A stretch of 64,000 nt of DNA from Clostridiales bacterium. Lineage in GTDB: Bacteria; Bacillota; Clostridia; Lachnospirales; JAQSXR01. Numbering within the stretch: position 1 is the stretch's first letter; each line of letters opens with the position of its first letter. The position numbers and the translations under genes are program-made. Below, one piece after another: positions 1 through 64,000 of the stretch. The notes beneath the pieces were generated by a model that saw only the letters and a list, made by a program, of their open reading frames with translations, did no database searches and had not been told where the DNA came from. The stretch lies in contig JAQSXR010000023.1 of NCBI GenBank assembly GCA_029256575.1, positions 1 through 64,000 of the forward strand. The letters run 5' to 3'.

Positions 1-51
1 GATTTTTCCCTCTGGTTCTTGAAAATAATCATTGAAAGTAAACTTGTTCAT
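1..51 (-). CDS. 5' end of an unidentified gene (partial)
   Basis: An ATG at 51-49 on the minus strand is preceded by an AGGAG ribosome site (plus-strand ctcct at 61-65) at good spacing, and opens a frame beginning MNKFTFNDYF that runs off the left edge. Only 17 codons are visible, so no family can be named. It is the most downstream gene seen in the minus-strand accessory island. The start is well supported; the function is unknown. Confidence 0.6.
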   Translation of the reverse strand, partial: MNKFTFNDYFQEPEGKI

Positions 52-165
52 AGATAAATCCTCCTTTATGTTAAGTATAAAATTTAATATACCCCAATTT
101 GGGCATATATAATTAATTTCTTTTCTACAAAATGTTCAAATATTTTACAAAATAACCAAGACAAA

Positions 166-426
166 TCACAATGAAAGATGTGGTTCAAATTTACCCATGA
201 AAGTCCATCCTGGATAATAAGAACGAAGTTGCAAGCTGATTGAAGATAGTATTAGTACAAAGTAGTTTTCACCGTGTATTTGCACCATCAGTATCATATT
301 TGTCTGATAATCTCCAATCTTCTCGTTGAAGTAATGGTAAACCTTTATCAACTGGTATGGTTTTCATTTGTGGCAAAAAGTGCCTAATTCCTTTATAATT
401 ACAGTATCTATTTCAAATTTTTTCAT
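166..426 (-). pseudogene. decayed small gene with frameshifts
   Basis: An ATG at 426-424 opens a frame starting MKKFEIDTVI that stops at about 364. The downstream sequence carries protein-like text in a second frame (with LPLLQREDW), which stops near 266, and then in a third frame that includes YPGWTFMGKFEPHLSL and ends at 166. Joined together these make a plausible protein of about 85 aa, so I read this as a gene broken by at least two indels. The upstream ribosome site is weak. I do not recognise the family. Chance open frames in AT-rich DNA are the alternative. Confidence 0.3.
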
Positions 427-525
427 AGTATAATCTTCTTCTAAATATAATGGGGAGTTAATTTGCTACAATCATTTATCTTTGTGATTACAGTAATTCA
501 CTTAAATTTAATATCGCCCACAATA

Positions 526-1479
526 TTAATCAGTTATATGACTAGGTGCTTTAGAAACACTTCTACTGATTGCTTCTTTGTTTTTGCCATATATCATCTC
601 AGCTATAGATGCGACTTGTTCCGCTAACCACATATATGTTGTAGTCCCTTCATTATAATCAGCTTCTGCAAACATATCTATTCTACTATCGCTTATCAGT
701 TTATTAACTTGTTTGAAAGCTTTTTTATCTCCCTTTGGATAAATTGCAAAAGTCTTTCCTCCGTTCTTTTTTATAACCGAAAAAGCTGGAACATCGCTTG
801 GCCCGTCAGCTACATATATCATTTGCTCAATTGGCACTCTTCTATCTTCAAATTTCATTTTAGAGTTTACATCAATTTCCGGATATATATTTGCTCCTTT
901 ATTAATTTCAAATATAGCTCGTGTTTTACTAGTATTATCTATAGAAAATGCGATTTGCGATATAATATTCTCTGTTTCTTTACATTCAGATTTATATTCT
1001 TTGATATGTAGTGATGATTTTATAGGTGCTTCAATAAATTCACACCCCCAAATTGATTTAATATGTTCGTTAATTACCGATCCTTTAATAACTTCAGTGA
1101 GACCAGTACTAACTATATAATGTTCCAATTGTATATTAAACTCTTGAAAGTGTTCATTATCTTCAATAATTTTACTAAGTTTGATAAATATATCTGGAAT
1201 ACCTGGATAAAAATTTAGTTTCTGACCAAACTCTCTAAGCTTATTATTATTTAAACCTTTAAATATACCTTGATTAACACATGTAATAAAATGATTCAGA
1301 TAGATTGTATCTTTATTTACCTTTATCCTCTGCTTTTCATAAATACCTGGTAATGAATTTACTTCTTTCCAAAAATCACTTTCGTTAATACCATATTCTT
1401 CAAATATTGGTTTTTGCATATAGCCATCAACTAATGTTTTATCAAAGTCCCATATAATTGCCACAATGTTTTGATTCAT
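526..1479 (-). CDS. HAD-superfamily phosphatase
   Basis: A 317-aa predicted cytoplasmic hydrolase of the haloacid dehalogenase fold. Motif I is WDFDKTLV (nucleophile D11, acid/base D13), motif II is IVSTG (S124), a candidate motif III lysine is in KTR (K185), and motif IV is VADGPSDVPA (D225, D229), so the whole Mg2+-dependent phosphotransfer site appears intact. The region between motifs I and II (about residues 20-115) is a helical cap. The substrate cannot be deduced; the layout is like HAD proteins acting on small phosphorylated metabolites. The ATG is preceded by GGAGGG. It stands alone, separated from its neighbours by 200-base gaps and an intergenic repeat, as the other genes of this island are. 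Confidence 0.85.
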   Translation of the reverse strand: MNQNIVAIIWDFDKTLVDGYMQKPIFEEYGINESDFWKEVNSLPGIYEKQRIKVNKDTIYLNHFITCVNQGIFKGLNNNKLREFGQKLNFYPGIPDIFIKLSKIIEDNEHFQEFNIQLEHYIVSTGLTEVIKGSVINEHIKSIWGCEFIEAPIKSSLHIKEYKSECKETENIISQIAFSIDNTSKTRAIFEINKGANIYPEIDVNSKMKFEDRRVPIEQMIYVADGPSDVPAFSVIKKNGGKTFAIYPKGDKKAFKQVNKLISDSRIDMFAEADYNEGTTTYMWLAEQVASIAEMIYGKNKEAISRSVSKAPSHITD

Positions 1480-1651
1480 TTTCTCAAACCCTCCATACGA
1501 TATTTTTTATTTTTAACCCTTTGTATTAATTAAAAACTATAATCCAAATATATCTATTGGTTTATTCGCTTTATATCTCTATTTTTGTTCCACATTCAAA
1601 CCCAGCTTCATCAATGGGTTAAATTACATGCTTGATTAATCCACACTTAAC

Positions 1652-1670
1652 ATAAATATAGTGCGCTGTT
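1652..1670. repeat. island repeat, copy A (divergent)
   Basis: ATAAATATAGTGCGCTGT is a degenerate member of the repeat family whose best copies read TAAACATAATGGGAAGT. It lies 37 bases beyond the stop of the 1707-2492 gene. The match is partial, so membership is an inference from position and from the ATAAAnATArTG core. Confidence 0.4.
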
Positions 1671-1706
1671 TCTGTTCCCCTATAACATTTCTTTCATAGG
1701 CTTTAA

Positions 1707-2492
1707 TTAACTAAAAAGTGAACCCAAAAGAGCACCCAAAAATAGCAATGAAATACTCCAAAGTAGTTGTATCCACCACTGACTTTTACAGTATTCAAAT
1801 ATTCCTTGCGGATTTATTCCATAAATTTGATGCCACTTCGCGTTTGTCTTGAGGTTTCCTTTTATTGCTCTATCCAATAAATTATTGTATATATCTACTT
1901 TTGACAGTGTCGATTGATGGAGTTTTATGTACTCATGCTTTTCGAAAGCTTCGGCTTCTTCTTTTCCTGTTAAGAAAAACAAAGGCCTAATCCCATTTAG
2001 TTTATATAAATTTTCCATTCGAGGATGCCCTATGTATTTATTACCAAATTTCCGTATTAGCAAATGAGCAAAATCTATTTTTTGAGAATCTTGAAGAACA
2101 TACGGTAGACCTTTCAATACTTTAAATCTATGCTCTATAGCTTTAAATCCATAATTAATATCTCGCATATTAACGTGTAAAAAATACTTGTCTTTGTTTT
2201 CTTTTAAGAAATCAAAGTACTCTTTTAACATTTCTTTTTCTATCAAATCATAGTTATCAGGAATTTTTTCCGAATTAATTTCCATTTGCTCAGCAGTTTT
2301 ATGCATAGAAAAAGAGTCTGTTTGCCCAGTTGCAAGGTGGCGTATAGCAATCGAAGTTATTCTTGGAGTGCGCCCATCTCTAATATCAAAAAAACTTTCA
2401 CATGAATAATGTATTAGCAGATAGTTTCCAGGATTTAAATCTATCATTTTTAATATCTCACAAGCTTTTTTGTGATCTAAATATTGCGACAT
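1707..2492 (-). CDS. unknown protein, possible RNase H/DEDD-like fold, C-terminal membrane anchor
   Basis: 261 aa. Residues 25-170 resemble a very divergent 3'-5' exonuclease layout: an acidic first strand (IHYSCES, E32), a motif-II-like stretch HVNMRDINYGF (N108, D111) and a following KIDFAHLL (D140) before a helix ending in GHPRMENLYKLNGI. The first motif lacks the usual D-x-E, so catalysis is doubtful and the assignment is inference. A single hydrophobic helix at about 238-258 near the C-terminus would anchor it in the membrane with the bulk in the cytoplasm. The ATG has an AGGAGA ribosome site. It is a solitary gene in the cassette-like island and similar to proteins I recall only as hypothetical. 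Confidence 0.65.
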   Translation of the reverse strand: MSQYLDHKKACEILKMIDLNPGNYLLIHYSCESFFDIRDGRTPRITSIAIRHLATGQTDSFSMHKTAEQMEINSEKIPDNYDLIEKEMLKEYFDFLKENKDKYFLHVNMRDINYGFKAIEHRFKVLKGLPYVLQDSQKIDFAHLLIRKFGNKYIGHPRMENLYKLNGIRPLFFLTGKEEAEAFEKHEYIKLHQSTLSKVDIYNNLLDRAIKGNLKTNAKWHQIYGINPQGIFEYCKSQWWIQLLWSISLLFLGALLGSLFS

Positions 2493-2549
2493 TTATTCTC
2501 TCCTTTGAAATATTTCTTTTTTTAACAATTAATTGCTTTTGTTACCTTC

Positions 2550-2567
2550 ATAAATATAATGAGCTGT
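2550..2567. repeat. island repeat, copy B (divergent)
   Basis: ATAAATATAATGAGCTGT keeps the ATAAAYATAATG core of copies C-E and shares AGCTGT-like sequence with copy A. It lies about 94 bases 3' of the 2661-3536 gene. Confidence 0.45.
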
Positions 2568-2660
2568 CCCTGTAAATATTGGAATTTGTCTAAATTATTA
2601 TTATAATAATTTAAGCTTTAAATTGCTTTTTCTGATCCATGGAAAAAATTTGCTTTCTAA

Positions 2661-3536
2661 CTACTCAACTTCATATTTCTTTCCAATGGCACGTATTTTA
2701 ACTGTTACATCTTCGTAAATACTAAAGGAAAGTTCTTTTATTTCTATCAATAATGATTTTTTCTGTTGAACTTTTTCATCTTTTTCAAAGCGATCAAAAA
2801 AGTTGAAGTCTTTTATCATATATTCAGCTGGTGTTATTTTTTTGTTGGTTAATTCTTCACAATTAACAGAATCAAAATCTATACCTATGTAAGTATTTTC
2901 TTTCTTCGGCAATACACTTGAAAATAAAAGCGTTAAATATTCTTCAGTTGGTCCAATTCTTCCAATATCCTGACAGTACTCTTCATATCCAGGATCATTC
3001 TTAAAAATAGAATCAATATTATTCTTTACATATACATTACAGCGAAAATCTACAAACTCTTGATCCCAATCCTCCATCTCGACTTCTTCCTTTGTATACT
3101 CATCCCAATGCATTATTGGATGAGTGATAGAACCATACAATTCGATGTACTTTTCTTCAAACCGTTTACACAAAATATTACTTGCTACAGTATAAAGATT
3201 AATTGAATTATAATTGTTTATCAAATTGAACAAAAAGTCACATTGTTGAAAAAGAGATTCACTCACAACAAATTCATCATTTTTTTCAACAATCTTTCTT
3301 GCTTCAGGAGATTCTATTTTTTCCCAAATATTGTCTGAAGTATGAGAAATTGAATCTAATTCATATTTTAGTGGGATGTATATTTGATTTTTCCGTTCGG
3401 AAGCTGCCTGGTCTTTTTCTTTTCCTTTTATTCCGGTTATGTATACAAACCACCCAGTGATACCACCAAAAATAACAACAAGGATACCACTAATAGTGCT
3501 ACTTATTATATTTTGTCCAATCGTGTTCCAATCCAT
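2661..3536 (-). CDS. membrane-anchored protein of unknown function
   Basis: 291 aa. One N-terminal membrane helix (about residues 9-34: SSTISGILVVIFGGITGWFV and on) is followed by GKEKDQ and a charged, mainly helical soluble domain of about 250 residues with no motif I recognise. The short polar N-terminus and positive residues after the helix suggest that the large domain faces the cytoplasm. The start follows a purine-rich ribosome site (AGCGAGG). It stands alone between two island repeats. Small membrane-anchored unknowns of this type are common in defence or cassette islands, but nothing in the sequence proves that role. Confidence 0.65.
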   Translation of the reverse strand: MDWNTIGQNIISSTISGILVVIFGGITGWFVYITGIKGKEKDQAASERKNQIYIPLKYELDSISHTSDNIWEKIESPEARKIVEKNDEFVVSESLFQQCDFLFNLINNYNSINLYTVASNILCKRFEEKYIELYGSITHPIMHWDEYTKEEVEMEDWDQEFVDFRCNVYVKNNIDSIFKNDPGYEEYCQDIGRIGPTEEYLTLLFSSVLPKKENTYIGIDFDSVNCEELTNKKITPAEYMIKDFNFFDRFEKDEKVQQKKSLLIEIKELSFSIYEDVTVKIRAIGKKYEVE

Positions 3537-3631
3537 TGCTGACCTCGCTTATTCTTTAAATTTTTAAATCAATAATTACACTATAAAATATGCTGGAGAG
3601 GGTTTGGCAAATCTTCCATGTGCCATTGCTT

Positions 3632-3699
3632 TATAAACATAATGGGAAGTCGGTTTACTTCCCAATCTATAAAAATTCGAATCAAATTACCCTACAAAA
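3632..3699. repeat. island repeat, copy C
   Basis: Contains TAAACATAATGGGAAGT and, 30-odd bases later, CGAATCAAAnnnnCCCTACAAA. Both blocks recur in copy D (4171-4230). Within copy C the GGGAAGT is followed by an inverted ACTTCCC, giving a 7-bp hairpin. It ends 22 bases from the stop of the 3721-4062 gene, on that gene's 3' side. Confidence 0.65.
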
Positions 3700-3720
3700 T
3701 CAAATTTACCAGATAAATAT

Positions 3721-4062
3721 TTATTGTTTTAAGTCATTTTCATGGTTTTTAATTATTTCGTCGACAGCAGTAGTTACATTTTTATATCCTTTAAAGTTAT
3801 CCGCAAACATTTTGTCAAGCAATTCACTGGTTTCTTCATTTTCATAATGAGAAAGCATTACTTTTTTGTTTCTAAACTGCTGAATAATTGCTATTAATAC
3901 CAAGAAAACTATCAATACATTAGGTATAACAATTGGAACAACAGGGATAACCAAACAAATTATGTACAATATGATTACGAAAATATAGTATGTCCACAAT
4001 CTAAATAAATTTAGGATAGTCCCTATACAGAACATGCTAAATGGATACTTTCTTTTATTCAT
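3721..4062 (-). CDS. small two-TM membrane protein
   Basis: 113 aa from the ATG at 4062, chosen because GGAGG sits 7-8 bases upstream; the longer frame to 4179 has no ribosome site. Two hydrophobic stretches (about residues 12-35 and 36-62, rich in I, V, L and P) form a hairpin of membrane helices. A 50-residue charged cytoplasmic tail follows (QQFRNKKVMLSHYENEETSE and on). I do not recognise the family. It is placed as a single cassette-like unit between repeat copies C and D. Confidence 0.65.
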   Translation of the reverse strand: MNKRKYPFSMFCIGTILNLFRLWTYYIFVIILYIICLVIPVVPIVIPNVLIVFLVLIAIIQQFRNKKVMLSHYENEETSELLDKMFADNFKGYKNVTTAVDEIIKNHENDLKQ

Positions 4063-4170
4063 AATTAAGCCTCCGCTAATATTGATTTGTCTCTGATAGT
4101 TGTAAAATTGTATAATCGCTATCTGTAACAATTGTGAAACCATATTATCTTTTACATGATCCATCTGCCT

Positions 4171-4230
4171 AATAAACATAATGGGAAGTTCGCCTTTGGG
4201 GACGATGACGAATCAAAGTGTCCCTACAAA
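4171..4230. repeat. island repeat, copy D
   Basis: AATAAACATAATGGGAAGT followed by GGGGAC and then CGAATCAAAGTGTCCCTACAAA. It shares both blocks with copy C. GGGAC and GTCCC within it can pair. It lies 25 bases 3' of the 4255-4869 gene. Confidence 0.65.
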
Positions 4231-4254
4231 TTGAAATTATATCAATATTATCTA

Positions 4255-4869
4255 TTAACTTAATTTTGAGAAGGACATGTCACTTAAGCGTTTAATAATA
4301 CGTTTCCCATCATTATTTTGGTATAAGAAAGAAACCCCAGCAGACATGCCAAATAAATCACATTGATTAAGCATTTCTACTTCTAAACCAATCCACATTG
4401 CATTAAAGAGACTCAAAGTATCACCATGAGAAACTATGATAACGTTCTCGTCCTTGCTTTCAATAATAACTTTGAGAAATGGTGTCAACCTATTCCATGC
4501 ATCTCGACGTGATTCTGAATTTTTAAAAGCTTTATCATCAATTGTTTTTTCCCATACAATTGTGTTGGCATGTGCCCACTCTACTGACTTTCCAACAGCC
4601 TCACCAAGATTACGTTCTCTTAAAACATTAGTTAATTCATAGTTTATCTTTAAATGCTTTGCTACAATTTCTGCAGTGTGTTTAGCACGAAGCAAATCAG
4701 AAGAAATCATTTTATAATTTTTACCTGATAATTCTTTAGCTAAATTTTTACCAATGTTTTCAGCCTGACTAATACCTAACTCGGATATGTCCCAATCTGT
4801 CCATGAACCAATCATACCATTAGTATGGTGTATAGATTGAGTATGTTGAATTGTTATAATATTTTTCAC
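4255..4869 (-). CDS. histidine phosphatase / phosphoglycerate-mutase-like protein with altered RHG motif
   Basis: 204 aa, the usual length of the branch-1 histidine phosphatase family. The second half of the site is typical: SSDLLRAKHTA (R61) and VIIVSHGDT (H148). The diagnostic N-terminal RHG is changed to Q8-H9-T10 (IITIQHTQSIHH): the histidine that would be phosphorylated is kept, but the arginine that binds phosphate is replaced by glutamine. The protein may act on an unusual substrate or have weak activity. Relatives dephosphorylate sugar phosphates, cobalamin precursors or phosphoproteins; the substrate is unknown here. The ATG has a GGAGG ribosome site. It stands alone in the cassette-like island. 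Confidence 0.8.
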   Translation of the reverse strand: MKNIITIQHTQSIHHTNGMIGSWTDWDISELGISQAENIGKNLAKELSGKNYKMISSDLLRAKHTAEIVAKHLKINYELTNVLRERNLGEAVGKSVEWAHANTIVWEKTIDDKAFKNSESRRDAWNRLTPFLKVIIESKDENVIIVSHGDTLSLFNAMWIGLEVEMLNQCDLFGMSAGVSFLYQNNDGKRIIKRLSDMSFSKLS

Positions 4870-4990
4870 AATGAACCTCCAATCATAATAATGCTTTCAC
4901 TTACAACTTCTCATTTATCATTGTATTACTGTAAATCATTCATTCGCACTTGCCACCAGTAGCGAAACTCTTAACACAATCCATAAATCT

Positions 4991-5112
4991 AATAAACATA
5001 ATGCGAAGCTGATTTAAATCTAACATGTTACCATAAGAGGGTACCGGGTTCTTGCTCTTAAGCTCTGGGCATGTCCGAGAACATATTTGTTAGCTGATAT
5101 AAAACTCGGTAC
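4991..5112. repeat. island repeat, copy E, followed by a 72-base palindrome
   Basis: AATAAACATAATGCGAAG (4991-5008) matches copies C and D. At 5041-5112 a nested imperfect palindrome has outer arms GTACCG/CGGTAC (5041-5046, 5107-5112) and inner arms GTTCT/AGAAC (5048-5052, 5078-5082). The outer right arm overlaps the stop codon of the RES gene. It may act as that gene's terminator or as a structured recombination site; it lacks a clear T-run. Confidence 0.45.
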
Positions 5113-6026
5113 TAGGAAATTACTAAATGTGGATAGTACCTTTTTTGAAAGTCACTTCCTAAATCATGAAACTTTAATGTATTTTCATTTTCAAGATCTC
5201 CCAATACATATCTAACACTGAAGAGATGTTCTTCATCTAATGTGCAAATTTCTGCACTATATACTTTCAGTTTTTTCTCTGCTATTGTTGGTTTAAAACA
5301 TACATTGTGACCTTTTCCTAATGCTATAGACGGATAAACCCATCCATCTTGATATCCTTCGAGATAGTAGCATTCTTTTATCAGATTTGAAGTAAGTCTG
5401 TAAAGTTGTTTATTACTTTCATCAATAGTAAGTTTTAACAAGTCTGAAATTCCATTAATTAGCTGAGATATTTTTATATTCTCTTCATCTGTAAAATAGT
5501 CTTTTTCTTGATATAACCCTGCTATAGTTACACTTATTTCGTCAAGAGCTTCATAAGTGACAAGAAGAAAAACATCATTACCTTTTACCCCTGCCTCTTT
5601 AATAGAAACTTCTGGATATTTCTCTGCTGTATAAAGTAATGATTCATTAGGGTAATTTAATCTCCCATATTCTTTAACATAATTAACTTCAGGATTCCAT
5701 AAGTCTCTTTTACACAATCTTCTATTATGAACCTCATATAAATTATTACCTAATTTTCTAACACGAGAAAATTTCGAGTTACATTTATATATGTATGAAA
5801 ATGTTGGTATAAAGTAATATGCCTGACCAGTTATATTATTGGTAAAACTAATCAGGTTCCTAATTTCATTTCGAATAGCTTGATTACTCATTGAGTCAAA
5901 ATTCATATTTATTAAATTCTTCAACTTTCTCTGATAATGTTCATTGCTAAACGCATCTAAATAGAGTTTATAGTAAATGATTTTACTTTCATCCTCTGGA
6001 TCAAAATACCATCTTTCATCTTTCAT
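5112..6026 (-). CDS. RES-domain protein (NAD+-degrading toxin-like fold)
   Basis: 304 aa. The C-terminal two thirds carry the marks of the RES domain: an early arginine in FSRVRK (R88), GRLNYPNESLLYTAEKYPE (121-139), a glutamate in SIKEAG (E144) and the late GWVYPSIALGKGHNVCF with S233. These match the R-E-S residues for which the family is named. Characterised RES toxins consume NAD+ by phosphorolysis and are often paired with Xre antitoxins; no antitoxin gene is adjacent here. The N-terminal 80 residues are helical and not part of the core domain. AGGAGG precedes the ATG. The upstream neighbour on the same strand is a SIR2 protein, which suggests an NAD-targeting defence pair, although the 111-base gap leaves separate transcription possible. 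Confidence 0.75.
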   Translation of the reverse strand: MKDERWYFDPEDESKIIYYKLYLDAFSNEHYQRKLKNLINMNFDSMSNQAIRNEIRNLISFTNNITGQAYYFIPTFSYIYKCNSKFSRVRKLGNNLYEVHNRRLCKRDLWNPEVNYVKEYGRLNYPNESLLYTAEKYPEVSIKEAGVKGNDVFLLVTYEALDEISVTIAGLYQEKDYFTDEENIKISQLINGISDLLKLTIDESNKQLYRLTSNLIKECYYLEGYQDGWVYPSIALGKGHNVCFKPTIAEKKLKVYSAEICTLDEEHLFSVRYVLGDLENENTLKFHDLGSDFQKRYYPHLVIS

Positions 6027-6137
6027 ATGTTCCTCCTAATATCTAGAGTTTTATTTCTGCTAACTACTGTATTTATGAACACCTCATCACGAGTCGCAAC
6101 TTACATGACGAATAGTATACATAATTAATATCCCTTG

Positions 6138-9113
6138 CTAATCAAATAAGTATTTATATACTACTCTATTCTCAAATTCACTGCCGAAACCTAAGCGTAT
6201 TCTTTTCTCGTCGTCTTTAGTCCAAAATTCTGATTTATGCTGTAAGATTATTTGTCTATATTTATCAGTGTTTATTATATTACACCACATGTAATCAGCA
6301 GTTGTTATTTTGCTATAAAAAAAAGTATTTGGATAAAACAGAAAACTTAAATAATCGTTTTTGCTTGCATAGCGGTCTAAGAACTGAATATCTTCCAGAT
6401 TCTCAATACGACCGATTAATAGTAAAATTATAAGGTTATTGATAGAATCTCGTTTATTATTAGGAAACGAATATACTCCATTAATCTGCTGATTATCAAT
6501 CTCAGTAAATTTATTGACAAAATATATTTTTACTACATTGTTATAAGTGATAATTCCACTCTCTAAATAAGCAAATACTTCTTCTGGCCAGTTATATGCA
6601 ATATTATTTAATATCCATTGTTTCCACTGGCTAGAGTCATATGATAACAAAATATCTTTGTAAACAAAAGTAAAGTAACACTGCTCACGGTTATTCTCAT
6701 TACCACTTATTATAGCAGCACAAAGATCATAAATTTCATGATCAGCGCAAGTAGACAACTTATTAATTAATTTTGCATAAAGATTTGCACCACTAGAAGC
6801 AAATTTAATCATTTGCTCATCAAGAAGAAGCTTCAACAATTGCTTGTAATCATCACTATTTTCATCATAATGTTTCTCCACAAACAACCATATCGCATCT
6901 AAATTATTAGCGAGCATTTTTATACTTATGTTTTCATTCGGTGTAACTAATATAATAAGTGCTTGTAAAATTTTTTGCTTTTGTTCTTTGGATAATTCAA
7001 CAAGAGAGAGTAATAAAGTAAAGACTTGCAATTGATCAGTTAAATTAACATTCCAAAAGTTTCTCATTGAAATACAAAAGTTTTCAAATAATTCTGCTAT
7101 ATCAATTTCGTTATAAATTTCAACGGAAAAGACCTTATAATACTTTATCCAACTTTGGAAATTCTTAAACTTTATATGTTTAACAATCATGTCGATATCA
7201 ATAAGCTGTAGAATATAAGATTCAACATGGGTTCGCCCAAACAAAGAGTATGATGAAAATTGATATTCATCAGGATAATAAGTACATAAAATTGCTTTAA
7301 TATAAGAGTCAACAATCTTTTCAACATTATTAAACCAATCAAGCATCAGGTGATTTCTCTTATAAAAGAGATAATAATCATAGACTATTTGCTGTATTTT
7401 GTACAAATCTCCATGAATTGTACCTCCCATTTTCATTGTTGTAGATTTCTTCATGTAATAATCTTCATGATTATGTAGATAATTATTTAGCTCTTGAATG
7501 GTAGTATAATCAATTTTCATAAGCTCTTTTATAACTTTATATGAATTATTTTGCGTTGATAATGCAATATCTAGTATTAAATTTAAACGCTCAAAAAATA
7601 TTAAATTATCAGAATAAAAAGTCAAACGACGATAGCAAATATTATTAAATTCGTATATTGACAAGTCATAATATTGTTGATTTGTCAAATTGTTATAATC
7701 AAACGTTTCAATCTCTTTTTTTACAGCATTCATAACCTCATACAAATCATTTCCAAATTTTATTAAATAATAATAATATGCTTTTTCAGACGTAGCTGGA
7801 TATTCATTTAACTCCTCAATAATTTCTGTGTATTTGTTTTGTAATGACATTAAAAATAAATGGTCATCTTCATAATCATCTTCAGAAAATATATGTTTCT
7901 GATTATTACGGAAAGAAGATAATTGAGCACCATAAATGCGCGCTTTTTCAAATAGTTTTCTAATTTCAGCATCTTCTGTTACTGATTTAAATTGCTCATA
8001 TTCACTTTTGTCTTCAAATGTTAACAGTGGTGCTTTAAGTTCTACCACACTTTTAAAACCACATATTTCGATAAGTGTTTTATAGCTTATGAATTTGAAA
8101 CAAGCCAAACTTTCTTTTGTTTCCATTAGAGACTCTTTATACTGTTTCACTATATCAACAGTAAAAGGTAATCTGTCATTTTTAACATAATTAAGAAATG
8201 CAAATAATCGCTTGCCAACTAGTTTATCAATATTATCACATTTGGATTGACTTAACATGATATCATTGAGATGGTTCAAATCGACCAACTCAACGCCTTT
8301 ATTTTTCCAATACCTAATGTCTCGTTCCTCATTTTTTATTTCATTAACTACAAGATAATGTGGAGTTCGCTCTGCAATACTCATTTCCTTAACAAAGTAA
8401 TCAATGTAACTCATAATAAGCTTCAGGTTATTATCATTAAGTGAATACCCGATAAACAAAAAAGTTTTATCAATAAGAAGAGATTTAATGTAGCTTTCTA
8501 TTATTATGTGATTTTGAGAATATTTTAAGTAATCATCTTCTTTTAAAACTATTTTATTGAGCTCATCAATATCTCCATGCATTTTAATAATATAATGTCT
8601 TCCGCCTTTGGATAACATATCATTATCATTTTTGACAACTGTATACTTAGATATATTTGGATGCTGTACATCTTCCAATAAATGATCATAATTAGTAGTA
8701 ATTATATGCTCAGGGTTAAGTGATATAATTATTTCATTTATCTGGTTAGGAACAAGGTTTACACAAAATTTCTCCTTTAAAAAACATTCGTATTCTGTTT
8801 TATCAACTAAATTTTCGTAATAATGTTGGGGGATTATCAAATAGTCGTCTGATGAAAAATTATATTTATTTTCGCAATTATAGTTATTGAAACTGCACAC
8901 TTTAAGTAACTCGCCACATTTATCACAAATAAGTTTTTTCATATTGCAACTATTACATTTACTCTCATCTATCTTATCAGCAATTTCTTTTACAAGTTCC
9001 CACCAAGAACACACCCCTGAATTTCTTGAAACACCTGCACCGACAAAAATAACCAATTTATCATTTTTGTTCACTTCTCTAATTTTTTTAATCTGTGAAA
9101 TTATACGGTCCAT
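6138..9113 (-). CDS. large SIR2-domain protein, probable anti-phage NADase
   Basis: 991 aa. Residues 20-235 form a SIR2 domain: GAGVSRNSG (25-33), TTNYDHLLE (139-147), KMHGDID (177-183, H179) and FIGYSLNDNNL (220-230). The NAD-site N141 and H179 are present. The remaining 750 residues are a helical repeat-like sensor region without recognised motifs. Size and layout resemble the defence-associated sirtuins (DSR1/DSR2 type, about 1000 aa), which deplete NAD+ on phage infection. That link is inference from architecture. An insertion after the first motif carries a zinc-ribbon-like C53-x2-C56-x6-C63-x2-C66, which I do not know from typical members. A strong AGGAGG lies before the ATG. It is the most upstream gene of the island. 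Confidence 0.85.
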   Translation of the reverse strand: MDRIISQIKKIREVNKNDKLVIFVGAGVSRNSGVCSWWELVKEIADKIDESKCNSCNMKKLICDKCGELLKVCSFNNYNCENKYNFSSDDYLIIPQHYYENLVDKTEYECFLKEKFCVNLVPNQINEIIISLNPEHIITTNYDHLLEDVQHPNISKYTVVKNDNDMLSKGGRHYIIKMHGDIDELNKIVLKEDDYLKYSQNHIIIESYIKSLLIDKTFLFIGYSLNDNNLKLIMSYIDYFVKEMSIAERTPHYLVVNEIKNEERDIRYWKNKGVELVDLNHLNDIMLSQSKCDNIDKLVGKRLFAFLNYVKNDRLPFTVDIVKQYKESLMETKESLACFKFISYKTLIEICGFKSVVELKAPLLTFEDKSEYEQFKSVTEDAEIRKLFEKARIYGAQLSSFRNNQKHIFSEDDYEDDHLFLMSLQNKYTEIIEELNEYPATSEKAYYYYLIKFGNDLYEVMNAVKKEIETFDYNNLTNQQYYDLSIYEFNNICYRRLTFYSDNLIFFERLNLILDIALSTQNNSYKVIKELMKIDYTTIQELNNYLHNHEDYYMKKSTTMKMGGTIHGDLYKIQQIVYDYYLFYKRNHLMLDWFNNVEKIVDSYIKAILCTYYPDEYQFSSYSLFGRTHVESYILQLIDIDMIVKHIKFKNFQSWIKYYKVFSVEIYNEIDIAELFENFCISMRNFWNVNLTDQLQVFTLLLSLVELSKEQKQKILQALIILVTPNENISIKMLANNLDAIWLFVEKHYDENSDDYKQLLKLLLDEQMIKFASSGANLYAKLINKLSTCADHEIYDLCAAIISGNENNREQCYFTFVYKDILLSYDSSQWKQWILNNIAYNWPEEVFAYLESGIITYNNVVKIYFVNKFTEIDNQQINGVYSFPNNKRDSINNLIILLLIGRIENLEDIQFLDRYASKNDYLSFLFYPNTFFYSKITTADYMWCNIINTDKYRQIILQHKSEFWTKDDEKRIRLGFGSEFENRVVYKYLFD

Positions 9114-9678
9114 TGCTTCCTCCTATTCCTAAGAACTTACTTCCCATTATTGCTATAATAAGGAGACTTACCACCCCAATATTATTGCTATTATCATTAT
9201 TTTAATTTTTGCATCTGAAAAACCTATCTAACCATATTTTACCACTAATATCGACAAAATAAAATACTATTTAACTAAACAACTATCAACGTGTATTTTC
9301 AATGTGTTTCTCCCATGACTCCCCATCGTCGCAAATTTTTTACATAATCACTTTTTTACCAGCACTAATCCTACACCTGGCGACCATATCCTTCCCATCT
9401 GTCAAGCATTAAACAAGAACTTATTGAGCTTCTGTATCTGTTCGTTTCCCTTTGTCCTCTATATAAAGATTAAGAACATTAGCTTGCTGGCTGATGTTCT
9501 TTTTTACATATAAATCTTGCTAATAACTTATCCCTATAAATATAAATATAAGTATAAATATTCCCTTGTATACTTTTCCCTTTTTTACAAATACTAAAGC
9601 AATTCTATAACACAGTCATTCCTATCTATACTGTGCAGTATTCCAAATACAGCTACTACAATGAAAGGAGCTCTTAAT
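9114..9678. other. gene-poor interval of about 565 bases
   Basis: AT-rich DNA with no convincing coding frame on either strand. ACTTCCCATTAT at 9139-9150 is an inverted match to the island repeat (ATAATGGGAAGT) and may mark the right end of the cassette-like region. A free-standing terminator is at 9472-9505. The 9590-9660 stretch leads into the next plus-strand operon and holds a short inverted repeat (ACAGT/ACTGT) of unknown meaning. Confidence 0.5.
9472..9505 (+). terminator. orphan rho-independent terminator
   Basis: AAGAACAT and ATGTTCTT pair around an inner AGC/GCT, followed by a run of six T. There is no recognisable plus-strand gene upstream, so it either ends an undetected short RNA or is a leftover from a lost gene. 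Confidence 0.75.
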
Positions 9679-9852
9679 TTGTATAGAAATGATTTTGACC
9701 ACAAAAATACTACTCCCAAAAGTGACTTAATTGGCAAGCTTAATCTAATTAATGATTTCGATAATTCAGGTATTGAAATCCCCAACCAAGTATCTGATAA
9801 CCCCTCTTTCCCAGAAGATGTAATTGAAAAGAAACCTAAAAAGGGAGTTTAG
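9679..9852 (+). CDS. 57-aa hydrophilic protein coupled to a deacetylase
   Basis: The start is placed at TTG 9679 because GGAG lies 8 bases upstream; the ATG at 9661 sits before that ribosome site. The product is 57 aa, polar and acidic/asparagine-rich (NDFDHKNTTPKSD, DNSGIEIPNQ) with no membrane helix or cysteine. Its 3' end overlaps the start of the deacetylase gene by 29 bases in another frame, which suggests translational coupling. I do not recognise the family. The main doubt is whether it is a true protein or the leader of the next gene. Confidence 0.55.
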   Translation: MYRNDFDHKNTTPKSDLIGKLNLINDFDNSGIEIPNQVSDNPSFPEDVIEKKPKKGV

Positions 9853-10612
9853 CCTTAGGACAAAAATAGTAAAAAAGGCAGTTCTTGTCTTAGTTATACT
9901 AAACTTTCTAATAATATCTGTATTCATTACTAAGGACAGTAGTTTGTCTGTATTCTTTAATAGAAATATAAAGCTTCCAATCTACAGTGTTGAAACGGAT
10001 GATCCGAAAATTGCGCTAAGTTTTGATGCTGCCTGGGGCAATGATGACTGTGAAACGATATTAGCAACGCTCGCTAAATATGATGTAAGGGCAACATTTT
10101 TCTTGGTTGGAGGATGGGCCAGTAGATACCCTGATGATGTAATAAGTTTTGTTGTATCAGGTCATGACATAGGAAATCACTCAGAGAATCACAAGTACAT
10201 GGGTAAGTTATCAAAAGATGAATGCAAGCAAGAACTTATGTTGGCACATCAGCGTATAAAAGATATAGCAGGTATCGATATGAATTTATTTAGACCGCCT
10301 TATGGGGAATATAATAATACAGTTATTGAAGCGGCTGAAGAAAGTGGTTATTATACAATACAGTGGGATGTTGATAGTCACGATTGGATGGGACTCACTG
10401 AAGATGAACTTGTCGAAAGAGTTCTTAACCATAAAAATCTAAAGAATGGCTCCATTATATTAATGCACAATAATGCTGACTACACCGCTGAAGCACTCGA
10501 GAGAATAATCGTTGGATTACAAGAAAAAGGTTACACTTTAGTTCCAATCTCTGAACTAATAATCAAGGAGAATTATACAATTGATTTTACTGGTAGACAA
10601 CGAGCGAATTAA
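9824..10612 (+). CDS. polysaccharide deacetylase, PdaB-like
   Basis: 262 aa from a TTG start, with GAAG as a weak ribosome site inside the preceding ORF. One membrane anchor (about residues 19-37) is followed by an extracellular NodB/CE4 domain. The metal and catalytic elements are present: SFDAAWGND (D68), H119 and H123 in GNHSENH, RPPYG (157-161) and WDVDSHDW. SFDAAWGN in place of TFDDG is typical of the PdaB-type sporulation branch. The likely job is N- or O-deacetylation of peptidoglycan or another wall glycan at the outer face of the membrane. A strong terminator follows at once. Confidence 0.88.
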   Translation: MKRNLKREFSLRTKIVKKAVLVLVILNFLIISVFITKDSSLSVFFNRNIKLPIYSVETDDPKIALSFDAAWGNDDCETILATLAKYDVRATFFLVGGWASRYPDDVISFVVSGHDIGNHSENHKYMGKLSKDECKQELMLAHQRIKDIAGIDMNLFRPPYGEYNNTVIEAAEESGYYTIQWDVDSHDWMGLTEDELVERVLNHKNLKNGSIILMHNNADYTAEALERIIVGLQEKGYTLVPISELIIKENYTIDFTGRQRAN

Positions 10613-10632
10613 AATAAAATAAAAATATTACT

Positions 10633-10678
10633 AAAATTTAAGGGTATGAGAACCAATCTCATACCCTTAAATTTTTTG
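10633..10678 (+). terminator. terminator of the deacetylase operon
   Basis: A near-perfect long stem (GGGTATGAGA pairs with TCTCATACCC, extended by AAATTTA/TAAATTT) with a short loop, ending in TTTTTT. Confidence 0.9.
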
Positions 10679-10883
10679 TATATACAGCTTTATCCGTGTT
10701 ATTTTGTTTCATATATTTTTACATCTTATAAATATTTAATTTCATGCTTCAAATTTTCGCAACTTGCCTTGTATATTTTTTTCATATCAACAAACACTAC
10801 TAAAGAAAGACTATCAAAAGTTAATAAAAAAGGGTATAGGTTACCTTTATCAACCTAAAATATTATATAAGGAGTGTTATAAT

Positions 10884-11009
10884 ATGGATAAATTAAATAA
10901 TAGTAAAGGTACCCCTACAAAAAGAACAGCAAATAACTGTAGTAATGATCAAAATTCTGAATTTTGTAATTATGATAAGATGGTCCTGGTGGAGAATAAA
11001 GAAGCTTAA
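10884..11009 (+). CDS. 41-aa peptide of unknown function
   Basis: The ATG at 10884 has AAGGAG 9-10 bases upstream. The product is hydrophilic, with two cysteines spaced nine apart (C19, C28) and a charged acidic end (VENKEA). There is no signal sequence. It is followed by a hairpin and a second small gene with its own strong ribosome site. No family is recognised; a peptide signal, a RiPP-like precursor or a spore small protein are all possible, and no modification enzyme is nearby. Confidence 0.5.
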   Translation: MDKLNNSKGTPTKRTANNCSNDQNSEFCNYDKMVLVENKEA

Positions 11010-11035
11010 GCTTCTGATTTTAACCTTGCATCATT

Positions 11036-11072
11036 ATATGGGGTTATGGTGATACACACCCCCCATATTTCT
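11036..11072 (+). terminator. hairpin between two small genes, probable terminator or attenuator
   Basis: ATATGGGG (11036-11043) pairs with CCCCATAT (11061-11068), with a further GGTG/CACC stem inside and a short T-rich tail (TTTCTT). The stem is strong but the tail is poor, so it may only reduce read-through into the next gene. Confidence 0.55.
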
Positions 11073-11115
11073 TATAATCAAATGCCAAATATAATAAATA
11101 AAAGGAGCGAATAAT

Positions 11116-11268
11116 ATGGAAAGTAAAATGTTCCCTGATTACGAAATCGCCGAAATAACCAATAAAGACCAAGTTGAAATAACTAAGTTAGAAAAAGCAA
11201 TTACTTCCGAATCAACTAAAAACATAGTATTAATTGCGTACCAACCAAAAGATAAAGCTGAGGATTAA
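11116..11268 (+). CDS. 50-aa acidic small protein
   Basis: The ATG at 11116 has AAAGGAG at ideal spacing. The 50-aa product (starts MESKMFPDYEIAEI, has KNIVLIAYQPK near the end) is acidic, with a compact alpha/beta look and no signal peptide or cysteine. The clean ribosome site and codon pattern argue for a real gene although it is short. I do not recognise the family. No transcription terminator is obvious between it and the next promoter at 11338. Confidence 0.6.
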   Translation: MESKMFPDYEIAEITNKDQVEITKLEKAITSESTKNIVLIAYQPKDKAED

Positions 11269-11337
11269 GATTAACCTTATCTTTATTACATATAAAATGA
11301 TAATAAAATTCCTCTCTTTGTTAAACTTTTCACGTTC

Positions 11338-11366
11338 TTGACAATTCCAATCTATGGGTATATCAT
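11338..11366 (+). promoter_or_regulatory. sigma-A-type promoter
   Basis: TTGACA (11338-11343), a 17-base spacer and TATCAT (11361-11366), about 60 bases before the P-II-like gene. Confidence 0.7.
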
Positions 11367-11425
11367 AAAACTTGTTGCAAAAGTGTATACAATAAACAAG
11401 TATTATGAAAAGGGCGGAGGAATAT

Positions 11426-11764
11426 ATGCAATTATTAATGTTAATTTTAAAAAAAGTTGAGTTAATAGATGAACTCATAAAAAAACTCGCAGAATCCGGT
11501 GTAAAAGGTGGTACTATTTTAGATGGTACAGGAATGGCAAAGACTTTGGTCGATATGGATGATTTGCCTATGTTTGGTATGTTGCGACATATCCTTACAG
11601 ACGAAGATAAAGAACGTAGTAAGGTATTAATGTTTGTACTTAAAGATGAACAAGTAATGACAACAAGAGAAACTATAAAAAAAGTTATTGGCGATTTGAA
11701 TGTACCAAATACAGGAATCATGTTCTCTATTCCAATTACTTATGTGGAAGGGCTTGGTGAATAG
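11426..11764 (+). CDS. P-II-like regulatory protein
   Basis: 112 aa from the ATG at 11426, chosen because GGAGG lies 5 bases upstream; the ATG at 11405 has no ribosome site. The pattern of a first strand (LLMLILKKVELIDELIKKLAESGVKGGTI), a glycine-rich turn (DGTGMA) and a closing strand (GIMFSIPITYVEGL) fits the ferredoxin-like fold of P-II relatives. No uridylylation tyrosine loop is evident. It overlaps the antiporter ribosome region, only two bases before the next start. The likely role is nucleotide-responsive control of the transporter, which is inference from the pairing. Confidence 0.7.
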   Translation: MQLLMLILKKVELIDELIKKLAESGVKGGTILDGTGMAKTLVDMDDLPMFGMLRHILTDEDKERSKVLMFVLKDEQVMTTRETIKKVIGDLNVPNTGIMFSIPITYVEGLGE

Positions 11765-11766
11765 GA

Positions 11767-12846
11767 GTGGAATTAAATATCTTTATTAACCTGGCTCTTG
11801 CTATGTTTTTGTCTCTTTTATCAGGTAAGATAATGAAAAAAATACATCTTCCTAACGTAACTGGATACCTTATTTTTGGATTACTTGCAGGACCATATTG
11901 TTTAAAACTATTATCTCTCGAAACAATTGAACATTTTTCTATCATTCCAGAAATTGCTTTAGGATTAATCGCATTTTCCATCGGTGCAGAATTCAAACTA
12001 TCCTATTTAAAACAAGTTGGAAAAGCTCCAGTAATAATTGCATTTACGGAAGCGATTGGTGCTGTGTTGGTTGTAGATCTTGTTTTAATATTAACTGGAA
12101 ATGATGTCGCATTTTCTTTGGTACTAGGTGCAATAGCAGCTGCTACCGCTCCTGCAGCAACTTTAATGGTAGTTCGTCAATACAAAGCAAAAGGCCCCGT
12201 AACGAGCACTTTGCTTCCGGTTGTAGCCATTGATGATGCGGTTGCTTTAATGGCATTTGGATTGTCTGTAGCAGTTGCGAAAGCAATCTCTTCAACGAGT
12301 TCCGTATCATTAGCTACTACTATATTAGATCCAATTATTGAAATAGTTGGGGCATTACTTATGGGTGCGATACTTGGACTTATCTTAAAATACTTGGCTA
12401 AATGGTATACTGGTCGTGGGAATAGACTTTCTGCTTCAATTGCAATGGTATTATTATGTATAGGGGTTGCCAATATGTTGGAGTTATCTTCCTTACTTGC
12501 TTGTATGGCAATGAGTGCTGTTTTCGTAAATCTTTCCAATGTTAGTGAACCAATTTTTGATCAAGTTGATAGAATTACTCCACCAATCTTTATGCTATTC
12601 TTCTTTATATCTGGTGCAGAACTCGATATTAGTGTTTTACCAACTGTTGGGGTAATCGGTACTCTTTATGTACTATTCCGTGTTGTTGGAAAGGTATCTG
12701 GTGCGGCGCTGGGAGCAAAACTTTCGAATGCAGCTCCTGTTGTTAGAAAATACTTAGGTTTTACGTTAATTCCTCAAGCAGGAGTTGCAATTGGATTAGC
12801 AAGTGTTGTGATTACTTTATGTCTATTCTACGAATGTATTAATTAA
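11767..12846 (+). CDS. cation:proton antiporter (CPA2 type), C-terminally shortened
   Basis: 359 aa, about ten to twelve membrane helices. The N-terminal half has PNVTGYLIFGLLAGP and SIGAEFKL, the middle has TAPAATLMVVRQYKAKGPVT and the paired acidic motif VVAIDDAVALM expected for Na+ or K+/H+ exchange, and the C-terminal part has PQAGVAIGLASV. After that signature the frame diverges into LCLFYECIN and stops, where I would expect one more helix and 30-50 residues. None of the three frames downstream encodes an obvious continuation. The GTG start at 11767 is tight against the upstream stop; an AGGAG overlaps it, so the true start could lie slightly downstream. Confidence 0.82.
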   Translation: MELNIFINLALAMFLSLLSGKIMKKIHLPNVTGYLIFGLLAGPYCLKLLSLETIEHFSIIPEIALGLIAFSIGAEFKLSYLKQVGKAPVIIAFTEAIGAVLVVDLVLILTGNDVAFSLVLGAIAAATAPAATLMVVRQYKAKGPVTSTLLPVVAIDDAVALMAFGLSVAVAKAISSTSSVSLATTILDPIIEIVGALLMGAILGLILKYLAKWYTGRGNRLSASIAMVLLCIGVANMLELSSLLACMAMSAVFVNLSNVSEPIFDQVDRITPPIFMLFFFISGAELDISVLPTVGVIGTLYVLFRVVGKVSGAALGAKLSNAAPVVRKYLGFTLIPQAGVAIGLASVVITLCLFYECIN

Positions 12847-12931
12847 ATGCTACAATATTCTCACTCAAATTTTGAATATTTCTTATGAATTTTATTTAAT
12901 TTCTACTCTATATAATATTCAACATTTCTAC

Positions 12932-12980
12932 AGATAAAACAGGGATATCGATGCATCACATCGATATCCCTGTTTTATCT
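12932..12980 (+). terminator. 22-bp perfect hairpin terminator
   Basis: 12932-12953 and 12959-12980 are perfect complements (core ACAGGGATATCGATG) around a CATCA loop; the right arm includes TTTTATCT. It ends the antiporter operon and could also serve the converging minus-strand dap operon. Confidence 0.88.
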
Positions 12981-13051
12981 GTTTTATCTATTTTCCTTAT
13001 GTATTTCCTACCTACTAATTTAGAAATATGTTCTCGTCTTTATATTCTCTA

Positions 13052-13546
13052 CTAAAACAACTCATATGTAGAATGTATATTAACTTTACTTATTATATCC
13101 ATACCACCTATTAGGTATTTAATCTTTTGAAAATATATGTCATGATGGATATGTTCACCAATTAATCTAACAAGCATAGGCTCAACTACATATAGAGCTT
13201 TAACACTTTTTTGAAGTGTATTCTCATCATAAATCAATGCACTATCATGATCTATGACCAAACAAAGGTGTCTATCATAGTCGTCTTCTCTCGATAGACC
13301 CCGTTTGTATATTTCAATTTCAACATCACATTCTTCTGGTGTATTGAATGTGAACATTACAATTCTTACACCTTTACTCTTAGCAAAGATTAATTCTTTT
13401 TCAAATATTTTTAAATAGTAATTAGAATTGATAAATATTTCTTTTTGAGCACTTAGAATAATTTCTGACGCTTTTCTTAAAGCATCTTTTTTGTCTATTA
13501 TGGAAACTACACCCGAACCCTCTAAATTAGACTTTTTCCCAAACAT
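13052..13546 (-). CDS. TrmB-like effector domain protein lacking a DNA-binding domain
   Basis: 164 aa. The layout (alternating strands and helices, SAQKEIFINSNYYLKIFEKEL, GVRIVMFTF, HLCLVIDHDSALI) resembles the phospholipase-D-like C-terminal domain of TrmB-type sugar regulators, without the winged-helix N-terminus. It may be a stand-alone sensor or a protein-protein partner. The start has AGGAGG. It follows dapB by 10 bases on the same strand, so it is probably the last gene of the lysine-riboswitch operon and may respond to lysine supply. The fold assignment is from memory of the pattern only. Confidence 0.6.
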   Translation of the reverse strand: MFGKKSNLEGSGVVSIIDKKDALRKASEIILSAQKEIFINSNYYLKIFEKELIFAKSKGVRIVMFTFNTPEECDVEIEIYKRGLSREDDYDRHLCLVIDHDSALIYDENTLQKSVKALYVVEPMLVRLIGEHIHHDIYFQKIKYLIGGMDIISKVNIHSTYELF

Positions 13547-13556
13547 TTTTATCCTC

Positions 13557-14324
13557 CTAAAGTACAGTATCTCTAATTACATTTTCCATATTGTATAGTC
13601 CTTTATTTTGGTGTGCAAGATATTTTGCTGCTTCTACTGCCCCGTTTGCAAATACAGCTTTCGATTGTGCAACATGTGTTAACTCAACTACTTCATCAAT
13701 ACCAGCGAAGTAAACGTTATGCTCTCCAACAATCGTTCCACCTCTTACCGCATGTAATCCAATTTCTTTTTTGTCTCTTTTCTTTCGTTCTTCATTTCTT
13801 GCATATTTGTATTCATATTCATTATTTAGAGTTTCATTAATGGCTTCCGCTATTGCTAATGCAGTTCCACTTGGAGCATCTACTTTTTGATTATGATGTT
13901 TCTCTACTATTTCAATATCAAAACCTGCTTTTGCAAAAACTTGAGCAGCCATTTTAGCAAGTGTTATCAATGTATTAACGCCTAATGACATATTTGCTGA
14001 TCTTAAAACAGGAATTTCTTTGCTTACTTCACTTATTTGATTTATTTGCTCTTCGGATAACCCCGTTGTGCATAATACCAAAGGTAACTTTCTAGAAATT
14101 GCATATTCAAATAATCTATCCACAGCCTTTGCCGTAGTAAAATCAATTATTACATCTGCCTCTACTTTACAATCATTAAGGTCTGTAAATACAGGATATT
14201 CATTTAATTTGTTATCGATCATATCTATACCGGCAACAATTTTTGCTGTTTCATCGTTTGAAACAATTTCAGAAATAACTTGTCCCATTTTTCCATTACA
14301 TCCGTGCATAATTATTCTAGTCAT
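13557..14324 (-). CDS. dapB: 4-hydroxy-tetrahydrodipicolinate reductase
   Basis: 255 aa, full length for the family. The Rossmann motif HGCNGKMGQ (7-15) binds NAD(P)H; the catalytic segment EKHHNQKVDAPSGTA holds the family-specific histidine pair and lysine. It reduces the DapA product to tetrahydrodipicolinate in the diaminopimelate/lysine pathway, which feeds peptidoglycan and, in this spore former, dipicolinate as a branch. The ATG has GGAGGG. It sits downstream of dapA in the same riboswitch-controlled transcript, with a 14-bp hairpin between the two genes. Confidence 0.96.
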   Translation of the reverse strand: MTRIIMHGCNGKMGQVISEIVSNDETAKIVAGIDMIDNKLNEYPVFTDLNDCKVEADVIIDFTTAKAVDRLFEYAISRKLPLVLCTTGLSEEQINQISEVSKEIPVLRSANMSLGVNTLITLAKMAAQVFAKAGFDIEIVEKHHNQKVDAPSGTALAIAEAINETLNNEYEYKYARNEERKKRDKKEIGLHAVRGGTIVGEHNVYFAGIDEVVELTHVAQSKAVFANGAVEAAKYLAHQNKGLYNMENVIRDTVL

Positions 14325-14359
14325 TTAGTCCCTCCAACTTAAGTTCAAATATAAGAGTT

Positions 14360-14407
14360 GTCATATTGTAATATTTTTGGTAATTACTTTCATTATTACA
14401 ATATGAC
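14360..14407. repeat. inverted repeat between dapA and dapB
   Basis: GTCATATTGTAATA (14360-14373) and its exact complement (14394-14407) flank a 20-base loop. No T-run follows on the minus strand, so it is more likely an mRNA processing or stabilising hairpin than a terminator. Confidence 0.6.
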
Positions 14408-14419
14408 CACAATTTTATA

Positions 14420-15304
14420 CTATAATTTAATTCCATAGTTTAGCATATTTTTTTCTAATTTAGCTGAATTTTCATCTTCCATTTCAGTTAGAGGTGATCT
14501 TAGACTTCCAACATTCATTCCCATTAAATTCATTGCTCTCTTAATAGGTATCGGATTTACTTCTGAAAAAAGTGAGGATATTAATGGAATCATATCTAAT
14601 TGTTTCTTAGCACTCTCTTTTATATTTCCATCTATATAATCTTGAACTATTTCGTGGGTTTCTCTCGGTAAAATATTAGCAACTACAGAGATTACTCCTT
14701 TACCGCCTACGGATAACAATGGTAAGATTTGATCATCATTTCCTGAATATATATCAATATTCTCGCCACATAAATGTGCAATTTCCATAACTTGAGCAAT
14801 GTTACCACTTGCTTCTTTTAAACCAACTATATTTTCAACTTTACTTAATTCATAAACTGTTTTTGGAGCTATATTGCAACCTGTTCTACTTGGAACATTA
14901 TAAAGTATAAGTGGTATCTTAACTGAATTTGCTATTTTTGTAAAATGTTCAATTAATCCTTTTTGAGTTGCTTTATTATAGTAAGGTGTAACTACAAGTA
15001 ATCCATCAACTCCAGCTATTTCCGCCTCTTGTGAGTAATAAATTGCATCTGCTGTTGAGTTAGAACCTGTTCCTGCTATTACTGGTACTCTTTTATTTGT
15101 AATTTTTACTGCAAATTCGATACATTCTAAATGTTCTGCTGCAGTAAGTGTTGAAGCTTCACCTGTTGTTCCACAAATTATTATTGCATCTGTATGATTT
15201 TCAATTTGAAAATTAATTAGCTCCTCTAATTTAGCATAGTTAACCTTTTTATTTTCATCAAAAGGTGTAATAATTGCAACTCCTGATCCCACGAATAACG
15301 ACAT
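14420..15304 (-). CDS. dapA: 4-hydroxy-tetrahydrodipicolinate synthase
   Basis: 294 aa, standard length. Aldolase-type barrel with GTTGEAST (45-52), Y135 in LYNVPSRTG (R140) and the Schiff-base lysine K163 in IVGLKEASGN. It condenses pyruvate with aspartate semialdehyde, the first committed step of lysine/diaminopimelate synthesis. AGGAGG precedes the ATG. Expression is predicted to be shut off by lysine through the leader riboswitch and terminator at 15370-15598. Confidence 0.97.
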   Translation of the reverse strand: MSLFVGSGVAIITPFDENKKVNYAKLEELINFQIENHTDAIIICGTTGEASTLTAAEHLECIEFAVKITNKRVPVIAGTGSNSTADAIYYSQEAEIAGVDGLLVVTPYYNKATQKGLIEHFTKIANSVKIPLILYNVPSRTGCNIAPKTVYELSKVENIVGLKEASGNIAQVMEIAHLCGENIDIYSGNDDQILPLLSVGGKGVISVVANILPRETHEIVQDYIDGNIKESAKKQLDMIPLISSLFSEVNPIPIKRAMNLMGMNVGSLRSPLTEMEDENSAKLEKNMLNYGIKL

Positions 15305-15369
15305 GTCAATTCCTCCTAGACTATATATAATATTTTATGCAGTTAAACAAATTTTCGATACTATAACAT

Positions 15370-15398
15370 TAAAAAGAGTCGCGCAAGGCAGCGACTCT
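15370..15398 (-). terminator. riboswitch-controlled terminator in the dapA leader
   Basis: AGAGTCGC (minus strand, 15398-15391) pairs with GCGACTCT (15382-15375) and is followed by a T-run (plus-strand A's at 15370-15375). It lies between the aptamer and dapA, the expected place for lysine-dependent attenuation. Confidence 0.88.
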
Positions 15399-15414
15399 AA
15401 AGATATACCTGTAA

Positions 15415-15598
15415 AAGAATAATCTCTACGTAGCGCTCCATTCGTTTCGAATGACAATCATATAGCTGTTAACTATACAACCAGAATAGTATAGCTCAAG
15501 CTACACTTTCTTCGGCACGTTTCCCTTTCTGTGATAGTCATATGTCCTTGATAACATCATATCACATACTAATGAAAAATGCACCTCTACCTTCTAAT
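15415..15598 (-). ncRNA. lysine riboswitch (L-box) aptamer
   Basis: Read on the minus strand, the leader contains the conserved L-box elements GGTAGAGGTGC near its 5' end, then GGGAAACGTGCCGAAG, then TGAGCT, CTGG, ACAGCT and a closing GGAGCGCTAC. Order and spacing fit the five-helix lysine aptamer, though I did not fold it computationally; the exact ends are approximate. It lies between a good promoter and an intrinsic terminator just before dapA, so lysine binding should favour termination. Confidence 0.92.
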
Positions 15599-15607
15599 AT
15601 TGTTTTA

Positions 15608-15636
15608 ATAGTATCATTATGCATAGTCTATGTCAA
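15608..15636 (-). promoter_or_regulatory. sigma-A-type promoter of the dap operon
   Basis: On the minus strand TTGACA (15636-15631), a 17-base spacer and TACTAT (15613-15608). Transcription would start just before the lysine aptamer. The promoter lies immediately beyond the stop codon of the SSB gene. Confidence 0.82.
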
Positions 15637-15645
15637 TAAAAAATT

Positions 15646-16296
15646 TTAATCTTCTATTTCTTCTTCACTATTTTCTTTTGCTTTCTCCATCTTGGAAATA
15701 GAAACCTCATACGCTACTTTTGTAACAAATTGATCTTCACCAATTTTCTTTTGATATTCTCTGCTTTGAATTCTTCCCCAAATATGTACATTCTCACCAA
15801 CTTCAAAGTTTTGAGCAAATTTCGCATTTCTTCCCCAACAAATACAAGGAATATAATCTGATTTATTATATGCTCTATTAACTGCTAATAATATGTCTGT
15901 TATTTCTCGTCCAAACGGAGTCGTCCTGTATACAGGTTTCTTGCATATATATCCATCCAAGAAAATAGAATTAGGATTTGTAGTCTCTGTAATGTCAAAC
16001 ATTATTTCCTTTGCAAAAACAGTTAAGACAAGCCTATTTTTGCCGTCCTCAATTCTATTATATGATCTAAATTGACCTTTTACGAAGACCAATTTACCAA
16101 TAGAATTGTTCTTAACTTCAATAAGTCTTTCTGAAACTAAAATAGGAATTAAATCTGGTGTCCCACTTAATCTCTCCACTTCAATATCCACTAAGTAAAA
16201 CCCCTCACCGAACAATTCATGACTGTAAGTATAATCTGATACCACTTTCCCCACTAAATCAACTTGATTGTTTTTTGCTACTTTGCTCGACATCAT
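15646..16296 (-). CDS. single-stranded DNA-binding protein with two OB folds
   Basis: 216 aa, longer than a standard SSB. Residues about 8-105 and 107-205 each look like an SSB-type OB fold: NQVDLVGKVVSDY and later NSIFLDGYICKKPVYRTTPFGREITDILLAVN with CICWGRNA, the second being the closer match to canonical SSB. The tail EKAKENSEEEIED is acidic but lacks the usual DDDIPF partner-binding tip. Likely a secondary, clostridial-type SSB rather than the replicative one. GGAGGG precedes two adjacent ATG codons. Confidence 0.8.
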   Translation of the reverse strand: MMSSKVAKNNQVDLVGKVVSDYTYSHELFGEGFYLVDIEVERLSGTPDLIPILVSERLIEVKNNSIGKLVFVKGQFRSYNRIEDGKNRLVLTVFAKEIMFDITETTNPNSIFLDGYICKKPVYRTTPFGREITDILLAVNRAYNKSDYIPCICWGRNAKFAQNFEVGENVHIWGRIQSREYQKKIGEDQFVTKVAYEVSISKMEKAKENSEEEIED

Positions 16297-16374
16297 TTTT
16301 TTCCCTCCGATTTGTTTTTTATTTATTTATCCAGGCTTTACTTAATAGTATTCGCATCGGAGGATTTTTAGAAT

Positions 16375-17001
16375 TTATTTTTTTATATATTTTTCACCAA
16401 TATTAATCAAGCTTACTTTCGCATTCGTTATATCTAATATTTTATTTTTATAAGATTCTTCATCTGCTTTTTCAATTGCAATTTCGATTGTTACACTATC
16501 TGTATATTCTGTCCCAATCGTCATAATATTTTCTGTAGAAAATAAATATTGTAATTTCCCAGCCAATGTATAATCAACTGTAACTTTATAAATCGAACAC
16601 CAGACGTTTTTCTCAATATTAGCTGCATCGATAACTGCTTTGGTACAATCTGTATAAGCCCTGACTAACCCACCAGTTCCAAGGAGTGTTCCTCCAAAGT
16701 ATCTTGTTACTATAACCAGTATGTTCTTAATATCTGACCCTTTTATTACTTCCAGAATCGGCATTCCTGCTGTTCCACTTGGTTCTCCATCATCATTATA
16801 TCTTTGAACTTCATTTCTGTATCCTAAAACATACGCATAACAATTGTGGGTTGCATCCCAATACTTTTTATGGAACATATTTATTATATTAGTTGCTTCT
16901 TCTTCATTTTCTATATGAAAAATAGTCCCTATAAACTTTGACTTCTTTTCCTCAATCTCAGCTTTAGTAGATTCCATAACAGTTTTATAGATTAGTTCCA
17001 T
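16375..17001 (-). CDS. yigZ: YigZ/IMPACT family protein
   Basis: 208 aa from the ATG at 17001, favoured because AGGTGG lies 8 bases upstream; a GTG at 17013 is the alternative. N-terminal IMPACT domain with KKSKFIGTIF, DATHNCYAYVLG, DDGEPSGTAGMPIL and the glycine-rich RYFGGTLLGTGGLVRAY (all hallmarks), then a smaller C-terminal ferredoxin-like domain. The family is linked to translation control in eukaryotes; its bacterial role is not settled. Follows the PfkB-like gene by 12 bases. Confidence 0.9.
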   Translation of the reverse strand: MELIYKTVMESTKAEIEEKKSKFIGTIFHIENEEEATNIINMFHKKYWDATHNCYAYVLGYRNEVQRYNDDGEPSGTAGMPILEVIKGSDIKNILVIVTRYFGGTLLGTGGLVRAYTDCTKAVIDAANIEKNVWCSIYKVTVDYTLAGKLQYLFSTENIMTIGTEYTDSVTIEIAIEKADEESYKNKILDITNAKVSLINIGEKYIKK

Positions 17002-17013
17002 ATAATTCACCAC

Positions 17014-17985
17014 CTACTTTTGTGGTACTTTAGCAAATCCTTTTGACTTACTCATTATTTCACTTAGTTTTACTCTTTTTTGAAAGAAGTCAATATCTTT
17101 TCTACTGCATAAATATGGCTTTTCCGTTTTCATTGTTGCAATTGCTGTACCGTACACTAACCTTGTCAGTTTTTCTTGTTCATATCCACGTTCAAAGCAT
17201 ATCGCTAGCATACCAAGCATAGCATCTTTAACAGATACCTTCCATGAAACATCCAGCATGTATTCATATGTTACTTCACATATTTTATTTTTTGATAAAC
17301 TTACTAGTCCATTGAGTCCTCTATTTATAAACACGTAATGAATATGTTTTTTTTGCATAAGTTCATGAATTTGCTGGATTGCTTCATCAAAATTATCTGT
17401 TGTAATATCAAGTAATTTTAAATCTTCCGTATCTAATACGGCGCAGTAAGGTCTGTACTCTAACAATTCAAGGATGTACCCTGTTTTTAATGCAAGAATA
17501 TATTTCTTATCTTTAGCCGAAATGATTTCTAATATTTCTTTTATACTATCTTTTGGCATATTGATTGGGATAGAACCTGCAAACAGCATTACAGTTGCAT
17601 CTGTAATACTTGCTTTTAATTTTTGCTTTAAATTCTTAATCAAAATATTATCAACTTCAATTCCCTTATCTACCATAGTTATTGTTTCACCTGTGCTATT
17701 ATTAACAATTTGAAACTTTGTTTGTATTTCTTGCTCTAACCATGTTAAATCAGTATAAACCTTATCACTATTCAAATACGCCTTCATATGACGTCCACCT
17801 GTCCCACCAGTAAATCCTAATGCAAGTACTTCACCTTGCATTATCTTTACAATATGTCCCACGTGAACTGGACTATCAACAAAACTTACAGTATGTTCAT
17901 CAATATAATTGAGTTCATCAACTAATAAGTTTGCAACAGTTGTTGTTCTAATAATAGACGGATTCAAATTCATGGTTACTATCAT
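17014..17985 (-). CDS. PfkB-family sugar-kinase homologue with degenerate active site
   Basis: 323 aa, close to 1-phosphofructokinase/tagatose-6-phosphate kinase length and layout (MIVTMNLNPSI at the N-terminus; LALGFTGGTGGRHMKAYL for the GG motif). The C-terminal signature normally read as GAGDxF is SVKDAM here (251-256): the catalytic aspartate D254 remains but both anion-hole glycines are lost. The product may be a weak kinase or a sugar-phosphate sensor. It starts about 70 bases after the glnN stop and is followed closely by yigZ. The start follows AAGGGG. Confidence 0.75.
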   Translation of the reverse strand: MIVTMNLNPSIIRTTTVANLLVDELNYIDEHTVSFVDSPVHVGHIVKIMQGEVLALGFTGGTGGRHMKAYLNSDKVYTDLTWLEQEIQTKFQIVNNSTGETITMVDKGIEVDNILIKNLKQKLKASITDATVMLFAGSIPINMPKDSIKEILEIISAKDKKYILALKTGYILELLEYRPYCAVLDTEDLKLLDITTDNFDEAIQQIHELMQKKHIHYVFINRGLNGLVSLSKNKICEVTYEYMLDVSWKVSVKDAMLGMLAICFERGYEQEKLTRLVYGTAIATMKTEKPYLCSRKDIDFFQKRVKLSEIMSKSKGFAKVPQK

Positions 17986-18053
17986 TTTTTTATCCCCTTG
18001 TTTCTTAATTGTTTAATATATACACTTGTTTATTTACTTACTCCATTTATTTA

Positions 18054-20147
18054 TTATACTCTATATAACAAGTCTACATAAGTAGGCATTGGCCAATATT
18101 TCTCAGCTACTATTGTTTCTAAGCAATCACAAGGTTTTCTTAGTTCACTCATAGCCTTTGTAACATTGTTTCTAAATGCAAATGCTTTCTTTTCAAATGT
18201 ATCCTCTTCTTTTGCTTCTTGTTGCGCTTTTTCTAGTTCTACTAGTTTCTTACTAACTTCTGCTAATAATTTCGTTACTCTCTCGAGTAATTCTTCTTGT
18301 GTTGATGTATCCGCAGTTTTACATGCTAACTTAACGGAATTGATTGCATTTGCAAGGATTGTGGTATATTCAATTACTGCTGGTATTATTTCTTTTTTCG
18401 CCATTTGAATCATTGTTAATGCTTCGATATTCACTACTTTTTCATATTCTTCAAATAATATTTCTTGTCTAGAAATAATCTCAGATTTACGGAAAACTTT
18501 ATGTTTTTCAAACATCTCAATATATTCCGGTCTATTATAATTTGAGATTGCGTCTACCGTCGTCTTAATATTAGGTAGACCTCTTCGTTCAGCCTCAACT
18601 ATCCATTCATCTGAATATCCATCCCCATTAAATATGATACCTTTGTGTTGCTTTATTTCATTTTGCAATAATTTAGCAACTTCTTCGTTAAAATTTTCTG
18701 CTCCCTCTAATAAATCAGCATAAATAGATAACTTTTCAGCTACTATTGTATTCAACATGATATTAGCTTTTGCAATTGATACTGAAGATGGTACCATTCT
18801 AAATTCAAACTTATTTCCTGTAAATGCCATCGGTGACGTTCTATTTCTATCCGTTGTATCTCTTAAAAAGCTAGGTAATGTTACAACTCCAACTTCTAAT
18901 TTCGTTCTTTGTTTACTGTCTGTTAAGTGACCTTCTTCTATCTGTTCAATAATATCCGTTAATTGATCTCCTAAGAATATTGAGATAATCGCTGGTGGTG
19001 CCTCTGATGAACCTAATCTATAATCATTTCCTGGGCTAGAAGCAGCAAGTCTAAGAAGTGGAGCATAATCATCAACTCCAGCTATAACCGCTGTTAAAAA
19101 CATAAGAAATTGAGTATTTTCATGTGGAGTTTTTCCTGGATTTAATAAGTTGGTACCTTCATTTGTTGATATCGACCAGTTATTATGTTTACCTGATCCA
19201 TTAACACCTGCGAATGGCTTTTCATGTAAAAGGCAAACTAAGTCGTGTCTAAGTGCAATCTTTTGACACATTTCCATGATTAATTGGTTATGGTCTGTTG
19301 CAATATTTACACTTGTATAGATTGGAGCTATTTCATGTTGCCCCGGAGCAACTTCATTATGTTTTGTTTTTGCAGATACTCCTAATTTCCAGAGTTCAAC
19401 ATCAAGTTCTTTCATAAATGCAGCAATTCGTTCTTTTATAGATCCATAATAATGATCTTCCATTTCTTGACCCTTTGGTGCCGGAACGCCAAATAATGTT
19501 CTTCCTGTAAACATTAAATCTTTACGTTGTTGGTAAAATTTCTTATCAACGAGGAAGTATTCTTGTTCTGGACCTGCCATTGATGTCACTTGTGTTGCAG
19601 TAGTATTTCCAAATAATCTTAATATTCTTAACGCTTGTTTATTTATTGCTTGCATAGATCGTAGCAAAGGAGTTTTTTTATCCAATGCTTCTGATGTATA
19701 GGAACAAAAAGCTGTAGGAATGCATAATGTTACGCCAACCTTGTCTTCTTTTAAGAATGCTGGTGACGTACAATCCCATGCTGTATAACCTCTCGCTTCG
19801 AAAGTTACTCTAAGACCACCACTTGGGAATGAAGATGCATCTGATTCACCTTTACTAAGTTCTTTCCCAGAAAACTCCATTATTGCACGGCCATCATCCG
19901 TTAAAGATAAAAATGAATCATGTTTTTCCGCTGTTTTACCGGTCATTGGTTGGAACCAATGTGTATAGTGTGTTGCGCCATGTTCAATTGCCCAATCCTT
20001 CATAGCATTAGCAACTACATTGGCTACGTTCTTGTCTAAGCTTTCACCAAGTTCTATCGTTCTTTTTAATGCCTTATAAGTTTCTTTTGGTAATCGTTCA
20101 TGCATAACTGCGTCATTAAATACGTGTGAACCAAACATTGTATTCAT
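18054..20147 (-). CDS. glnN: glutamine synthetase type III
   Basis: 697 aa, the size of GSIII and far longer than GSI or GSII. It has the GSIII N-terminal part (FGSHVFND at residue 5 on), [29 protein letters not shown], the ATP/substrate segment [16 protein letters not shown], and [11 protein letters not shown] with SSEAPPAI. It makes glutamine from glutamate, ammonia and ATP as a dodecamer in the cytoplasm. AGGAGG is 6 bases before the ATG. It is transcribed away from the penicillin-binding protein gene, from a 260-base shared upstream region; a TTGTTA/TATATT-like promoter is possible there but weak. Confidence 0.97.
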
Positions 20148-20408
20148 CTTTTTTCCTCCTAGAAAATGGGTGATAAAATTCTATATAATATACTAGTGTA
20201 CATTTTATCATAACAAAATCATTACTTGCAACATCATTTACTATTATATTTACTTAAGTGAATATAAGTACATTTCACGACGTTTGATTAGACTCCTATA
20301 AATATGTTAATAATTTACATAATGTTGCAAAGATGTGAATTTTTAATTTGCCCTTTATTTAATAATAGTTATTTGTTATAATAGGGGGATGTAAAGGAGG
20401 ATTTTACA

Positions 20409-23117
20409 ATGAGTTATAGTAAGTCTGGTAATAAAATTAAACAAAAAAACATAAAAAGCAAAAAAAAGAAAGTTGAAAATAAAATAAATATTTCCTTCAT
20501 AAGAGTATTTCTCTTAACATTAGCCGCTGTATGCATCGCAGGAACGTGTATTGCCGTAGGTGTTATTAAAAGCATAATAGATGATGCACCTGATATATCT
20601 ACAATCAATGTTGCTCCTGAAGGTTATGCGTCCATTATTTATGACCAAAGTGGAAATGAAATAGCTAAGTTAGTTGGTTCAGAAGCAAATCGAATTTACG
20701 TTGAACTTGATCAAATACCAAAGTATCTTGTAAATGCACTAATTGCACTTGAAGATGAGCGTTTTTGGGACCATAATGGTATTGATATTAAAGGTATGGT
20801 TCGTGCTGTATTTGCGAATCTTCAAGCTGGTGAAAAAGATGAAGGTGCAAGTACTATTACACAACAGCTTTTGAAAAACAATGTACTTGGTGGAGCTAAA
20901 ACATACAAGCGTAAAATACAAGAACAGTACTTAGCCATACAACTTGAAAATACATTAAGTAAAGAACAGATTTTAGAATATTACTTAAATACAATTAATT
21001 TGAACAAGGGTTTTGGAGTTCAAACGGCTGCCAAGAGATACTTTAATAAGGATGTTTGGGATTTATCCTTATCCGAATCAGCCGTTATTGTAAGTATTGC
21101 GCAAAGCCCTGTGCTTATGGATCCTATTAAATATCCAGAAAGTAATCAAAAGCGACAACGAATTGCATTATCTAAGATGTTAGAATTAAAAATGATTACC
21201 CAAGCAGAGTATGATGAAGCTATAGCAGATGATGTTTATAGCAGAATCCAAGAATATAATGAAGAATATAATCAAAACAATTCCTCCGTAAATTCTTATT
21301 TTGTTGATGAAGTAATTCTACGAGTAATCGAAGATTTAAAGGTAAACAAAGGATATACAGAAACACAAGCTTCTAACCTTATTTACCGTGGTGGTTTAAG
21401 CATTTACGTGACACAGGATATGCAAATCCAAATAGTATGCGATGATGCTTTTGCAGATGAAGCAAATTTCCCTGCAAAGACTAAGGATTATGCTGTACAA
21501 CTTACTTATAGACTTTCTGTCGAGTATGCAGATGGATCTACAAAGCATTTTTCGGAAGGACATTTAGAAAAATTCTTTAAAGAAACTGATCCAAAATTCG
21601 ATTTACTATTTAAATCAGAAGAAGATGCACAAAAATATATTGATGAATTTAAAAACAGTGTATGCAACGAAGCTGCTGGAGATGTGGTACTAGCTGGTTC
21701 TGGGCCAGTCTTTACGGAACAGCCACAAGCTTCCATCGTAATTATTGACTATCATAATGGACATGTAAAAGCCATTGTCGGCGGACGTGGAGAAAAGAGC
21801 GGTAATTTAACACTAAACCGTGCAACCAACACTTATAGACAACCTGGTTCTTTGTTCAAAGTTTTATCCACATATTTACCTGCAATTGATACAGGCGCTT
21901 ATACTTTAGCTTCTGTTGGAGAAGATATTCCATATAATTATTTATCAGGTACCCCAGTAAACAATTGGTACACAACTGGGTACATTGGTACCGCTACCGT
22001 TAGAGAAGCGATTGCTCACTCAATGAATATTATTGCAGTTAAGACTTTAACTTCGATTGGCCCTCAACTTGGTTATGATTATCTAATTAGTCTAGGATTT
22101 ACTTCATTAGTTAGCTCGTTTACAAGTGATGATGGTAGAATATTTAGTGACATTGGTCAACCTTTAGCACTTGGTGGTATAACAAAAGGTGTTTCAAATC
22201 TAGAAACAACAGCTGCATATGGTGCAATTGCTAATGATGGCGTATATATAGAACCGATATTTTATACAAAAGTATTAGATGCAGACGGTACCTTATTATT
22301 AGACAAACAGCAAGTATCAAAACGTGTTATGGAAGACTCTACTGCATTTTTATTAACTAGTGCCATGTCAGACGTTGTTAATTCAAATATCGGAACTGCA
22401 TCAGGTGTTCGTTTTAAAAATGTTAAAATGCCTGTTGTAGGTAAATCAGGTACTACTTCAAACACAGTTGATTATTGGTTCTCTGGATACACTCCATATT
22501 ATGTTGCTACCATTTGGGCTGGCTATGATATGAATAATCCAGTAAAAGAAGGTTTCCACTTAAGATTATGGCGAGCAGCAATGGAACCAATCCATGTTGG
22601 ACTTCCATTCAAAGATTTTGAAAAACCTGCCTCCGTAGTTTCCGTTAATGTTTGTAAAAAATCCGGTTTATTGCCTGTTGAAGGTCTTTGTGATCAAGAT
22701 CCTAGAGGTTCAATGGTATATTCCGAGTATTTCACAAGAGGAACAGAACCTACAGAATACTGTACTACACATGTAAAAGCTGAAGTTTGTACGGTATCTG
22801 GTCAATTAGCAACTGAATATTGTCCTACCAGTACCGTAACTTCAAAAGTCTTCTTTGTAAGATCTGAACCAGTTACTACTACAGATATTATTAAAGATGC
22901 ACAATACGAATTAAAACCAGATACTCCAAAATGTACGATTCATGGGCCACAAACAACACAACCTACTGTTCCAAATCCAAATAATAATGGAAATAATGGT
23001 AACAACGGAAATAATGGAAACGGAAATGGGAATGGAAATAATGGAGATGGTGATGATGAACCAGAAGAAGAAACTCCAATACCAGAAATTGATTTCCCAT
23101 CAAATATATTTGATTAA
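20409..23117 (+). CDS. bifunctional class A penicillin-binding protein (PBP1a-like)
   Basis: 902 aa. A lysine-rich cytoplasmic head precedes one membrane helix (about 30-55). The glycosyltransferase domain (about 80-260) has EDERFWDHNG (from E115), GASTITQQLLKN and the later KEQILEYYLN. The transpeptidase domain has SLFK (S481-K484), SMN (538-540) and KSGT (679-682), all intact. The C-terminus is a low-complexity N/G-rich tail with a final acidic stretch. It polymerises and cross-links peptidoglycan outside the membrane. TATAAT lies 40 bases upstream and AAAGGAGG before the ATG. A terminator follows directly, so it is a single-gene unit. Confidence 0.95.
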   Translation: MSYSKSGNKIKQKNIKSKKKKVENKINISFIRVFLLTLAAVCIAGTCIAVGVIKSIIDDAPDISTINVAPEGYASIIYDQSGNEIAKLVGSEANRIYVELDQIPKYLVNALIALEDERFWDHNGIDIKGMVRAVFANLQAGEKDEGASTITQQLLKNNVLGGAKTYKRKIQEQYLAIQLENTLSKEQILEYYLNTINLNKGFGVQTAAKRYFNKDVWDLSLSESAVIVSIAQSPVLMDPIKYPESNQKRQRIALSKMLELKMITQAEYDEAIADDVYSRIQEYNEEYNQNNSSVNSYFVDEVILRVIEDLKVNKGYTETQASNLIYRGGLSIYVTQDMQIQIVCDDAFADEANFPAKTKDYAVQLTYRLSVEYADGSTKHFSEGHLEKFFKETDPKFDLLFKSEEDAQKYIDEFKNSVCNEAAGDVVLAGSGPVFTEQPQASIVIIDYHNGHVKAIVGGRGEKSGNLTLNRATNTYRQPGSLFKVLSTYLPAIDTGAYTLASVGEDIPYNYLSGTPVNNWYTTGYIGTATVREAIAHSMNIIAVKTLTSIGPQLGYDYLISLGFTSLVSSFTSDDGRIFSDIGQPLALGGITKGVSNLETTAAYGAIANDGVYIEPIFYTKVLDADGTLLLDKQQVSKRVMEDSTAFLLTSAMSDVVNSNIGTASGVRFKNVKMPVVGKSGTTSNTVDYWFSGYTPYYVATIWAGYDMNNPVKEGFHLRLWRAAMEPIHVGLPFKDFEKPASVVSVNVCKKSGLLPVEGLCDQDPRGSMVYSEYFTRGTEPTEYCTTHVKAEVCTVSGQLATEYCPTSTVTSKVFFVRSEPVTTTDIIKDAQYELKPDTPKCTIHGPQTTQPTVPNPNNNGNNGNNGNNGNGNGNGNNGDGDDEPEEETPIPEIDFPSNIFD

Positions 23118-23126
23118 TCAATAAAC

Positions 23127-23159
23127 AAAAAACCTAATTCTATTGAATTAGGTTTTTTT
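23127..23159 (+). terminator. terminator after the PBP gene
   Basis: AAAACCTAATTC and GAATTAGGTTTT pair around TATT, with seven T at the end. It can also act on the converging spoVA transcript. Confidence 0.92.
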
Positions 23160-23181
23160 AATCGCTTAATTATTTAATTCG

Positions 23182-23541
23182 TTATTTATTATCATTACTT
23201 TCTTTCGATATAAAGGACACTATATACGCTAGTACTATTACAGCTGTAATCCCTCCCGCAGTAGCAGTTAACCCACCTGTTAATACACCAAGTAGACCGG
23301 ATTCATCTACAGCCTTAAATACTCCTTTTGCTAATGCATATCCAAATCCAAGTAACGGTGCTGTTGCCCCTGCCCCTGCAAATTCAACAACAGGTTCATA
23401 TAACTCAACACCTGTTAGTATTGCGCCAATTACAACGAGTGAAACTAGAATACGAGGTGTTTTGATTTTTGTCTTCTCCATAAAAATTTGTACAATCGCA
23501 CAGATTAACCCACCAACAACGAAAGCCTTTAAATACATCAT
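23182..23541 (-). CDS. spoVAE: stage V sporulation protein AE
   Basis: 119 aa, with three to four membrane helices and the glycine/alanine-rich stretch FAGAGATAPLLGFGYALAKG typical of SpoVAE/SpoVAC relatives. With SpoVAC and SpoVAD it forms the inner-membrane channel that moves dipicolinic acid into the forespore and out at germination. Its ATG overlaps the spoVAD stop by 4 bases, so it is translationally coupled. It is the last gene of the operon; no spoVAF follows. Confidence 0.95.
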   Translation of the reverse strand: MMYLKAFVVGGLICAIVQIFMEKTKIKTPRILVSLVVIGAILTGVELYEPVVEFAGAGATAPLLGFGYALAKGVFKAVDESGLLGVLTGGLTATAGGITAVIVLAYIVSFISKESNDNK

Positions 23542-24560
23542 TTTGACACCTCATTTCTTTCAATTACAAGTGCGTGTGCAATAGCCGGAATTGTTTCTTT
23601 TAAGTTTGTGCTTACTGTAGTAAGAAGTGCCCCTGTTGGTACAAATAAAATTTTCTTTAATTCACCTATTTTAAATTTATTCATTACCATAGCAGAAAAA
23701 GTTACCGCTGAACACCCACATCCGCTTCCACCTGCATGAGTATCTTGTTCTTTATCGGAGTAAATCTCAACACCACAATCCATATGATTTTGTGATATAT
23801 CATAGCCCTCATCATTAACTAACTTACATGCTATTTCTTTACCATATACACCTAAATCACCCGTTACGATTAAATCATAATCTCCAGGGCGAGTTCCAAA
23901 ATCCTTAAAATGTCGGACTATCGTATCTGCTGCAGCTGGTGCCATTGCTCCACCCATATTCATTGCATCATCAATACCATAATCGACTATTTTCCCTGTG
24001 GTCATTCCTGTAATTTTAACTGCTCCACTTTCATTTCCTAGTATAACTGCTGCTGCTCCAGTAACTGTCCATGCTGCTGATTTTGGTCTTTGGTATCCAA
24101 ACTCTACAGGGAACCTAAACTGTCTTTCAGCACTAGAATAATGACTTGATGAGATTGCCATCGCATTGTCTGCTAACCCTGCATCTATCATAATTGATGC
24201 TAATTGCATGGAAGCTCCAAATGTTGAGCAAGCACCAAATACGCCATAAAAAGGAATTTCAAGATCTTTTATTCCAAATGTGGTTGCCATTAATTGTGCC
24301 ATTAAGTCACCACCAAATATATATCTTATCTTATCTTTGCTCAATCCAGATAACTCAATTACCTTATTAGATACTTGCTCTTGCATCTTTGCTTCTGTCA
24401 TTTCCCATGTCTTTTTGTCTAATAAATGATCATCAAAAATGTTTTGAAAGTAGTCTCCTAATGGTCCATCTTTTTCTTTTTTACCAACTACCTCCGTATT
24501 TGCTAATATATATACAACCTTATCAAATGCTATGCTTTGTTTTCCAATTTGTTTTCCCAT
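23538..24560 (-). CDS. spoVAD: stage V sporulation protein AD
   Basis: 340 aa. Thiolase-like fold with GVFGACSTFGASMQLASIMI, AAAVILGNESGAVKI and HAGGSGCGCSAVTFSAM, as in SpoVAD. This peripheral forespore-membrane protein binds dipicolinic acid and caps the SpoVAC/AE channel. The start (MGKQIGKQS) follows GGGGTG. It sits 4 bases after spoVAC and overlaps spoVAE. Confidence 0.97.
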   Translation of the reverse strand: MGKQIGKQSIAFDKVVYILANTEVVGKKEKDGPLGDYFQNIFDDHLLDKKTWEMTEAKMQEQVSNKVIELSGLSKDKIRYIFGGDLMAQLMATTFGIKDLEIPFYGVFGACSTFGASMQLASIMIDAGLADNAMAISSSHYSSAERQFRFPVEFGYQRPKSAAWTVTGAAAVILGNESGAVKITGMTTGKIVDYGIDDAMNMGGAMAPAAADTIVRHFKDFGTRPGDYDLIVTGDLGVYGKEIACKLVNDEGYDISQNHMDCGVEIYSDKEQDTHAGGSGCGCSAVTFSAMVMNKFKIGELKKILFVPTGALLTTVSTNLKETIPAIAHALVIERNEVSK

Positions 24561-24564
24561 ACTT

Positions 24565-25017
24565 TCACCCCACCAACTGTATTATATAGTAAATTGCACC
24601 GATAACTACCGAAGACAGACATCCAAATAAAATAACTGGACCTGCAATGATAAATATCTTTGCACCTATACCGAATACTTGTCCTTCATTTTTATATTCA
24701 ATTGCTGTAGAAATAACTGAATTAGCAAATCCGGTTATTGGAACGATAATACCGGCTCCAGCATATTTTACAATCTTTTTGTACCAACCTAAAGCGGTGA
24801 GTACTGCACTAATAAATATTAAACTGATTGAGCCCCAAGTAGATGCATCTATTTTTTCAAAACCATTACTCATCAGTAAATCGTATACTCCTTGAGCAAT
24901 AACAGAAAAAATACCTCCAAAAATGAAAGCTAAAACCATATCGACCATTAAATTGTGATTTGGTGTTTTCTGTTCAACATAATCTTTATACTCTTTCTTT
25001 TGTTTTTCTGATATCAT
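24565..25017 (-). CDS. spoVAC: stage V sporulation protein AC
   Basis: 150 aa with four membrane helices after a charged head (EKQKKEYKDYVEQKTPNHN). It has AGAGIIVPITGFANSVISTAIEYKNEGQVFGIGAKIF, the family core. In Bacillus the protein acts as a mechanosensitive dipicolinate channel. The ATG overlaps the spoVAB stop by 4 bases. Confidence 0.96.
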   Translation of the reverse strand: MISEKQKKEYKDYVEQKTPNHNLMVDMVLAFIFGGIFSVIAQGVYDLLMSNGFEKIDASTWGSISLIFISAVLTALGWYKKIVKYAGAGIIVPITGFANSVISTAIEYKNEGQVFGIGAKIFIIAGPVILFGCLSSVVIGAIYYIIQLVG

Positions 25018-25397
25018 AGCGAACCCAACATTTTACCAAAGGCTACACTAAATAATAATGCTTTTGTTCCTATAATTAAGTTAGTTTTCTTGAAAAGTAT
25101 AGGTATAACTTTAAGTACTTCCGTTAATGATATGGCTACTATACCTACATACATCCCCATAAACGTGCTAATAATTGCTCCCCATACAGTACCTATTCTA
25201 ATAATAGGATGTGCTACTGCGATATATATTCCACTAATTAACCCAAAACATAAAGTCCATTTATAAAGTGTTAATCGATGTGTAGTATGTGTTCTAGTTG
25301 CTAATTTCTGGACTAATCCAATTAATAATAGAAATGATGATATTGCACTTGAAATACCGAACCCAAATATAATACCAACAATAATAGATATGGCCAT
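25014..25397 (-). CDS. spoVAB: stage V sporulation protein AB
   Basis: 127 aa, four membrane helices, with GIIFGFGISSAISSFLLLIGL at the N-terminus and the LYKWTLCFGLISGIY region typical of SpoVAB. The exact role is not known; it is needed with SpoVAA for dipicolinate uptake in Bacillus. Many clostridia lack spoVAA and spoVAB, so their presence here is informative. GGAGG precedes the ATG. Confidence 0.9.
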   Translation of the reverse strand: MAISIIVGIIFGFGISSAISSFLLLIGLVQKLATRTHTTHRLTLYKWTLCFGLISGIYIAVAHPIIRIGTVWGAIISTFMGMYVGIVAISLTEVLKVIPILFKKTNLIIGTKALLFSVAFGKMLGSL

Positions 25398-25409
25398 AAC
25401 AGAAACCTC

Positions 25410-25988
25410 CTAACGTATATCTATTTCTTCTTGATTCGTTCTTGCATTATCAATAACTGTTGAAGAAATATCCCTCTCATATTTATCAATTTCCACTAAG
25501 AAGATTACTCCTAGCCCAATTCCGATAGAATACCCTATTTCCAACCATGTTGTGCCCTCAGGTTTTATCCCTGTAAATGTAAAACAAATATTTTCCATTA
25601 TCGTTGCAACCTGAGCATCTTCGTGAAATGTCATAATTGCAAATGCAGTACCAAAAAATAATATACAACATACGATAAGCATTTTTGAATATTCTAATAC
25701 CATATTAGGTTTTTCCTTTGGATTAAAATCAACAACTATATCAAGTTCTCCAATCGTATCTATATCTGCATTCGGAAATTTAATATGAATCTTTCGGATT
25801 ACTTCTAATATTGTAATAACATAACTTTGTTTTTTATCATCTTTTATTTCTAGTAAATGTACCCCATTAATTCGCTCTACCATCTCTTTATCTGTACTAT
25901 ATATTTTGATTATATTACCAACATAGACTTGCTTTTTCTTTACTGTAACTTTTTTTTCTGCATTTAAATATACTTTTGAGTTCTTCAA
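25410..25988 (-). CDS. spoVAA: stage V sporulation protein AA
   Basis: 192 aa from a TTG at 25988, chosen because AGGAG lies 7 bases upstream; a frame open further to 26012 would put the ribosome site inside the gene. The N-terminal half is a soluble beta-rich domain (VYVGNIIKIYSTDKEMVERI and on), followed by two membrane helices (about residues 100-120 and 140-165), as in SpoVAA. First gene of the spoVA operon, 12 bases before spoVAB. Expression is expected in the forespore under sigma-G; I could not place the promoter with confidence. Confidence 0.88.
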   Translation of the reverse strand: MKNSKVYLNAEKKVTVKKKQVYVGNIIKIYSTDKEMVERINGVHLLEIKDDKKQSYVITILEVIRKIHIKFPNADIDTIGELDIVVDFNPKEKPNMVLEYSKMLIVCCILFFGTAFAIMTFHEDAQVATIMENICFTFTGIKPEGTTWLEIGYSIGIGLGVIFLVEIDKYERDISSTVIDNARTNQEEIDIR

Positions 25989-26060
25989 GTTTTCACTCCT
26001 TTGAGTACACAAGGATTCTTGCTATCTGTCGATTGGACTTTATATACGCTAACTCTAGAA

Positions 26061-26210
26061 TTATATATACCTGAAGATATTATTATATACAAATGTACCG
26101 TGGCTAAGTGTCTCATCATCACCTCGATAGAAAAAATATACAACTCCTATAACAGCAATAATAATTATGATTACTAAAATAATGGCATAAATCCTACTTT
26201 TACTACTCAT
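26061..26210 (-). CDS. 49-aa membrane peptide between sigF and spoVA
   Basis: The ATG at 26210 has GAGGAG at good spacing. The peptide has a basic N-terminus (MSSKSR), one isoleucine-rich membrane helix (about residues 7-28) and a short tail, RGDDETLSHGTFVY, which would face outside. The position between the sigF terminator and spoVAA suggests it belongs to the spoVA transcript. I recall similar short Lachnospiraceae proteins ending in a GTFV motif but no assigned function. Confidence 0.65.
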   Translation of the reverse strand: MSSKSRIYAIILVIIIIIAVIGVVYFFYRGDDETLSHGTFVYNNIFRYI

Positions 26211-26307
26211 TGTTATTCTCCTCTTTTGTTTATTAATCCTTCTTTGATAGCTAAAAATATTGTTCTATTTATGATAGTATATTCAATACTTATAAAAATA
26301 AATAAGG

Positions 26308-26338
26308 AAAAAAATAACACGCAAAATTTGCGTGTTAT
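26308..26338 (-). terminator. terminator overlapping the sigF stop codon
   Basis: ATAACACGCAAA and TTTGCGTGTTAT pair around a single base, with a seven-base T-run on the minus strand (plus-strand A's at 26308-26314). It separates the spoIIA-sigF transcript from the downstream 49-aa gene and spoVA. Confidence 0.88.
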
Positions 26339-27054
26339 GAACTTAACTTATCTCTTAATTGTTTTAAAATTCTTTTTTCAATTCTTGAAACTTGCACCTG
26401 AGAAATTCCAATTTCCTTTGCAATTTCTGTTTGTGTTTTTTCTTTATAGTAACGTAACAGTATAATTTCTTTTTCCTTCGGTTCTAACTCTTCTAGTAAT
26501 TTATCTAAGGTAAGCCTATCAATTGTCCTGTCATTTTCATAATCATGATTTTCAATTTTGTCTAGCAAATAAATTGGATTTCCGTCACCTTGATGAATTG
26601 TTTTATATAAAGATTCGACGTCTACATTAGCTTCTAACGCCATTACCATTTCTTCCACTTCAATACCAAGCGTGTTAGCTATTTCTTGCGTTGATGGCTC
26701 TCTTCCTAATTGATTGTTTAACACTTCTTTTGTTATTTTTGCTTTCGTTGCTATTTCTTTTAACGAACGACTTACTTTAATCATACCATCATCACGCAAA
26801 AATCTTTTTATTTCCCCCATTATCATAGGAACCGCATATGTTGAAAATTTTACATCATAGGATAAATCAAACTTATCTATCGCTTTTATTAATCCGATGC
26901 TTCCTATCTGGAATATATCTTCCGTCTCATGTCCTCTATTTCCAATTTTCCTTACAATACTCCATACAAGACCTAAATTCTCTTCTACAATAGTGTCCCT
27001 AGCCTTATTATCGCCAGTCTGTGCTAGCTTTACTAATTCTAGTGTTCTATCCAT
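26335..27054 (-). CDS. sigF: RNA polymerase sporulation sigma factor F
   Basis: 239 aa, full-length sigma-70-family factor: region 2 (ENLGLVWSIVRKIGNRGHETEDIFQIGSIGLIKAIDKFD and on), region 3, and a region 4 helix-turn-helix (KTQTEIAKEIGISQVQVSRIEKRIL). The first forespore-specific sigma factor, held inactive by SpoIIAB. It begins 2 bases after the spoIIAB stop. The order spoIIAA-spoIIAB-sigF fixes its identity against the close paralogue sigG. Confidence 0.97.
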   Translation of the reverse strand: MDRTLELVKLAQTGDNKARDTIVEENLGLVWSIVRKIGNRGHETEDIFQIGSIGLIKAIDKFDLSYDVKFSTYAVPMIMGEIKRFLRDDGMIKVSRSLKEIATKAKITKEVLNNQLGREPSTQEIANTLGIEVEEMVMALEANVDVESLYKTIHQGDGNPIYLLDKIENHDYENDRTIDRLTLDKLLEELEPKEKEIILLRYYKEKTQTEIAKEIGISQVQVSRIEKRILKQLRDKLSS

Positions 27055-27056
27055 AA

Positions 27057-27497
27057 CTAATCCACCCGGTTATGTATACTATCAAATGTTTTTTTCATAG
27101 TAATCAAAGTACCTTTTCCAATATTTGAAGTTACATTTATACTATCCATAAATGCTTCCATTACCGTAAAACCCATCCCTGACCTTTCTAAATCAGGCTT
27201 TGATGTATATAATGGCTCCATTGCTTTCCCAATATCCTCAATACCGATACCATGATCTTCAATCTGAATTAATACGGTATTTTTATCAATTAAGCAAGAT
27301 ATATATACGGTTCCCTTCATTTCATTATACCCATGAATTATTGCATTTGTTACAGCTTCTGAAACTGCTGTCTTAACATCATTTAATTCTTCTAATGTTG
27401 GATCTAGTCTAGCTACAAAAGCAGCAACGACTGTACGTGCAAAAGATTCATTTTCAGATTTTGCATCAATTTCTAACCTCATTTTATTTGTTATCAT
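27057..27497 (-). CDS. spoIIAB: anti-sigma F factor
   Basis: 146-aa GHKL kinase fold: the N-box ([12 protein letters not shown]), the G1 box ([12 protein letters not shown]) and the G2 region ([15 protein letters not shown]). It binds sigma-F and phosphorylates SpoIIAA with ATP. It lies between spoIIAA and sigF with no gap, as usual. Confidence 0.97.
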
Positions 27498-27845
27498 TTA
27501 CTTGCCCTCCCCTAACTTTTCAATTGCCTTTTCTAAATTTTCATATTTTGAAATGATTTTATAAATCCCTGATAGTTTAAATACTCTATCTATATTTGGA
27601 TTAATTCCAGAAATAACAACTTGTCCACCCATTGATTTCAATTTTTTGAATCTTCCCATCATAACACCGAGTCCTGAGCTATCCATAAAATCCATTTTAC
27701 TACAGTCAAAAATTAAATTTTTAATTCCTCCCCTATCTATTGATCGATCAATTTTTTCTCTGACAATCTCAGCGCTATGATGATCTAGTTCCCCTTTTAA
27801 CTTTACAACTAAATTTCTATCTAATTGTTCAAATTCCAGTGTCAT
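27498..27845 (-). CDS. spoIIAA: anti-anti-sigma factor SpoIIAA
   Basis: 115-aa STAS-domain protein with the phosphoserine motif FMDSSGLGVMMGRFK, the residue phosphorylated by SpoIIAB and dephosphorylated by SpoIIE to release sigma-F. AAGGGG precedes the ATG. First gene of the spoIIA operon. I could not recognise a sigma-H promoter in the 160-base leader. Confidence 0.97.
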   Translation of the reverse strand: MTLEFEQLDRNLVVKLKGELDHHSAEIVREKIDRSIDRGGIKNLIFDCSKMDFMDSSGLGVMMGRFKKLKSMGGQVVISGINPNIDRVFKLSGIYKIISKYENLEKAIEKLGEGK

Positions 27846-27900
27846 ACATAATATCCCCTTTTAAATTATATTTAGTTACCATATTTTTACATGTTATGAC

Positions 27901-27932
27901 AAAAAATAATATGAGGGGTGATGCCCTCATAT
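27901..27932 (-). terminator. terminator after the TPR gene
   Basis: ATATGAGGG (27909-27917) pairs with CCCTCATAT (27924-27932); on the minus strand a T-rich tail follows (plus-strand 27901-27908). It ends the 28009-29581 transcript and shields the spoIIA operon. Confidence 0.82.
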
Positions 27933-28008
27933 GTTTTTATAACGTCTTATAATGTTTATGCATGTCGTTGTTTAACGTATTTTAGAACTCTGAGTTCTCA
28001 TAACAAAA

Positions 28009-29418
28009 TTAATTCACCTGATTATAGTAAGTAACTGCCCTTTGATAATTTCTATAATTTGTATAATTAGTAACAATAATTTCATAGTATTTAGCAGCTA
28101 AAGCTTTTTCATCTAATGCGTGATAGCATCTAGCTAAAAAATAAATGATATTTTCATAATTTGGATCTTGTGTTATGGTAACTACCCCATCATCACCAGT
28201 TGTTGAAGTTGCTGCACCTTCAAGATAAATCTCAGCTACCTTTAAGGAATTCAAAGCATCTTCATATTTCTTATTATCATATGCCTTCTTCCCGAGATTA
28301 TAATTTGTTGTAACTACTTTTGAAAATGAGTCTTGTTTTATCATATTGTATAAATCAACTGCATTTGTATTATTTATACTTTCACTTGAAATAGATAATA
28401 TTTGTTCAGCTGCTTCCGTTATTTGATCGTTCATATAATATTCAGTTGCTAGAAGTAATTTATCAATTTGTTCATAATTCTGTATACTGCTTTGCGCTAC
28501 GCTTAAATCATTTTGAAGTTGTGTAATTTGTGTATTAAGATTTTCTTCTTTCGTAGAATCTTGGTTATTTGAATTATCATTACTCTTTGATAAGTCTTCA
28601 TATTTCGTCTTCCACTGCTTTGTTTGTTGCTTCTGATATATTGTAATACCTGGAAGAACTAATCCAAATACAGCAATAGCCCCTATTACTATTCCAATTA
28701 CTATGTTAATAAATTGCGAAACAACTGATGTTTTCGAATTTACTCTAGCATTTTTTCTCATAGCTTTCTCATCTAGTGAGACAACTTCTTTTAAGAAATT
28801 TTTATTCGATCCATTATGGGATGGATACTCTGTAGAAATATCTAATAAATACCGATTTGCCAGAGCATTTGTCTTGTCTATTGTCAAAACCTTATTTAAT
28901 TGCTTTTTCGCTTTTTCATAATCACCTTCTTTTATATAAACTAAAGCCAAAAGACAATATGCTTTTATAAAATTCGGATTAATACTAAGTACTTTCTTTA
29001 ACTGAATTATAGCCAAGTCACTACTTTTTTGTTTGATTTGTGCAAGTGCCCCATTATACTTTGTAATTGCTTGGTTTAAATTATCTAGTTTCGTTTGATT
29101 CGCTTGAATTTCATTAATATAGTTTTCTGCAATATTATCTTCTGGATTAAGATGACGACTAACAACCCATTGTTCAAGAGCAGATACAATTTCACCTATC
29201 TCAAAATAAACAAGTCCTAATAAATTTCTTGCCTCTATGTTCTTTTTATTATATTTGATACTTAATTTTAAAAAACTAATAGCACCCGATAAATCTCTAA
29301 TTTTTGCCTTTTCAAGTCCTTGGTTATATAACCAGCTAGAAGCCCCTGACAACTTGTCTGCAACAACAAAAGAAGTTTGATTATCTAGCTTATCTTCATC
29401 TCTAGTTATATCGCTCAC
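28009..29418 (-). CDS. TPR-repeat membrane protein
   Basis: 469 aa from a GTG preceded by AGGGGG. About five tetratricopeptide-like units fill residues 30-195 (for example YNKKNIEARNLLGLVYFEIGE, NPNFIKAYCLLALVYIKEGD). One membrane helix follows at about 232-256, then a coiled coil rich in N, S and Q (about 265-310), and a second extracellular set of TPR-like helices to the end. The N-terminal repeats are probably cytoplasmic. The function is unknown; it could be a membrane scaffold. It lies 10 bases after a 50-aa partner gene. Confidence 0.8.
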   Translation of the reverse strand: MSDITRDEDKLDNQTSFVVADKLSGASSWLYNQGLEKAKIRDLSGAISFLKLSIKYNKKNIEARNLLGLVYFEIGEIVSALEQWVVSRHLNPEDNIAENYINEIQANQTKLDNLNQAITKYNGALAQIKQKSSDLAIIQLKKVLSINPNFIKAYCLLALVYIKEGDYEKAKKQLNKVLTIDKTNALANRYLLDISTEYPSHNGSNKNFLKEVVSLDEKAMRKNARVNSKTSVVSQFINIVIGIVIGAIAVFGLVLPGITIYQKQQTKQWKTKYEDLSKSNDNSNNQDSTKEENLNTQITQLQNDLSVAQSSIQNYEQIDKLLLATEYYMNDQITEAAEQILSISSESINNTNAVDLYNMIKQDSFSKVVTTNYNLGKKAYDNKKYEDALNSLKVAEIYLEGAATSTTGDDGVVTITQDPNYENIIYFLARCYHALDEKALAAKYYEIIVTNYTNYRNYQRAVTYYNQVN

Positions 29419-29428
29419 AATTATCCCC

Positions 29429-29581
29429 CTAACTGTTCTTGTCTATTGTTTTTATTTCTTTTATCATTTCCTTGAATGCATCTGTAATGTCATCAAACTC
29501 ACTATTATATATCGCATCTTCAGCTTGTTCAATTTCCAGACAAGGTTTAAATTTTTTTATTTCTTCTTCAAAATTAATCAT
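29429..29581 (-). CDS. 50-aa acidic helical protein, partner of the TPR gene
   Basis: The ATG at 29581 has a perfect AGGAGG. The product is charged and helical (MINFEEEIKKFKPCLEIEQA at the start; a second half with DDITDAFKEMIKEIK). No membrane segment; one cysteine (C14). The stop lies 10 bases from the TPR gene's GTG, so the two are co-transcribed and the peptide may bind the TPR domain, which is inference. Too short for family recognition. Confidence 0.7.
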   Translation of the reverse strand: MINFEEEIKKFKPCLEIEQAEDAIYNSEFDDITDAFKEMIKEIKTIDKNS

Positions 29582-29810
29582 TAATACTATCCTCCTGACT
29601 AAGTACTACTTATTCGTTTCTATATATATAAATAATACCTATCGTGGCAATAAATTGCAACATTAAATTGAATATTTCACATAATTAATTATAATACAAT
29701 TATAAACTTAATCAAGTATTATACATCGTGCTTATTCGACCTATTTTTTTCTAGCTTTTATAATTTATTTGGGATATAATTTTTCTAGACTTATCGATAA
29801 GGAGTTAAAA

Positions 29811-30248
29811 ATGAATTACAGAAAATCAAGGTCGTTTCTTATTGCATATATCATATTATGGTTGTCCTCATTATGTGCCATATTAACCTATCCTTTCTTC
29901 TTAAAAGTGGGGAATATAATGGTTAATCAGTATAATTTTGAATGTCTAATTTTATCAAAACTACATATATACTGTCCCGGATGCGGCGGTACAAGAGCTT
30001 TTTCTCAAATAATTGAAGGAGATATTGTAGGATCCATCCTAAGCAATCCTATTCCATTATTCATGATAATAATTTATATTATCATCTTTATTGATATGAC
30101 TCGAAAATTAATTTCTCCAAAGAATAATAAATGGTTCAATTATAAACCTGCTTTCATAACTATAATTTTACTTATTTTTTACACATTGATTTTACGAAAT
30201 ATTATAGCTATATTACTTGGTATTGACTACCTTGGTGATTTAAGCTAG
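29811..30248 (+). CDS. DUF2752 membrane protein
   Basis: 145 aa from the ATG at 29811, preceded by AAGGAG; the longer frame to 29769 has no ribosome site. The hallmark CPGCGGTRA (about residues 49-57) follows a first membrane helix, with further helices at about 75-95 and 115-138. The family has no settled function; the cysteine motif sits at the membrane edge and could bind a metal or be redox-active. A TATAAT at 29777-29782 may be its promoter. The DUF4190 gene follows 41 bases later. Confidence 0.85.
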   Translation: MNYRKSRSFLIAYIILWLSSLCAILTYPFFLKVGNIMVNQYNFECLILSKLHIYCPGCGGTRAFSQIIEGDIVGSILSNPIPLFMIIIYIIIFIDMTRKLISPKNNKWFNYKPAFITIILLIFYTLILRNIIAILLGIDYLGDLS

Positions 30249-30289
30249 AATAGCTATATTAGCAATAATATCCATTAGGAGGTAGTAGG

Positions 30290-30865
30290 ATGAGTGATCA
30301 AAATAATAATTTCCCACAAGATAATCAGAAACAACCAGGTGCATACTATGATGGGTCTTCAAGTAATACATATAATCCAAATATTCCAATAACAAATAAT
30401 TATGTTCCGAATAACTCAACTTCTAGTTATGCAGGATCAAATATCTCAGGGTCAAACAACCCAGGGTCAAATAATACCTATTATCAGGATCCTAATAATG
30501 GTTACGGACAATTTAACAATCAAAATCCAAACCCATATAACACTGGATATGTCCCTTCTCAGTCTCTAAAACCTCCAGTAGATGGGCTCGCTGTTGTTTC
30601 ATTAATAAGTTCTATCATTAGTGTTGTTTTTTGTTGGGCTTTCCCTTTGACAATTTTATTCTCTATCGTAGGTCTCGTTTGTGGATTAATATCCAAGAAA
30701 GTAGATGGTAAGAGGTCAGGTTTAGCAGTTGCCGGAATAATTATTTCTATTATTATGCTTATTATCGGCATAATCTCTGCTATAATTATTATTGCGGGAC
30801 TTTCACAATTTTCTTTTTCCAATGAATTTGATACTTTATTTGAAGAACTTGAAAAATTGAATTAA
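30290..30865 (+). CDS. DUF4190 membrane protein with N/Q/S-rich head
   Basis: 191 aa. Residues 1-95 are a low-complexity asparagine, serine and glycine-rich tail; two membrane helices follow (about 99-125 and 140-168) around the SKKVDGKRSGLAVAGIIIS loop that marks the DUF4190 pattern. A short acidic tail ends the protein. Probably a small envelope protein of unknown role, paired with the upstream DUF2752 gene. AGGAGGT precedes the ATG. Confidence 0.82.
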   Translation: MSDQNNNFPQDNQKQPGAYYDGSSSNTYNPNIPITNNYVPNNSTSSYAGSNISGSNNPGSNNTYYQDPNNGYGQFNNQNPNPYNTGYVPSQSLKPPVDGLAVVSLISSIISVVFCWAFPLTILFSIVGLVCGLISKKVDGKRSGLAVAGIIISIIMLIIGIISAIIIIAGLSQFSFSNEFDTLFEELEKLN

Positions 30866-31024
30866 ACTAAAACAAATTAATCGGACCAATATAAAATATA
30901 TTGTAATGAAGTATCAAAACAAAGTTTAGAAATAAGATATAAAATAAAATACAGAAATAAAATACAGAAATAATTTATACCGATTATATAGAAACGAATT
31001 AAATTAGATAACCAAATCAATAAC

Positions 31025-31095
31025 AAAATGTCTCATAATTAGTTGAATCCTATGCATAATTTGCAAGTAACCAACCTTTATTATGAGACATTTTA
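31025..31095. repeat. 15-bp inverted repeat with a 40-base spacer
   Basis: AAAATGTCTCATAAT (31025-31039) and its exact complement (31080-31094) flank 40 bases. It lies between converging genes and may act as a terminator for pepT on the minus strand (the arm ends in TTTT), but the long spacer is unusual. Confidence 0.6.
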
Positions 31096-31104
31096 TAAAT
31101 CAAA

Positions 31105-32340
31105 TTATTTTAAATCCACATTAGTATTTGCATAAATATTTAGAATTTCTAAAACTATTTGAACACATGTGTCCATACCTTCAACACTTATATGCTCATA
31201 TTGTCCGTGATATGCATATCCACCTGTCCCTAGATTCGGACAAGGTAATCCCATGTAACTTAATCTTGCACCATCTGTTCCTCCTCTTATAGGAGTCGTA
31301 ATTGGTGTTATTCCCAATTTCTCAATCGCTTGCTTTGCATTTTCAACTAAATGAAAACATGGTTTAATTTGTTCAATCATATTTTTGTAACTATCTTCAA
31401 TTGTTAACTTAACTGTACCTTCTCCGTACTTTATATTTATTAGTTTTTCTATATGCTTTAGTGTAGCTTTCTTAGCTTCAAATAATGTTTCATCATGGTC
31501 TCTTATAATGTATTTCATTTTTGCACTGCTAATTTCTCCGGCAAAATCAGATAAATGATAAAATCCCTCATAACTTTCAGTATCCCTTGGTGTTTCACCA
31601 CTTGGTAACATCCCATTAATTTCAAAAGCCACTAGTAATGCATTTATCATTGTATCCTTTGAGTATCCTGGGTGAACGGACAAACCTTTTATCTCAAAAG
31701 TCGCATCAGCAGCGTAAAAGTTCTCATATTCAATTTCACCTTCAGCACTTCCGTCTACTGTATATGCAAAATCAGCACCAAAATTTTCTACATCAAAAAA
31801 ATCAGCACCCTGACCAACTTCTTCATCAGGTGTAAATCCAATACAGATTTTTCCGTGAGGTATATTTTCACTAAGAATTCTTTCGCATACGGTCATAATC
31901 TCAGCTATTCCAGATTTATCATCTGCTCCAAGTAATGTAGTTCCGTCCGATGTTATTAGAGTTCTTCCCTTTAATCCAAGTAAATGAGGGAATTTCTTTA
32001 TACTAATAACATCTCCTGATCCTTTAAGTGTTATATCTTTCCCATCATAATCTTCTATAATTTGTGGATTAACATTTTCCCCGCATGCATCTGGTGATGT
32101 ATCCATATGTGCAATTAATCCAATACTCGCCTTATCTTCATAACCTTCTGTCGCTGGAATATATCCATACACGTAACACTTATCATCAACTCTAACATCT
32201 TGAAGTCCTAATTCCTTCATTTCCTCCACCAACAAATGAGCCAAATCAAATTGTCTCATTGTTGTTGGATGTGTCTGGGAATCATCATCAGAAGTAGTAT
32301 AAACCTTTACATACTTTAATAGTCTTTCATAAGCTTTCAT
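31105..32340 (-). CDS. pepT: peptidase T (tripeptide aminopeptidase)
   Basis: 411 aa from the ATG at 32340, with GAGG 9 bases upstream; an ATG at 32349 lies too near that site. M20-family metallopeptidase with IGLIAHMDTSPD (metal-binding H), LGADDKSG (bridging D), TPDEEVGQGADFFD (catalytic E-E) and a later IRGGTDGARLSYMGLPCPNLGTGG. Two-zinc enzyme cleaving N-terminal residues from tripeptides in the cytoplasm. It follows valS by 30 bases and is probably transcribed with it. Confidence 0.95.
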   Translation of the reverse strand: MKAYERLLKYVKVYTTSDDDSQTHPTTMRQFDLAHLLVEEMKELGLQDVRVDDKCYVYGYIPATEGYEDKASIGLIAHMDTSPDACGENVNPQIIEDYDGKDITLKGSGDVISIKKFPHLLGLKGRTLITSDGTTLLGADDKSGIAEIMTVCERILSENIPHGKICIGFTPDEEVGQGADFFDVENFGADFAYTVDGSAEGEIEYENFYAADATFEIKGLSVHPGYSKDTMINALLVAFEINGMLPSGETPRDTESYEGFYHLSDFAGEISSAKMKYIIRDHDETLFEAKKATLKHIEKLINIKYGEGTVKLTIEDSYKNMIEQIKPCFHLVENAKQAIEKLGITPITTPIRGGTDGARLSYMGLPCPNLGTGGYAYHGQYEHISVEGMDTCVQIVLEILNIYANTNVDLK

Positions 32341-32370
32341 ACAATTCATTCCTCTTTCAAATATTTATTT

Positions 32371-35010
32371 CTATTTTGAAAAGTGTTCAAGTCGTTCATT
32401 TACTTGTCCAAGCATATGAGCATATTTATCTCTTTTAGCAGTTTCTTCATCAAGCTTAGCTTGTGGTGCCTTACTTACAAAACTTTGATTATTTAACATT
32501 CCATTAACTCTTTGAAGTTCTTTATTTAGTCTTTCTTTTTCTTTATTAAGTCGTTCAATTTCCTTTTCAATTTCAACCAATTCAGCAAACGGAATATAAA
32601 TAATTGCATCTGAGATTACAACTGAAACTGCATCTGGATCAATTCCTTCTTTGGACGTTTGAATTAATACTTCACTAGCATATCCAAGATTTCCGAAAAA
32701 TACTTTAGATGCTTCAAAAATATTTCTAACTTTTTCAACTTCTGAAACAATAATTACTTTTGCTTTTTTGCTTGGAGGAACATTCATCTCTGTTCGAACA
32801 TTTCTTATTCCTCTAATTGCTTCTTTCATAAGTTCTACTTCTGCTTCTTCAATCTCAAATGCCCATTCAGGTTTGAATTCTGGCCAATCAGATACCATAA
32901 TAGATTCTTCTACTTCTTGTACGGTACAGAAGATTTCTTCTGTAATAAAAGGCATATATGGGTGTAGTAATTTTAATGATTGAATTAAAACTGTTTTAAG
33001 TGTCCATAAAGCTGCTGGTTTAGTAGAATCTTTATCATTCCAAAGACGAGGCTTTATCATTTCAATATACCAGTCGCAGAATTCTTCCCAAATAAAATCA
33101 TACAGTTTCTGAACTGCGATTCCAAGCTCATACTTATCCATATTATCGGTTACTTCTTTGGCGAGCGTATTGGCCTTAGAAAGTATCCATTTATCTGCTT
33201 TTGTTAAATCACCTAATTGTACATCTTTCAATTCCGCTTTTTCAAAATTCATGAGCATAAATCGAGAAGCATTCCATACTTTATTTGCAAAATTTCTACT
33301 TGCTTCGATTCTTTCCCAGTAAAATCTCATATCGTTACCTGGTGCATTACCAGTAACAAGCGTAAATCTTAAAGGATCCGCTCCATACTTTTCAATTACT
33401 TCAAGAGGATCGATTCCATTACCAAGGGATTTACTCATCTTACGCCCCTCAGAATCTCTTATTAGACCGTGAATCAATACAGTATCAAACGGTAATTTTC
33501 CTGTATGTTCTAAGCCTGAGAATACCATTCTAACAACCCAGAAGAAAATAATATCATATCCAGTAACTAAAGTATTCGTTGGATAGAAGTATTTGAAGTC
33601 TTCCGTTTCATTTGGCCAACCTAAAGTTGAGAAAGGCCATAGCGCAGAACTAAACCACGTATCTAATGTATCTTCATCTTGTCTTATTTTTGAACTACCA
33701 CATTTACAGCTCTCTGGTTGTTCTCTCGAAACTATTATTTCACCGCAATCGTCACAATAGTAAGCTGGTATTCTGTGACCCCACCATAATTGACGAGAAA
33801 TACACCAATCTCTAATATTTTCTAACCAATTTAGATATACTTTTCCAAAACGTTCTGGTACAAATTTTAATTCACCAGTTTTGATTGCATTAATTGCAGG
33901 TTGTGCTAATTCTTCCATCTTAACAAACCATTGTGGTTTTATCATAGGCTCTACGGTAGTTTTACATCTATCATGGGTCCCTACATTATGAACATGCTCT
34001 TCTATCTTAACTAACAATCCTAGTTCTTCTAGATCTTTCACAATTGTTTTTCTTGCTTCATAACGATCCATCCCTTGATATTTACCACCAAGTTCATTAA
34101 TAGTTGCATCGTCATTCATTACATTTATTTGTGGAAGGTTGTGTCTAACCCCTACTTCAAAGTCATTTGGGTCATGAGCTGGTGTAATCTTTACAACTCC
34201 TGTACCAAAATCTTTATCAACATATTCATCTGAAATAATCGGAATTTCTCTATTTACGAATGGTAACATTACATTTTTACCAATTAAATGTTTATATCTT
34301 TCATCCTCTGGATTTACTGCAACTGCACTATCTCCAAGCATCGTTTCAGGTCTTGTTGTGGCTAATTGAATAAATTCCTCCGTGCCTACGATCGGATATT
34401 TTAAATGCCAGAAGCTTCCGGCTTTTTCTTCATGCTCAACTTCTGCATCCGAAATTGTAGTTTTACAAATTGGACACCAGTTAATTATTCTAGCACCTTT
34501 ATATATAAATCCTTTTTCATGAAGCTTTAGGAAAACTTCCTGAACTGCTTCGGAACACCCTTCATCCATTGTAAAGCGTTCTCTTTCCCAATCACAAGAA
34601 GATCCCATTTCTTTAAGTTGAGATATGATACGTCCGCCATATTCATCTTTCCATTCCCAAGCTTTTTTGAGAAACCCTTCTCTACCGATATCCTCTTTGG
34701 TAATACCTTCTTCTTTCATTCTTTGAATAATCTTAACTTCAGTTGCTATACTTGCATGGTCTGTACCTGGTTGCCAAAGCGCATTAAAGCCTTGCATTCT
34801 CTTCCATCTAATTAGTATATCTTGAAGTGTATTATCAAGTGCATGTCCCATGTGTAGTTGTCCAGTAATATTAGGTGGTGGCATCACGATTGTATATGGT
34901 TTCTTTTTACTATCTGGTTCCGCATGAAAATAATTTTTGTCTAACCATTTCTTATATAATCTTTTCTCAACTTTATCAGGTTCGTAGTTTTTCTCTAATT
35001 CTTTCCCCAT
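32371..35010 (-). CDS. valS: valyl-tRNA synthetase
   Basis: 879 aa, normal length. Class I signature [17 protein letters not shown] (HMGH motif), an editing domain with [19 protein letters not shown], the KMSKS loop as [11 protein letters not shown], zinc-like cysteines in CPICKT and [16 protein letters not shown], and the C-terminal coiled coil from about residue 815. It charges tRNA-Val. AAAGGAAG precedes the ATG. The 87-base leader is too short for a T-box. Confidence 0.98.
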
Positions 35011-35097
35011 TATGTTCTTCCTTTCGTACTCTGATTATGGCAAAGCGGATATTCGTCCGTCTATCGCGTCCTATTTTTTAACATGTTAATTACTATA

Positions 35098-36189
35098 TTA
35101 TATGTTACTTGCTTTGTCAATTGCATTTAGCTTGTATCTAGCCATCTCAAGGGATTCTTGATTAAAGGCCAACTGTTCTTTTAGCTTTTCCCGATTGCTT
35201 GTATACTCATCGATTAATTCTTCAAGAGCTTTTGAAGTTACCAAAGCATCGATATTACTTCTAAAAATAATTCCTTGTCCAATTCCAACTTTTTTTAGCT
35301 GCTCTTGTAATTTTTCTTCTAATCTTAGAATATTATCAGTGGCGTTTCGATAATTTCTAGTTTCTATTTTACGATTGGAGTATTGTTGATATTGATACAT
35401 CAAATCGTTGTAACTCATTACATGGTATTTTGCATATTCATATTCCAGATAACTAGTCGTATTGACATATTTTATCTTAACTTTATCTTGTATTTGAACA
35501 ACTCTAACTTGTTTGAGTCCGATGGTTTTTAGGACAACTTCACTTTTCCTTCTGTTGGTAAATACAATGAATACAACTAACGCACCATAAAACACTAATA
35601 AAATACTTGGTACTACGATATCTAAGCCATCACTTATCATAACAATTAGTATGACCAGCATAATAGCAATAACTCCCACTGATATAATACTAAATCTTCT
35701 TACCTTGATACTCGAATCAATCGTACACTGTTTGGTATATTCCAAATCACCTTTTTCACCTTCTAGGTGGTTCAGGTCTGTTTTCAATAGTAATTGTCTA
35801 TCTTCAAGTTCTTTGATTTTCTTTATATCTTCTTTTATCGCATCTTGATTTTGCTCGATATATTTATACTGTGCTTCCGATTTTGCTGATACTTTCTCTT
35901 GATAACGCTTTCTTTCATCTTCAGAATTCTTAAGCATGGAAGCTGTTTCAAGAATTTCCTTTCGATGAGCTTTCGGAATTCGTTCTATTTTTTGTAAATC
36001 AACAATCGTATTTGTTAATTTTTCATATTCCTTTGTAAGCCTATTTCCTAAACCTTCTAGTTCATTAATTTGTTCTCTTAATTGACTAATATATTCGCCT
36101 TTATTCTCGATACTATTTATATCAAATTCCACTGTGTAATTTTCGTTTGATTTTAATAGCCAACCTTTTATTTTATTTAATATTCCCAT
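35098..36189 (-). CDS. coiled-coil protein with two membrane helices
   Basis: 363 aa from the ATG at 36189, preceded by AAGGAG at 8 bases; the frame open to 36237 has no ribosome site and would overlap the upstream gene. Residues 20-150 are coiled coil (EQINELEGLGNRLTKEYEKL and on), two membrane helices lie at about 162-184 and 190-208, a beta-rich stretch follows (about 220-265), then a second coiled coil to the end. Last gene of the Hsp70 cluster; it could anchor the complex to the membrane, which is inference from context. Confidence 0.75.
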   Translation of the reverse strand: MGILNKIKGWLLKSNENYTVEFDINSIENKGEYISQLREQINELEGLGNRLTKEYEKLTNTIVDLQKIERIPKAHRKEILETASMLKNSEDERKRYQEKVSAKSEAQYKYIEQNQDAIKEDIKKIKELEDRQLLLKTDLNHLEGEKGDLEYTKQCTIDSSIKVRRFSIISVGVIAIMLVILIVMISDGLDIVVPSILLVFYGALVVFIVFTNRRKSEVVLKTIGLKQVRVVQIQDKVKIKYVNTTSYLEYEYAKYHVMSYNDLMYQYQQYSNRKIETRNYRNATDNILRLEEKLQEQLKKVGIGQGIIFRSNIDALVTSKALEELIDEYTSNREKLKEQLAFNQESLEMARYKLNAIDKASNI

Positions 36190-36203
36190 GCTAAAAACTC
36201 CTT

Positions 36204-36791
36204 CTATGAAAGTTGCTTGCGATATATAGCTTTCCATTGTTCAATAAGTTTATCTACGGTTTCATAATAAGATTTTGATAGACCCACTTTTCTATCCAAT
36301 CTTGCTATTCTTATATTAATCAAGCAATCTTCTCCAGACAGTAACTTTGCTTTATGGATGCAATCTAGTGCTTTTAACATTTGTCCTTCTTTTTCGTAGA
36401 GTTCTGATAATCTGTAATATATCCTTTTCTTATCATTTTCATCAACATCTATTTGTTCTAATAAATCAATTGCTTTTTCTGTTTCTAAGAGGTCTTCATA
36501 TATTCGCGATAAATTAAGTGCAAATTCTATTGGATTTAGGTCTTCTATGTCCCTAATCGCATCAAAGGCTTTACTTGCTTGCCCTTTGGTTAAAAGTATT
36601 TGTACCACATGCTCATACGGTTCAAATAGATTTGGCTCAGAACATATTGATTTATAAAATGATTCCAATGCACTATCTAAATCCTTTTGTAATTCATAAT
36701 ACAAACCAAATACATACCACAATCTAGAATCTGAATATTTTTTGCTGTATTTTAATAACTCTAAAAATAATAGTTCATACTGCTTATCCAC
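36204..36791 (-). CDS. TPR protein of the Hsp70 cluster
   Basis: 195 aa as drawn from a GTG. Helical hairpins at about 34-word spacing (SRLWYVFGLYYELQKDLDSA, NLFEPYEHVVQILLTKGQAS, KKRIYYRLSELYEKEGQMLK) are tetratricopeptide-like. The GTG has no ribosome site, and the frame stays open and TPR-like for another 25 codons upstream (to about 36866) without a standard start, so either a rare start codon is used or the 5' end is damaged. The neighbour order suggests a co-chaperone or scaffold for the Hsp70 proteins. Confidence 0.7.
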   Translation of the reverse strand: MDKQYELLFLELLKYSKKYSDSRLWYVFGLYYELQKDLDSALESFYKSICSEPNLFEPYEHVVQILLTKGQASKAFDAIRDIEDLNPIEFALNLSRIYEDLLETEKAIDLLEQIDVDENDKKRIYYRLSELYEKEGQMLKALDCIHKAKLLSGEDCLINIRIARLDRKVGLSKSYYETVDKLIEQWKAIYRKQLS

Positions 36792-36858
36792 TAATAACGC
36801 AAGTAAATATTGTGATAATGAATCAAGATTCGCACTTATACTAAATGCCGTCTTAAAT

Positions 36859-37230
36859 TTATGCTGTATCGCCTTTTAACTTAATCTTCTCATCATTCGA
36901 TTTCTTCTTCCAAACTTCTAGTTTAGCAGCCAATACATCTAATTCTTCCGCACTATATAGAAATGAATTTTTCAACATTCTTAATAAACAATCTATCTCG
37001 GATTCCCCATTACTTACTTTTTTAATTATGCTAAAAAGTATTTCATTCATTTCTATATCATCTTTTATCCAATTCGTAATGCTTGTACTTGGGAAATCAT
37101 CTATTACTATTTCAAAGTATTCGTAGCATATATAACAAAATTCTTCAAGAGTATACACTTCTACCCCTATATCTTTAAATAAATATGGTTTCTTCGCTAC
37201 TTTGTCAGATGCTAATATAAGTTTTCCCAT
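36859..37230 (-). CDS. 123-aa protein of the Hsp70 cluster, unknown
   Basis: A soluble, acidic, mainly helical protein (starts MGKLILASDKVAKKPYLF; has YTLEEFCYICYEYFEIVIDD and a lysine-rich end). No membrane helix and no recognised motif. The ribosome site is weak (TAGGC). Its end overlaps the open, start-less 5' extension of the TPR gene frame, which suggests coupling between the two. Its constant presence in this cluster in related genomes would be the test of a shared role. Confidence 0.65.
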   Translation of the reverse strand: MGKLILASDKVAKKPYLFKDIGVEVYTLEEFCYICYEYFEIVIDDFPSTSITNWIKDDIEMNEILFSIIKKVSNGESEIDCLLRMLKNSFLYSAEELDVLAAKLEVWKKKSNDEKIKLKGDTA

Positions 37231-37279
37231 TTTATAGCCTACTTTCCAAGAAATTTATTATCTCGTACCAAGCAAATCG

Positions 37280-37327
37280 TTGTTTGAATACTTCTTTGTT
37301 TGAATGCTTCTTTGTTTGAATACTTCT
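37280..37327. repeat. three tandem copies of a 16-bp unit
   Basis: TTGTTTGAATACTTCT three times in a row (37280-37295, 37296-37311, 37312-37327), the middle copy with one change (GCTTCT). It lies just after the stop of the Hsp70-vWA gene, in the only gap over 60 bases within the cluster's core. Confidence 0.9.
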
Positions 37328-37338
37328 TCGTCTATTTT

Positions 37339-39374
37339 TTATACAATTCTAACTAATTCAACTATTTCATGCGCGATGCTATCTAGAATATCATTAAATG
37401 ATTCATTCATATTATAGTAATGACCATCGCTTCCAATTAGTGGTGTATACTGCTTAACACTCTCTAAGTCTCTTTTTGCTACTACATACGTAGTGATACC
37501 TTTTGTTCTTAGAGTTTCTCCAATTTTATCACTATCATTTCCTTTTTGCGTAGGTGTGTGTGACTCTGCATCCGTTATTAGTATCATGATTGTACGTGAA
37601 TTCTCTAATAATATTGAGCTATCAATTAAATCTATCGCTGTTTCAACAGCATCTAACGAAGACTCTGGTATATCTCCACCATAGTAACGAGGTAATTTCT
37701 TAACATATTTCTTAAACTTAACAATATCTGAAGTAAATTTGTTAACCTTCGGCTTTTCTTTTTCTCCTAAGTCTCCAAATCCAATTACTCCTAGTTGATA
37801 TTTTGACCCGTTTGATTTTAATATATTAGAAAATTCGATTGCCTTATCTTTGACTCCATCGATATAGTATTCCATACTTCCAGTTGTATCAATTACAAAA
37901 ACAACATTGTACGCATCCTTATTTTCATAAGTTACAGGAGTTCTGTCTGGAGCGGGTTGTGTTTTTTCTCTGTCAAAGGTTGTTGTTACAAGTCTTCCAG
38001 TTGAAGTGTCTTTTAGATATACTTCAAATATATTGTTTTCATTTATAGAATACGTAACTTCAACTGCTGTGTCACCCTTTATATTGTCAAGTAATACTGT
38101 TCCTATATATTTTTTGTTTTCATCTTCAATATTCTCCCATTGAAAAACATCAACTGCTGCTGCCGTCGCATTAGCGAAAGTTTTAAAGCCTTTATCTGTA
38201 ATCTTTACTGGGATTTGAGTACCCATTTGTATAATAGGTACATATTCTTTTTCTAACGTTTCAATATTAGTTATAGCCCTCGTTCCAAGGTTCATTCTAG
38301 CTATTTGCGCTACTTTCACAGGGCTACTAGGTAAATGCAACAGATAATTATAGATTGCGGCACCCATAGCAACTGTCTTTGCTGGGTCTTTTGAGCGATA
38401 TGGTTCCTTTATCGATCCTGCAACCATTCTTTGCACCATAGGAACTAAGGTTGTTCCCCCTACCAAAATAACCTTAGATATATCATCTTTATCTAAACTT
38501 GAACGTTCAAGTGCTTCTTCAATTATCTCACTTGTTTTTTCAATTTTTTCTCTTATTAAGGATTCAAACTGTTCTCTTGTTATTTCCATTACGAGATTAT
38601 AAGGCATCCCCTTCTCAACAATTAGTGGCGTGATCTTAACTTCTACCTTTTGAACAGAGGATAATTTTATTTTAATTTGTTCTGCTTCTTTTTTCAGTCT
38701 TTGAAATAATCGGATTGTAGTTTCTTGATCTAATTTTTCAATATCAATAGAATTCTTAAACTTAAATTCATATAACATATAATCAATTAAACATTGGTCA
38801 AAATCGGTTCCTCCAAGGAGCATATCACCAACATCTGAAAGTTCACTATAGACTTCATTCCCTCTTGCATCTTTATAAGTAATGTTTGTGCATAGTTTTG
38901 TTTAAATCCATATTCAACTGCTGCAGATAATGGTTCTGAGAGAAGGTGTACATCTTTAAAACCAGCTAATTCACCAGCAAGTTTAGTGGCATATATCTGC
39001 CTATCATTAAAGTAAGCAGGATGCGTGATTACTACTTCATTATATTTTTCATTAAATTGCTTTTCTGCAGCATTTTTTAATGTCTTTAGTATCTCGGCAC
39101 TGATTTCTTCTGGTTTGTATTCCTTATCATCTATTTTATATGTTATATCTTGTCCCATTTCACGTTTCACTTCGATAATCGTTGTATCTGGATAGATGAT
39201 AGCTCCCTCTTTTGCCTCTTTCCCTACGATTATTTCGCCCGATTGAAAACATACAACGGAAGGGAGTATTTCATCTTCACCATCAAGTTTTACGATTTCT
39301 ATTTCATCATTTTTATCGTTATAAATTGCTGCAACAGAATTTGTTGTTCCCAAATCAATTCCTAAATACGCCAT
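37339..39374 (-). pseudogene. Hsp70-von Willebrand A fusion, interrupted by an internal deletion/frameshift
   Basis: Two overlapping frames (39374-38787 and 38823-37339) make one protein of about 670 aa. The first part has the Hsp70 phosphate-1 motif GIDLGTTNS and reads to AQTLL; after the break near 38875 the other frame continues with YKDARGNEVYSELSDVGDMLLGGTDFD. The missing piece is the phosphate-2 strand (expected DxGGGTFD), so a deletion of roughly 10-15 codons, not a multiple of three, removed part of the ATP site. The second part has VGGTTLVP, a beta-rich substrate domain and, in place of the usual helical lid, a vWA domain (last 190 residues) with MIDAS motif DTTGS. The start ATG 39374 has AGAGG. 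Either broken, or needing frameshifting to be made. Confidence 0.85.
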
Positions 39375-39379
39375 GTTAC

Positions 39380-40999
39380 TCACCTCTCGCTTTCTCTATA
39401 TGGACGAAATACCTGCTTGAATCCACTCGGCTTATACTCTTCAAAAAACCCCAAATCCTCAACCATTCCTTCAATAATTCCACCATCTTCTGATGCAGTT
39501 ATTGTAAGTTTTATTCTTGTTTTCCCCGAAGGTCTTAATGGAAGATTTGAAATACTTACTTCACCAATTAATTTAGTTTTTTCATAGCTGTCGTTTTTAT
39601 TAATTTTCTCAAGTATATTAATCTTAAACGTAGTCATCTCTTCTTCAGTATCACCTTTTAGAGTGAATATCTGAGACTTCTTAGCAAGCATATATGAGGT
39701 TCCTCTTGGTATCATTGGGTAAAATTCATTATTCACACCCTTGTTTATCTCAATACCAATATCATGTGGTAGAGATAGGTTGAATTCTAGTGCAGGTATA
39801 TCTGTTTTAAAATCTGCATTCTGAATTATTCCCATCTTAATCGCTGCATAATAGGTTGCTCCAATCGAAATATCAAGAGCAGGCTGAGAGGAGTAATAGA
39901 TTTTCTCTTCTGTTCCAAAAATATTAAGTAGCATATCTTTTACCCAAGGCATTTTTGAAGAGCCACCTTCAAGAATTATTCGATCTATATCACTTGCTTG
40001 TAATGCCCCTGTGTAGGCTTCCAATAATGATTTTCTAGTCAAACTATTTGTTTTCTTAATAAAAGGTTCTATTATTTCCTCGAAACTGTCTTTGTCAATA
40101 TTGTGCACAAATGGCGGAACACAAAATGTGAATGGTATTCTATAGCTTTTAGATCCTGACAATCTTTCTTTTGCTTCTCTACTTCTTAGATAAATTTCAA
40201 CTTCTTGTTCTTTTGTTATTGCTTCTCTTTTAATTCCTGTTTTTGTCTCAATTAGCTTTGTACATTCATCTACGATTACGTTATCAACAATATCTCCACC
40301 GTGATAGGCATCTCCACCTTCACTAATAACTTTTATACTAATTGTGTTATTATTCTTTGACACAACCTCAAAGATTGTAATGTCAAGTGTTCCCCCACCA
40401 AAATCAAACACCATTATCTTTTCATCTTTATTTACTTCTTGCTTTGTGTTGTAAGCTATCGCTGCAGCGATTGGTTCTTCCACTAAACAAATTAGCTTAT
40501 CTGCAACTCCTGCTATCTCACAAGCTTTTATCGTCGCTTTCTTAGCACTATCATCAAAACCATATGGTATTGATACGATTAATCCTGCTAGTTCAAATCT
40601 AGGGTCTTGCTCATTTAGATGCTTCAGAGCTGCTTCAATTATCTTTGCAGAAAGTTCTTCTGGTTTGTATTTGTCATCTCCTAATTGTATGTTCTTAGAA
40701 GTACCCATTTCTCTTTTGATCGATCGGATAGTAGATTCTGGGTAAATCTTCATGGATTGATATGCCTCTTCCCCAACGATCCATTCCTCGCGTCCATTAT
40801 CCTTACGTCTTTGAATTACAGATGGCATAGGAATTTTACCAAACCCATGGCTTATATCTACTGGCTCTGGGCATTTCTTTCTAGCATTCCAATAGCTAAC
40901 CACTGTATTCGTAGTTCCTAAATCCATTCCAACAATATACCAATTATCTTCTATTTTTTTATTTCTCTGAATTTTCTTGCTATAGTCTTGCCAGTTCAC
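39380..40999 (-). CDS. Hsp70-family ATPase (DnaK-like), third in cluster
   Basis: 539 aa, shorter than DnaK (about 610). ATPase motifs are complete: MDLGTTNT (25-32), FDFGGGTLD (198-206) and LEGGSSKMP. A short beta-rich substrate domain follows, with no helical lid and no GGF-type extension. An 18-residue charged N-terminal extension precedes the ATPase. Cytoplasmic. Its stop overlaps the region just before the Hsp70-vWA start, and it begins 12 bases after the degenerate paralogue. Confidence 0.9.
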   Translation of the reverse strand: MNWQDYSKKIQRNKKIEDNWYIVGMDLGTTNTVVSYWNARKKCPEPVDISHGFGKIPMPSVIQRRKDNGREEWIVGEEAYQSMKIYPESTIRSIKREMGTSKNIQLGDDKYKPEELSAKIIEAALKHLNEQDPRFELAGLIVSIPYGFDDSAKKATIKACEIAGVADKLICLVEEPIAAAIAYNTKQEVNKDEKIMVFDFGGGTLDITIFEVVSKNNNTISIKVISEGGDAYHGGDIVDNVIVDECTKLIETKTGIKREAITKEQEVEIYLRSREAKERLSGSKSYRIPFTFCVPPFVHNIDKDSFEEIIEPFIKKTNSLTRKSLLEAYTGALQASDIDRIILEGGSSKMPWVKDMLLNIFGTEEKIYYSSQPALDISIGATYYAAIKMGIIQNADFKTDIPALEFNLSLPHDIGIEINKGVNNEFYPMIPRGTSYMLAKKSQIFTLKGDTEEEMTTFKINILEKINKNDSYEKTKLIGEVSISNLPLRPSGKTRIKLTITASEDGGIIEGMVEDLGFFEEYKPSGFKQVFRPYRESER

Positions 41000-41011
41000 C
41001 CAATCACCTCA

Positions 41012-42496
41012 CTAATAGTTAAATTTTTGTTCCCATTTTCTTAATGTTCCTGGAAAGATAGAGCCTAATCCAACATCAGTTATTTCAACTTTTGCTTCCT
41101 TTTCGCTTATAAAATTAATATTTATTCTTACTTTTGTAGTTTTATTTGGTCTCTTCGGTAAATTAGATAAATGAATACTACATACTATTTGCTCTTTAAC
41201 CGCATTTCCTTTTGCAATAACGTTAATATCATTAATATCATCTAAGATAACAAAGATAGAATTATTCGCACTATACCATGGAGTACCAGCAGTAATTACC
41301 GGTACAAATTTTTCTTCATTTGCATTATTTATTAGTAAGCCATAATCCTGTGATAGGATCCCTTTTCCTGTTATTATCTTTTCTGTTTTTTTGCAGATGC
41401 CATAATTAGAAGAAACACAGTAGCACGCACCATAACTAAACAAATTCTGTCCTTGAAAGACTCTTCTTCCTTTACAGAGTAATTTTAGTGAATTAGAAGC
41501 CCAGGGAACTTCAAATCCGCTTCCAACTAAAAATACCGCAGGTAGTAAGTTGTTATTCAATAATTCTGCTATAATGCCCTCAAATCTCGAATCTAAATCA
41601 CTTAAATACTTATAGAGCACTTCTGGTTCAACTTCGATTTTAATCGGCGGATATAACCCATTAAAGAATATATTTGCTTTTTGATTTTGTGATATTTTTG
41701 AAAAAATAAATTGTTTATTTTTATAATACACATTTTCAATTTCTTTTTCTTCTTCTATTGTTATTGATTCTTTATTCGCTGCCTTTTTGTAAAGTTCTAA
41801 TATATATTCTTTTACTATCTCATATACCATTGAGGCTTTTATAAATTCGCTATAGTCTACTTCATCAACTTTAATTTGCCATACCGTTGAGGAATTCTTT
41901 ACCGATATTTGATAGTACCTAAGACCATTTTGAGACATCTCAAATATACCTGCTTTTTTTTGCGGCATTTCTTCACTGATAAAATATTGAATGCCACTTT
42001 CCAAATGACTTTGAATATGTATATTTTCTTTCGCAATATCATTACTTTGAAGTGCTTTTGTTATTACTTTTACTGTAGTTGTATCTACTTTTTCTGTACT
42101 TATCATGATTGCTTTCATATAACTATTGGGATTTATTTTCTTTAAGTTTACGAATATTTTATTAAAGAAAATAGCTAATATCTCCTCTGGAGCATATTCC
42201 TTCCCGCATATATTATAAACTGCACCCGTTCCAATAACTTCGACTAAATTGGTGATTCTATATATCCCTTCTTGCTCATCATCCAGAAGTGCCTCTTCAC
42301 CAACTAACCACTCATCTATGTTCGAATTATATAATATAACGGTCGGGATTTGTTCTGATCCGTATCCCCCTGTTGGATTAATTGCTAGTGGTTTATTCTT
42401 AATATAATCCCAATAACTAATTAAGGAGTAATCAGTGCATAGATCAAATCCTATAAAATACTCATTTTCATTATATTTTTGATTATTTTGAGCCAT
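41012..42496 (-). CDS. Hsp70 paralogue with degenerate nucleotide site
   Basis: 494 aa. It aligns by eye along the whole Hsp70 layout, but the key ATP motifs are lost: DLGTTNS is DLCTDYS (about residues 18-24), DxGGGTFD is replaced by IFEMSQNGLRYY, and VGGSS is VGSGFEVP. It keeps KEYAPEEILA and the C-terminal beta-domain signature SNLPKRPNKTTKV shared with its neighbour at 39380. Probably a non-hydrolysing structural or regulatory paralogue that pairs with an active Hsp70. AGGAGG precedes the ATG. Confidence 0.82.
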   Translation of the reverse strand: MAQNNQKYNENEYFIGFDLCTDYSLISYWDYIKNKPLAINPTGGYGSEQIPTVILYNSNIDEWLVGEEALLDDEQEGIYRITNLVEVIGTGAVYNICGKEYAPEEILAIFFNKIFVNLKKINPNSYMKAIMISTEKVDTTTVKVITKALQSNDIAKENIHIQSHLESGIQYFISEEMPQKKAGIFEMSQNGLRYYQISVKNSSTVWQIKVDEVDYSEFIKASMVYEIVKEYILELYKKAANKESITIEEEKEIENVYYKNKQFIFSKISQNQKANIFFNGLYPPIKIEVEPEVLYKYLSDLDSRFEGIIAELLNNNLLPAVFLVGSGFEVPWASNSLKLLCKGRRVFQGQNLFSYGACYCVSSNYGICKKTEKIITGKGILSQDYGLLINNANEEKFVPVITAGTPWYSANNSIFVILDDINDINVIAKGNAVKEQIVCSIHLSNLPKRPNKTTKVRININFISEKEAKVEITDVGLGSIFPGTLRKWEQKFNY

Positions 42497-42512
42497 GCGA
42501 TAATTCCTCCTT

Positions 42513-43352
42513 TTATTTGCTAGCTACGATTGTCGCTCTTCTTAGAATTTTATTGTTATACTCATACCCTCGATTTAGTACTTCTATTACCTCACCCTTT
42601 TCAAATTCCTCTTTTGAGTCAGCAAGTAATATTTCGTGTAACTTCGAATTAAATTTATCATGTTCATTCGGATTGATAATTTGAATACCTATTTTTTGTA
42701 ATTCTTTCAGGATATTTTTATCTAACTTCTTGAACTCTTTTACCGTAGCCAAGTTGTTATTTAATACTGGAATTGAGTATTTTTTGAGATCCTCAAAAGT
42801 TATAATTTCAAATAATATATAATTACTAATATAGTCTTCTAAGTCTTTTTGAATTTGCATATTACTGTTGTTTAATTCATTTCGAGCCTCTAACACTATT
42901 TTCTCAATTAAATTGTCAATATTTTGTAATTCACTTTCTTCCTTTAATACTAACAATCTATCATAAGCTTTGTTTACAACATCTGCTACCTCAAGCTTAT
43001 ATTTAATAATTAATTCCTCTTTAATATACTCAACCTGCTCTAAAACAGCTTGATCTTTTAGGGTTATTGTATCGAGTAAGCCTTGTACTATTTTATTTTG
43101 CGATTCTATTGTAAGCGTTAAATCATTTTCCAAAGTTAGCTTATAAACTCCTAACTTTTTATGTAAGTTTAATAACATGCTGCACACTGCTTTTAATTCA
43201 TGTAGCGTCTGTTCTTGCTTAGCTGCTTCTAACTGTTCAATTTCGTTAGTTGCAATCATCCTACCAACAATAACTTCGGTCCATTCATTCTGTAGATTAA
43301 CCAAAAATTCAATATCTCCATCTGATATGCTTTCAATACTATCATTCGTCAT
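42513..43352 (-). CDS. GrpE-like nucleotide-exchange protein
   Basis: 279 aa, longer than GrpE (about 190). The first 190 residues are long helices and coiled coil. The C-terminal 85 residues follow the GrpE beta-domain pattern: LQKIGIQIINPNEHDKF, then FEKGEVIEVLNRGYEYNNKI and the closing LRRATIVAS, which matches GrpE's final GY...LRPAxV. It presumably exchanges nucleotide on the neighbouring Hsp70 proteins. It lies 15 bases after one Hsp70 and 16 before the next. Confidence 0.82.
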   Translation of the reverse strand: MTNDSIESISDGDIEFLVNLQNEWTEVIVGRMIATNEIEQLEAAKQEQTLHELKAVCSMLLNLHKKLGVYKLTLENDLTLTIESQNKIVQGLLDTITLKDQAVLEQVEYIKEELIIKYKLEVADVVNKAYDRLLVLKEESELQNIDNLIEKIVLEARNELNNSNMQIQKDLEDYISNYILFEIITFEDLKKYSIPVLNNNLATVKEFKKLDKNILKELQKIGIQIINPNEHDKFNSKLHEILLADSKEEFEKGEVIEVLNRGYEYNNKILRRATIVASK

Positions 43353-43367
43353 AATTGCACCTCCTCC

Positions 43368-45032
43368 TTAATACAGCTCATCAACAGTTAAAATAGTTTC
43401 CACTCCATCTGTACTCACACACTTTGCCATAACAGTTAATATATTATCTGTAGTAAGTTTGAATACAACTTTTACCTTTTCTTCTCCACGCCTTGCTTTT
43501 GGAATTCCTCTAAGCGTTGTTCCAGCTAGTCGTTTCATTCCTTCATCATAGACAAATAGATGTCTATTCTCTAGGTTAGAACGCGTATCCTCATACACGG
43601 ATATAGCCATACTTGTTAAGTCATCTACACCTGTTTCAAGTAAATGCTTTGCCTCAACGATTAATTCATTATTAATTATTGGTGTCCCCTCTTTAATAAC
43701 TTCCATAAATCTTCGTCCCGATACCTCAAGTCCAAAAGCATGTACTGTTTTTTCGGTAACTTCATAAGAAACTCCATCATCATTTAGTAACTTAGAGTAG
43801 TAGGCTGCCCCTTGAGAAATACTGAATGCTGGACTTATTTTCCCTTGATAAGGTAATATGTTAAATTTATTTTGTAGTTTCTCTCTTATTAAAGGTATGG
43901 AAGAGCTTCCTCCAACTAATATAATTTCATCTATATCTTCTGTGGTAACTTTTGCTGAAGCTAAGCACTCTTCTACAATCTTAATGCTGCTATCGATTAA
44001 GTCCTCTACACTTTTACCTACGTATTCTTTATCATTTTGTCCTATTTTGTTTGTTCTCTTATATGTTAAAAATGAATTTCTATCGATCTCAAATTGGATA
44101 TTAACTGGTACTGGCTCTTGAATAATAGGTGCAATATTAACTTTTACACTCGAAGATACGGATAGTCTCTCCTTTGTCATAGTTGCTACCTGTCGCATTC
44201 TTACTTGTGCAAGCTTTTTCTGTTTTGCAGAAATTCCGTCATCACAGTTTAAATCATATAAATTAAATTTTCCTTCTGTTTGTTCAAGAAATTTCTGATA
44301 TATCATATCTATTACGATATTATCTATATCATTTCCACCTAAATTATTTTCACCATACGTTGAGATAATCTCAATCTTAGGTTCGTTCTCTCTTATCATC
44401 TCTATATCTAGAATGCAAGCATCAAAAGTTCCCCCACCAAAATCATAGATTAAAACCTTTTTGTTTTTTTCCTGGTCAATCGCATAAGTTATAGCGGCAG
44501 CGGCTGGTTCAAGTCTTAGGCTAATCCCTTCTTCTTTAAATCCCGCTAGCCTAGCTGCTTGTTTTGTTTTACTTTTTTGTTTATCCGTTGAATTTGCTGG
44601 CACCGTAATAACACAACTATCTAAAATAACAGCAGTTCCATATTCTTGTTGAATAAATTCTTCTGTTTTTTGCTTTAAGAACCCAAGAATCTCCCCCGCA
44701 ATATCTTCTGGCATAAATAAATATTTTTCTTTATCAACCACTATTTCAACTGGTGTGTCTCTTCCAAGTAGTCTCTTAATCGATAAAACTGTACTTTCTG
44801 GATATACGCTAACTGATTCTCTTGCTGAAAATCCGAAATTCCTTATAAACTTGTCCGCAAATTCTTCATCTTTCTCAAATTGTATCGCTGTTGGCACTAA
44901 GCAATCTCCCTCGATTTGTATGGTATGTACCTGCTTATCCAAATTACTATATAAACTAACAACACTATTTGTCGTTCCAAAATCTATTCCCATATAAAAG
45001 TTTTGTTCTTCATCAATACTCAGAATCCCCAA
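43368..45032 (-). CDS. Hsp70-family ATPase (DnaK-like), first in cluster
   Basis: 554 aa. Complete ATPase: GIDFGTTNS (15-23), YDFGGGTFD (196-204), VGGSSSIP (373-380). A beta-type substrate domain follows (VKEGTP-like VIKEGTPI and on) and the protein stops without the helical lid of DnaK. This is the best-conserved Hsp70 of the cluster. It starts 19 bases after the 885-aa gene and is followed at once by the GrpE-like gene, the order expected of a chaperone and its exchange factor. Confidence 0.92.
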   Translation of the reverse strand: MGILSIDEEQNFYMGIDFGTTNSVVSLYSNLDKQVHTIQIEGDCLVPTAIQFEKDEEFADKFIRNFGFSARESVSVYPESTVLSIKRLLGRDTPVEIVVDKEKYLFMPEDIAGEILGFLKQKTEEFIQQEYGTAVILDSCVITVPANSTDKQKSKTKQAARLAGFKEEGISLRLEPAAAAITYAIDQEKNKKVLIYDFGGGTFDACILDIEMIRENEPKIEIISTYGENNLGGNDIDNIVIDMIYQKFLEQTEGKFNLYDLNCDDGISAKQKKLAQVRMRQVATMTKERLSVSSSVKVNIAPIIQEPVPVNIQFEIDRNSFLTYKRTNKIGQNDKEYVGKSVEDLIDSSIKIVEECLASAKVTTEDIDEIILVGGSSSIPLIREKLQNKFNILPYQGKISPAFSISQGAAYYSKLLNDDGVSYEVTEKTVHAFGLEVSGRRFMEVIKEGTPIINNELIVEAKHLLETGVDDLTSMAISVYEDTRSNLENRHLFVYDEGMKRLAGTTLRGIPKARRGEEKVKVVFKLTTDNILTVMAKCVSTDGVETILTVDELY

Positions 45033-45050
45033 TTAACTCAGCCCCTTAAT

Positions 45051-47708
45051 CTATAGTGGTTTAAAATAAGTTGTAATCTTGTTTTCTCTCTCAATATATT
45101 GATCCAGTATACGATCTAATTTATCACTGTCATTTTCTTTACGTGCAATTAACATTGAATTAATCTGTTCATAGTTGCTACTATTGATATCATAAATGTA
45201 TAACCCACGATTCTCTTCTATAACAAATCGTTCACTACTTACAATATTTGTAATGTCATCCATTATTTCTTCTATGTAATATTGAAAGCTTTCATTATAA
45301 AAAAGTAATACACTACCAACAAATAAACCTTCTGCAACTTGCTTCATTTCTTGCTCAATATAACCTTCTTCAAAGTTATATCGATAGTGTACTACTACTT
45401 TTGCAATGCTAGAGCTAAAATATTCAATATAGGATCTTTCATATAAGTCACTTGGTAATATAACCTCATCCCCAAAATTCTTAAACCAAGATACTAGTTT
45501 CTTTTGCTTATAAAACTTTTGTGCAATTTGTTGAGACCATTGAATTTCAGGATATGTTAAATCTTTTTTCATACTATAATATTTAATTAGTACATACTCA
45601 TACACACTATTTTCGCCGCTAAACCCTAATCTTTTCTGAATAATATCAATAATTTGATTTGGCACAGTTTTCAACCCAAGTAAAAATGAATAAGAGCAAA
45701 ATCTTAAGTAATTTTCCATAAGTGGAGAATTTATATTATCTTTACTATAACTAACCACCATTGGCATATATTCTACATCTGTGGCTTCTATAAAAATCAT
45801 CTGTTCGATTGCCCGTTCTTCTAAGGCTGTAGCATTAAACCCTAATTCAACTGCTTTTCGCCATACTACTTCTAATTTATTTAAGGAAGTATCATAAAAT
45901 TTAATTAAGTAAGCAATGATATTCTCATTATGATTTCCCTCTGCAAATAGACGCTCACAAATGGATAAGATTATATTATCATATAATCCCGCATGCAGCA
46001 TATGTTCACACAACAAGCAAAGGCTATCTGATGTTAAATCATAAGCACCATATTCGTTTATTGCATGAATTGCTTCATCTACCATCTTGAAGTTAATGTA
46101 AAAATCTATCATCTTATCGATGTTAGGATATGACAAACAGTCTAGTTCAACTGCTTTTATTAAATTTAAGATTAAACTATAATTATCATTATTGATTTCA
46201 TATTCGCTTAATACTTTATACGCTAGATTACTTCTATATGATTTCGTCAAACCCTTCAATGTTAATACTTTTAGAATAACTGTTACTGCTTTATCATCGA
46301 TAAGGTCGTGATTCACTGCCTCTGAAGCTAAGTATACAAGTGACCGATCACTATATATTCCTTTTACATATGCTCCCTTTACATAAGAAATATCACTTAA
46401 TACACTTTCTATACTATAAACGATCCCTCTAGAATATCGAATGTTTTCAATATCAAGAAAAGAGATAACATAATTAGGTGAATATATTTCAAAATAAGCT
46501 GTACTATTTTCGAGTGGAATTATTACTTCTCTCTCTATGTCTGTATAAGTTACTACTAGCAGTTTCATTTTCTCATTCTTACATATTAATTTATGAATAA
46601 ATGTAACCTCTAGAAGCTTCTGCATAAATCTAGGGGTATCTAGTGTTTCCATTACATATCTGTATATCCTTGCTAAAAAACAATTCATTTTCTTCTTCGC
46701 CAACTGTTCCTCAGCAAATACTAATATTTGTTTTTGATACAATTCTACTGCTTGTGGTGTTTGATTCATAATAATATTTGCATATATATATTCTTTACTC
46801 TCATCGTCAATTTCTGTATTATAAACAAAATATCGGATTAAGGTTTGAGGTAACATTGAAATATCAGAACGATCAATTGATGCTATGTAATATTCGTTAA
46901 GTCCATTTACACGTATTTGTTCTTCAATCCCTATTTTATACCAAGCGTTCGCTACTTTATCCTTACGCTCACCTATAATTAATAAATTGCAAATTGCACG
47001 AATAAACTCTTTGTCTTGATAAGTCCTATATAATCTAGCCAATAACTTATATACCAGTTTATTATAGGTCGTTAATCTATGTACGATTAATATAATTTTA
47101 TTTGATAATTCGTTATTAATGTAATTCTTATTTGCTCCCCATAATAAAGCCTGAAGTTCAAACCCTTCTAATCTTCGAAGCAAAGTTGGATTTTCATTCA
47201 AGAGTGTACATAATTCAAAAAACATTATAGGGCTATTACACTTGCTAATTTCTTGAAATAAATTCATTTTTAACAATTTATTCTTTATAATACTCTCATC
47301 TATATAAAGCCTTAACCATTGGGCTCTCCAATCAAAAGACATTTTATCTGCAATTTGAGAAATTATCATACTTCCCCTATGCTGAAGCTGTATATCTTCA
47401 AAAAAAAGACATTTCAAATAAACATAATAAGCATATACAAAACGTTCCGTATCAATTAATTCCTTCTCGTTCTTTTCGTATATACTTAAAATCTCTTTTG
47501 CTTTGTCTGTATTATTCGAAACAATATGTAAATGTGCTGTTATTAATGGATAAATATGTTCTGCTGGGTCTAACCTCATTAAAGTACGCAGTTCCTCTAG
47601 GGATTTCCGAACGAACTCTTCCGAAGTTATATTAGATAATCTAAAATCCATATATTCTTTGACGATATTCACCTTGCTAATTTTTATCTTATGATATATG
47701 TTAGGCAT
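45051..47708 (-). CDS. 885-aa helical-repeat protein, DUF5717-like
   Basis: Helical hairpins resembling TPR-type repeats run through most of the protein (for example HIYPLITAHLHIVSNNTDKA; SLNKLEVVWRKAVELGF), interrupted by a beta-rich segment near residues 400-460. The last 150 residues are beta-rich with VVVHYRYNFEEGYIEQEM and YNESFQYYIEE, which recall the C-terminal part of Lachnospiraceae DUF5717 proteins; this is from memory. No membrane helix. Likely a large scaffold or client-binding partner of the Hsp70 proteins, 19 bases upstream of the first one. Confidence 0.65.
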   Translation of the reverse strand: MPNIYHKIKISKVNIVKEYMDFRLSNITSEEFVRKSLEELRTLMRLDPAEHIYPLITAHLHIVSNNTDKAKEILSIYEKNEKELIDTERFVYAYYVYLKCLFFEDIQLQHRGSMIISQIADKMSFDWRAQWLRLYIDESIIKNKLLKMNLFQEISKCNSPIMFFELCTLLNENPTLLRRLEGFELQALLWGANKNYINNELSNKIILIVHRLTTYNKLVYKLLARLYRTYQDKEFIRAICNLLIIGERKDKVANAWYKIGIEEQIRVNGLNEYYIASIDRSDISMLPQTLIRYFVYNTEIDDESKEYIYANIIMNQTPQAVELYQKQILVFAEEQLAKKKMNCFLARIYRYVMETLDTPRFMQKLLEVTFIHKLICKNEKMKLLVVTYTDIEREVIIPLENSTAYFEIYSPNYVISFLDIENIRYSRGIVYSIESVLSDISYVKGAYVKGIYSDRSLVYLASEAVNHDLIDDKAVTVILKVLTLKGLTKSYRSNLAYKVLSEYEINNDNYSLILNLIKAVELDCLSYPNIDKMIDFYINFKMVDEAIHAINEYGAYDLTSDSLCLLCEHMLHAGLYDNIILSICERLFAEGNHNENIIAYLIKFYDTSLNKLEVVWRKAVELGFNATALEERAIEQMIFIEATDVEYMPMVVSYSKDNINSPLMENYLRFCSYSFLLGLKTVPNQIIDIIQKRLGFSGENSVYEYVLIKYYSMKKDLTYPEIQWSQQIAQKFYKQKKLVSWFKNFGDEVILPSDLYERSYIEYFSSSIAKVVVHYRYNFEEGYIEQEMKQVAEGLFVGSVLLFYNESFQYYIEEIMDDITNIVSSERFVIEENRGLYIYDINSSNYEQINSMLIARKENDSDKLDRILDQYIERENKITTYFKPL

Positions 47709-47737
47709 CCTTTACCCCCGGAATAATAAATTTAATC

Positions 47738-48928
47738 TCACGAAACCATAATCTTATTTGTTGCTATATCCAAAATAAATTCTTTCCTCATCTTAGCGGT
47801 TCCAAGTTGTATCAATACTGCAAACTTAATCTTAAATGTAAGTCTTTTTACACTACTTCCTGTACGCTGCACTGGTCTCACAAATCTAATCTTAATTTGA
47901 GCTGTGCTTGTAATCTGGTAGGATGATTCACTCGAAATAATACAATTAGCTTCATCCTCTATGGATACCGTCATCTTCTTACCACTTAGATTTTCTACTG
48001 TTAATATAGCTTCATCCTCTTGCGTATAGCTTATCTTATCTAAGTAAACATTCGTAATAAGGCTTTTCATACAGCTTACGCCATGAATTATTGTACAATT
48101 ATGCGTTTCTATATAAATATTACCTTCATTCGTACCAAGATGCATTTTCATGGGATCTACATAGTATTCAATTTCCATTCTATTTCCCATAAAATCATCT
48201 GAATCAAAATTTTGTTTTACAACTCTCATAAAACTTGCATCCGTTTTAATGCTACCTTTCACGTAACCCCATGTATCCTTCTCAACAACAATTCTATTTC
48301 TTGCTGTTTCATTCAGTAATTTCTGTTCACCATCGTCTGCTTTTACCCGCAGGCTAATGGCATTTTTTTGTTTCATAAATATTAGAAAATCTTCAAGCCC
48401 TTGGTCTAGTGATGTATTATTTCTACATAATTTATAAAAATTAATGTGCTCCATACAATTTAATAAAAATATATCTTTAAAACTCGTTTCCTCAAATATA
48501 GCTACTGCCTTATCCCAATTATGTTTTGCATACTCAGCAAATTGGCTTATATCTTTTATCTTTCCCTGTACGGTATCGATAGACTTTTCGTGCACAATAA
48601 TATCGATTGGAATACTCACATTTCCACCATTTGTAACGATCTCCATTACGTCTTGAATATGCTCTTCCTTCGTAATAAATGTATTTAAATACATATATTC
48701 AATCTCTACACTATTGCCTTCAAAGATAGTTTCCTTAATCTCAAGCTTTGGTATCGATGTAAAAATACGACCCCGCAACCTTCCCCCAGCAATATTTTCA
48801 ACTTTAAAATAACCCTTTGTTACAGTACCTACCTGTGTAATAATCTGAATATTATCCACCGATACCTTAACAATTGGTTTTTCTTTATTTATATTTTCAA
48901 TTGTAAGTTGTTCCATTATATTTTCCAT
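47738..48928 (-). CDS. 396-aa beta-rich protein, first gene of the Hsp70 cluster
   Basis: Sequence of mostly short strands (VSVDNIQIITQVGTVTKGYF; LRGRIFTSIPKLEI; later a second half with similar pattern), suggesting two to three immunoglobulin-like or beta-sandwich domains around a helical middle (about residues 135-185). No signal peptide, so probably cytoplasmic. It may correspond to the N-terminal part of larger DUF5717 proteins, with the 885-aa gene downstream as the rest. AGGGGTG precedes the ATG. A strong promoter lies 50 bases upstream. Confidence 0.6.
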   Translation of the reverse strand: MENIMEQLTIENINKEKPIVKVSVDNIQIITQVGTVTKGYFKVENIAGGRLRGRIFTSIPKLEIKETIFEGNSVEIEYMYLNTFITKEEHIQDVMEIVTNGGNVSIPIDIIVHEKSIDTVQGKIKDISQFAEYAKHNWDKAVAIFEETSFKDIFLLNCMEHINFYKLCRNNTSLDQGLEDFLIFMKQKNAISLRVKADDGEQKLLNETARNRIVVEKDTWGYVKGSIKTDASFMRVVKQNFDSDDFMGNRMEIEYYVDPMKMHLGTNEGNIYIETHNCTIIHGVSCMKSLITNVYLDKISYTQEDEAILTVENLSGKKMTVSIEDEANCIISSESSYQITSTAQIKIRFVRPVQRTGSSVKRLTFKIKFAVLIQLGTAKMRKEFILDIATNKIMVS

Positions 48929-48975
48929 ATATTCACCCCTACAATTATTCGTCTTTATTAATTATAATCCATATA

Positions 48976-49004
48976 ATTATAACACTTTTTGCATATATTA
49001 ACAA
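48976..49004 (-). promoter_or_regulatory. sigma-A-type promoter of the Hsp70 cluster
   Basis: Minus strand TTGTTA (49004-48999), a 17-base spacer and TATAAT (48981-48976), about 45 bases before the first cluster gene. No CIRCE element (TTAGCACTC-N9-GAGTGCTAA) was seen, so classic HrcA heat control is not supported. Confidence 0.75.
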
Positions 49005-49048
49005 CATTTGCTTCTGCGAGTTTTTTGTAAAAAGATTTTGGGGGTTGA

Positions 49049-49302
49049 GTTTGATAGGGCTTGGGAGCGTGAGGTTCCTGGTTGCAATATCGATTCGGAA
49101 AGCACGTATATCTAATTGAATAAAAATCGCTTAGAACAGTGTTTATAAAGGGGAACTCGCTTTTAGTGCGTATAGCGCATATGTTGTTGTGCTCAGACAC
49201 CCCCTTTATAAACACTTGGCGCTATTTTTATTCAATAAGATATACGGCATTCCTCATAATGTATTGCAACCAGGAACCTCACGCTCCCAAGCCCTATCAA
49301 AC
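49049..49302. repeat. 254-bp fold-back (MITE-like) element
   Basis: The outer 40 bases (49049-49088) are the exact inverted complement of 49263-49302. Pairing continues imperfectly for about 110 bases on each side, with shared blocks GTATATC, TTGAATAAAAAT and AGTGTTTATAAAGGGG. The whole element can fold into one long hairpin. It contains no real gene; short frames inside it are by-products of the symmetry. The rest of 48929-49594 holds the cluster promoter on the left and featureless AT-rich DNA on the right. Confidence 0.88.
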
Positions 49303-49594
49303 ATTACGGTTATATAAATATTAAGGAAGAAAAACTCTCGTTCGTTTTTAAAAAATAAAATCAAGATTTGACTTTGGACAAGGCATTCAGGTATGTATTC
49401 AGATCTTTGTGCTAAACGTATAGTTTTTAGAGTCATCATCATAACATCTTGATCTCGACGGAGTATTATGTAAATAAATCAAAGAAAATTTTCATTTATA
49501 TAAATAGTGAAAATAGTCGAAAAATAAACTTGTAAAACTTGTAAGTTTTTCGTACACTTATAAAGAATATAAATAAAAATAAGGAGAAATAATT

Positions 49595-50248
49595 ATGAAA
49601 AACATTAAGTTTATCTTTATATTATTATCTGTATTAATTCTAGGAGCTTGTGCTAAAGAGACGGTTAATAACCCTCTTACAAAAACTAAAACAGAGGAAA
49701 ACGTAGCCACAGAAACAACTATAGAAGAGGTAGTAGTAAAAACTGTAGTTGAGCCAAGTGAAGAACAGATCAAAGAGTTCGAAGAAAATAATTGGGATAT
49801 TGTTGAGTTTGATTTTGATAATAAAACAGTAGAAGAGGCTTTTATACTAAAAAATGTTGGTAGAGTTTCAAACTCTGTTGTAGAAGTAAAAGAAGCTGAA
49901 GAATTTATCCAGAAATGGATCGAAGCTGATTATATTTATTCGTATGAAAACCCTACAGCTAGAAGAGAAAATATTACAGCACTTAGTGATGAAGCTTATT
50001 ATTCTAATGAGAACTTTTATGAAGACAACATAATAAATAATCAAATGATTAGTGGTAACGTAGTATTAGACGACTTCACTTTGTGCTTCAATGATCCATT
50101 GGATATCGCAGTGGCTACATACAAAGTATCTTTTGAAGAATCAAGTACTATAAGTGAAGGAAAAAAAGAGATGTTTGAAAGTTCTTCAACTATTATATTA
50201 ATTAGAAGAGACAATGAATGGGTGCTATGGAATCGATACGGAAGATAA
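49595..50248 (+). CDS. lipoprotein of unknown function
   Basis: 217 aa. A basic N-terminus, hydrophobic core and lipobox LGAC (C19) mark a lipid-anchored exported protein. A threonine/glutamate-rich linker follows (about residues 25-65), then a mixed domain of 150 residues (FEENNWDIVEFDFD to WVLWNRYGR) with NTF2-like features: a conserved-looking helix EAEEFIQKWIEADY and a final strand with W-V-L-W. Function unknown. AAGGAG precedes the ATG. The next, broken gene starts 23 bases later and shares its transcript up to the terminator at 50570. Confidence 0.78.
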   Translation: MKNIKFIFILLSVLILGACAKETVNNPLTKTKTEENVATETTIEEVVVKTVVEPSEEQIKEFEENNWDIVEFDFDNKTVEEAFILKNVGRVSNSVVEVKEAEEFIQKWIEADYIYSYENPTARRENITALSDEAYYSNENFYEDNIINNQMISGNVVLDDFTLCFNDPLDIAVATYKVSFEESSTISEGKKEMFESSSTIILIRRDNEWVLWNRYGR

Positions 50249-50271
50249 TAAATTTAAGGAGTGTGTTATTA

Positions 50272-50566
50272 ATGAAACTAAATAAGATTGTAATCTTAAT
50301 TGGGTATTTATTGCTTGTTTCAATACATCTCTCTCAGATCCAGAGTGCCAATATACTAAAACAACAGGCTATAAATTGATTGTAGATTGTGATAATCATA
50401 ATATGAGCAAACAAGAATCGGATACACCAAAAACGACGGACCCATCCCTACTATTCTTTCATGTTTTGTTCCCTTTAATTACCAGATGCATAAAAGTCTT
50501 CAGGCATATGCTAAGATGGAAGTCGATAAATATTTTAGAGAAGCAAATCAAATCGAAAAATTTTAG
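50272..50566 (+). pseudogene. broken small secreted-protein gene
   Basis: An ATG with AAGGAG opens a signal-like frame (MKLNKIVILIGYLLLVSIHL) that stops after 35 codons. Protein-like text continues in another frame (YTKTTGYKLIVDCDNHNMSK) and then in a third (NYQMHKSLQAYAKMEVDKYF), ending at 50566. At least two indels are needed to join them. It probably encoded a second exported protein in the lipoprotein operon. Confidence 0.55.
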
Positions 50567-50569
50567 TAT

Positions 50570-50592
50570 AAAAGAGCCATAAAGGCTCTTTT
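50570..50592 (+). terminator. terminator of the lipoprotein operon
   Basis: AAAAGAGCC pairs with GGCTCTTTT around ATAAA, with a T-rich tail. Confidence 0.9.
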
Positions 50593-51042
50593 TATTTATT
50601 CGAATTTTCTATTTGACGGGAGGAAAGAATAAGGTATCAATTAATAATTAAAAGGGAAAACAGCACTAAACAAAACTTAAAACATAAAAGGAGCATTGGC
50701 TCATTTTTTGTTAGTTAAAATTATTCATATGCCTTATGAAAAACTATTGATTATTAAATACTTAAAGAGACAAGAATAGTGTTATTAAAAAAAGATAAAA
50801 ACATACTAGATATTAACAATGTGTAATAATTGTTTTATGGAAACTGTTGTTTACCCTAGGAATAGACGGCTCTTTGAGAGCACATAATAATGAGCAACAT
50901 ATAGGGATTACTCAAAAAAAGAGTCTGATTTTTCACACCTTTAACTCAAAAATGTCAATAGAAGAGTATTCATCTTTACCAAATTGGTTTCGTGTCATTA
51001 AAGTCAATGAATTTAGCTCTTTTTTTCTTTCATTTTAATAAC
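50593..51042. other. interval without a convincing gene
   Basis: AT-rich DNA of 450 bases. A 63-codon frame at 50847-51038 starts from TTG without a ribosome site and has no protein-like features; I regard it as chance. A short GGAGC/GCTC hairpin with six T at about 50690-50710 is a weak terminator-like structure. Confidence 0.4.
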
Positions 51043-51371
51043 CTACCAACATTTTACTATAGTCCTTAAGTTTAATACTATTTTATTAATTGCAGAAATA
51101 GCTTCTAAATCTTCTGTCAGAATGCCAGTTGTCTTAAATGAAAATGAAAATGGAATGTATTCTTCACTAATCCCCATAAAGTAATCCATGGTACATTCAA
51201 ATAAGGAACATAACTTATCAAGCAAATCAACATTAAAATTACATTCACCCGTTTCAAAATTAGCAATATAGCTTTGATCTACCTTTAAAAATTTGACATT
51301 TGTACTTGTGTTAATTTGCTACTTACTCTTAACATTTTAAATCTAATTCCAACAATATTTCCATTTTCCAT
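51043..51371 (-). pseudogene. XRE-type regulator broken by a one-base frameshift
   Basis: The ATG at 51371 (GAGGTG upstream) reads MENGNIVGIRFKMLRVSSKL TQVQMSNF and then stops. One more T in the TTTTT run near 51290 would continue as LKVDQSYIANFETGECNFN and LLDKLCSLFECTMDYFMG, a classical Xre/Cro helix-turn-helix, with a 40-residue tail. So the gene needs a single-base insertion to be intact: a recent mutation, a sequencing error in a homopolymer, or slippage-based switching. Confidence 0.8.
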
Positions 51372-51578
51372 AAAACACCTCATTAATATAATTAATTATA
51401 TAATACTGTTTCAGTGTCATATTATCAATCACTGATATAACCTGTTTTGATATAAAAAAATAAAATTGATAAAATAATATAAAACAGACATATATAATAG
51501 ATAGTAATCTAAATTTATAGATTGAAAAAGCCTTATTACACAAATTAACAGGTTTTAAGGGGACATATATATCGATTA

Positions 51579-51624
51579 AAATTCATAATTCAGATAAAGT
51601 TGTATTTATCTGAATTATGAATTT
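51579..51624. repeat. 20-bp perfect inverted repeat
   Basis: 51579-51598 and 51605-51624 are exact complements with a GTTGTA loop. No T-run on either side. It may be an operator or an insertion scar. Confidence 0.7.
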
Positions 51625-51797
51625 ATGTAACTGCCACTATATTTGATAAAAATTATAGATATTTAATATTAATTTTTATATTTTCTGCAAATATTGATAT
51701 TAAATTTTTTTTGAATTTTTAGTAAATAATGTCCCTCAAAACATTGACTAGTTTTTAGAGCTGTAGATAATTATGAAATATAATAATTCTCTCACAT

Positions 51798-51834
51798 AAA
51801 AAAGAAACAGCTACAACAATCATTCACTGTTTCT
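51798..51834 (-). terminator. terminator of the subtilase operon
   Basis: On the minus strand AGAAACAG (51834-51827) pairs with CTGTTTCT (51810-51803) and is followed by six T. It lies 50-90 bases after the stop of the 51887 gene. Confidence 0.78.
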
Positions 51835-51886
51835 GCTGTTTCAAAAAATTCATACTGTCTATAACTTTGCCATATAAAGTACTTTT

Positions 51887-52129
51887 TTAAAGTTTATTAA
51901 TTTTACTTTTTGGATTCTTATTTACTTCAATTAAAGTATATATAAAAAATAGTCCCCAAGACAAAATAACATAAACAAGATATAAAGTAGTGAGTTTACC
52001 AAATTCTGTTAATACAAAAAATAAAGTAAATAATACAGGAATAATAAAAGACATTAATTTTTTATTTTTTCTTAATGATAATATTTCCAAAATTATTGCG
52101 AGTGTCCAAGTAAAAATTAGTAGTTTCAT
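51887..52129 (-). CDS. 80-aa membrane protein of the subtilase operon
   Basis: Three hydrophobic helices (about residues 1-18, 27-41 and 46-67) with KNKK and KNPKSK charged segments between and after them. A GGAGA site precedes the ATG and the gene lies 12 bases after the protease gene. It could be an immunity or processing partner for the protease or the secreted protein; that is only a contextual guess. Confidence 0.65.
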   Translation of the reverse strand: MKLLIFTWTLAIILEILSLRKNKKLMSFIIPVLFTLFFVLTEFGKLTTLYLVYVILSWGLFFIYTLIEVNKNPKSKINKL

Positions 52130-52141
52130 TGTATTCTCTCC

Positions 52142-53194
52142 TTAATTATAAATTTTGTTTGCCTCGTCAAAACATCGTTTTGCATCAATAATTCCAGAAG
52201 AGGCTACTTTATTGCTTAATGACTCTATATCCATACTACCACTTATTAATATTGATTTCAATGTATCAGTAGATAAATTGGGGTACTCACTCAATAATAA
52301 TGCTGCTATTCCAGTTACATATGCCGTAGCCATTGAAGTTCCATTTGAAAATATGAATTCTTTATCTGGTAACATGCTATATATATTTACCCCAGGAGCG
52401 GCTACATCAACAGTTAACCCATAACCAGAAAAATCATATAAAGCACCTTTATTATTTACGGCAGCTACAGAAATAATATTGTTTAAATCATAGCATGCTG
52501 GATATATAGGTGATTTTGATAGATCATTCATGTTTTTACCAGCTGAACAAACAAATAAAATATCATCATACTTTTGTATAGTTTGATACAGTTTATCATC
52601 ATTAATAAGAGAATCCCAACTAATATTAATTATTTGTACTCCCATCGTATATGCATATTCAATAGCAGATACAGCATCATCTAAACTACCCGACGAACCA
52701 GCAAAGCACTTTAGGGGCAATAGTTTTACAGCTGGTGCCACTCCGTAATAATTACCTTTATTATGTGAGCTTCCAATTATACCGGCAATAATAGTTCCAT
52801 GGTAATCTGCGAGAAAGTCACTATAAACATGATTGTTGTTATCATAGAAATTCCATCCAGAAATGTCATCAATATATCCATTTTTATCATCATCAATTGA
52901 GTTATTAGGTATTTCTAAATTGTTAACAAATATACTATTTTTAATACTAGAATTATTTATACTAATTCCAGTATCAATAATACCAACAATTACATCTTTT
53001 GAGCCCTTTGTCGTATTCCACACATCAAGGATATTGATATCAATACCTTTTTTGCCCTTAATCCCATTAATAGTTTGACCTTTATTATCAATAGCCCACT
53101 GCTTACCTGTGTAATTACCTAAAGACATTTTACTAATTAATAATGTTCCTAACGTTAATAAAAGAATAAATATAATATATTTTTTTTTAATCAT
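52142..53194 (-). CDS. secreted subtilisin-like serine protease (S8)
   Basis: 350 aa with an N-terminal signal or anchor (about residues 5-25). The catalytic triad is intact: D in VGIIDTGI, H in DYHGTIIAGIIG and S in SNGTSMATAYVTGIAAL. There is almost no pro-domain: the mature-like motif WAIDNKGQ begins near residue 33, so another chaperone or no propeptide may be used. Calcium-type DDDKNGYIDD is present. It acts outside the cell. It is the middle gene of a three-gene operon, 13 bases after the 335-aa secreted protein. Confidence 0.92.
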   Translation of the reverse strand: MIKKKYIIFILLLTLGTLLISKMSLGNYTGKQWAIDNKGQTINGIKGKKGIDINILDVWNTTKGSKDVIVGIIDTGISINNSSIKNSIFVNNLEIPNNSIDDDKNGYIDDISGWNFYDNNNHVYSDFLADYHGTIIAGIIGSSHNKGNYYGVAPAVKLLPLKCFAGSSGSLDDAVSAIEYAYTMGVQIINISWDSLINDDKLYQTIQKYDDILFVCSAGKNMNDLSKSPIYPACYDLNNIISVAAVNNKGALYDFSGYGLTVDVAAPGVNIYSMLPDKEFIFSNGTSMATAYVTGIAALLLSEYPNLSTDTLKSILISGSMDIESLSNKVASSGIIDAKRCFDEANKIYN

Positions 53195-53207
53195 TTTTTA
53201 ACCATTG

Positions 53208-54215
53208 CTAATATCTTATAGTATGTGATATTTGCGTACCCGTATCATATGCAGTACCAAAGGTAATTGAGGGCCCTGTTATAGAAATGCTCCCTCCACC
53301 AATTGCTACTACTTTATGAGCATATTGAGATACGATATTTGTATCATACCCCTGAAAACTTGTCTGATATATGCGAAAATTCACATGTCCACTTCTCATC
53401 CTTGTTGTTAATATTCCATTCATCCTACTTTGAGGAGAAGAATATGTAACACCTTTATTTGGTGTTTCAACACTGTTCCATATTGAACTAGTATAATATG
53501 TAGTATAACTAAAGAAAGGTGCTAGTCCAGAAATATTATAATATTCACTCTTTGAAGAATTATTAACATGATTTAAATTGCCACCCCAGCCAGCTACAAT
53601 TACATCATCAAATACGTCCCAATAATATGGCTTTAACCACTCATAGTTAATTGCAATAGTATAACTGGGATTTGTTGAACTGGTAGAATATTTTGCCTGT
53701 GTATATATCATTTCTGATGATGTAATACTACCTGATATTGTAGCTTTTTTAATAATTGCTTTTCTCTTAAATTCACTATTTTTTTCAAGCGCCTTACGTA
53801 ACACATTTATCTCATCTTTAGTCATATTGTATGTTTTTTGAAGATCACCATCCGAACAATTCTTAGTTTTTTCTATTTGATTTCTACACTTTTGTATTTC
53901 CTCTATCGTCAAACCACATTGAATTAATTCGCTATCATCTAAATTTACAACTGTTTGAATCTCTTCTAAGTTGTCAACCACCATTACATTCCAAGACAAT
54001 GAATTGTTTACTGGATCCACTTCTAGTGCGTTTGCCAATTGAATTATTTCTTCTTCTGGCAACACAGAAATTACCATTTGCGGATAACCTTTACTTAATA
54101 AATATTCATTTGCTAAATTCAATTCTAAAGTATTACTATTTTCTGCATTTACATTGATACAGCTACTTACAACTATTAACAAAATCAAAAATATACTAGT
54201 TAATTTCTTTCCCAT
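53208..54215 (-). CDS. 335-aa secreted protein of unknown function
   Basis: A clear signal peptide (MGKKLTSIFLILLIVVSSCI, cleavage after NVNA at about residue 24). The first half (25-160) is acidic and helical and may be a prodomain (LPEEEIIQLANALEVDP and on); the second half (165-335) is beta-rich, aromatic and serine/threonine-rich (INYEWLKPYYWDVFDDVIVAGWG and on), like a secreted adhesin or toxin body. I do not recognise the family. AAAGGAG precedes the ATG. The protease in the same operon could process it at the domain boundary. Confidence 0.7.
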   Translation of the reverse strand: MGKKLTSIFLILLIVVSSCINVNAENSNTLELNLANEYLLSKGYPQMVISVLPEEEIIQLANALEVDPVNNSLSWNVMVVDNLEEIQTVVNLDDSELIQCGLTIEEIQKCRNQIEKTKNCSDGDLQKTYNMTKDEINVLRKALEKNSEFKRKAIIKKATISGSITSSEMIYTQAKYSTSSTNPSYTIAINYEWLKPYYWDVFDDVIVAGWGGNLNHVNNSSKSEYYNISGLAPFFSYTTYYTSSIWNSVETPNKGVTYSSPQSRMNGILTTRMRSGHVNFRIYQTSFQGYDTNIVSQYAHKVVAIGGGSISITGPSITFGTAYDTGTQISHTIRY

Positions 54216-55173
54216 TATTTATATCTCCTTTTATATGTTTTTGTAATATCAATTTAAACCCCTAAAATATAAATGAAACTCCTTTTATGGATATTTTAAA
54301 ATTTTCAACTATATCATCTCCCATCTCAAATATTAAATTACTCTTACAAGCTAAAAAAATAGTAATCCTGTAGAATAAAAATAGTCGCAAATAATATAAG
54401 ATGTTTTTTACATCCATTATTATCTGCGACCTAGTTATTTAAGATTAAAACTAGTAGTCTTCTCGTGTTGTCAAATACCTATATGCCTCTGTAAAATGTT
54501 TTATAATCTAGAATACCTCTTAGTAACATACTAAATTTATATGCATACACAGATTTACTATTTTAAGAGTAATATACATTTATAATATTGTCAACCTAAT
54601 TATACAAAATTCCCTATTTTAATATATGTTTATTTTATTTTTTTACATATATATTATAACAAGACACTATATTACTTAAAATTTTATATTTATGGTAACA
54701 TATATATATGTTTTTATTACACTAAAGAATTATTATACATGCTTTGTGGCTTATAAGAAACATACTGCTTGAAGGTAAGGCAGCAAAATTTAATATTGAT
54801 ACACTCGTATTCTCATCCCCCTCCCTTAGTAGGTGTCCCCATCCCTTCCTGTTCTTTCATCTTTATTCCCAAAACATGAACAAGTCCACCTCATAACCTC
54901 CGGTAGAATACGAGTGTATCAATATAAAATTTTGCGTGACCGTCTGAAAGCAGTGTTTATGTTTCGTTAAGACACAATGAAAAATCGAACGAAGTGAGAT
55001 TTTTCATACTCTTGTGGCTTATAAGAAACATTGTAAGGCAGCAAAATTTAATATTAATACACTCGTATTCTCATCCCCCTCCCAAAAGGTGGACCCCCAC
55101 CCTTTCATGTTTTATGCATTATTCATATTTTCATTCATATATTAATTATATAATTATTAAAGGTGTGATTTTA
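54216..55173. other. 958-base interval without intact genes, repeat-rich at its right end
   Basis: 54216-54740 is very AT-rich with no gene on either strand. 54744-55083 holds direct and inverted repeats described separately. ATGAAAAATC and GATTTTTCAT at 54977-55006 form another hairpin. The ribosome site for the broken peptidoglycan-binding gene is at about 55160. Confidence 0.55.
54744..55083. repeat. direct repeat pair with an internal inverted copy
   Basis: 54744-54825 and 55012-55083 are near-identical direct repeats (TTGTGGCTTATAAGAAACAT, then GTAAGGCAGCAAAATTTAAT and on, ending in CATCCCCCTCCC); the first has an 11-base insertion. A 31-base part of the first copy (54783-54813) is repeated inverted at 54905-54935 with one mismatch. 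The unit could be a non-autonomous mobile element, a tandem duplication in progress, or an invertible control region. Confidence 0.82.
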
Positions 55174-56421
55174 TTGATTTATCCAGCAAATGTATCCACT
55201 GCCTCTACTGGTCGACTACGAATAAATCTGACTTCAAGTGTTGGCTTTGCCCCTGTTGAAAATGCTGAAATTTCTATTTCATATACAGGTACCGACTAAG
55301 TCTCGAGCCTTCAGCAGAACAACCTTATTCAGAGTACACAATATCTATAAATGCTGAAGGATACGAATCAGCAGTGATTACAGGAGTTCAAATTCTACCT
55401 ACCACTGAAGCTATTCAACAATTATCTATAAATTCTGTAAATGGAAATGGTAATGGAAATAGGAATGGTATTTCAAATGGAAATGGTATTTCAATTGGAA
55501 ATGGTATTTCAAATGGAAATGGTAATGTAAATAGAAATGGAGTTGCTACCCAGCAAGTTACTCCTGCCCCAGGAACAAGATCTATCGTGATTGGTCCACA
55601 TACTTTATATGGCGATTACCCTCCAAAGATTCCAGAATCAGAAGTAAAATCAGTCCAGGAAACTGGAGAAATTGTTCTTTCAAGTGTAGTTATTCCTGAA
55701 TTTGTTGTAGTTCATGATGGTCCTCCAACAGATGCAAGCGCTGCAAATTATCGTGTTCGCTATAAAGACTATATTAAAAATGTAGCTTCTAGTGAAATAT
55801 ATGCTACATGGCCTGTTGCAACAATCCAAGCAAATATACTTGCTATTATGTCTGTTGCCCTTAATCGAGTGTTTACAGAATGGTATACGGGTAAAGGGTT
55901 CAATTTTACTATAACAAGTTCTACTGCCTTTGACCAAAAATTTATCTACGGAAGAAATACCTATGCAAATATTAATAAAGAAGTAGATGAAATACTGCGA
56001 CGGGGTTAAGACTAATTGTCTAAGTAGAGGATGGATGACTCAATGGGGTTCAAAAGATTTAGGTGATCAGGGCTACACACCAATAAATATCATTAGAAAT
56101 TTCTATGGATCCAATATGTTTATTAACACCGCTCCTAGTGTTGCTGGCATTCCTTCTTCATTCCCTAACGTCACCTTAAGAGTTGGTTCAACTGGTGAAA
56201 ATGTTAGAATAATACAAAGACAATTAAATGCAATATCAGATAAATATCCTTTAATTCCAAAACTTAGAGTTGACGGTATTTTTGGTCCTAGGACTGAAGC
56301 AGCCGTTAAAACGTTCCAAGAAACATTTGATTTGACTCCTGATGGTGCTGTAGGAAAAGCTACATGGTATTCAATTTCAAATATATATGTAGCAGTAACA
56401 AGATTGGCTGAATTAGTATAA
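55174..56421 (+). pseudogene. peptidoglycan-binding domain protein broken by two internal deletions
   Basis: A TTG start at 55174 (AAGGTG upstream) opens YPANVSTASTGRLRINLTSS and reads to GTD, stop at 55299. The frame is recovered in another phase at LSLEPSAEQPYSEYTIS and runs through an N/G-rich linker and a domain with TWPVATIQANILAIMSVALN to 56009. It shifts again at YCDGVKTNCLSRGWMTQWGS and ends at 56421 with a peptidoglycan-binding repeat (GENVRIIQRQLNAI, DGIFGPRTEAAVKTFQ). Each junction lacks residues expected from the family (about 20 each), so these are deletions, not sequencing slips. Probably a former spore or cell-wall hydrolase-like protein. Confidence 0.82.
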
Positions 56422-56440
56422 TACTATAATGGTAAATACG

Positions 56441-56477
56441 CAAAAAAGAGCAACTAAATTCAAATTTTAGTTGCTCT
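56441..56477 (-). terminator. terminator of ilvE (converging genes)
   Basis: AGAGCAACTAAA (56447-56458) pairs with TTTAGTTGCTCT (56466-56477). The minus-strand tail is TTTTTT (plus A's at 56442-56447), so it mainly serves ilvE. Confidence 0.88.
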
Positions 56478-56523
56478 CACTAGTTACCGTATAGTTGATA
56501 AATTACTGGGTTTTTAAATTCTT

Positions 56524-57612
56524 TTATTTCACTTGAATGGTCCAATTCATTTCGTCTTCTACAATACCAGTTTGTATTCCTGTTACCGTATCATATAATC
56601 TTTGGCTTACTGCTCCTATTTTGTTGCCATTGATATGCATTATCTTATCTCCCCATTTTAGTTCACCAACTGGAGAAACAACTGCTGCCGTTCCTGTTCC
56701 AAAAGCTTCCTCAAGTTTACCATTTGTATATGCTTCGTAGATTTCATCTATTGAAATTCTTCTCTCAACAATAGGAACTCCCCACTTTTTGCAAAGTTGA
56801 ATAACTGAATCTCTCGTTACTCCAGGAAGAATGCTTCCATTAAGTTCTGGTGTCACAATTTCTCCATCAATCTTGAAGAAAATATTCATTGCTCCTACTT
56901 CTTCAATATATTTTCTATCCACACCATCAAGCCAAAGTACTTGTGAATATCCACCGTCATGAGCTTTAACCTGTGCTTTAATGCTTGCAACATAATTAGC
57001 TCCAGCCTTTGCTTCACCTAGTCCACCTTTTACCGCTCTTACAAATTCATCTTCAATCCAAATCTTAACTGGATTAAGTCCTTCTTTATAATAAGCACCT
57101 ACTGGACAAGTTATTATCATGAACTTGTATGTTTCAGAAGGTTTAACTCCTAAAAATGGATCAGTAGCTATAATAAATGGTCTAATGTATAAAGACGTAC
57201 CTGGTTTAGTAGGAATCCATTCTCTTTCCATTGAAACAAGTGCTTCTAACGCTTGTAGATAATCTTCTACTGGAATTTCAGGGATACATAATCTAACATT
57301 TGTATGATTCGATCTTTCTGCATTCTTGTTTGGTCTAAACATTCTGATTTCACCAGCATCATTTTTGTATGCTTTTAATCCTTCAAACATCTCTTGACCA
57401 TAGTGAAAAACCATTGCGGACGGTTCCAACGCAACAGGTTGATATGGGATTATTTTAGGATCATGCCAACCCTTTTTTGTTGAATAATCCATTACAAACA
57501 TATGATCTGTAAAATATGTTCCGAACACTAGATTATCAACCTCTGGTTTTTCTTTCGGCTGTGTGGTTTTTTCAATAGTAATATTAAGCAATCTCCTCAT
57601 CCTTCCAAACAT
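56524..57612 (-). CDS. ilvE: branched-chain amino acid aminotransferase
   Basis: 362 aa as drawn. Fold-type IV PLP enzyme with KPSETYKFMIITCPVGAYY, GGLGEAKAGANYVASIKAQ (PLP lysine in the AKAGANY region), LDGVDRKYIEEVGAMNIFF and GTAAVVSPVG. It interconverts valine, leucine and isoleucine with their keto acids using glutamate. The start is uncertain: the ATG at 57612 has no ribosome site, while GGAAGG and GAGGAG lie just downstream and favour a TTG at 57591 or a slightly later rare start. It is a single-gene unit. Confidence 0.95.
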   Translation of the reverse strand: MFGRMRRLLNITIEKTTQPKEKPEVDNLVFGTYFTDHMFVMDYSTKKGWHDPKIIPYQPVALEPSAMVFHYGQEMFEGLKAYKNDAGEIRMFRPNKNAERSNHTNVRLCIPEIPVEDYLQALEALVSMEREWIPTKPGTSLYIRPFIIATDPFLGVKPSETYKFMIITCPVGAYYKEGLNPVKIWIEDEFVRAVKGGLGEAKAGANYVASIKAQVKAHDGGYSQVLWLDGVDRKYIEEVGAMNIFFKIDGEIVTPELNGSILPGVTRDSVIQLCKKWGVPIVERRISIDEIYEAYTNGKLEEAFGTGTAAVVSPVGELKWGDKIMHINGNKIGAVSQRLYDTVTGIQTGIVEDEMNWTIQVK

Positions 57613-57793
57613 ATATTTTTATAATTAATTATCATTATTTATCAATTTTATAATAAAGTCAATACCTTGAATGAACTTTTATCATTTGACTAATTTTACA
57701 CTTGGAAACCAACATTATTTTATTCTCTGGAGATGCCCCCTCAAGTGATAATAGTTTCGCTCTATTCATTCTTGTCTACTTTACTTGTCTACT

Positions 57794-58279
57794 TTACTTT
57801 TCATATTTATAGACACCAAACACATAACCATTTGACTCTTTTTCTTCTTCTATATTTACTACTTTCCATTCCTTTTTTTCATCTAAGTTAGGAAAATACG
57901 TATCTACTTCAAAAGCATGCTTAATTTTACTAATATATGCTCTATTACATAATGGTTCGAATTGTTCGTAAATAGTTCCTCCACCAATTATAAAAACATC
58001 ATCCGTAGGGTATTTACTAATCTCTTCAAGAGCCTCTTCAAAACTATATACAAATGTCACACCCTCTACGGCATAGTCTTTATTATTCGTTATTACAATA
58101 TTTGTTCTATTTGGAAGCGGTTTCACATTTGGAAAGCTCTCAAGTGTCTTTCTTCCCATTACAACAATTTTACCTAATGTCTTTTCTTTGAATTGTGCTA
58201 AATCTGCAGGTATCCTAGCTAATAAATTACCGTTAATACCAATTCCCCAATTCTCATCCACTGCTACTATTAAATTCAT
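57794..58279 (-). CDS. folA: dihydrofolate reductase
   Basis: 161 aa, standard size. MNLIVAVDENWGIGINGNLL (substrate and NADPH pocket), VVMGRKTLESFP, NIVITNNKDY, and DVFIIGGGTIYEQF are all present. It regenerates tetrahydrofolate used by ThyA, which is encoded 64 bases upstream on the same strand, a common pairing. The 13-bp unit CTTGTCTACTTTA is duplicated at its 3' side (57770-57795). Confidence 0.97.
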   Translation of the reverse strand: MNLIVAVDENWGIGINGNLLARIPADLAQFKEKTLGKIVVMGRKTLESFPNVKPLPNRTNIVITNNKDYAVEGVTFVYSFEEALEEISKYPTDDVFIIGGGTIYEQFEPLCNRAYISKIKHAFEVDTYFPNLDEKKEWKVVNIEEEKESNGYVFGVYKYEK

Positions 58280-58343
58280 TATTCAATCACCTACTAATCA
58301 ATTTTATTATAATCTACGTTCATAAAGTCTATCAACATTATTT

Positions 58344-59174
58344 CTATACTGCAACTGGGATATCCACAATTTTAGGCCCTTTTTGGTAATTTTCAAGCTT
58401 GAAATCATCTACCGTAAACTTATAAAAGTCAGTTATGTCCTTATTTATTATTAATTTAGGGGCTTCATAAGTAGGCCTCTTGATTAATTCTTCAACAATT
58501 GGTATATGCCTATCATAAATATGTGCATCTGCTATAACATGAACAAATTCTCCAACTTCAAGTCCACTCACTTGAGCAAACATGTGTATTAATACAGCGT
58601 ACTGTACCACATTCCAATTATTTGCTACTAAAACATCTTGAGAACGTTGATTCAGAATGCCGTTTAGACGATTATCTGTGACATTAAATGTCATACTATA
58701 TGCGCAAGGATAGAGGTTCATCTCATGCAAATCTTGGTGTGCATATATATTAGTCATAATTCTTCTACTATATGGATTATTTTGAAGATCGAATAGAACT
58801 CGATCCACTTGATCAAATTCACCTTCACTATATTTATGCTTAACACCTAATTGATACCCATAGGCTTTTCCAATAGATCCTGTTTCATCTGCCCAACTAT
58901 CCCAAATATGGCTACTTAGGTCATTCACATTGTTTGATTTTTTTTGCCAAATCCAAAGTATTTCATCAATCGCTGATTTAATCCCAGTAGGTCTTAACGT
59001 CATTATTGGAAATTCTTTCGATAAATCATACCTATTTACCACACCAAACTTCTTTATCGTGTGAGCAGATATTCCATCTTCCCACTTAGGTCGTACTACT
59101 TGTCCCTCAGAACTATAACCATTATCTATTATATCTCTACACATATCTATAAATATATTATCTGCAATCGACAT
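58344..59174 (-). CDS. thyA: thymidylate synthase
   Basis: 276 aa from the ATG at 59174, set by GGAGG 7 bases upstream; the open frame to 59219 is an extension without a ribosome site. It has MTLRPTGIKSAIDEILWIW, NPYSRRI (phosphate-binding arginines), the nucleophile in LYPCAYSMTF and NQRSQDVLVANNWNVVQYA. It methylates dUMP to dTMP with methylene-THF. Upstream of folA, with which it forms the dTMP cycle. Confidence 0.97.
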   Translation of the reverse strand: MSIADNIFIDMCRDIIDNGYSSEGQVVRPKWEDGISAHTIKKFGVVNRYDLSKEFPIMTLRPTGIKSAIDEILWIWQKKSNNVNDLSSHIWDSWADETGSIGKAYGYQLGVKHKYSEGEFDQVDRVLFDLQNNPYSRRIMTNIYAHQDLHEMNLYPCAYSMTFNVTDNRLNGILNQRSQDVLVANNWNVVQYAVLIHMFAQVSGLEVGEFVHVIADAHIYDRHIPIVEELIKRPTYEAPKLIINKDITDFYKFTVDDFKLENYQKGPKIVDIPVAV

Positions 59175-59308
59175 ATTAACACCTCCATATATTTTAAGAA
59201 CGTATATCACAAAAAGCAATATACGTTCTTAATTATAAACTTTATCTTCTTACCTGTAAATCATATTTCTAATTTCCATTTCGTATATCTCTATGAAATG
59301 TATTATTA

Positions 59309-59374
59309 ATGAATTTGTATTATTTATGTACTGTTTTATTTATGAATTTGTATTATTTATGTACTGTATTATTC
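59309..59374. repeat. 33-bp tandem repeat, about two copies
   Basis: A unit starting ATGAATTTGTATTATTTATG occurs at 59309 and again at 59342, the second copy ending imperfectly. It lies between thyA and nrdD. Confidence 0.85.
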
Positions 59375-59399
59375 ATATAATCTCTTACATTAATACTAC

Positions 59400-61769
59400 T
59401 TAAGATAAATATTTGCTTATATTTGAAGCTCCAACATATTTCTCTGCTTTACCGTTATTTAGAACTATTAAGGTTGGGGCTTGCATAATACCATATTGTT
59501 CTGCTAAATCTGGATTCTCTTCCGCATCCACAACTGCATAATCAACACTACCAAGCATTTCTTTTGCTACTTTACAATTTGGGCAAGTTTTTGTTGTAAA
59601 GAGAAATTTTTGTGTACCTTCTGGTGTAAATGTAACACTCACTACTTCTCTTTCAGAAACTACTTTTTCATTCCCTAAATCTAATCTTAACTTTGTATTA
59701 TCAACAATATATTCTTTTCTGTTCTTAAACTCTTGTGTTTTACCATCATTCCAATGTTGAACTGGTCTATAATATCCTGTAATACGGCTGTAAACTTCAG
59801 TTGCACTGCCACAATGAGGACAAGTATAGACTTCACCGCTTATGTATCCATGTTCTCTACAGATTGAATATGTTGGTGATAATGTATAGTAAGGTAATTT
59901 ATAATTGTCCGCTATAACCTTAACAAACTTTGCTGCTGCCTTCCAATCTGGAAGTTTTTCTCCTAAGAAAGCATGAAATACGGTTCCGGAAGTATACTTT
60001 GTTTGGAATTCATCTTGGATATCCAAGGCTTCAAATACATCATCTGTATATTCAACTGGTAAATGTGAACTATTTGTATAGAATGGAGTATCTCCCTTTT
60101 TACCAGCTGTTTTAATCTCTGGCCAACGTTTTTTATCATGTTTTGCAAGTCTAAAGCTAGTTGATTCTGCTGGTGTTGCTTCAAGGTTATATAAATCTCC
60201 ATATTGTTCTTGATAATCGGATAATCTTTCTCTCATAAAATCAAGTACTTTTACTCCAAATTCTTGTGTTGTTGAATCTATCATATCTTTTCCTAGCCAT
60301 CTTGCATTTAAGCCTACTTCATTCATTCCAAGTAGCCCGATTGTTGAGAAATGGTTGCTAAAAGATCCTAAATATCTCTTTGTATATGGATATAAGCCTT
60401 CTTCTAACAATTTAGAGATTACTTCTCTCTTTGTAGATAATGATCTTGCTGCTATATCCATCATTCTACCTAATTTTTCGAAGAATTCTTGTTCATTTGT
60501 TGCAACATATGCAATTCTTGGTAAATTAATCGTAACAACTCCAACTGATCCTGTACTCTCCCCTGAACCAAAGAAACCGCCTGTTTTTCTTCTTAGCTCT
60601 CTTAAATCCAGTCTTAATCTACAGCACATACTTCGAACATCACTTGGTTCCATATCACTGTTTACGAAGTTTGAAAAATAAGGAGTACCATATTTAGATG
60701 TCATCTCAAATAATAATTTATTATTTTCCGTCTCTGACCAATCAAAATCGTTTGTTATTGAATATGTTGGTATTGGATATTGAAATCCTCTACCACTTGC
60801 ATCGCCTTCTATCATGACTTCAATAAATGCTTTATTGATTACATCCATTTCAGCTTTACAATCTTTATATTTAAAGTTCATTTCCTTACCACCAACGATT
60901 GCTGGTAACTCTGCAAGGTCATTTGGAACGGTCCAATCTAATGTGATATTACTAAATGGGCTTTGTGTTCCCCATCTACTTGGAGTATTTACTCCAAATA
61001 TGAATGATTGAATACATTGTTTTACTTCTTTATAACTGAGACTATCTACTTTTACGAATGGTGCTAAATATGTATCAAAAGAGGAAAATGCTTGAGCCCC
61101 CGCCCATTCATTTTGCATGATCCCTAAGAAGTTCACCATTTGATTGCATAGCGTAGATAAATGTCCTGCAGGAGAAGATGTGATTTTCCCAGGTATCCCA
61201 CCTAATCCCTCTTGGATTAATTGTTTGAGAGACCATCCTGCACAATATCCAGTTAACATAGATAAATCATGTATATGCATATCACCATTTCTATGTGCAT
61301 TTGCAATTTCTTCATCATAAACTTCGCTTAACCAGTAATTAGCAGTAATTGCTCCTGAATTATGTAAAATAAGTCCACCTACTGAATATGTTACTGTTGA
61401 GTTTTCTTTCACTCTCCAATCTTCTTCATTCACATAACTGTTTACGATTTCTTTATAATCAAGAATCGTTGACTTCATATTTCTTATTTTTTCTCGTTGT
61501 TTACGGTATAAAATATAAGCCTTCGCCACATCCGTATACCCAGCTGCCTCAAGTACATGTTCTACACTATCTTGTATATCTTCAACTGTTACGAGTGTAT
61601 TTTTAATCTTATTTTGGAAATCAGCGGTTACCCTAAGACTCAATATATCTAATATCTCTTTGCTGTAATATTTCCCAGTTGCTACAAAAGCTTTTGTTAT
61701 TGCATCGTTTATCTTTGCTAAGTCGAATCTTGCGACCTCGCCATCTCTTTTTACGACTTTAAATTCCAT
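59400..61769 (-). CDS. nrdD: anaerobic ribonucleoside-triphosphate reductase with C-terminal redoxin domain
   Basis: 789 aa. An ATP-cone (residues 1-90, VVKRDGEVARFDLAKINDAI) is followed by the NrdD barrel (about 110-650), zinc-like CREHGYISGEVYTCPHCG and the glycyl-radical segment VYSRITGYYRP (likely G665). The last 66 residues form a thioredoxin/glutaredoxin-like domain with active site C729-P-N-C732 and APTLIV (the cis-proline). Such fusions suggest reduction by a redoxin rather than formate. It makes dNTPs without oxygen. The activase NrdG is not in this window. The start follows GGAGGAG. Confidence 0.95.
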   Translation of the reverse strand: MEFKVVKRDGEVARFDLAKINDAITKAFVATGKYYSKEILDILSLRVTADFQNKIKNTLVTVEDIQDSVEHVLEAAGYTDVAKAYILYRKQREKIRNMKSTILDYKEIVNSYVNEEDWRVKENSTVTYSVGGLILHNSGAITANYWLSEVYDEEIANAHRNGDMHIHDLSMLTGYCAGWSLKQLIQEGLGGIPGKITSSPAGHLSTLCNQMVNFLGIMQNEWAGAQAFSSFDTYLAPFVKVDSLSYKEVKQCIQSFIFGVNTPSRWGTQSPFSNITLDWTVPNDLAELPAIVGGKEMNFKYKDCKAEMDVINKAFIEVMIEGDASGRGFQYPIPTYSITNDFDWSETENNKLLFEMTSKYGTPYFSNFVNSDMEPSDVRSMCCRLRLDLRELRRKTGGFFGSGESTGSVGVVTINLPRIAYVATNEQEFFEKLGRMMDIAARSLSTKREVISKLLEEGLYPYTKRYLGSFSNHFSTIGLLGMNEVGLNARWLGKDMIDSTTQEFGVKVLDFMRERLSDYQEQYGDLYNLEATPAESTSFRLAKHDKKRWPEIKTAGKKGDTPFYTNSSHLPVEYTDDVFEALDIQDEFQTKYTSGTVFHAFLGEKLPDWKAAAKFVKVIADNYKLPYYTLSPTYSICREHGYISGEVYTCPHCGSATEVYSRITGYYRPVQHWNDGKTQEFKNRKEYIVDNTKLRLDLGNEKVVSEREVVSVTFTPEGTQKFLFTTKTCPNCKVAKEMLGSVDYAVVDAEENPDLAEQYGIMQAPTLIVLNNGKAEKYVGASNISKYLS

Positions 61770-61865
61770 AATTACTTCTCCTCCCGATAATTATATTACT
61801 TATAGTTTGCGTTCCCCAAAGAACCTTCCTTATCAATAGTACCACACCAAATAATGTCAGTCAAC

Positions 61866-61926
61866 CAAAAAAGCACTACATATATGTGCTCAATTTTCCA
61901 TTGAATACCATATATAGTGCTTTTTA
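61866..61926 (-). terminator. terminator of hflX
   Basis: AAAAAGCACTA and TAGTGCTTTTT pair, extended by ATATG/CATAT, around a 22-base loop. T-runs exist on both strands. It lies 33 bases after the hflX stop. Confidence 0.82.
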
Positions 61927-61958
61927 TATAATTATTTTTCCTCTTAAAAAGGTTCATT

Positions 61959-63224
61959 TTAAAGCTTTTTTAGCATCCCTTGTACCATATCGTAAGTTTC
62001 TTTTGGTAAATATGCCTTAACCAAAATTCCATCATTTTCGTAACTTTCCACCAAAATTTGACCATATTTTCGTATAGTTTGTATCATGCTAGTCGCACTA
62101 TAAGGAATTATGCTTTCAAATAGCATTTTTTGTTCTTTTAACATATCTTCGATATCATATAGAAGTTCTGGAAGACCGGCTTGAGATTTTGCAGAAATAT
62201 ATGCCATTTTATCTGCTTTTAAATCTTTCACAATAAATGGACCTTCTATTTTATCTTGTTTATTGAATACTGTAATGATTGGCTTATCGATTGCTCCAAG
62301 TTGCGTTAATGTATCATATACAACATGCATTTGCTTATCCAATTGTACACTTGAGCTATCTACTACATGCATCAATATATCCGCTATTACAGCTTCTTCT
62401 AGTGTACTCTTAAATGCTTGAATTAAATGATGAGGTAGCTTTCTAATGAATCCAACTGTATCTGTTAGTAACACTTGTTGCCCACTTGGAAGTGAAAGAC
62501 TTCTTGTTGTTGGATCAAGTGTTGCAAAAAGTTTGTCCTCTTCTAACACCCCAGCATTTGTTAACTTATTCAATATTGTAGATTTTCCTGCATTTGTATA
62601 TCCAACAATCGCAATAACAGGGATTTGTGTTTTCTTCCTTTGTTCTCGAATCATATTTCTATGTCTTTTTACTTCATCAAGTTCCTTGTATAGTTGCGCC
62701 ATTCTATCCTTTATATGACGACGATCTAACTCAAGCTTTTTCTCACCAGGTCCTTTTGATCCAATACCTGCGCCAAGTTTTGACATCGATATTCCCAACC
62801 CAACAAGTCTTGTAGAACGGTATTTTAATTGAGCTATCTCAACTTGAATAATTCCTTCTCTTGTTTGTGCGCGTTGTGCAAAAATATCTAGTATAACCAT
62901 CGTTCTATCCATAACTTTAACACCTATCGCATCTTGGATATTTCGTAATTGTATTGGTGTTAACTCATCATCGCAAACAATACCAGTTGCATTAAGTTCT
63001 CCAACCATTTCACCTAGCTCTTCCAATTTACCTTTACCAACGTATGTTACATTATGAAATTTATCTCTATTTTGGTATGTTCTACCAATAGTTATTGCTC
63101 CTGCAGTCTTAACCAGTTCCTCCAACTCATCTAATGACTCATTTACATCTTTTTCATCACTTGTACAAACTGCAAACAAAATAACTCTTTCTTCTACTAC
63201 TTCATTTGAAATACTTTTATCCAT
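61959..63224 (-). CDS. hflX: HflX GTPase
   Basis: 421 aa. An N-terminal HflX domain (GRTYQNRDKFHNVTYVGKGK) and coiled linker precede a GTPase domain: G1 GYTNAGKST, G3 DTVGFIRKLP, G4 FNKQDK, and G5-like ISAKSQ. A ribosome-associated GTPase that splits stalled ribosomes. GGAGA precedes the ATG. It is 15 bases downstream of the YitT-family gene, so the two are probably co-transcribed. Confidence 0.96.
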   Translation of the reverse strand: MDKSISNEVVEERVILFAVCTSDEKDVNESLDELEELVKTAGAITIGRTYQNRDKFHNVTYVGKGKLEELGEMVGELNATGIVCDDELTPIQLRNIQDAIGVKVMDRTMVILDIFAQRAQTREGIIQVEIAQLKYRSTRLVGLGISMSKLGAGIGSKGPGEKKLELDRRHIKDRMAQLYKELDEVKRHRNMIREQRKKTQIPVIAIVGYTNAGKSTILNKLTNAGVLEEDKLFATLDPTTRSLSLPSGQQVLLTDTVGFIRKLPHHLIQAFKSTLEEAVIADILMHVVDSSSVQLDKQMHVVYDTLTQLGAIDKPIITVFNKQDKIEGPFIVKDLKADKMAYISAKSQAGLPELLYDIEDMLKEQKMLFESIIPYSATSMIQTIRKYGQILVESYENDGILVKAYLPKETYDMVQGMLKKL

Positions 63225-63239
63225 ATTGTTCTCCTTTAT

Positions 63240-64000
63240 CTACTTACGAAATCCCTTACCTATTATTTCGCTCGTGTTCGAAATCATTATAAATGCAGAT
63301 GGCTCAACCTGCTTAATATACTGACGTAATCTGACTGCCTGTGAACGTTTTAATGCTGTTAGTATTATATACTTATTTGTGTGTGAAAATGCACCAACTG
63401 CTTCACAATAAGTTGCACCTCTATGAAGATTATTTACGATATAATTACAAATTGGCTCTGGATCTACACATACAATATTAAAAAATTTGCACATATTAAT
63501 ACTTTCTATTACACCGTCTATCGCTAATGATTTAATCATTAGCCCGAGGAATGAAAATAACCCGGCTTTTATATCAAAAACTAAGAAAACTGAAAGTGTA
63601 ATTAATAAATCAGTTAAAAACAAAGCTCTTCCTATATCTATACTAGAGTATTTCTGCAATATTAATGCAATGATATCTGTTCCCCCACTTGATGCTCCGA
63701 TGTTAAATAAGATTGCCGCACCTACAGCTGGCAATCCAATGGCAAAAGCTAATTCAAGCATTGGTTCGTTCGTTAGCGGTTCTGTCAAAGGTGCAATTCT
63801 TTCTAATAGCGAAATAAAAAATGACATTAGCAAACTCGAATATACTGTCTTTATTCCAAAGCTCTTACCTAAGAAAATAAATCCAACTAATAACAATGCA
63901 ATATTTAGAATAAGGACAATATCCCCTGCTGAAAGCATATAAAATTTATTCATCAATACCGCAATACCAGATACTCCACCAAAGGAAAAATTATTCTGGA
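63240..64000 (-). CDS. YitT-family membrane protein (5' end outside the window)
   Basis: Shown here to the window edge because the frame continues upstream of the ATG at 63956 as NNFSFGGVSGIAVL, the typical first part of this family; the true start lies beyond 64000. Five or more membrane helices (for example IVLILNIALLLVGFIFLGKSFG; IGASSGGTDIIALIL) are followed by the cytoplasmic DUF2179 domain (HRGATYCEAVGAFSHTNKYI to the end). Members are thought to be transporters of unknown substrate. Co-oriented and close to hflX. Confidence 0.9.
   Translation of the reverse strand, partial: QNNFSFGGVSGIAVLMNKFYMLSAGDIVLILNIALLLVGFIFLGKSFGIKTVYSSLLMSFFISLLERIAPLTEPLTNEPMLELAFAIGLPAVGAAILFNIGASSGGTDIIALILQKYSSIDIGRALFLTDLLITLSVFLVFDIKAGLFSFLGLMIKSLAIDGVIESINMCKFFNIVCVDPEPICNYIVNNLHRGATYCEAVGAFSHTNKYIILTALKRSQAVRLRQYIKQVEPSAFIMISNTSEIIGKGFRK

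Follow-up and report, generated by a model that had tools for sequence, protein, structure and literature searches.

RESULTS

Gene content of the block

The window, the whole 64-kb stretch of DNA analyzed here, carries a block of 11 open reading frames (ORFs) at positions 35098 to 48928, all on the minus strand and in one orientation. By comparison with loci in other genomes of Lachnospirales, an order of gut and soil bacteria, the 11 ORFs resolve by homology into nine genes: AB (counted as A and B), C, D, E, F, G, HI, and J. An earlier note on this DNA had listed ten co-oriented genes; the common strand and the tight packing down to 37.3 kb held, but the count did not. From the first gene to 37.3 kb, the intergenic gaps are 29, 18, 15, 16, 12, and -4 nt. 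Below that point they are 108, -34, and finally 87 nt, the last being the gap to valS. The features, in the direction of reading, are as follows.

48976-49004, minus strand: promoter-like site upstream of A (10/12 consensus matches, extended -10 with TG)
47738-48928, minus strand: A, beta-rich protein of 396 aa forming the N-terminal part of DUF5717; two stretches look Ig-like by eye (PF18984 positions 1-289, 233 bits)
45051-47708, minus strand: B, rest of DUF5717_N plus DUF5717_C, 885 aa (PF18984 positions 301-874, PF18983 positions 1-306)
43368-45032, minus strand: C, Hsp70 with nucleotide-binding domain (NBD) and SBD-beta, no lid, 554 aa (PF00012, 220 bits)
42513-43352, minus strand: D, GrpE-like exchange factor, 279 aa (PF01025, 46.1 bits; alignment with relatives)
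41012-42496, minus strand: E, DUF5716, degenerate Hsp70, 494 aa (PF18980, 249.9 bits; cutoff, 34.7)
39380-40999, minus strand: F, Hsp70 with NBD and SBD-beta, no lid, 539 aa (PF00012, 185 bits)
37339-39383, minus strand: G, Hsp70-vWA, broken in the window into ORFs 38787-39383 and 37339-38823, vWA domain at ~37399-37908 (identified from unbroken relatives)
36204-37230, minus strand: HI, small N-terminal domain plus TPR array, broken in the window into ORFs 36859-37230 and 36204-36791 (one ~387-aa gene in relatives)
35098-36237, minus strand: J, two-transmembrane (two-TM) hairpin between coiled coils, 379 aa (hydropathy)
32371-35010, minus strand: valS, downstream neighbor of the block

The valS gene adjoins the block or sits near it in other loci too, in both the long and the short forms described below. 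The site upstream of A had been rated a good promoter; it is present, but promoter-like sites are no more common in the region than in shuffled sequences (89 versus 79 +/- 8). No CIRCE element was found when up to three mismatches were allowed, in agreement with the earlier reading. Pfam matches in the block included no domain of a nuclease, a GTPase, or an RNA-binding protein, and none of the cluster ORFs scanned matched the McrB GTPase or McrC.

Two supposed parts lost their separate standing. The beta-rich 396-aa protein and the 885-aa protein are two halves of one DUF5717 protein, with both PF18984 and PF18983 above cutoff; in many relatives the halves are fused, forming a single protein of ~1200-1330 aa in the short-form family f2 and in some long-form families. 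The 123-aa ORF, taken for an unknown of its own, was rejected as an independent gene because in relatives it is joined with the TPR ORF as the single gene HI.

Elsewhere in the window, SpoVAA and SpoVAD homologues together with SigF- and SpoIIAB-like genes recognized by eye (23538-27497, minus strand) suggest that the organism probably sporulates. A 991-aa protein encoded at 6138-9113 (minus strand) has a SIR2_2 domain (PF13289, 90.8 bits), a type of domain that occurs in defense proteins. Upstream of a dapA-like gene lies a lysine riboswitch (15423-15597, minus strand; RF00168, 112 bits).

Broken reading frames of G and HI

In the window's G, ~17 codons (~49 nt) that include the phosphate-2 motif YDLGGGTFD are replaced by 2 nt at 38873-38872, resulting in a frameshift. 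Relatives of G are ~690-735 aa long and have YDLGGGTFD at the place that falls between the window's two ORFs, and the frame is unbroken in 71/71 loci elsewhere, as far as the contigs reach. There is no second copy of G in the window's genome. Programmed frameshifting was considered and rejected: it would account for one frame step but not for the absence of ~17 codons that include the ATP motif. HI is missing ~45 codons (a size taken from the alignment) and also changes frame. Because both genes are interrupted, the machine proposed below may be partly disabled in the window's own genome.

The lesions have a counterpart in an unrelated peptidoglycan-binding-like gene of the same contig (54994-56421, plus strand), which is disrupted relative to its homologues in loci L052 and L079 by frame-changing deletions at ~55.3 and ~56.0 kb. 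Given these similar lesions, whose frequency was judged within the window only, an assembly error explains the breaks in G and HI as well as decay does. A gene for a CPA2-type antiporter (11767-12846, plus strand) stops abruptly (GVAIGLASVVITLCLFYECIN), possibly through a further deletion with a frameshift.

Long and short forms of the block in Lachnospirales

DUF5717_N was found in 229 of the 392 Lachnospirales genomes sampled. Phylum-wide it occurred in 5/398 genomes, all five in Lachnospirales; G was found in the window's genome alone among 396 genomes across the phylum, as was C among 196 genomes across the class. Relatives were recovered from genome contigs by searching with a vWA-Hsp70 alignment, and a search of genome contigs with the single 885-aa protein returned no relative.

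Two forms of the block emerged from the 392-genome survey. The long form, A-B-C-D-E-F-G-HI with J in some loci, occurs in many families, and the short form, AB-E-HI usually followed by J, occurs in f2, which is probably Lachnospiraceae judging from the many genera it contains. Long-form loci came from Defluviitaleaceae and Vallitaleaceae (Petrocella), both within Lachnospirales, and from metagenome-assembled genomes filed under Candidatus Epulonipiscium and Clostridiales. In 21 loci (e.g., L045, L050, L051, and L056) a class I/II aminotransferase gene lies upstream on the opposite strand, in divergent orientation; the window does not have it.

The neighborhood survey bore out the expectation that the genes travel together. 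C-D-E-F-G, always in that order, is present in 30 of the 44 loci with at least 8.5 kb of sequence upstream of G, and in 23 of these 30 all gaps are shorter than 150 nt. Among non-f2 genomes with DUF5717, 89/98 also carry the vWA-Hsp70, which occurs without DUF5717 in three genomes. The block is not indivisible: G sometimes stands without C and/or F, with neither in reach in 5/44 loci and with F only in 6/44.

The f2 block contains none of C, D, F, and G. Our genome-wide search of f2 covered C, F, and G: C and F were absent from 60/60 f2 genomes searched and found in 4/4 positive controls, and G was not found in the f2 genomes searched, which yielded one weak vWA-only match (genome G713). The description of the system as Hsp70 centered therefore has to be given up, since the f2 block is made up of DUF5717, HI, and the degenerate Hsp70, in most cases with J. 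Independent occurrence of the families, which the earlier note had named as evidence against a common system, was seen in one direction only: the core exists without the Hsp70 module, but the module almost never exists without the core. The scaffold plus the pseudo-Hsp70 is the conserved, constant part.

ATPase sites, lids, and the J-protein interface

Residues D8, T11, T12, K70, E171, D194, G196, G197, T199, and D201 (DnaK numbering) of the ATPase site are invariant in C (27 sequences), F (22), and G (20) and degenerate in E, which lacks equivalents of K70, E171, T199, and D201. The site is kept in 27/27 relatives of C, which is 48-59% identical to its own orthologues, in 22/22 relatives of F, and in the window's copies of both. 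The phosphate-1, phosphate-2, and adenosine motifs are likewise present in the window's C and F, absent as a set from E, and complete for G in the relatives only, as the window's G has no phosphate-2 motif (DLGGGTFD). Four Hsp70-type proteins had been described from the sequence, two with complete ATP motifs, one degenerate, and one fused to a vWA domain. This inventory stands except that the vWA-fused gene is split here into two ORFs and its ATP motif is not intact.

The lids are indeed missing. After SBD-beta, the window's C continues for 9 residues and F for 17, versus 146 in the genome's own DnaK; overall, C and F have 9-29 residues after SBD-beta, with ~20 in F. Across the block's Hsp70s, lid lengths are 9, ~20, 213 (vWA), and ~13. 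In G, the vWA domain takes the place of the helical lid of DnaK, and its metal-site residues DxTxS, GGD, and TD are invariant in ten sequences (alignment A1).

In DnaK, R167, N170, T173, and the linker are implicated in DnaJ binding or stimulation (PMC4022485). The DnaK sequence VKRIINEPT at the J contact becomes (Y/S)LRLEPA in C, CLIEEPK in F, and (H/Y)LLSEPL in G. All three residues are replaced in C, F, and G by others that are fixed or nearly fixed in each family, and the genome's DnaK retains all three; for R167, the replacement was judged from the ungapped motif, as the R167 column of the multiple alignment is off by one for some rows. D393 and the hydrophobic linker of the J interface are also replaced in C, F, and G, with the linker alignment less certain than that of the NBD motifs. 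As read from these alignments, the lost contact residues lend support to J-independent action of C, F, and G, and they could also reflect divergent rather than absent use of a J-protein. The reported lack of a J-protein applies to the cluster, but the genome has three J-domain matches (PF00226) elsewhere, one of them 262 nt downstream of the canonical dnaK match.

The GrpE-like C-terminal domain seen in D was confirmed, with PF01025 scores of 46.1 bits in the window and 54.6 bits in a relative (cutoff, 25.8). D is 279 aa long in the window versus 563-645 aa in most relatives.

The proposed scaffold, the TPR protein, and the predicted membrane hairpin

An AlphaFold2 model of B predicts an alpha-solenoid with two beta-sandwich insertions (strands at 371-435 and 757-825; mean pLDDT, 75; pTM, 0.46). 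Compared with PDB folds, it matched only generic TPR/HAT/PPR solenoids with low TM-scores, Ski3 and PPR10 being among the best matches as generic solenoids only. The predicted structure of the HI protein of Defluviitalea phaphyphila (mean pLDDT, 92.6) has an N-terminal domain and, from residue ~95 onward, helical repeats, and Pfam scores the HI repeats of a relative as TPRs.

J has hydropathy peaks at residues 183-201 and 207-225, with similar spacing in 18/18 members; J and its 17 relatives share a two-TM hairpin with long arms on either side. Besides the window, a profile search found J in 6/31 long-form loci (L064, L065, L097, L099, L100, and L101). Another 11/31 have a different membrane coiled-coil gene directly 5' of DUF5717 (L072, L073, L082, L084, L085, L087, L088, L090, L094, L095, and L096), and the two genes never occur in one locus among these 31. 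The rest have neither J nor another TM coiled-coil gene in the sequence covered, which is short in some stretches. Where a locus carries J, attachment to the membrane is plausible, gene neighborhood being what links J to the other parts; such attachment is not general because so few of the other long-form loci have J.

Origin of the short form

Both trees come from quick searches and have long branches, and relationships within groups are uncertain. In the tree of AB, the f2 rows, 22 in all, form the sister group of the window (support, 100), and another branch (100) has all 28 long-form rows on one side. The Hsp70 tree recovers C, G, and the E rows of f2 each as a single clade and pairs E with F as sisters (100). 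In this tree, the E proteins of f2 are the sister group of the window's E; the window's C and F group with their long-form counterparts. A single row labeled E inside the F clade (L090) is a truncated F mislabeled by the length filter.

By this placement, the window is a long-form genome on the branch from which the short form comes, and E looks like a paralogue of F that has degenerated. Since f2 is the sister group of the window for both AB and E, the simplest and most likely account is that C, D, F, and G were lost on the branch to f2, leaving the short form.

DISCUSSION

We give about an even chance to the reading that the block encodes a Lachnospirales-specific machine, with a vertically inherited core of DUF5717, pseudo-Hsp70, and TPR protein to which most non-f2 families would add an ATP-driven module of three Hsp70s and a GrpE-like factor. 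The core would comprise the DUF5717 scaffold (Ig-like domains and alpha-solenoid), a DUF5716 pseudo-Hsp70 that presumably no longer hydrolyzes ATP, and the TPR protein, joined in many lineages by the putative membrane hairpin with coiled coils (J). Clients would be delivered by the solenoid, TPR, and vWA parts without a J-protein. E may pair as a structural partner with an active Hsp70, as Ssz1 does in yeast. Contact with the scaffold would fire ATP hydrolysis in C, F, and G, and D would reset them through nucleotide exchange. Where J is present, the cycle might run at the cytoplasmic face of the membrane on envelope or membrane-associated clients, envelope proteins being a guess. In f2, the scaffold and pseudo-Hsp70 would operate without an ATPase cycle, probably as a static adaptor.

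A bolder version of this model is possible but on balance doubtful. Its three ATPases would be fired by the solenoid/pseudo-Hsp70 scaffold and not by J-proteins, the metal-binding vWA domain would replace the lid as a client clamp, and one branch would have shed the motors and kept the scaffold and dead Hsp70 in use. J-proteins are regarded as the general trigger of Hsp70 action. A conserved set of Hsp70s that lack the J interface and have an ATPase and an exchange factor of their own would show another way to fire the cycle and would make a vWA domain in the lid position testable as a clamp. The block also gives a first context for DUF5716 and DUF5717, which are found in over half of the sampled Lachnospirales genomes, and DUF5716 would be a pseudo-Hsp70 that remained after its active partners were lost.

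The Hsp70s may not be folding chaperones at all and may work instead inside a large signaling or translation-linked complex, either as conformational switches driven by ATP or as modules that bind RNA or ribosomes. In CoCoNuT systems, an Hsp70-like domain with degenerate motifs has been proposed to direct the system to RNA or ribosomes (PMC11090510), and vWA and Hsp70-like modules are known from such defense-related systems (PMC11090510). Hsp70s with no lid and a degenerate linker would be poorer at trapping peptides; Ski3 and PPR10, which rank among the fold matches of B as generic solenoids only, both act with RNA; and valS adjoins the block in several families. We nevertheless consider the switch or RNA-binding role unlikely, as a dedicated GrpE-type factor and three Hsp70s whose ATPase residues are fully kept indicate an ATP cycle and the Pfam scan showed no nuclease, GTPase, or RNA-binding domain in the block. 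Defense systems are usually patchy and mobile in distribution. The presence of the block follows groups of the order, with the long form and the short form each confined to one side of a branch, its valS synteny is common to several families, and its PADLOC matches are weak (33 and 24 bits, to a generic Hsp70-like model and a TPR-bearing model). An anti-phage system built from Hsp70 and vWA parts is thus highly improbable, despite the precedent for such modules.

We also judge it improbable that the block is a decaying relic in this genome, heading for the reduced f2 form. A, B, C, E, F, and J are intact ORFs, C and F have all their catalytic residues, and every lesion is isolated within an otherwise open, conserved frame. 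The position of the window's AB and E next to the module-less f2 branch fits decay, as do the short D and the interruptions of G and HI; HI, however, is retained in f2, and the similar deletions in an unrelated gene of the contig fit an assembly error equally.

The proposed machine and DnaK-DnaJ-GrpE have in common a GrpE C-terminal domain and Hsp70s built of NBD plus SBD-beta in which the ATPase residues are intact. The machine differs in having three lidless Hsp70 paralogues that have lost R167, N170, and T173, in the absence of a J-protein from the block, and in the added scaffold, TPR, and TM partners. The combination of an active Hsp70 with an atypical Hsp70 partner recalls the yeast Ssb-Ssz1-Zuo1 (RAC) triad, in which Ssb in the ATP state pairs with Ssz1 (PMC8476630). 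RAC uses a J-protein, however, whereas the block encodes none, and the block's pseudo-Hsp70 persists in f2 without active Hsp70s. Our literature searches on lidless or vWA-fused Hsp70s returned only the CoCoNuT type IV restriction systems (CnuD), in which degenerate-motif Hsp70-like proteins, coiled coils, and vWA proteins are encoded together (PMC11090510); unlike these, the block is without McrB GTPase, McrC, or HEPN domains and is vertically inherited. By score, E belongs to Pfam family DUF5716 (PF18980), and A and B belong to DUF5717 (PF18983/PF18984), families that carry no function. Searches found no literature on DUF5717 and one irrelevant match for DUF5716. As far as these searches show, DUF5716 had not been recognized before as a pseudo-Hsp70, nor DUF5717 as the constant partner of an Hsp70 module.
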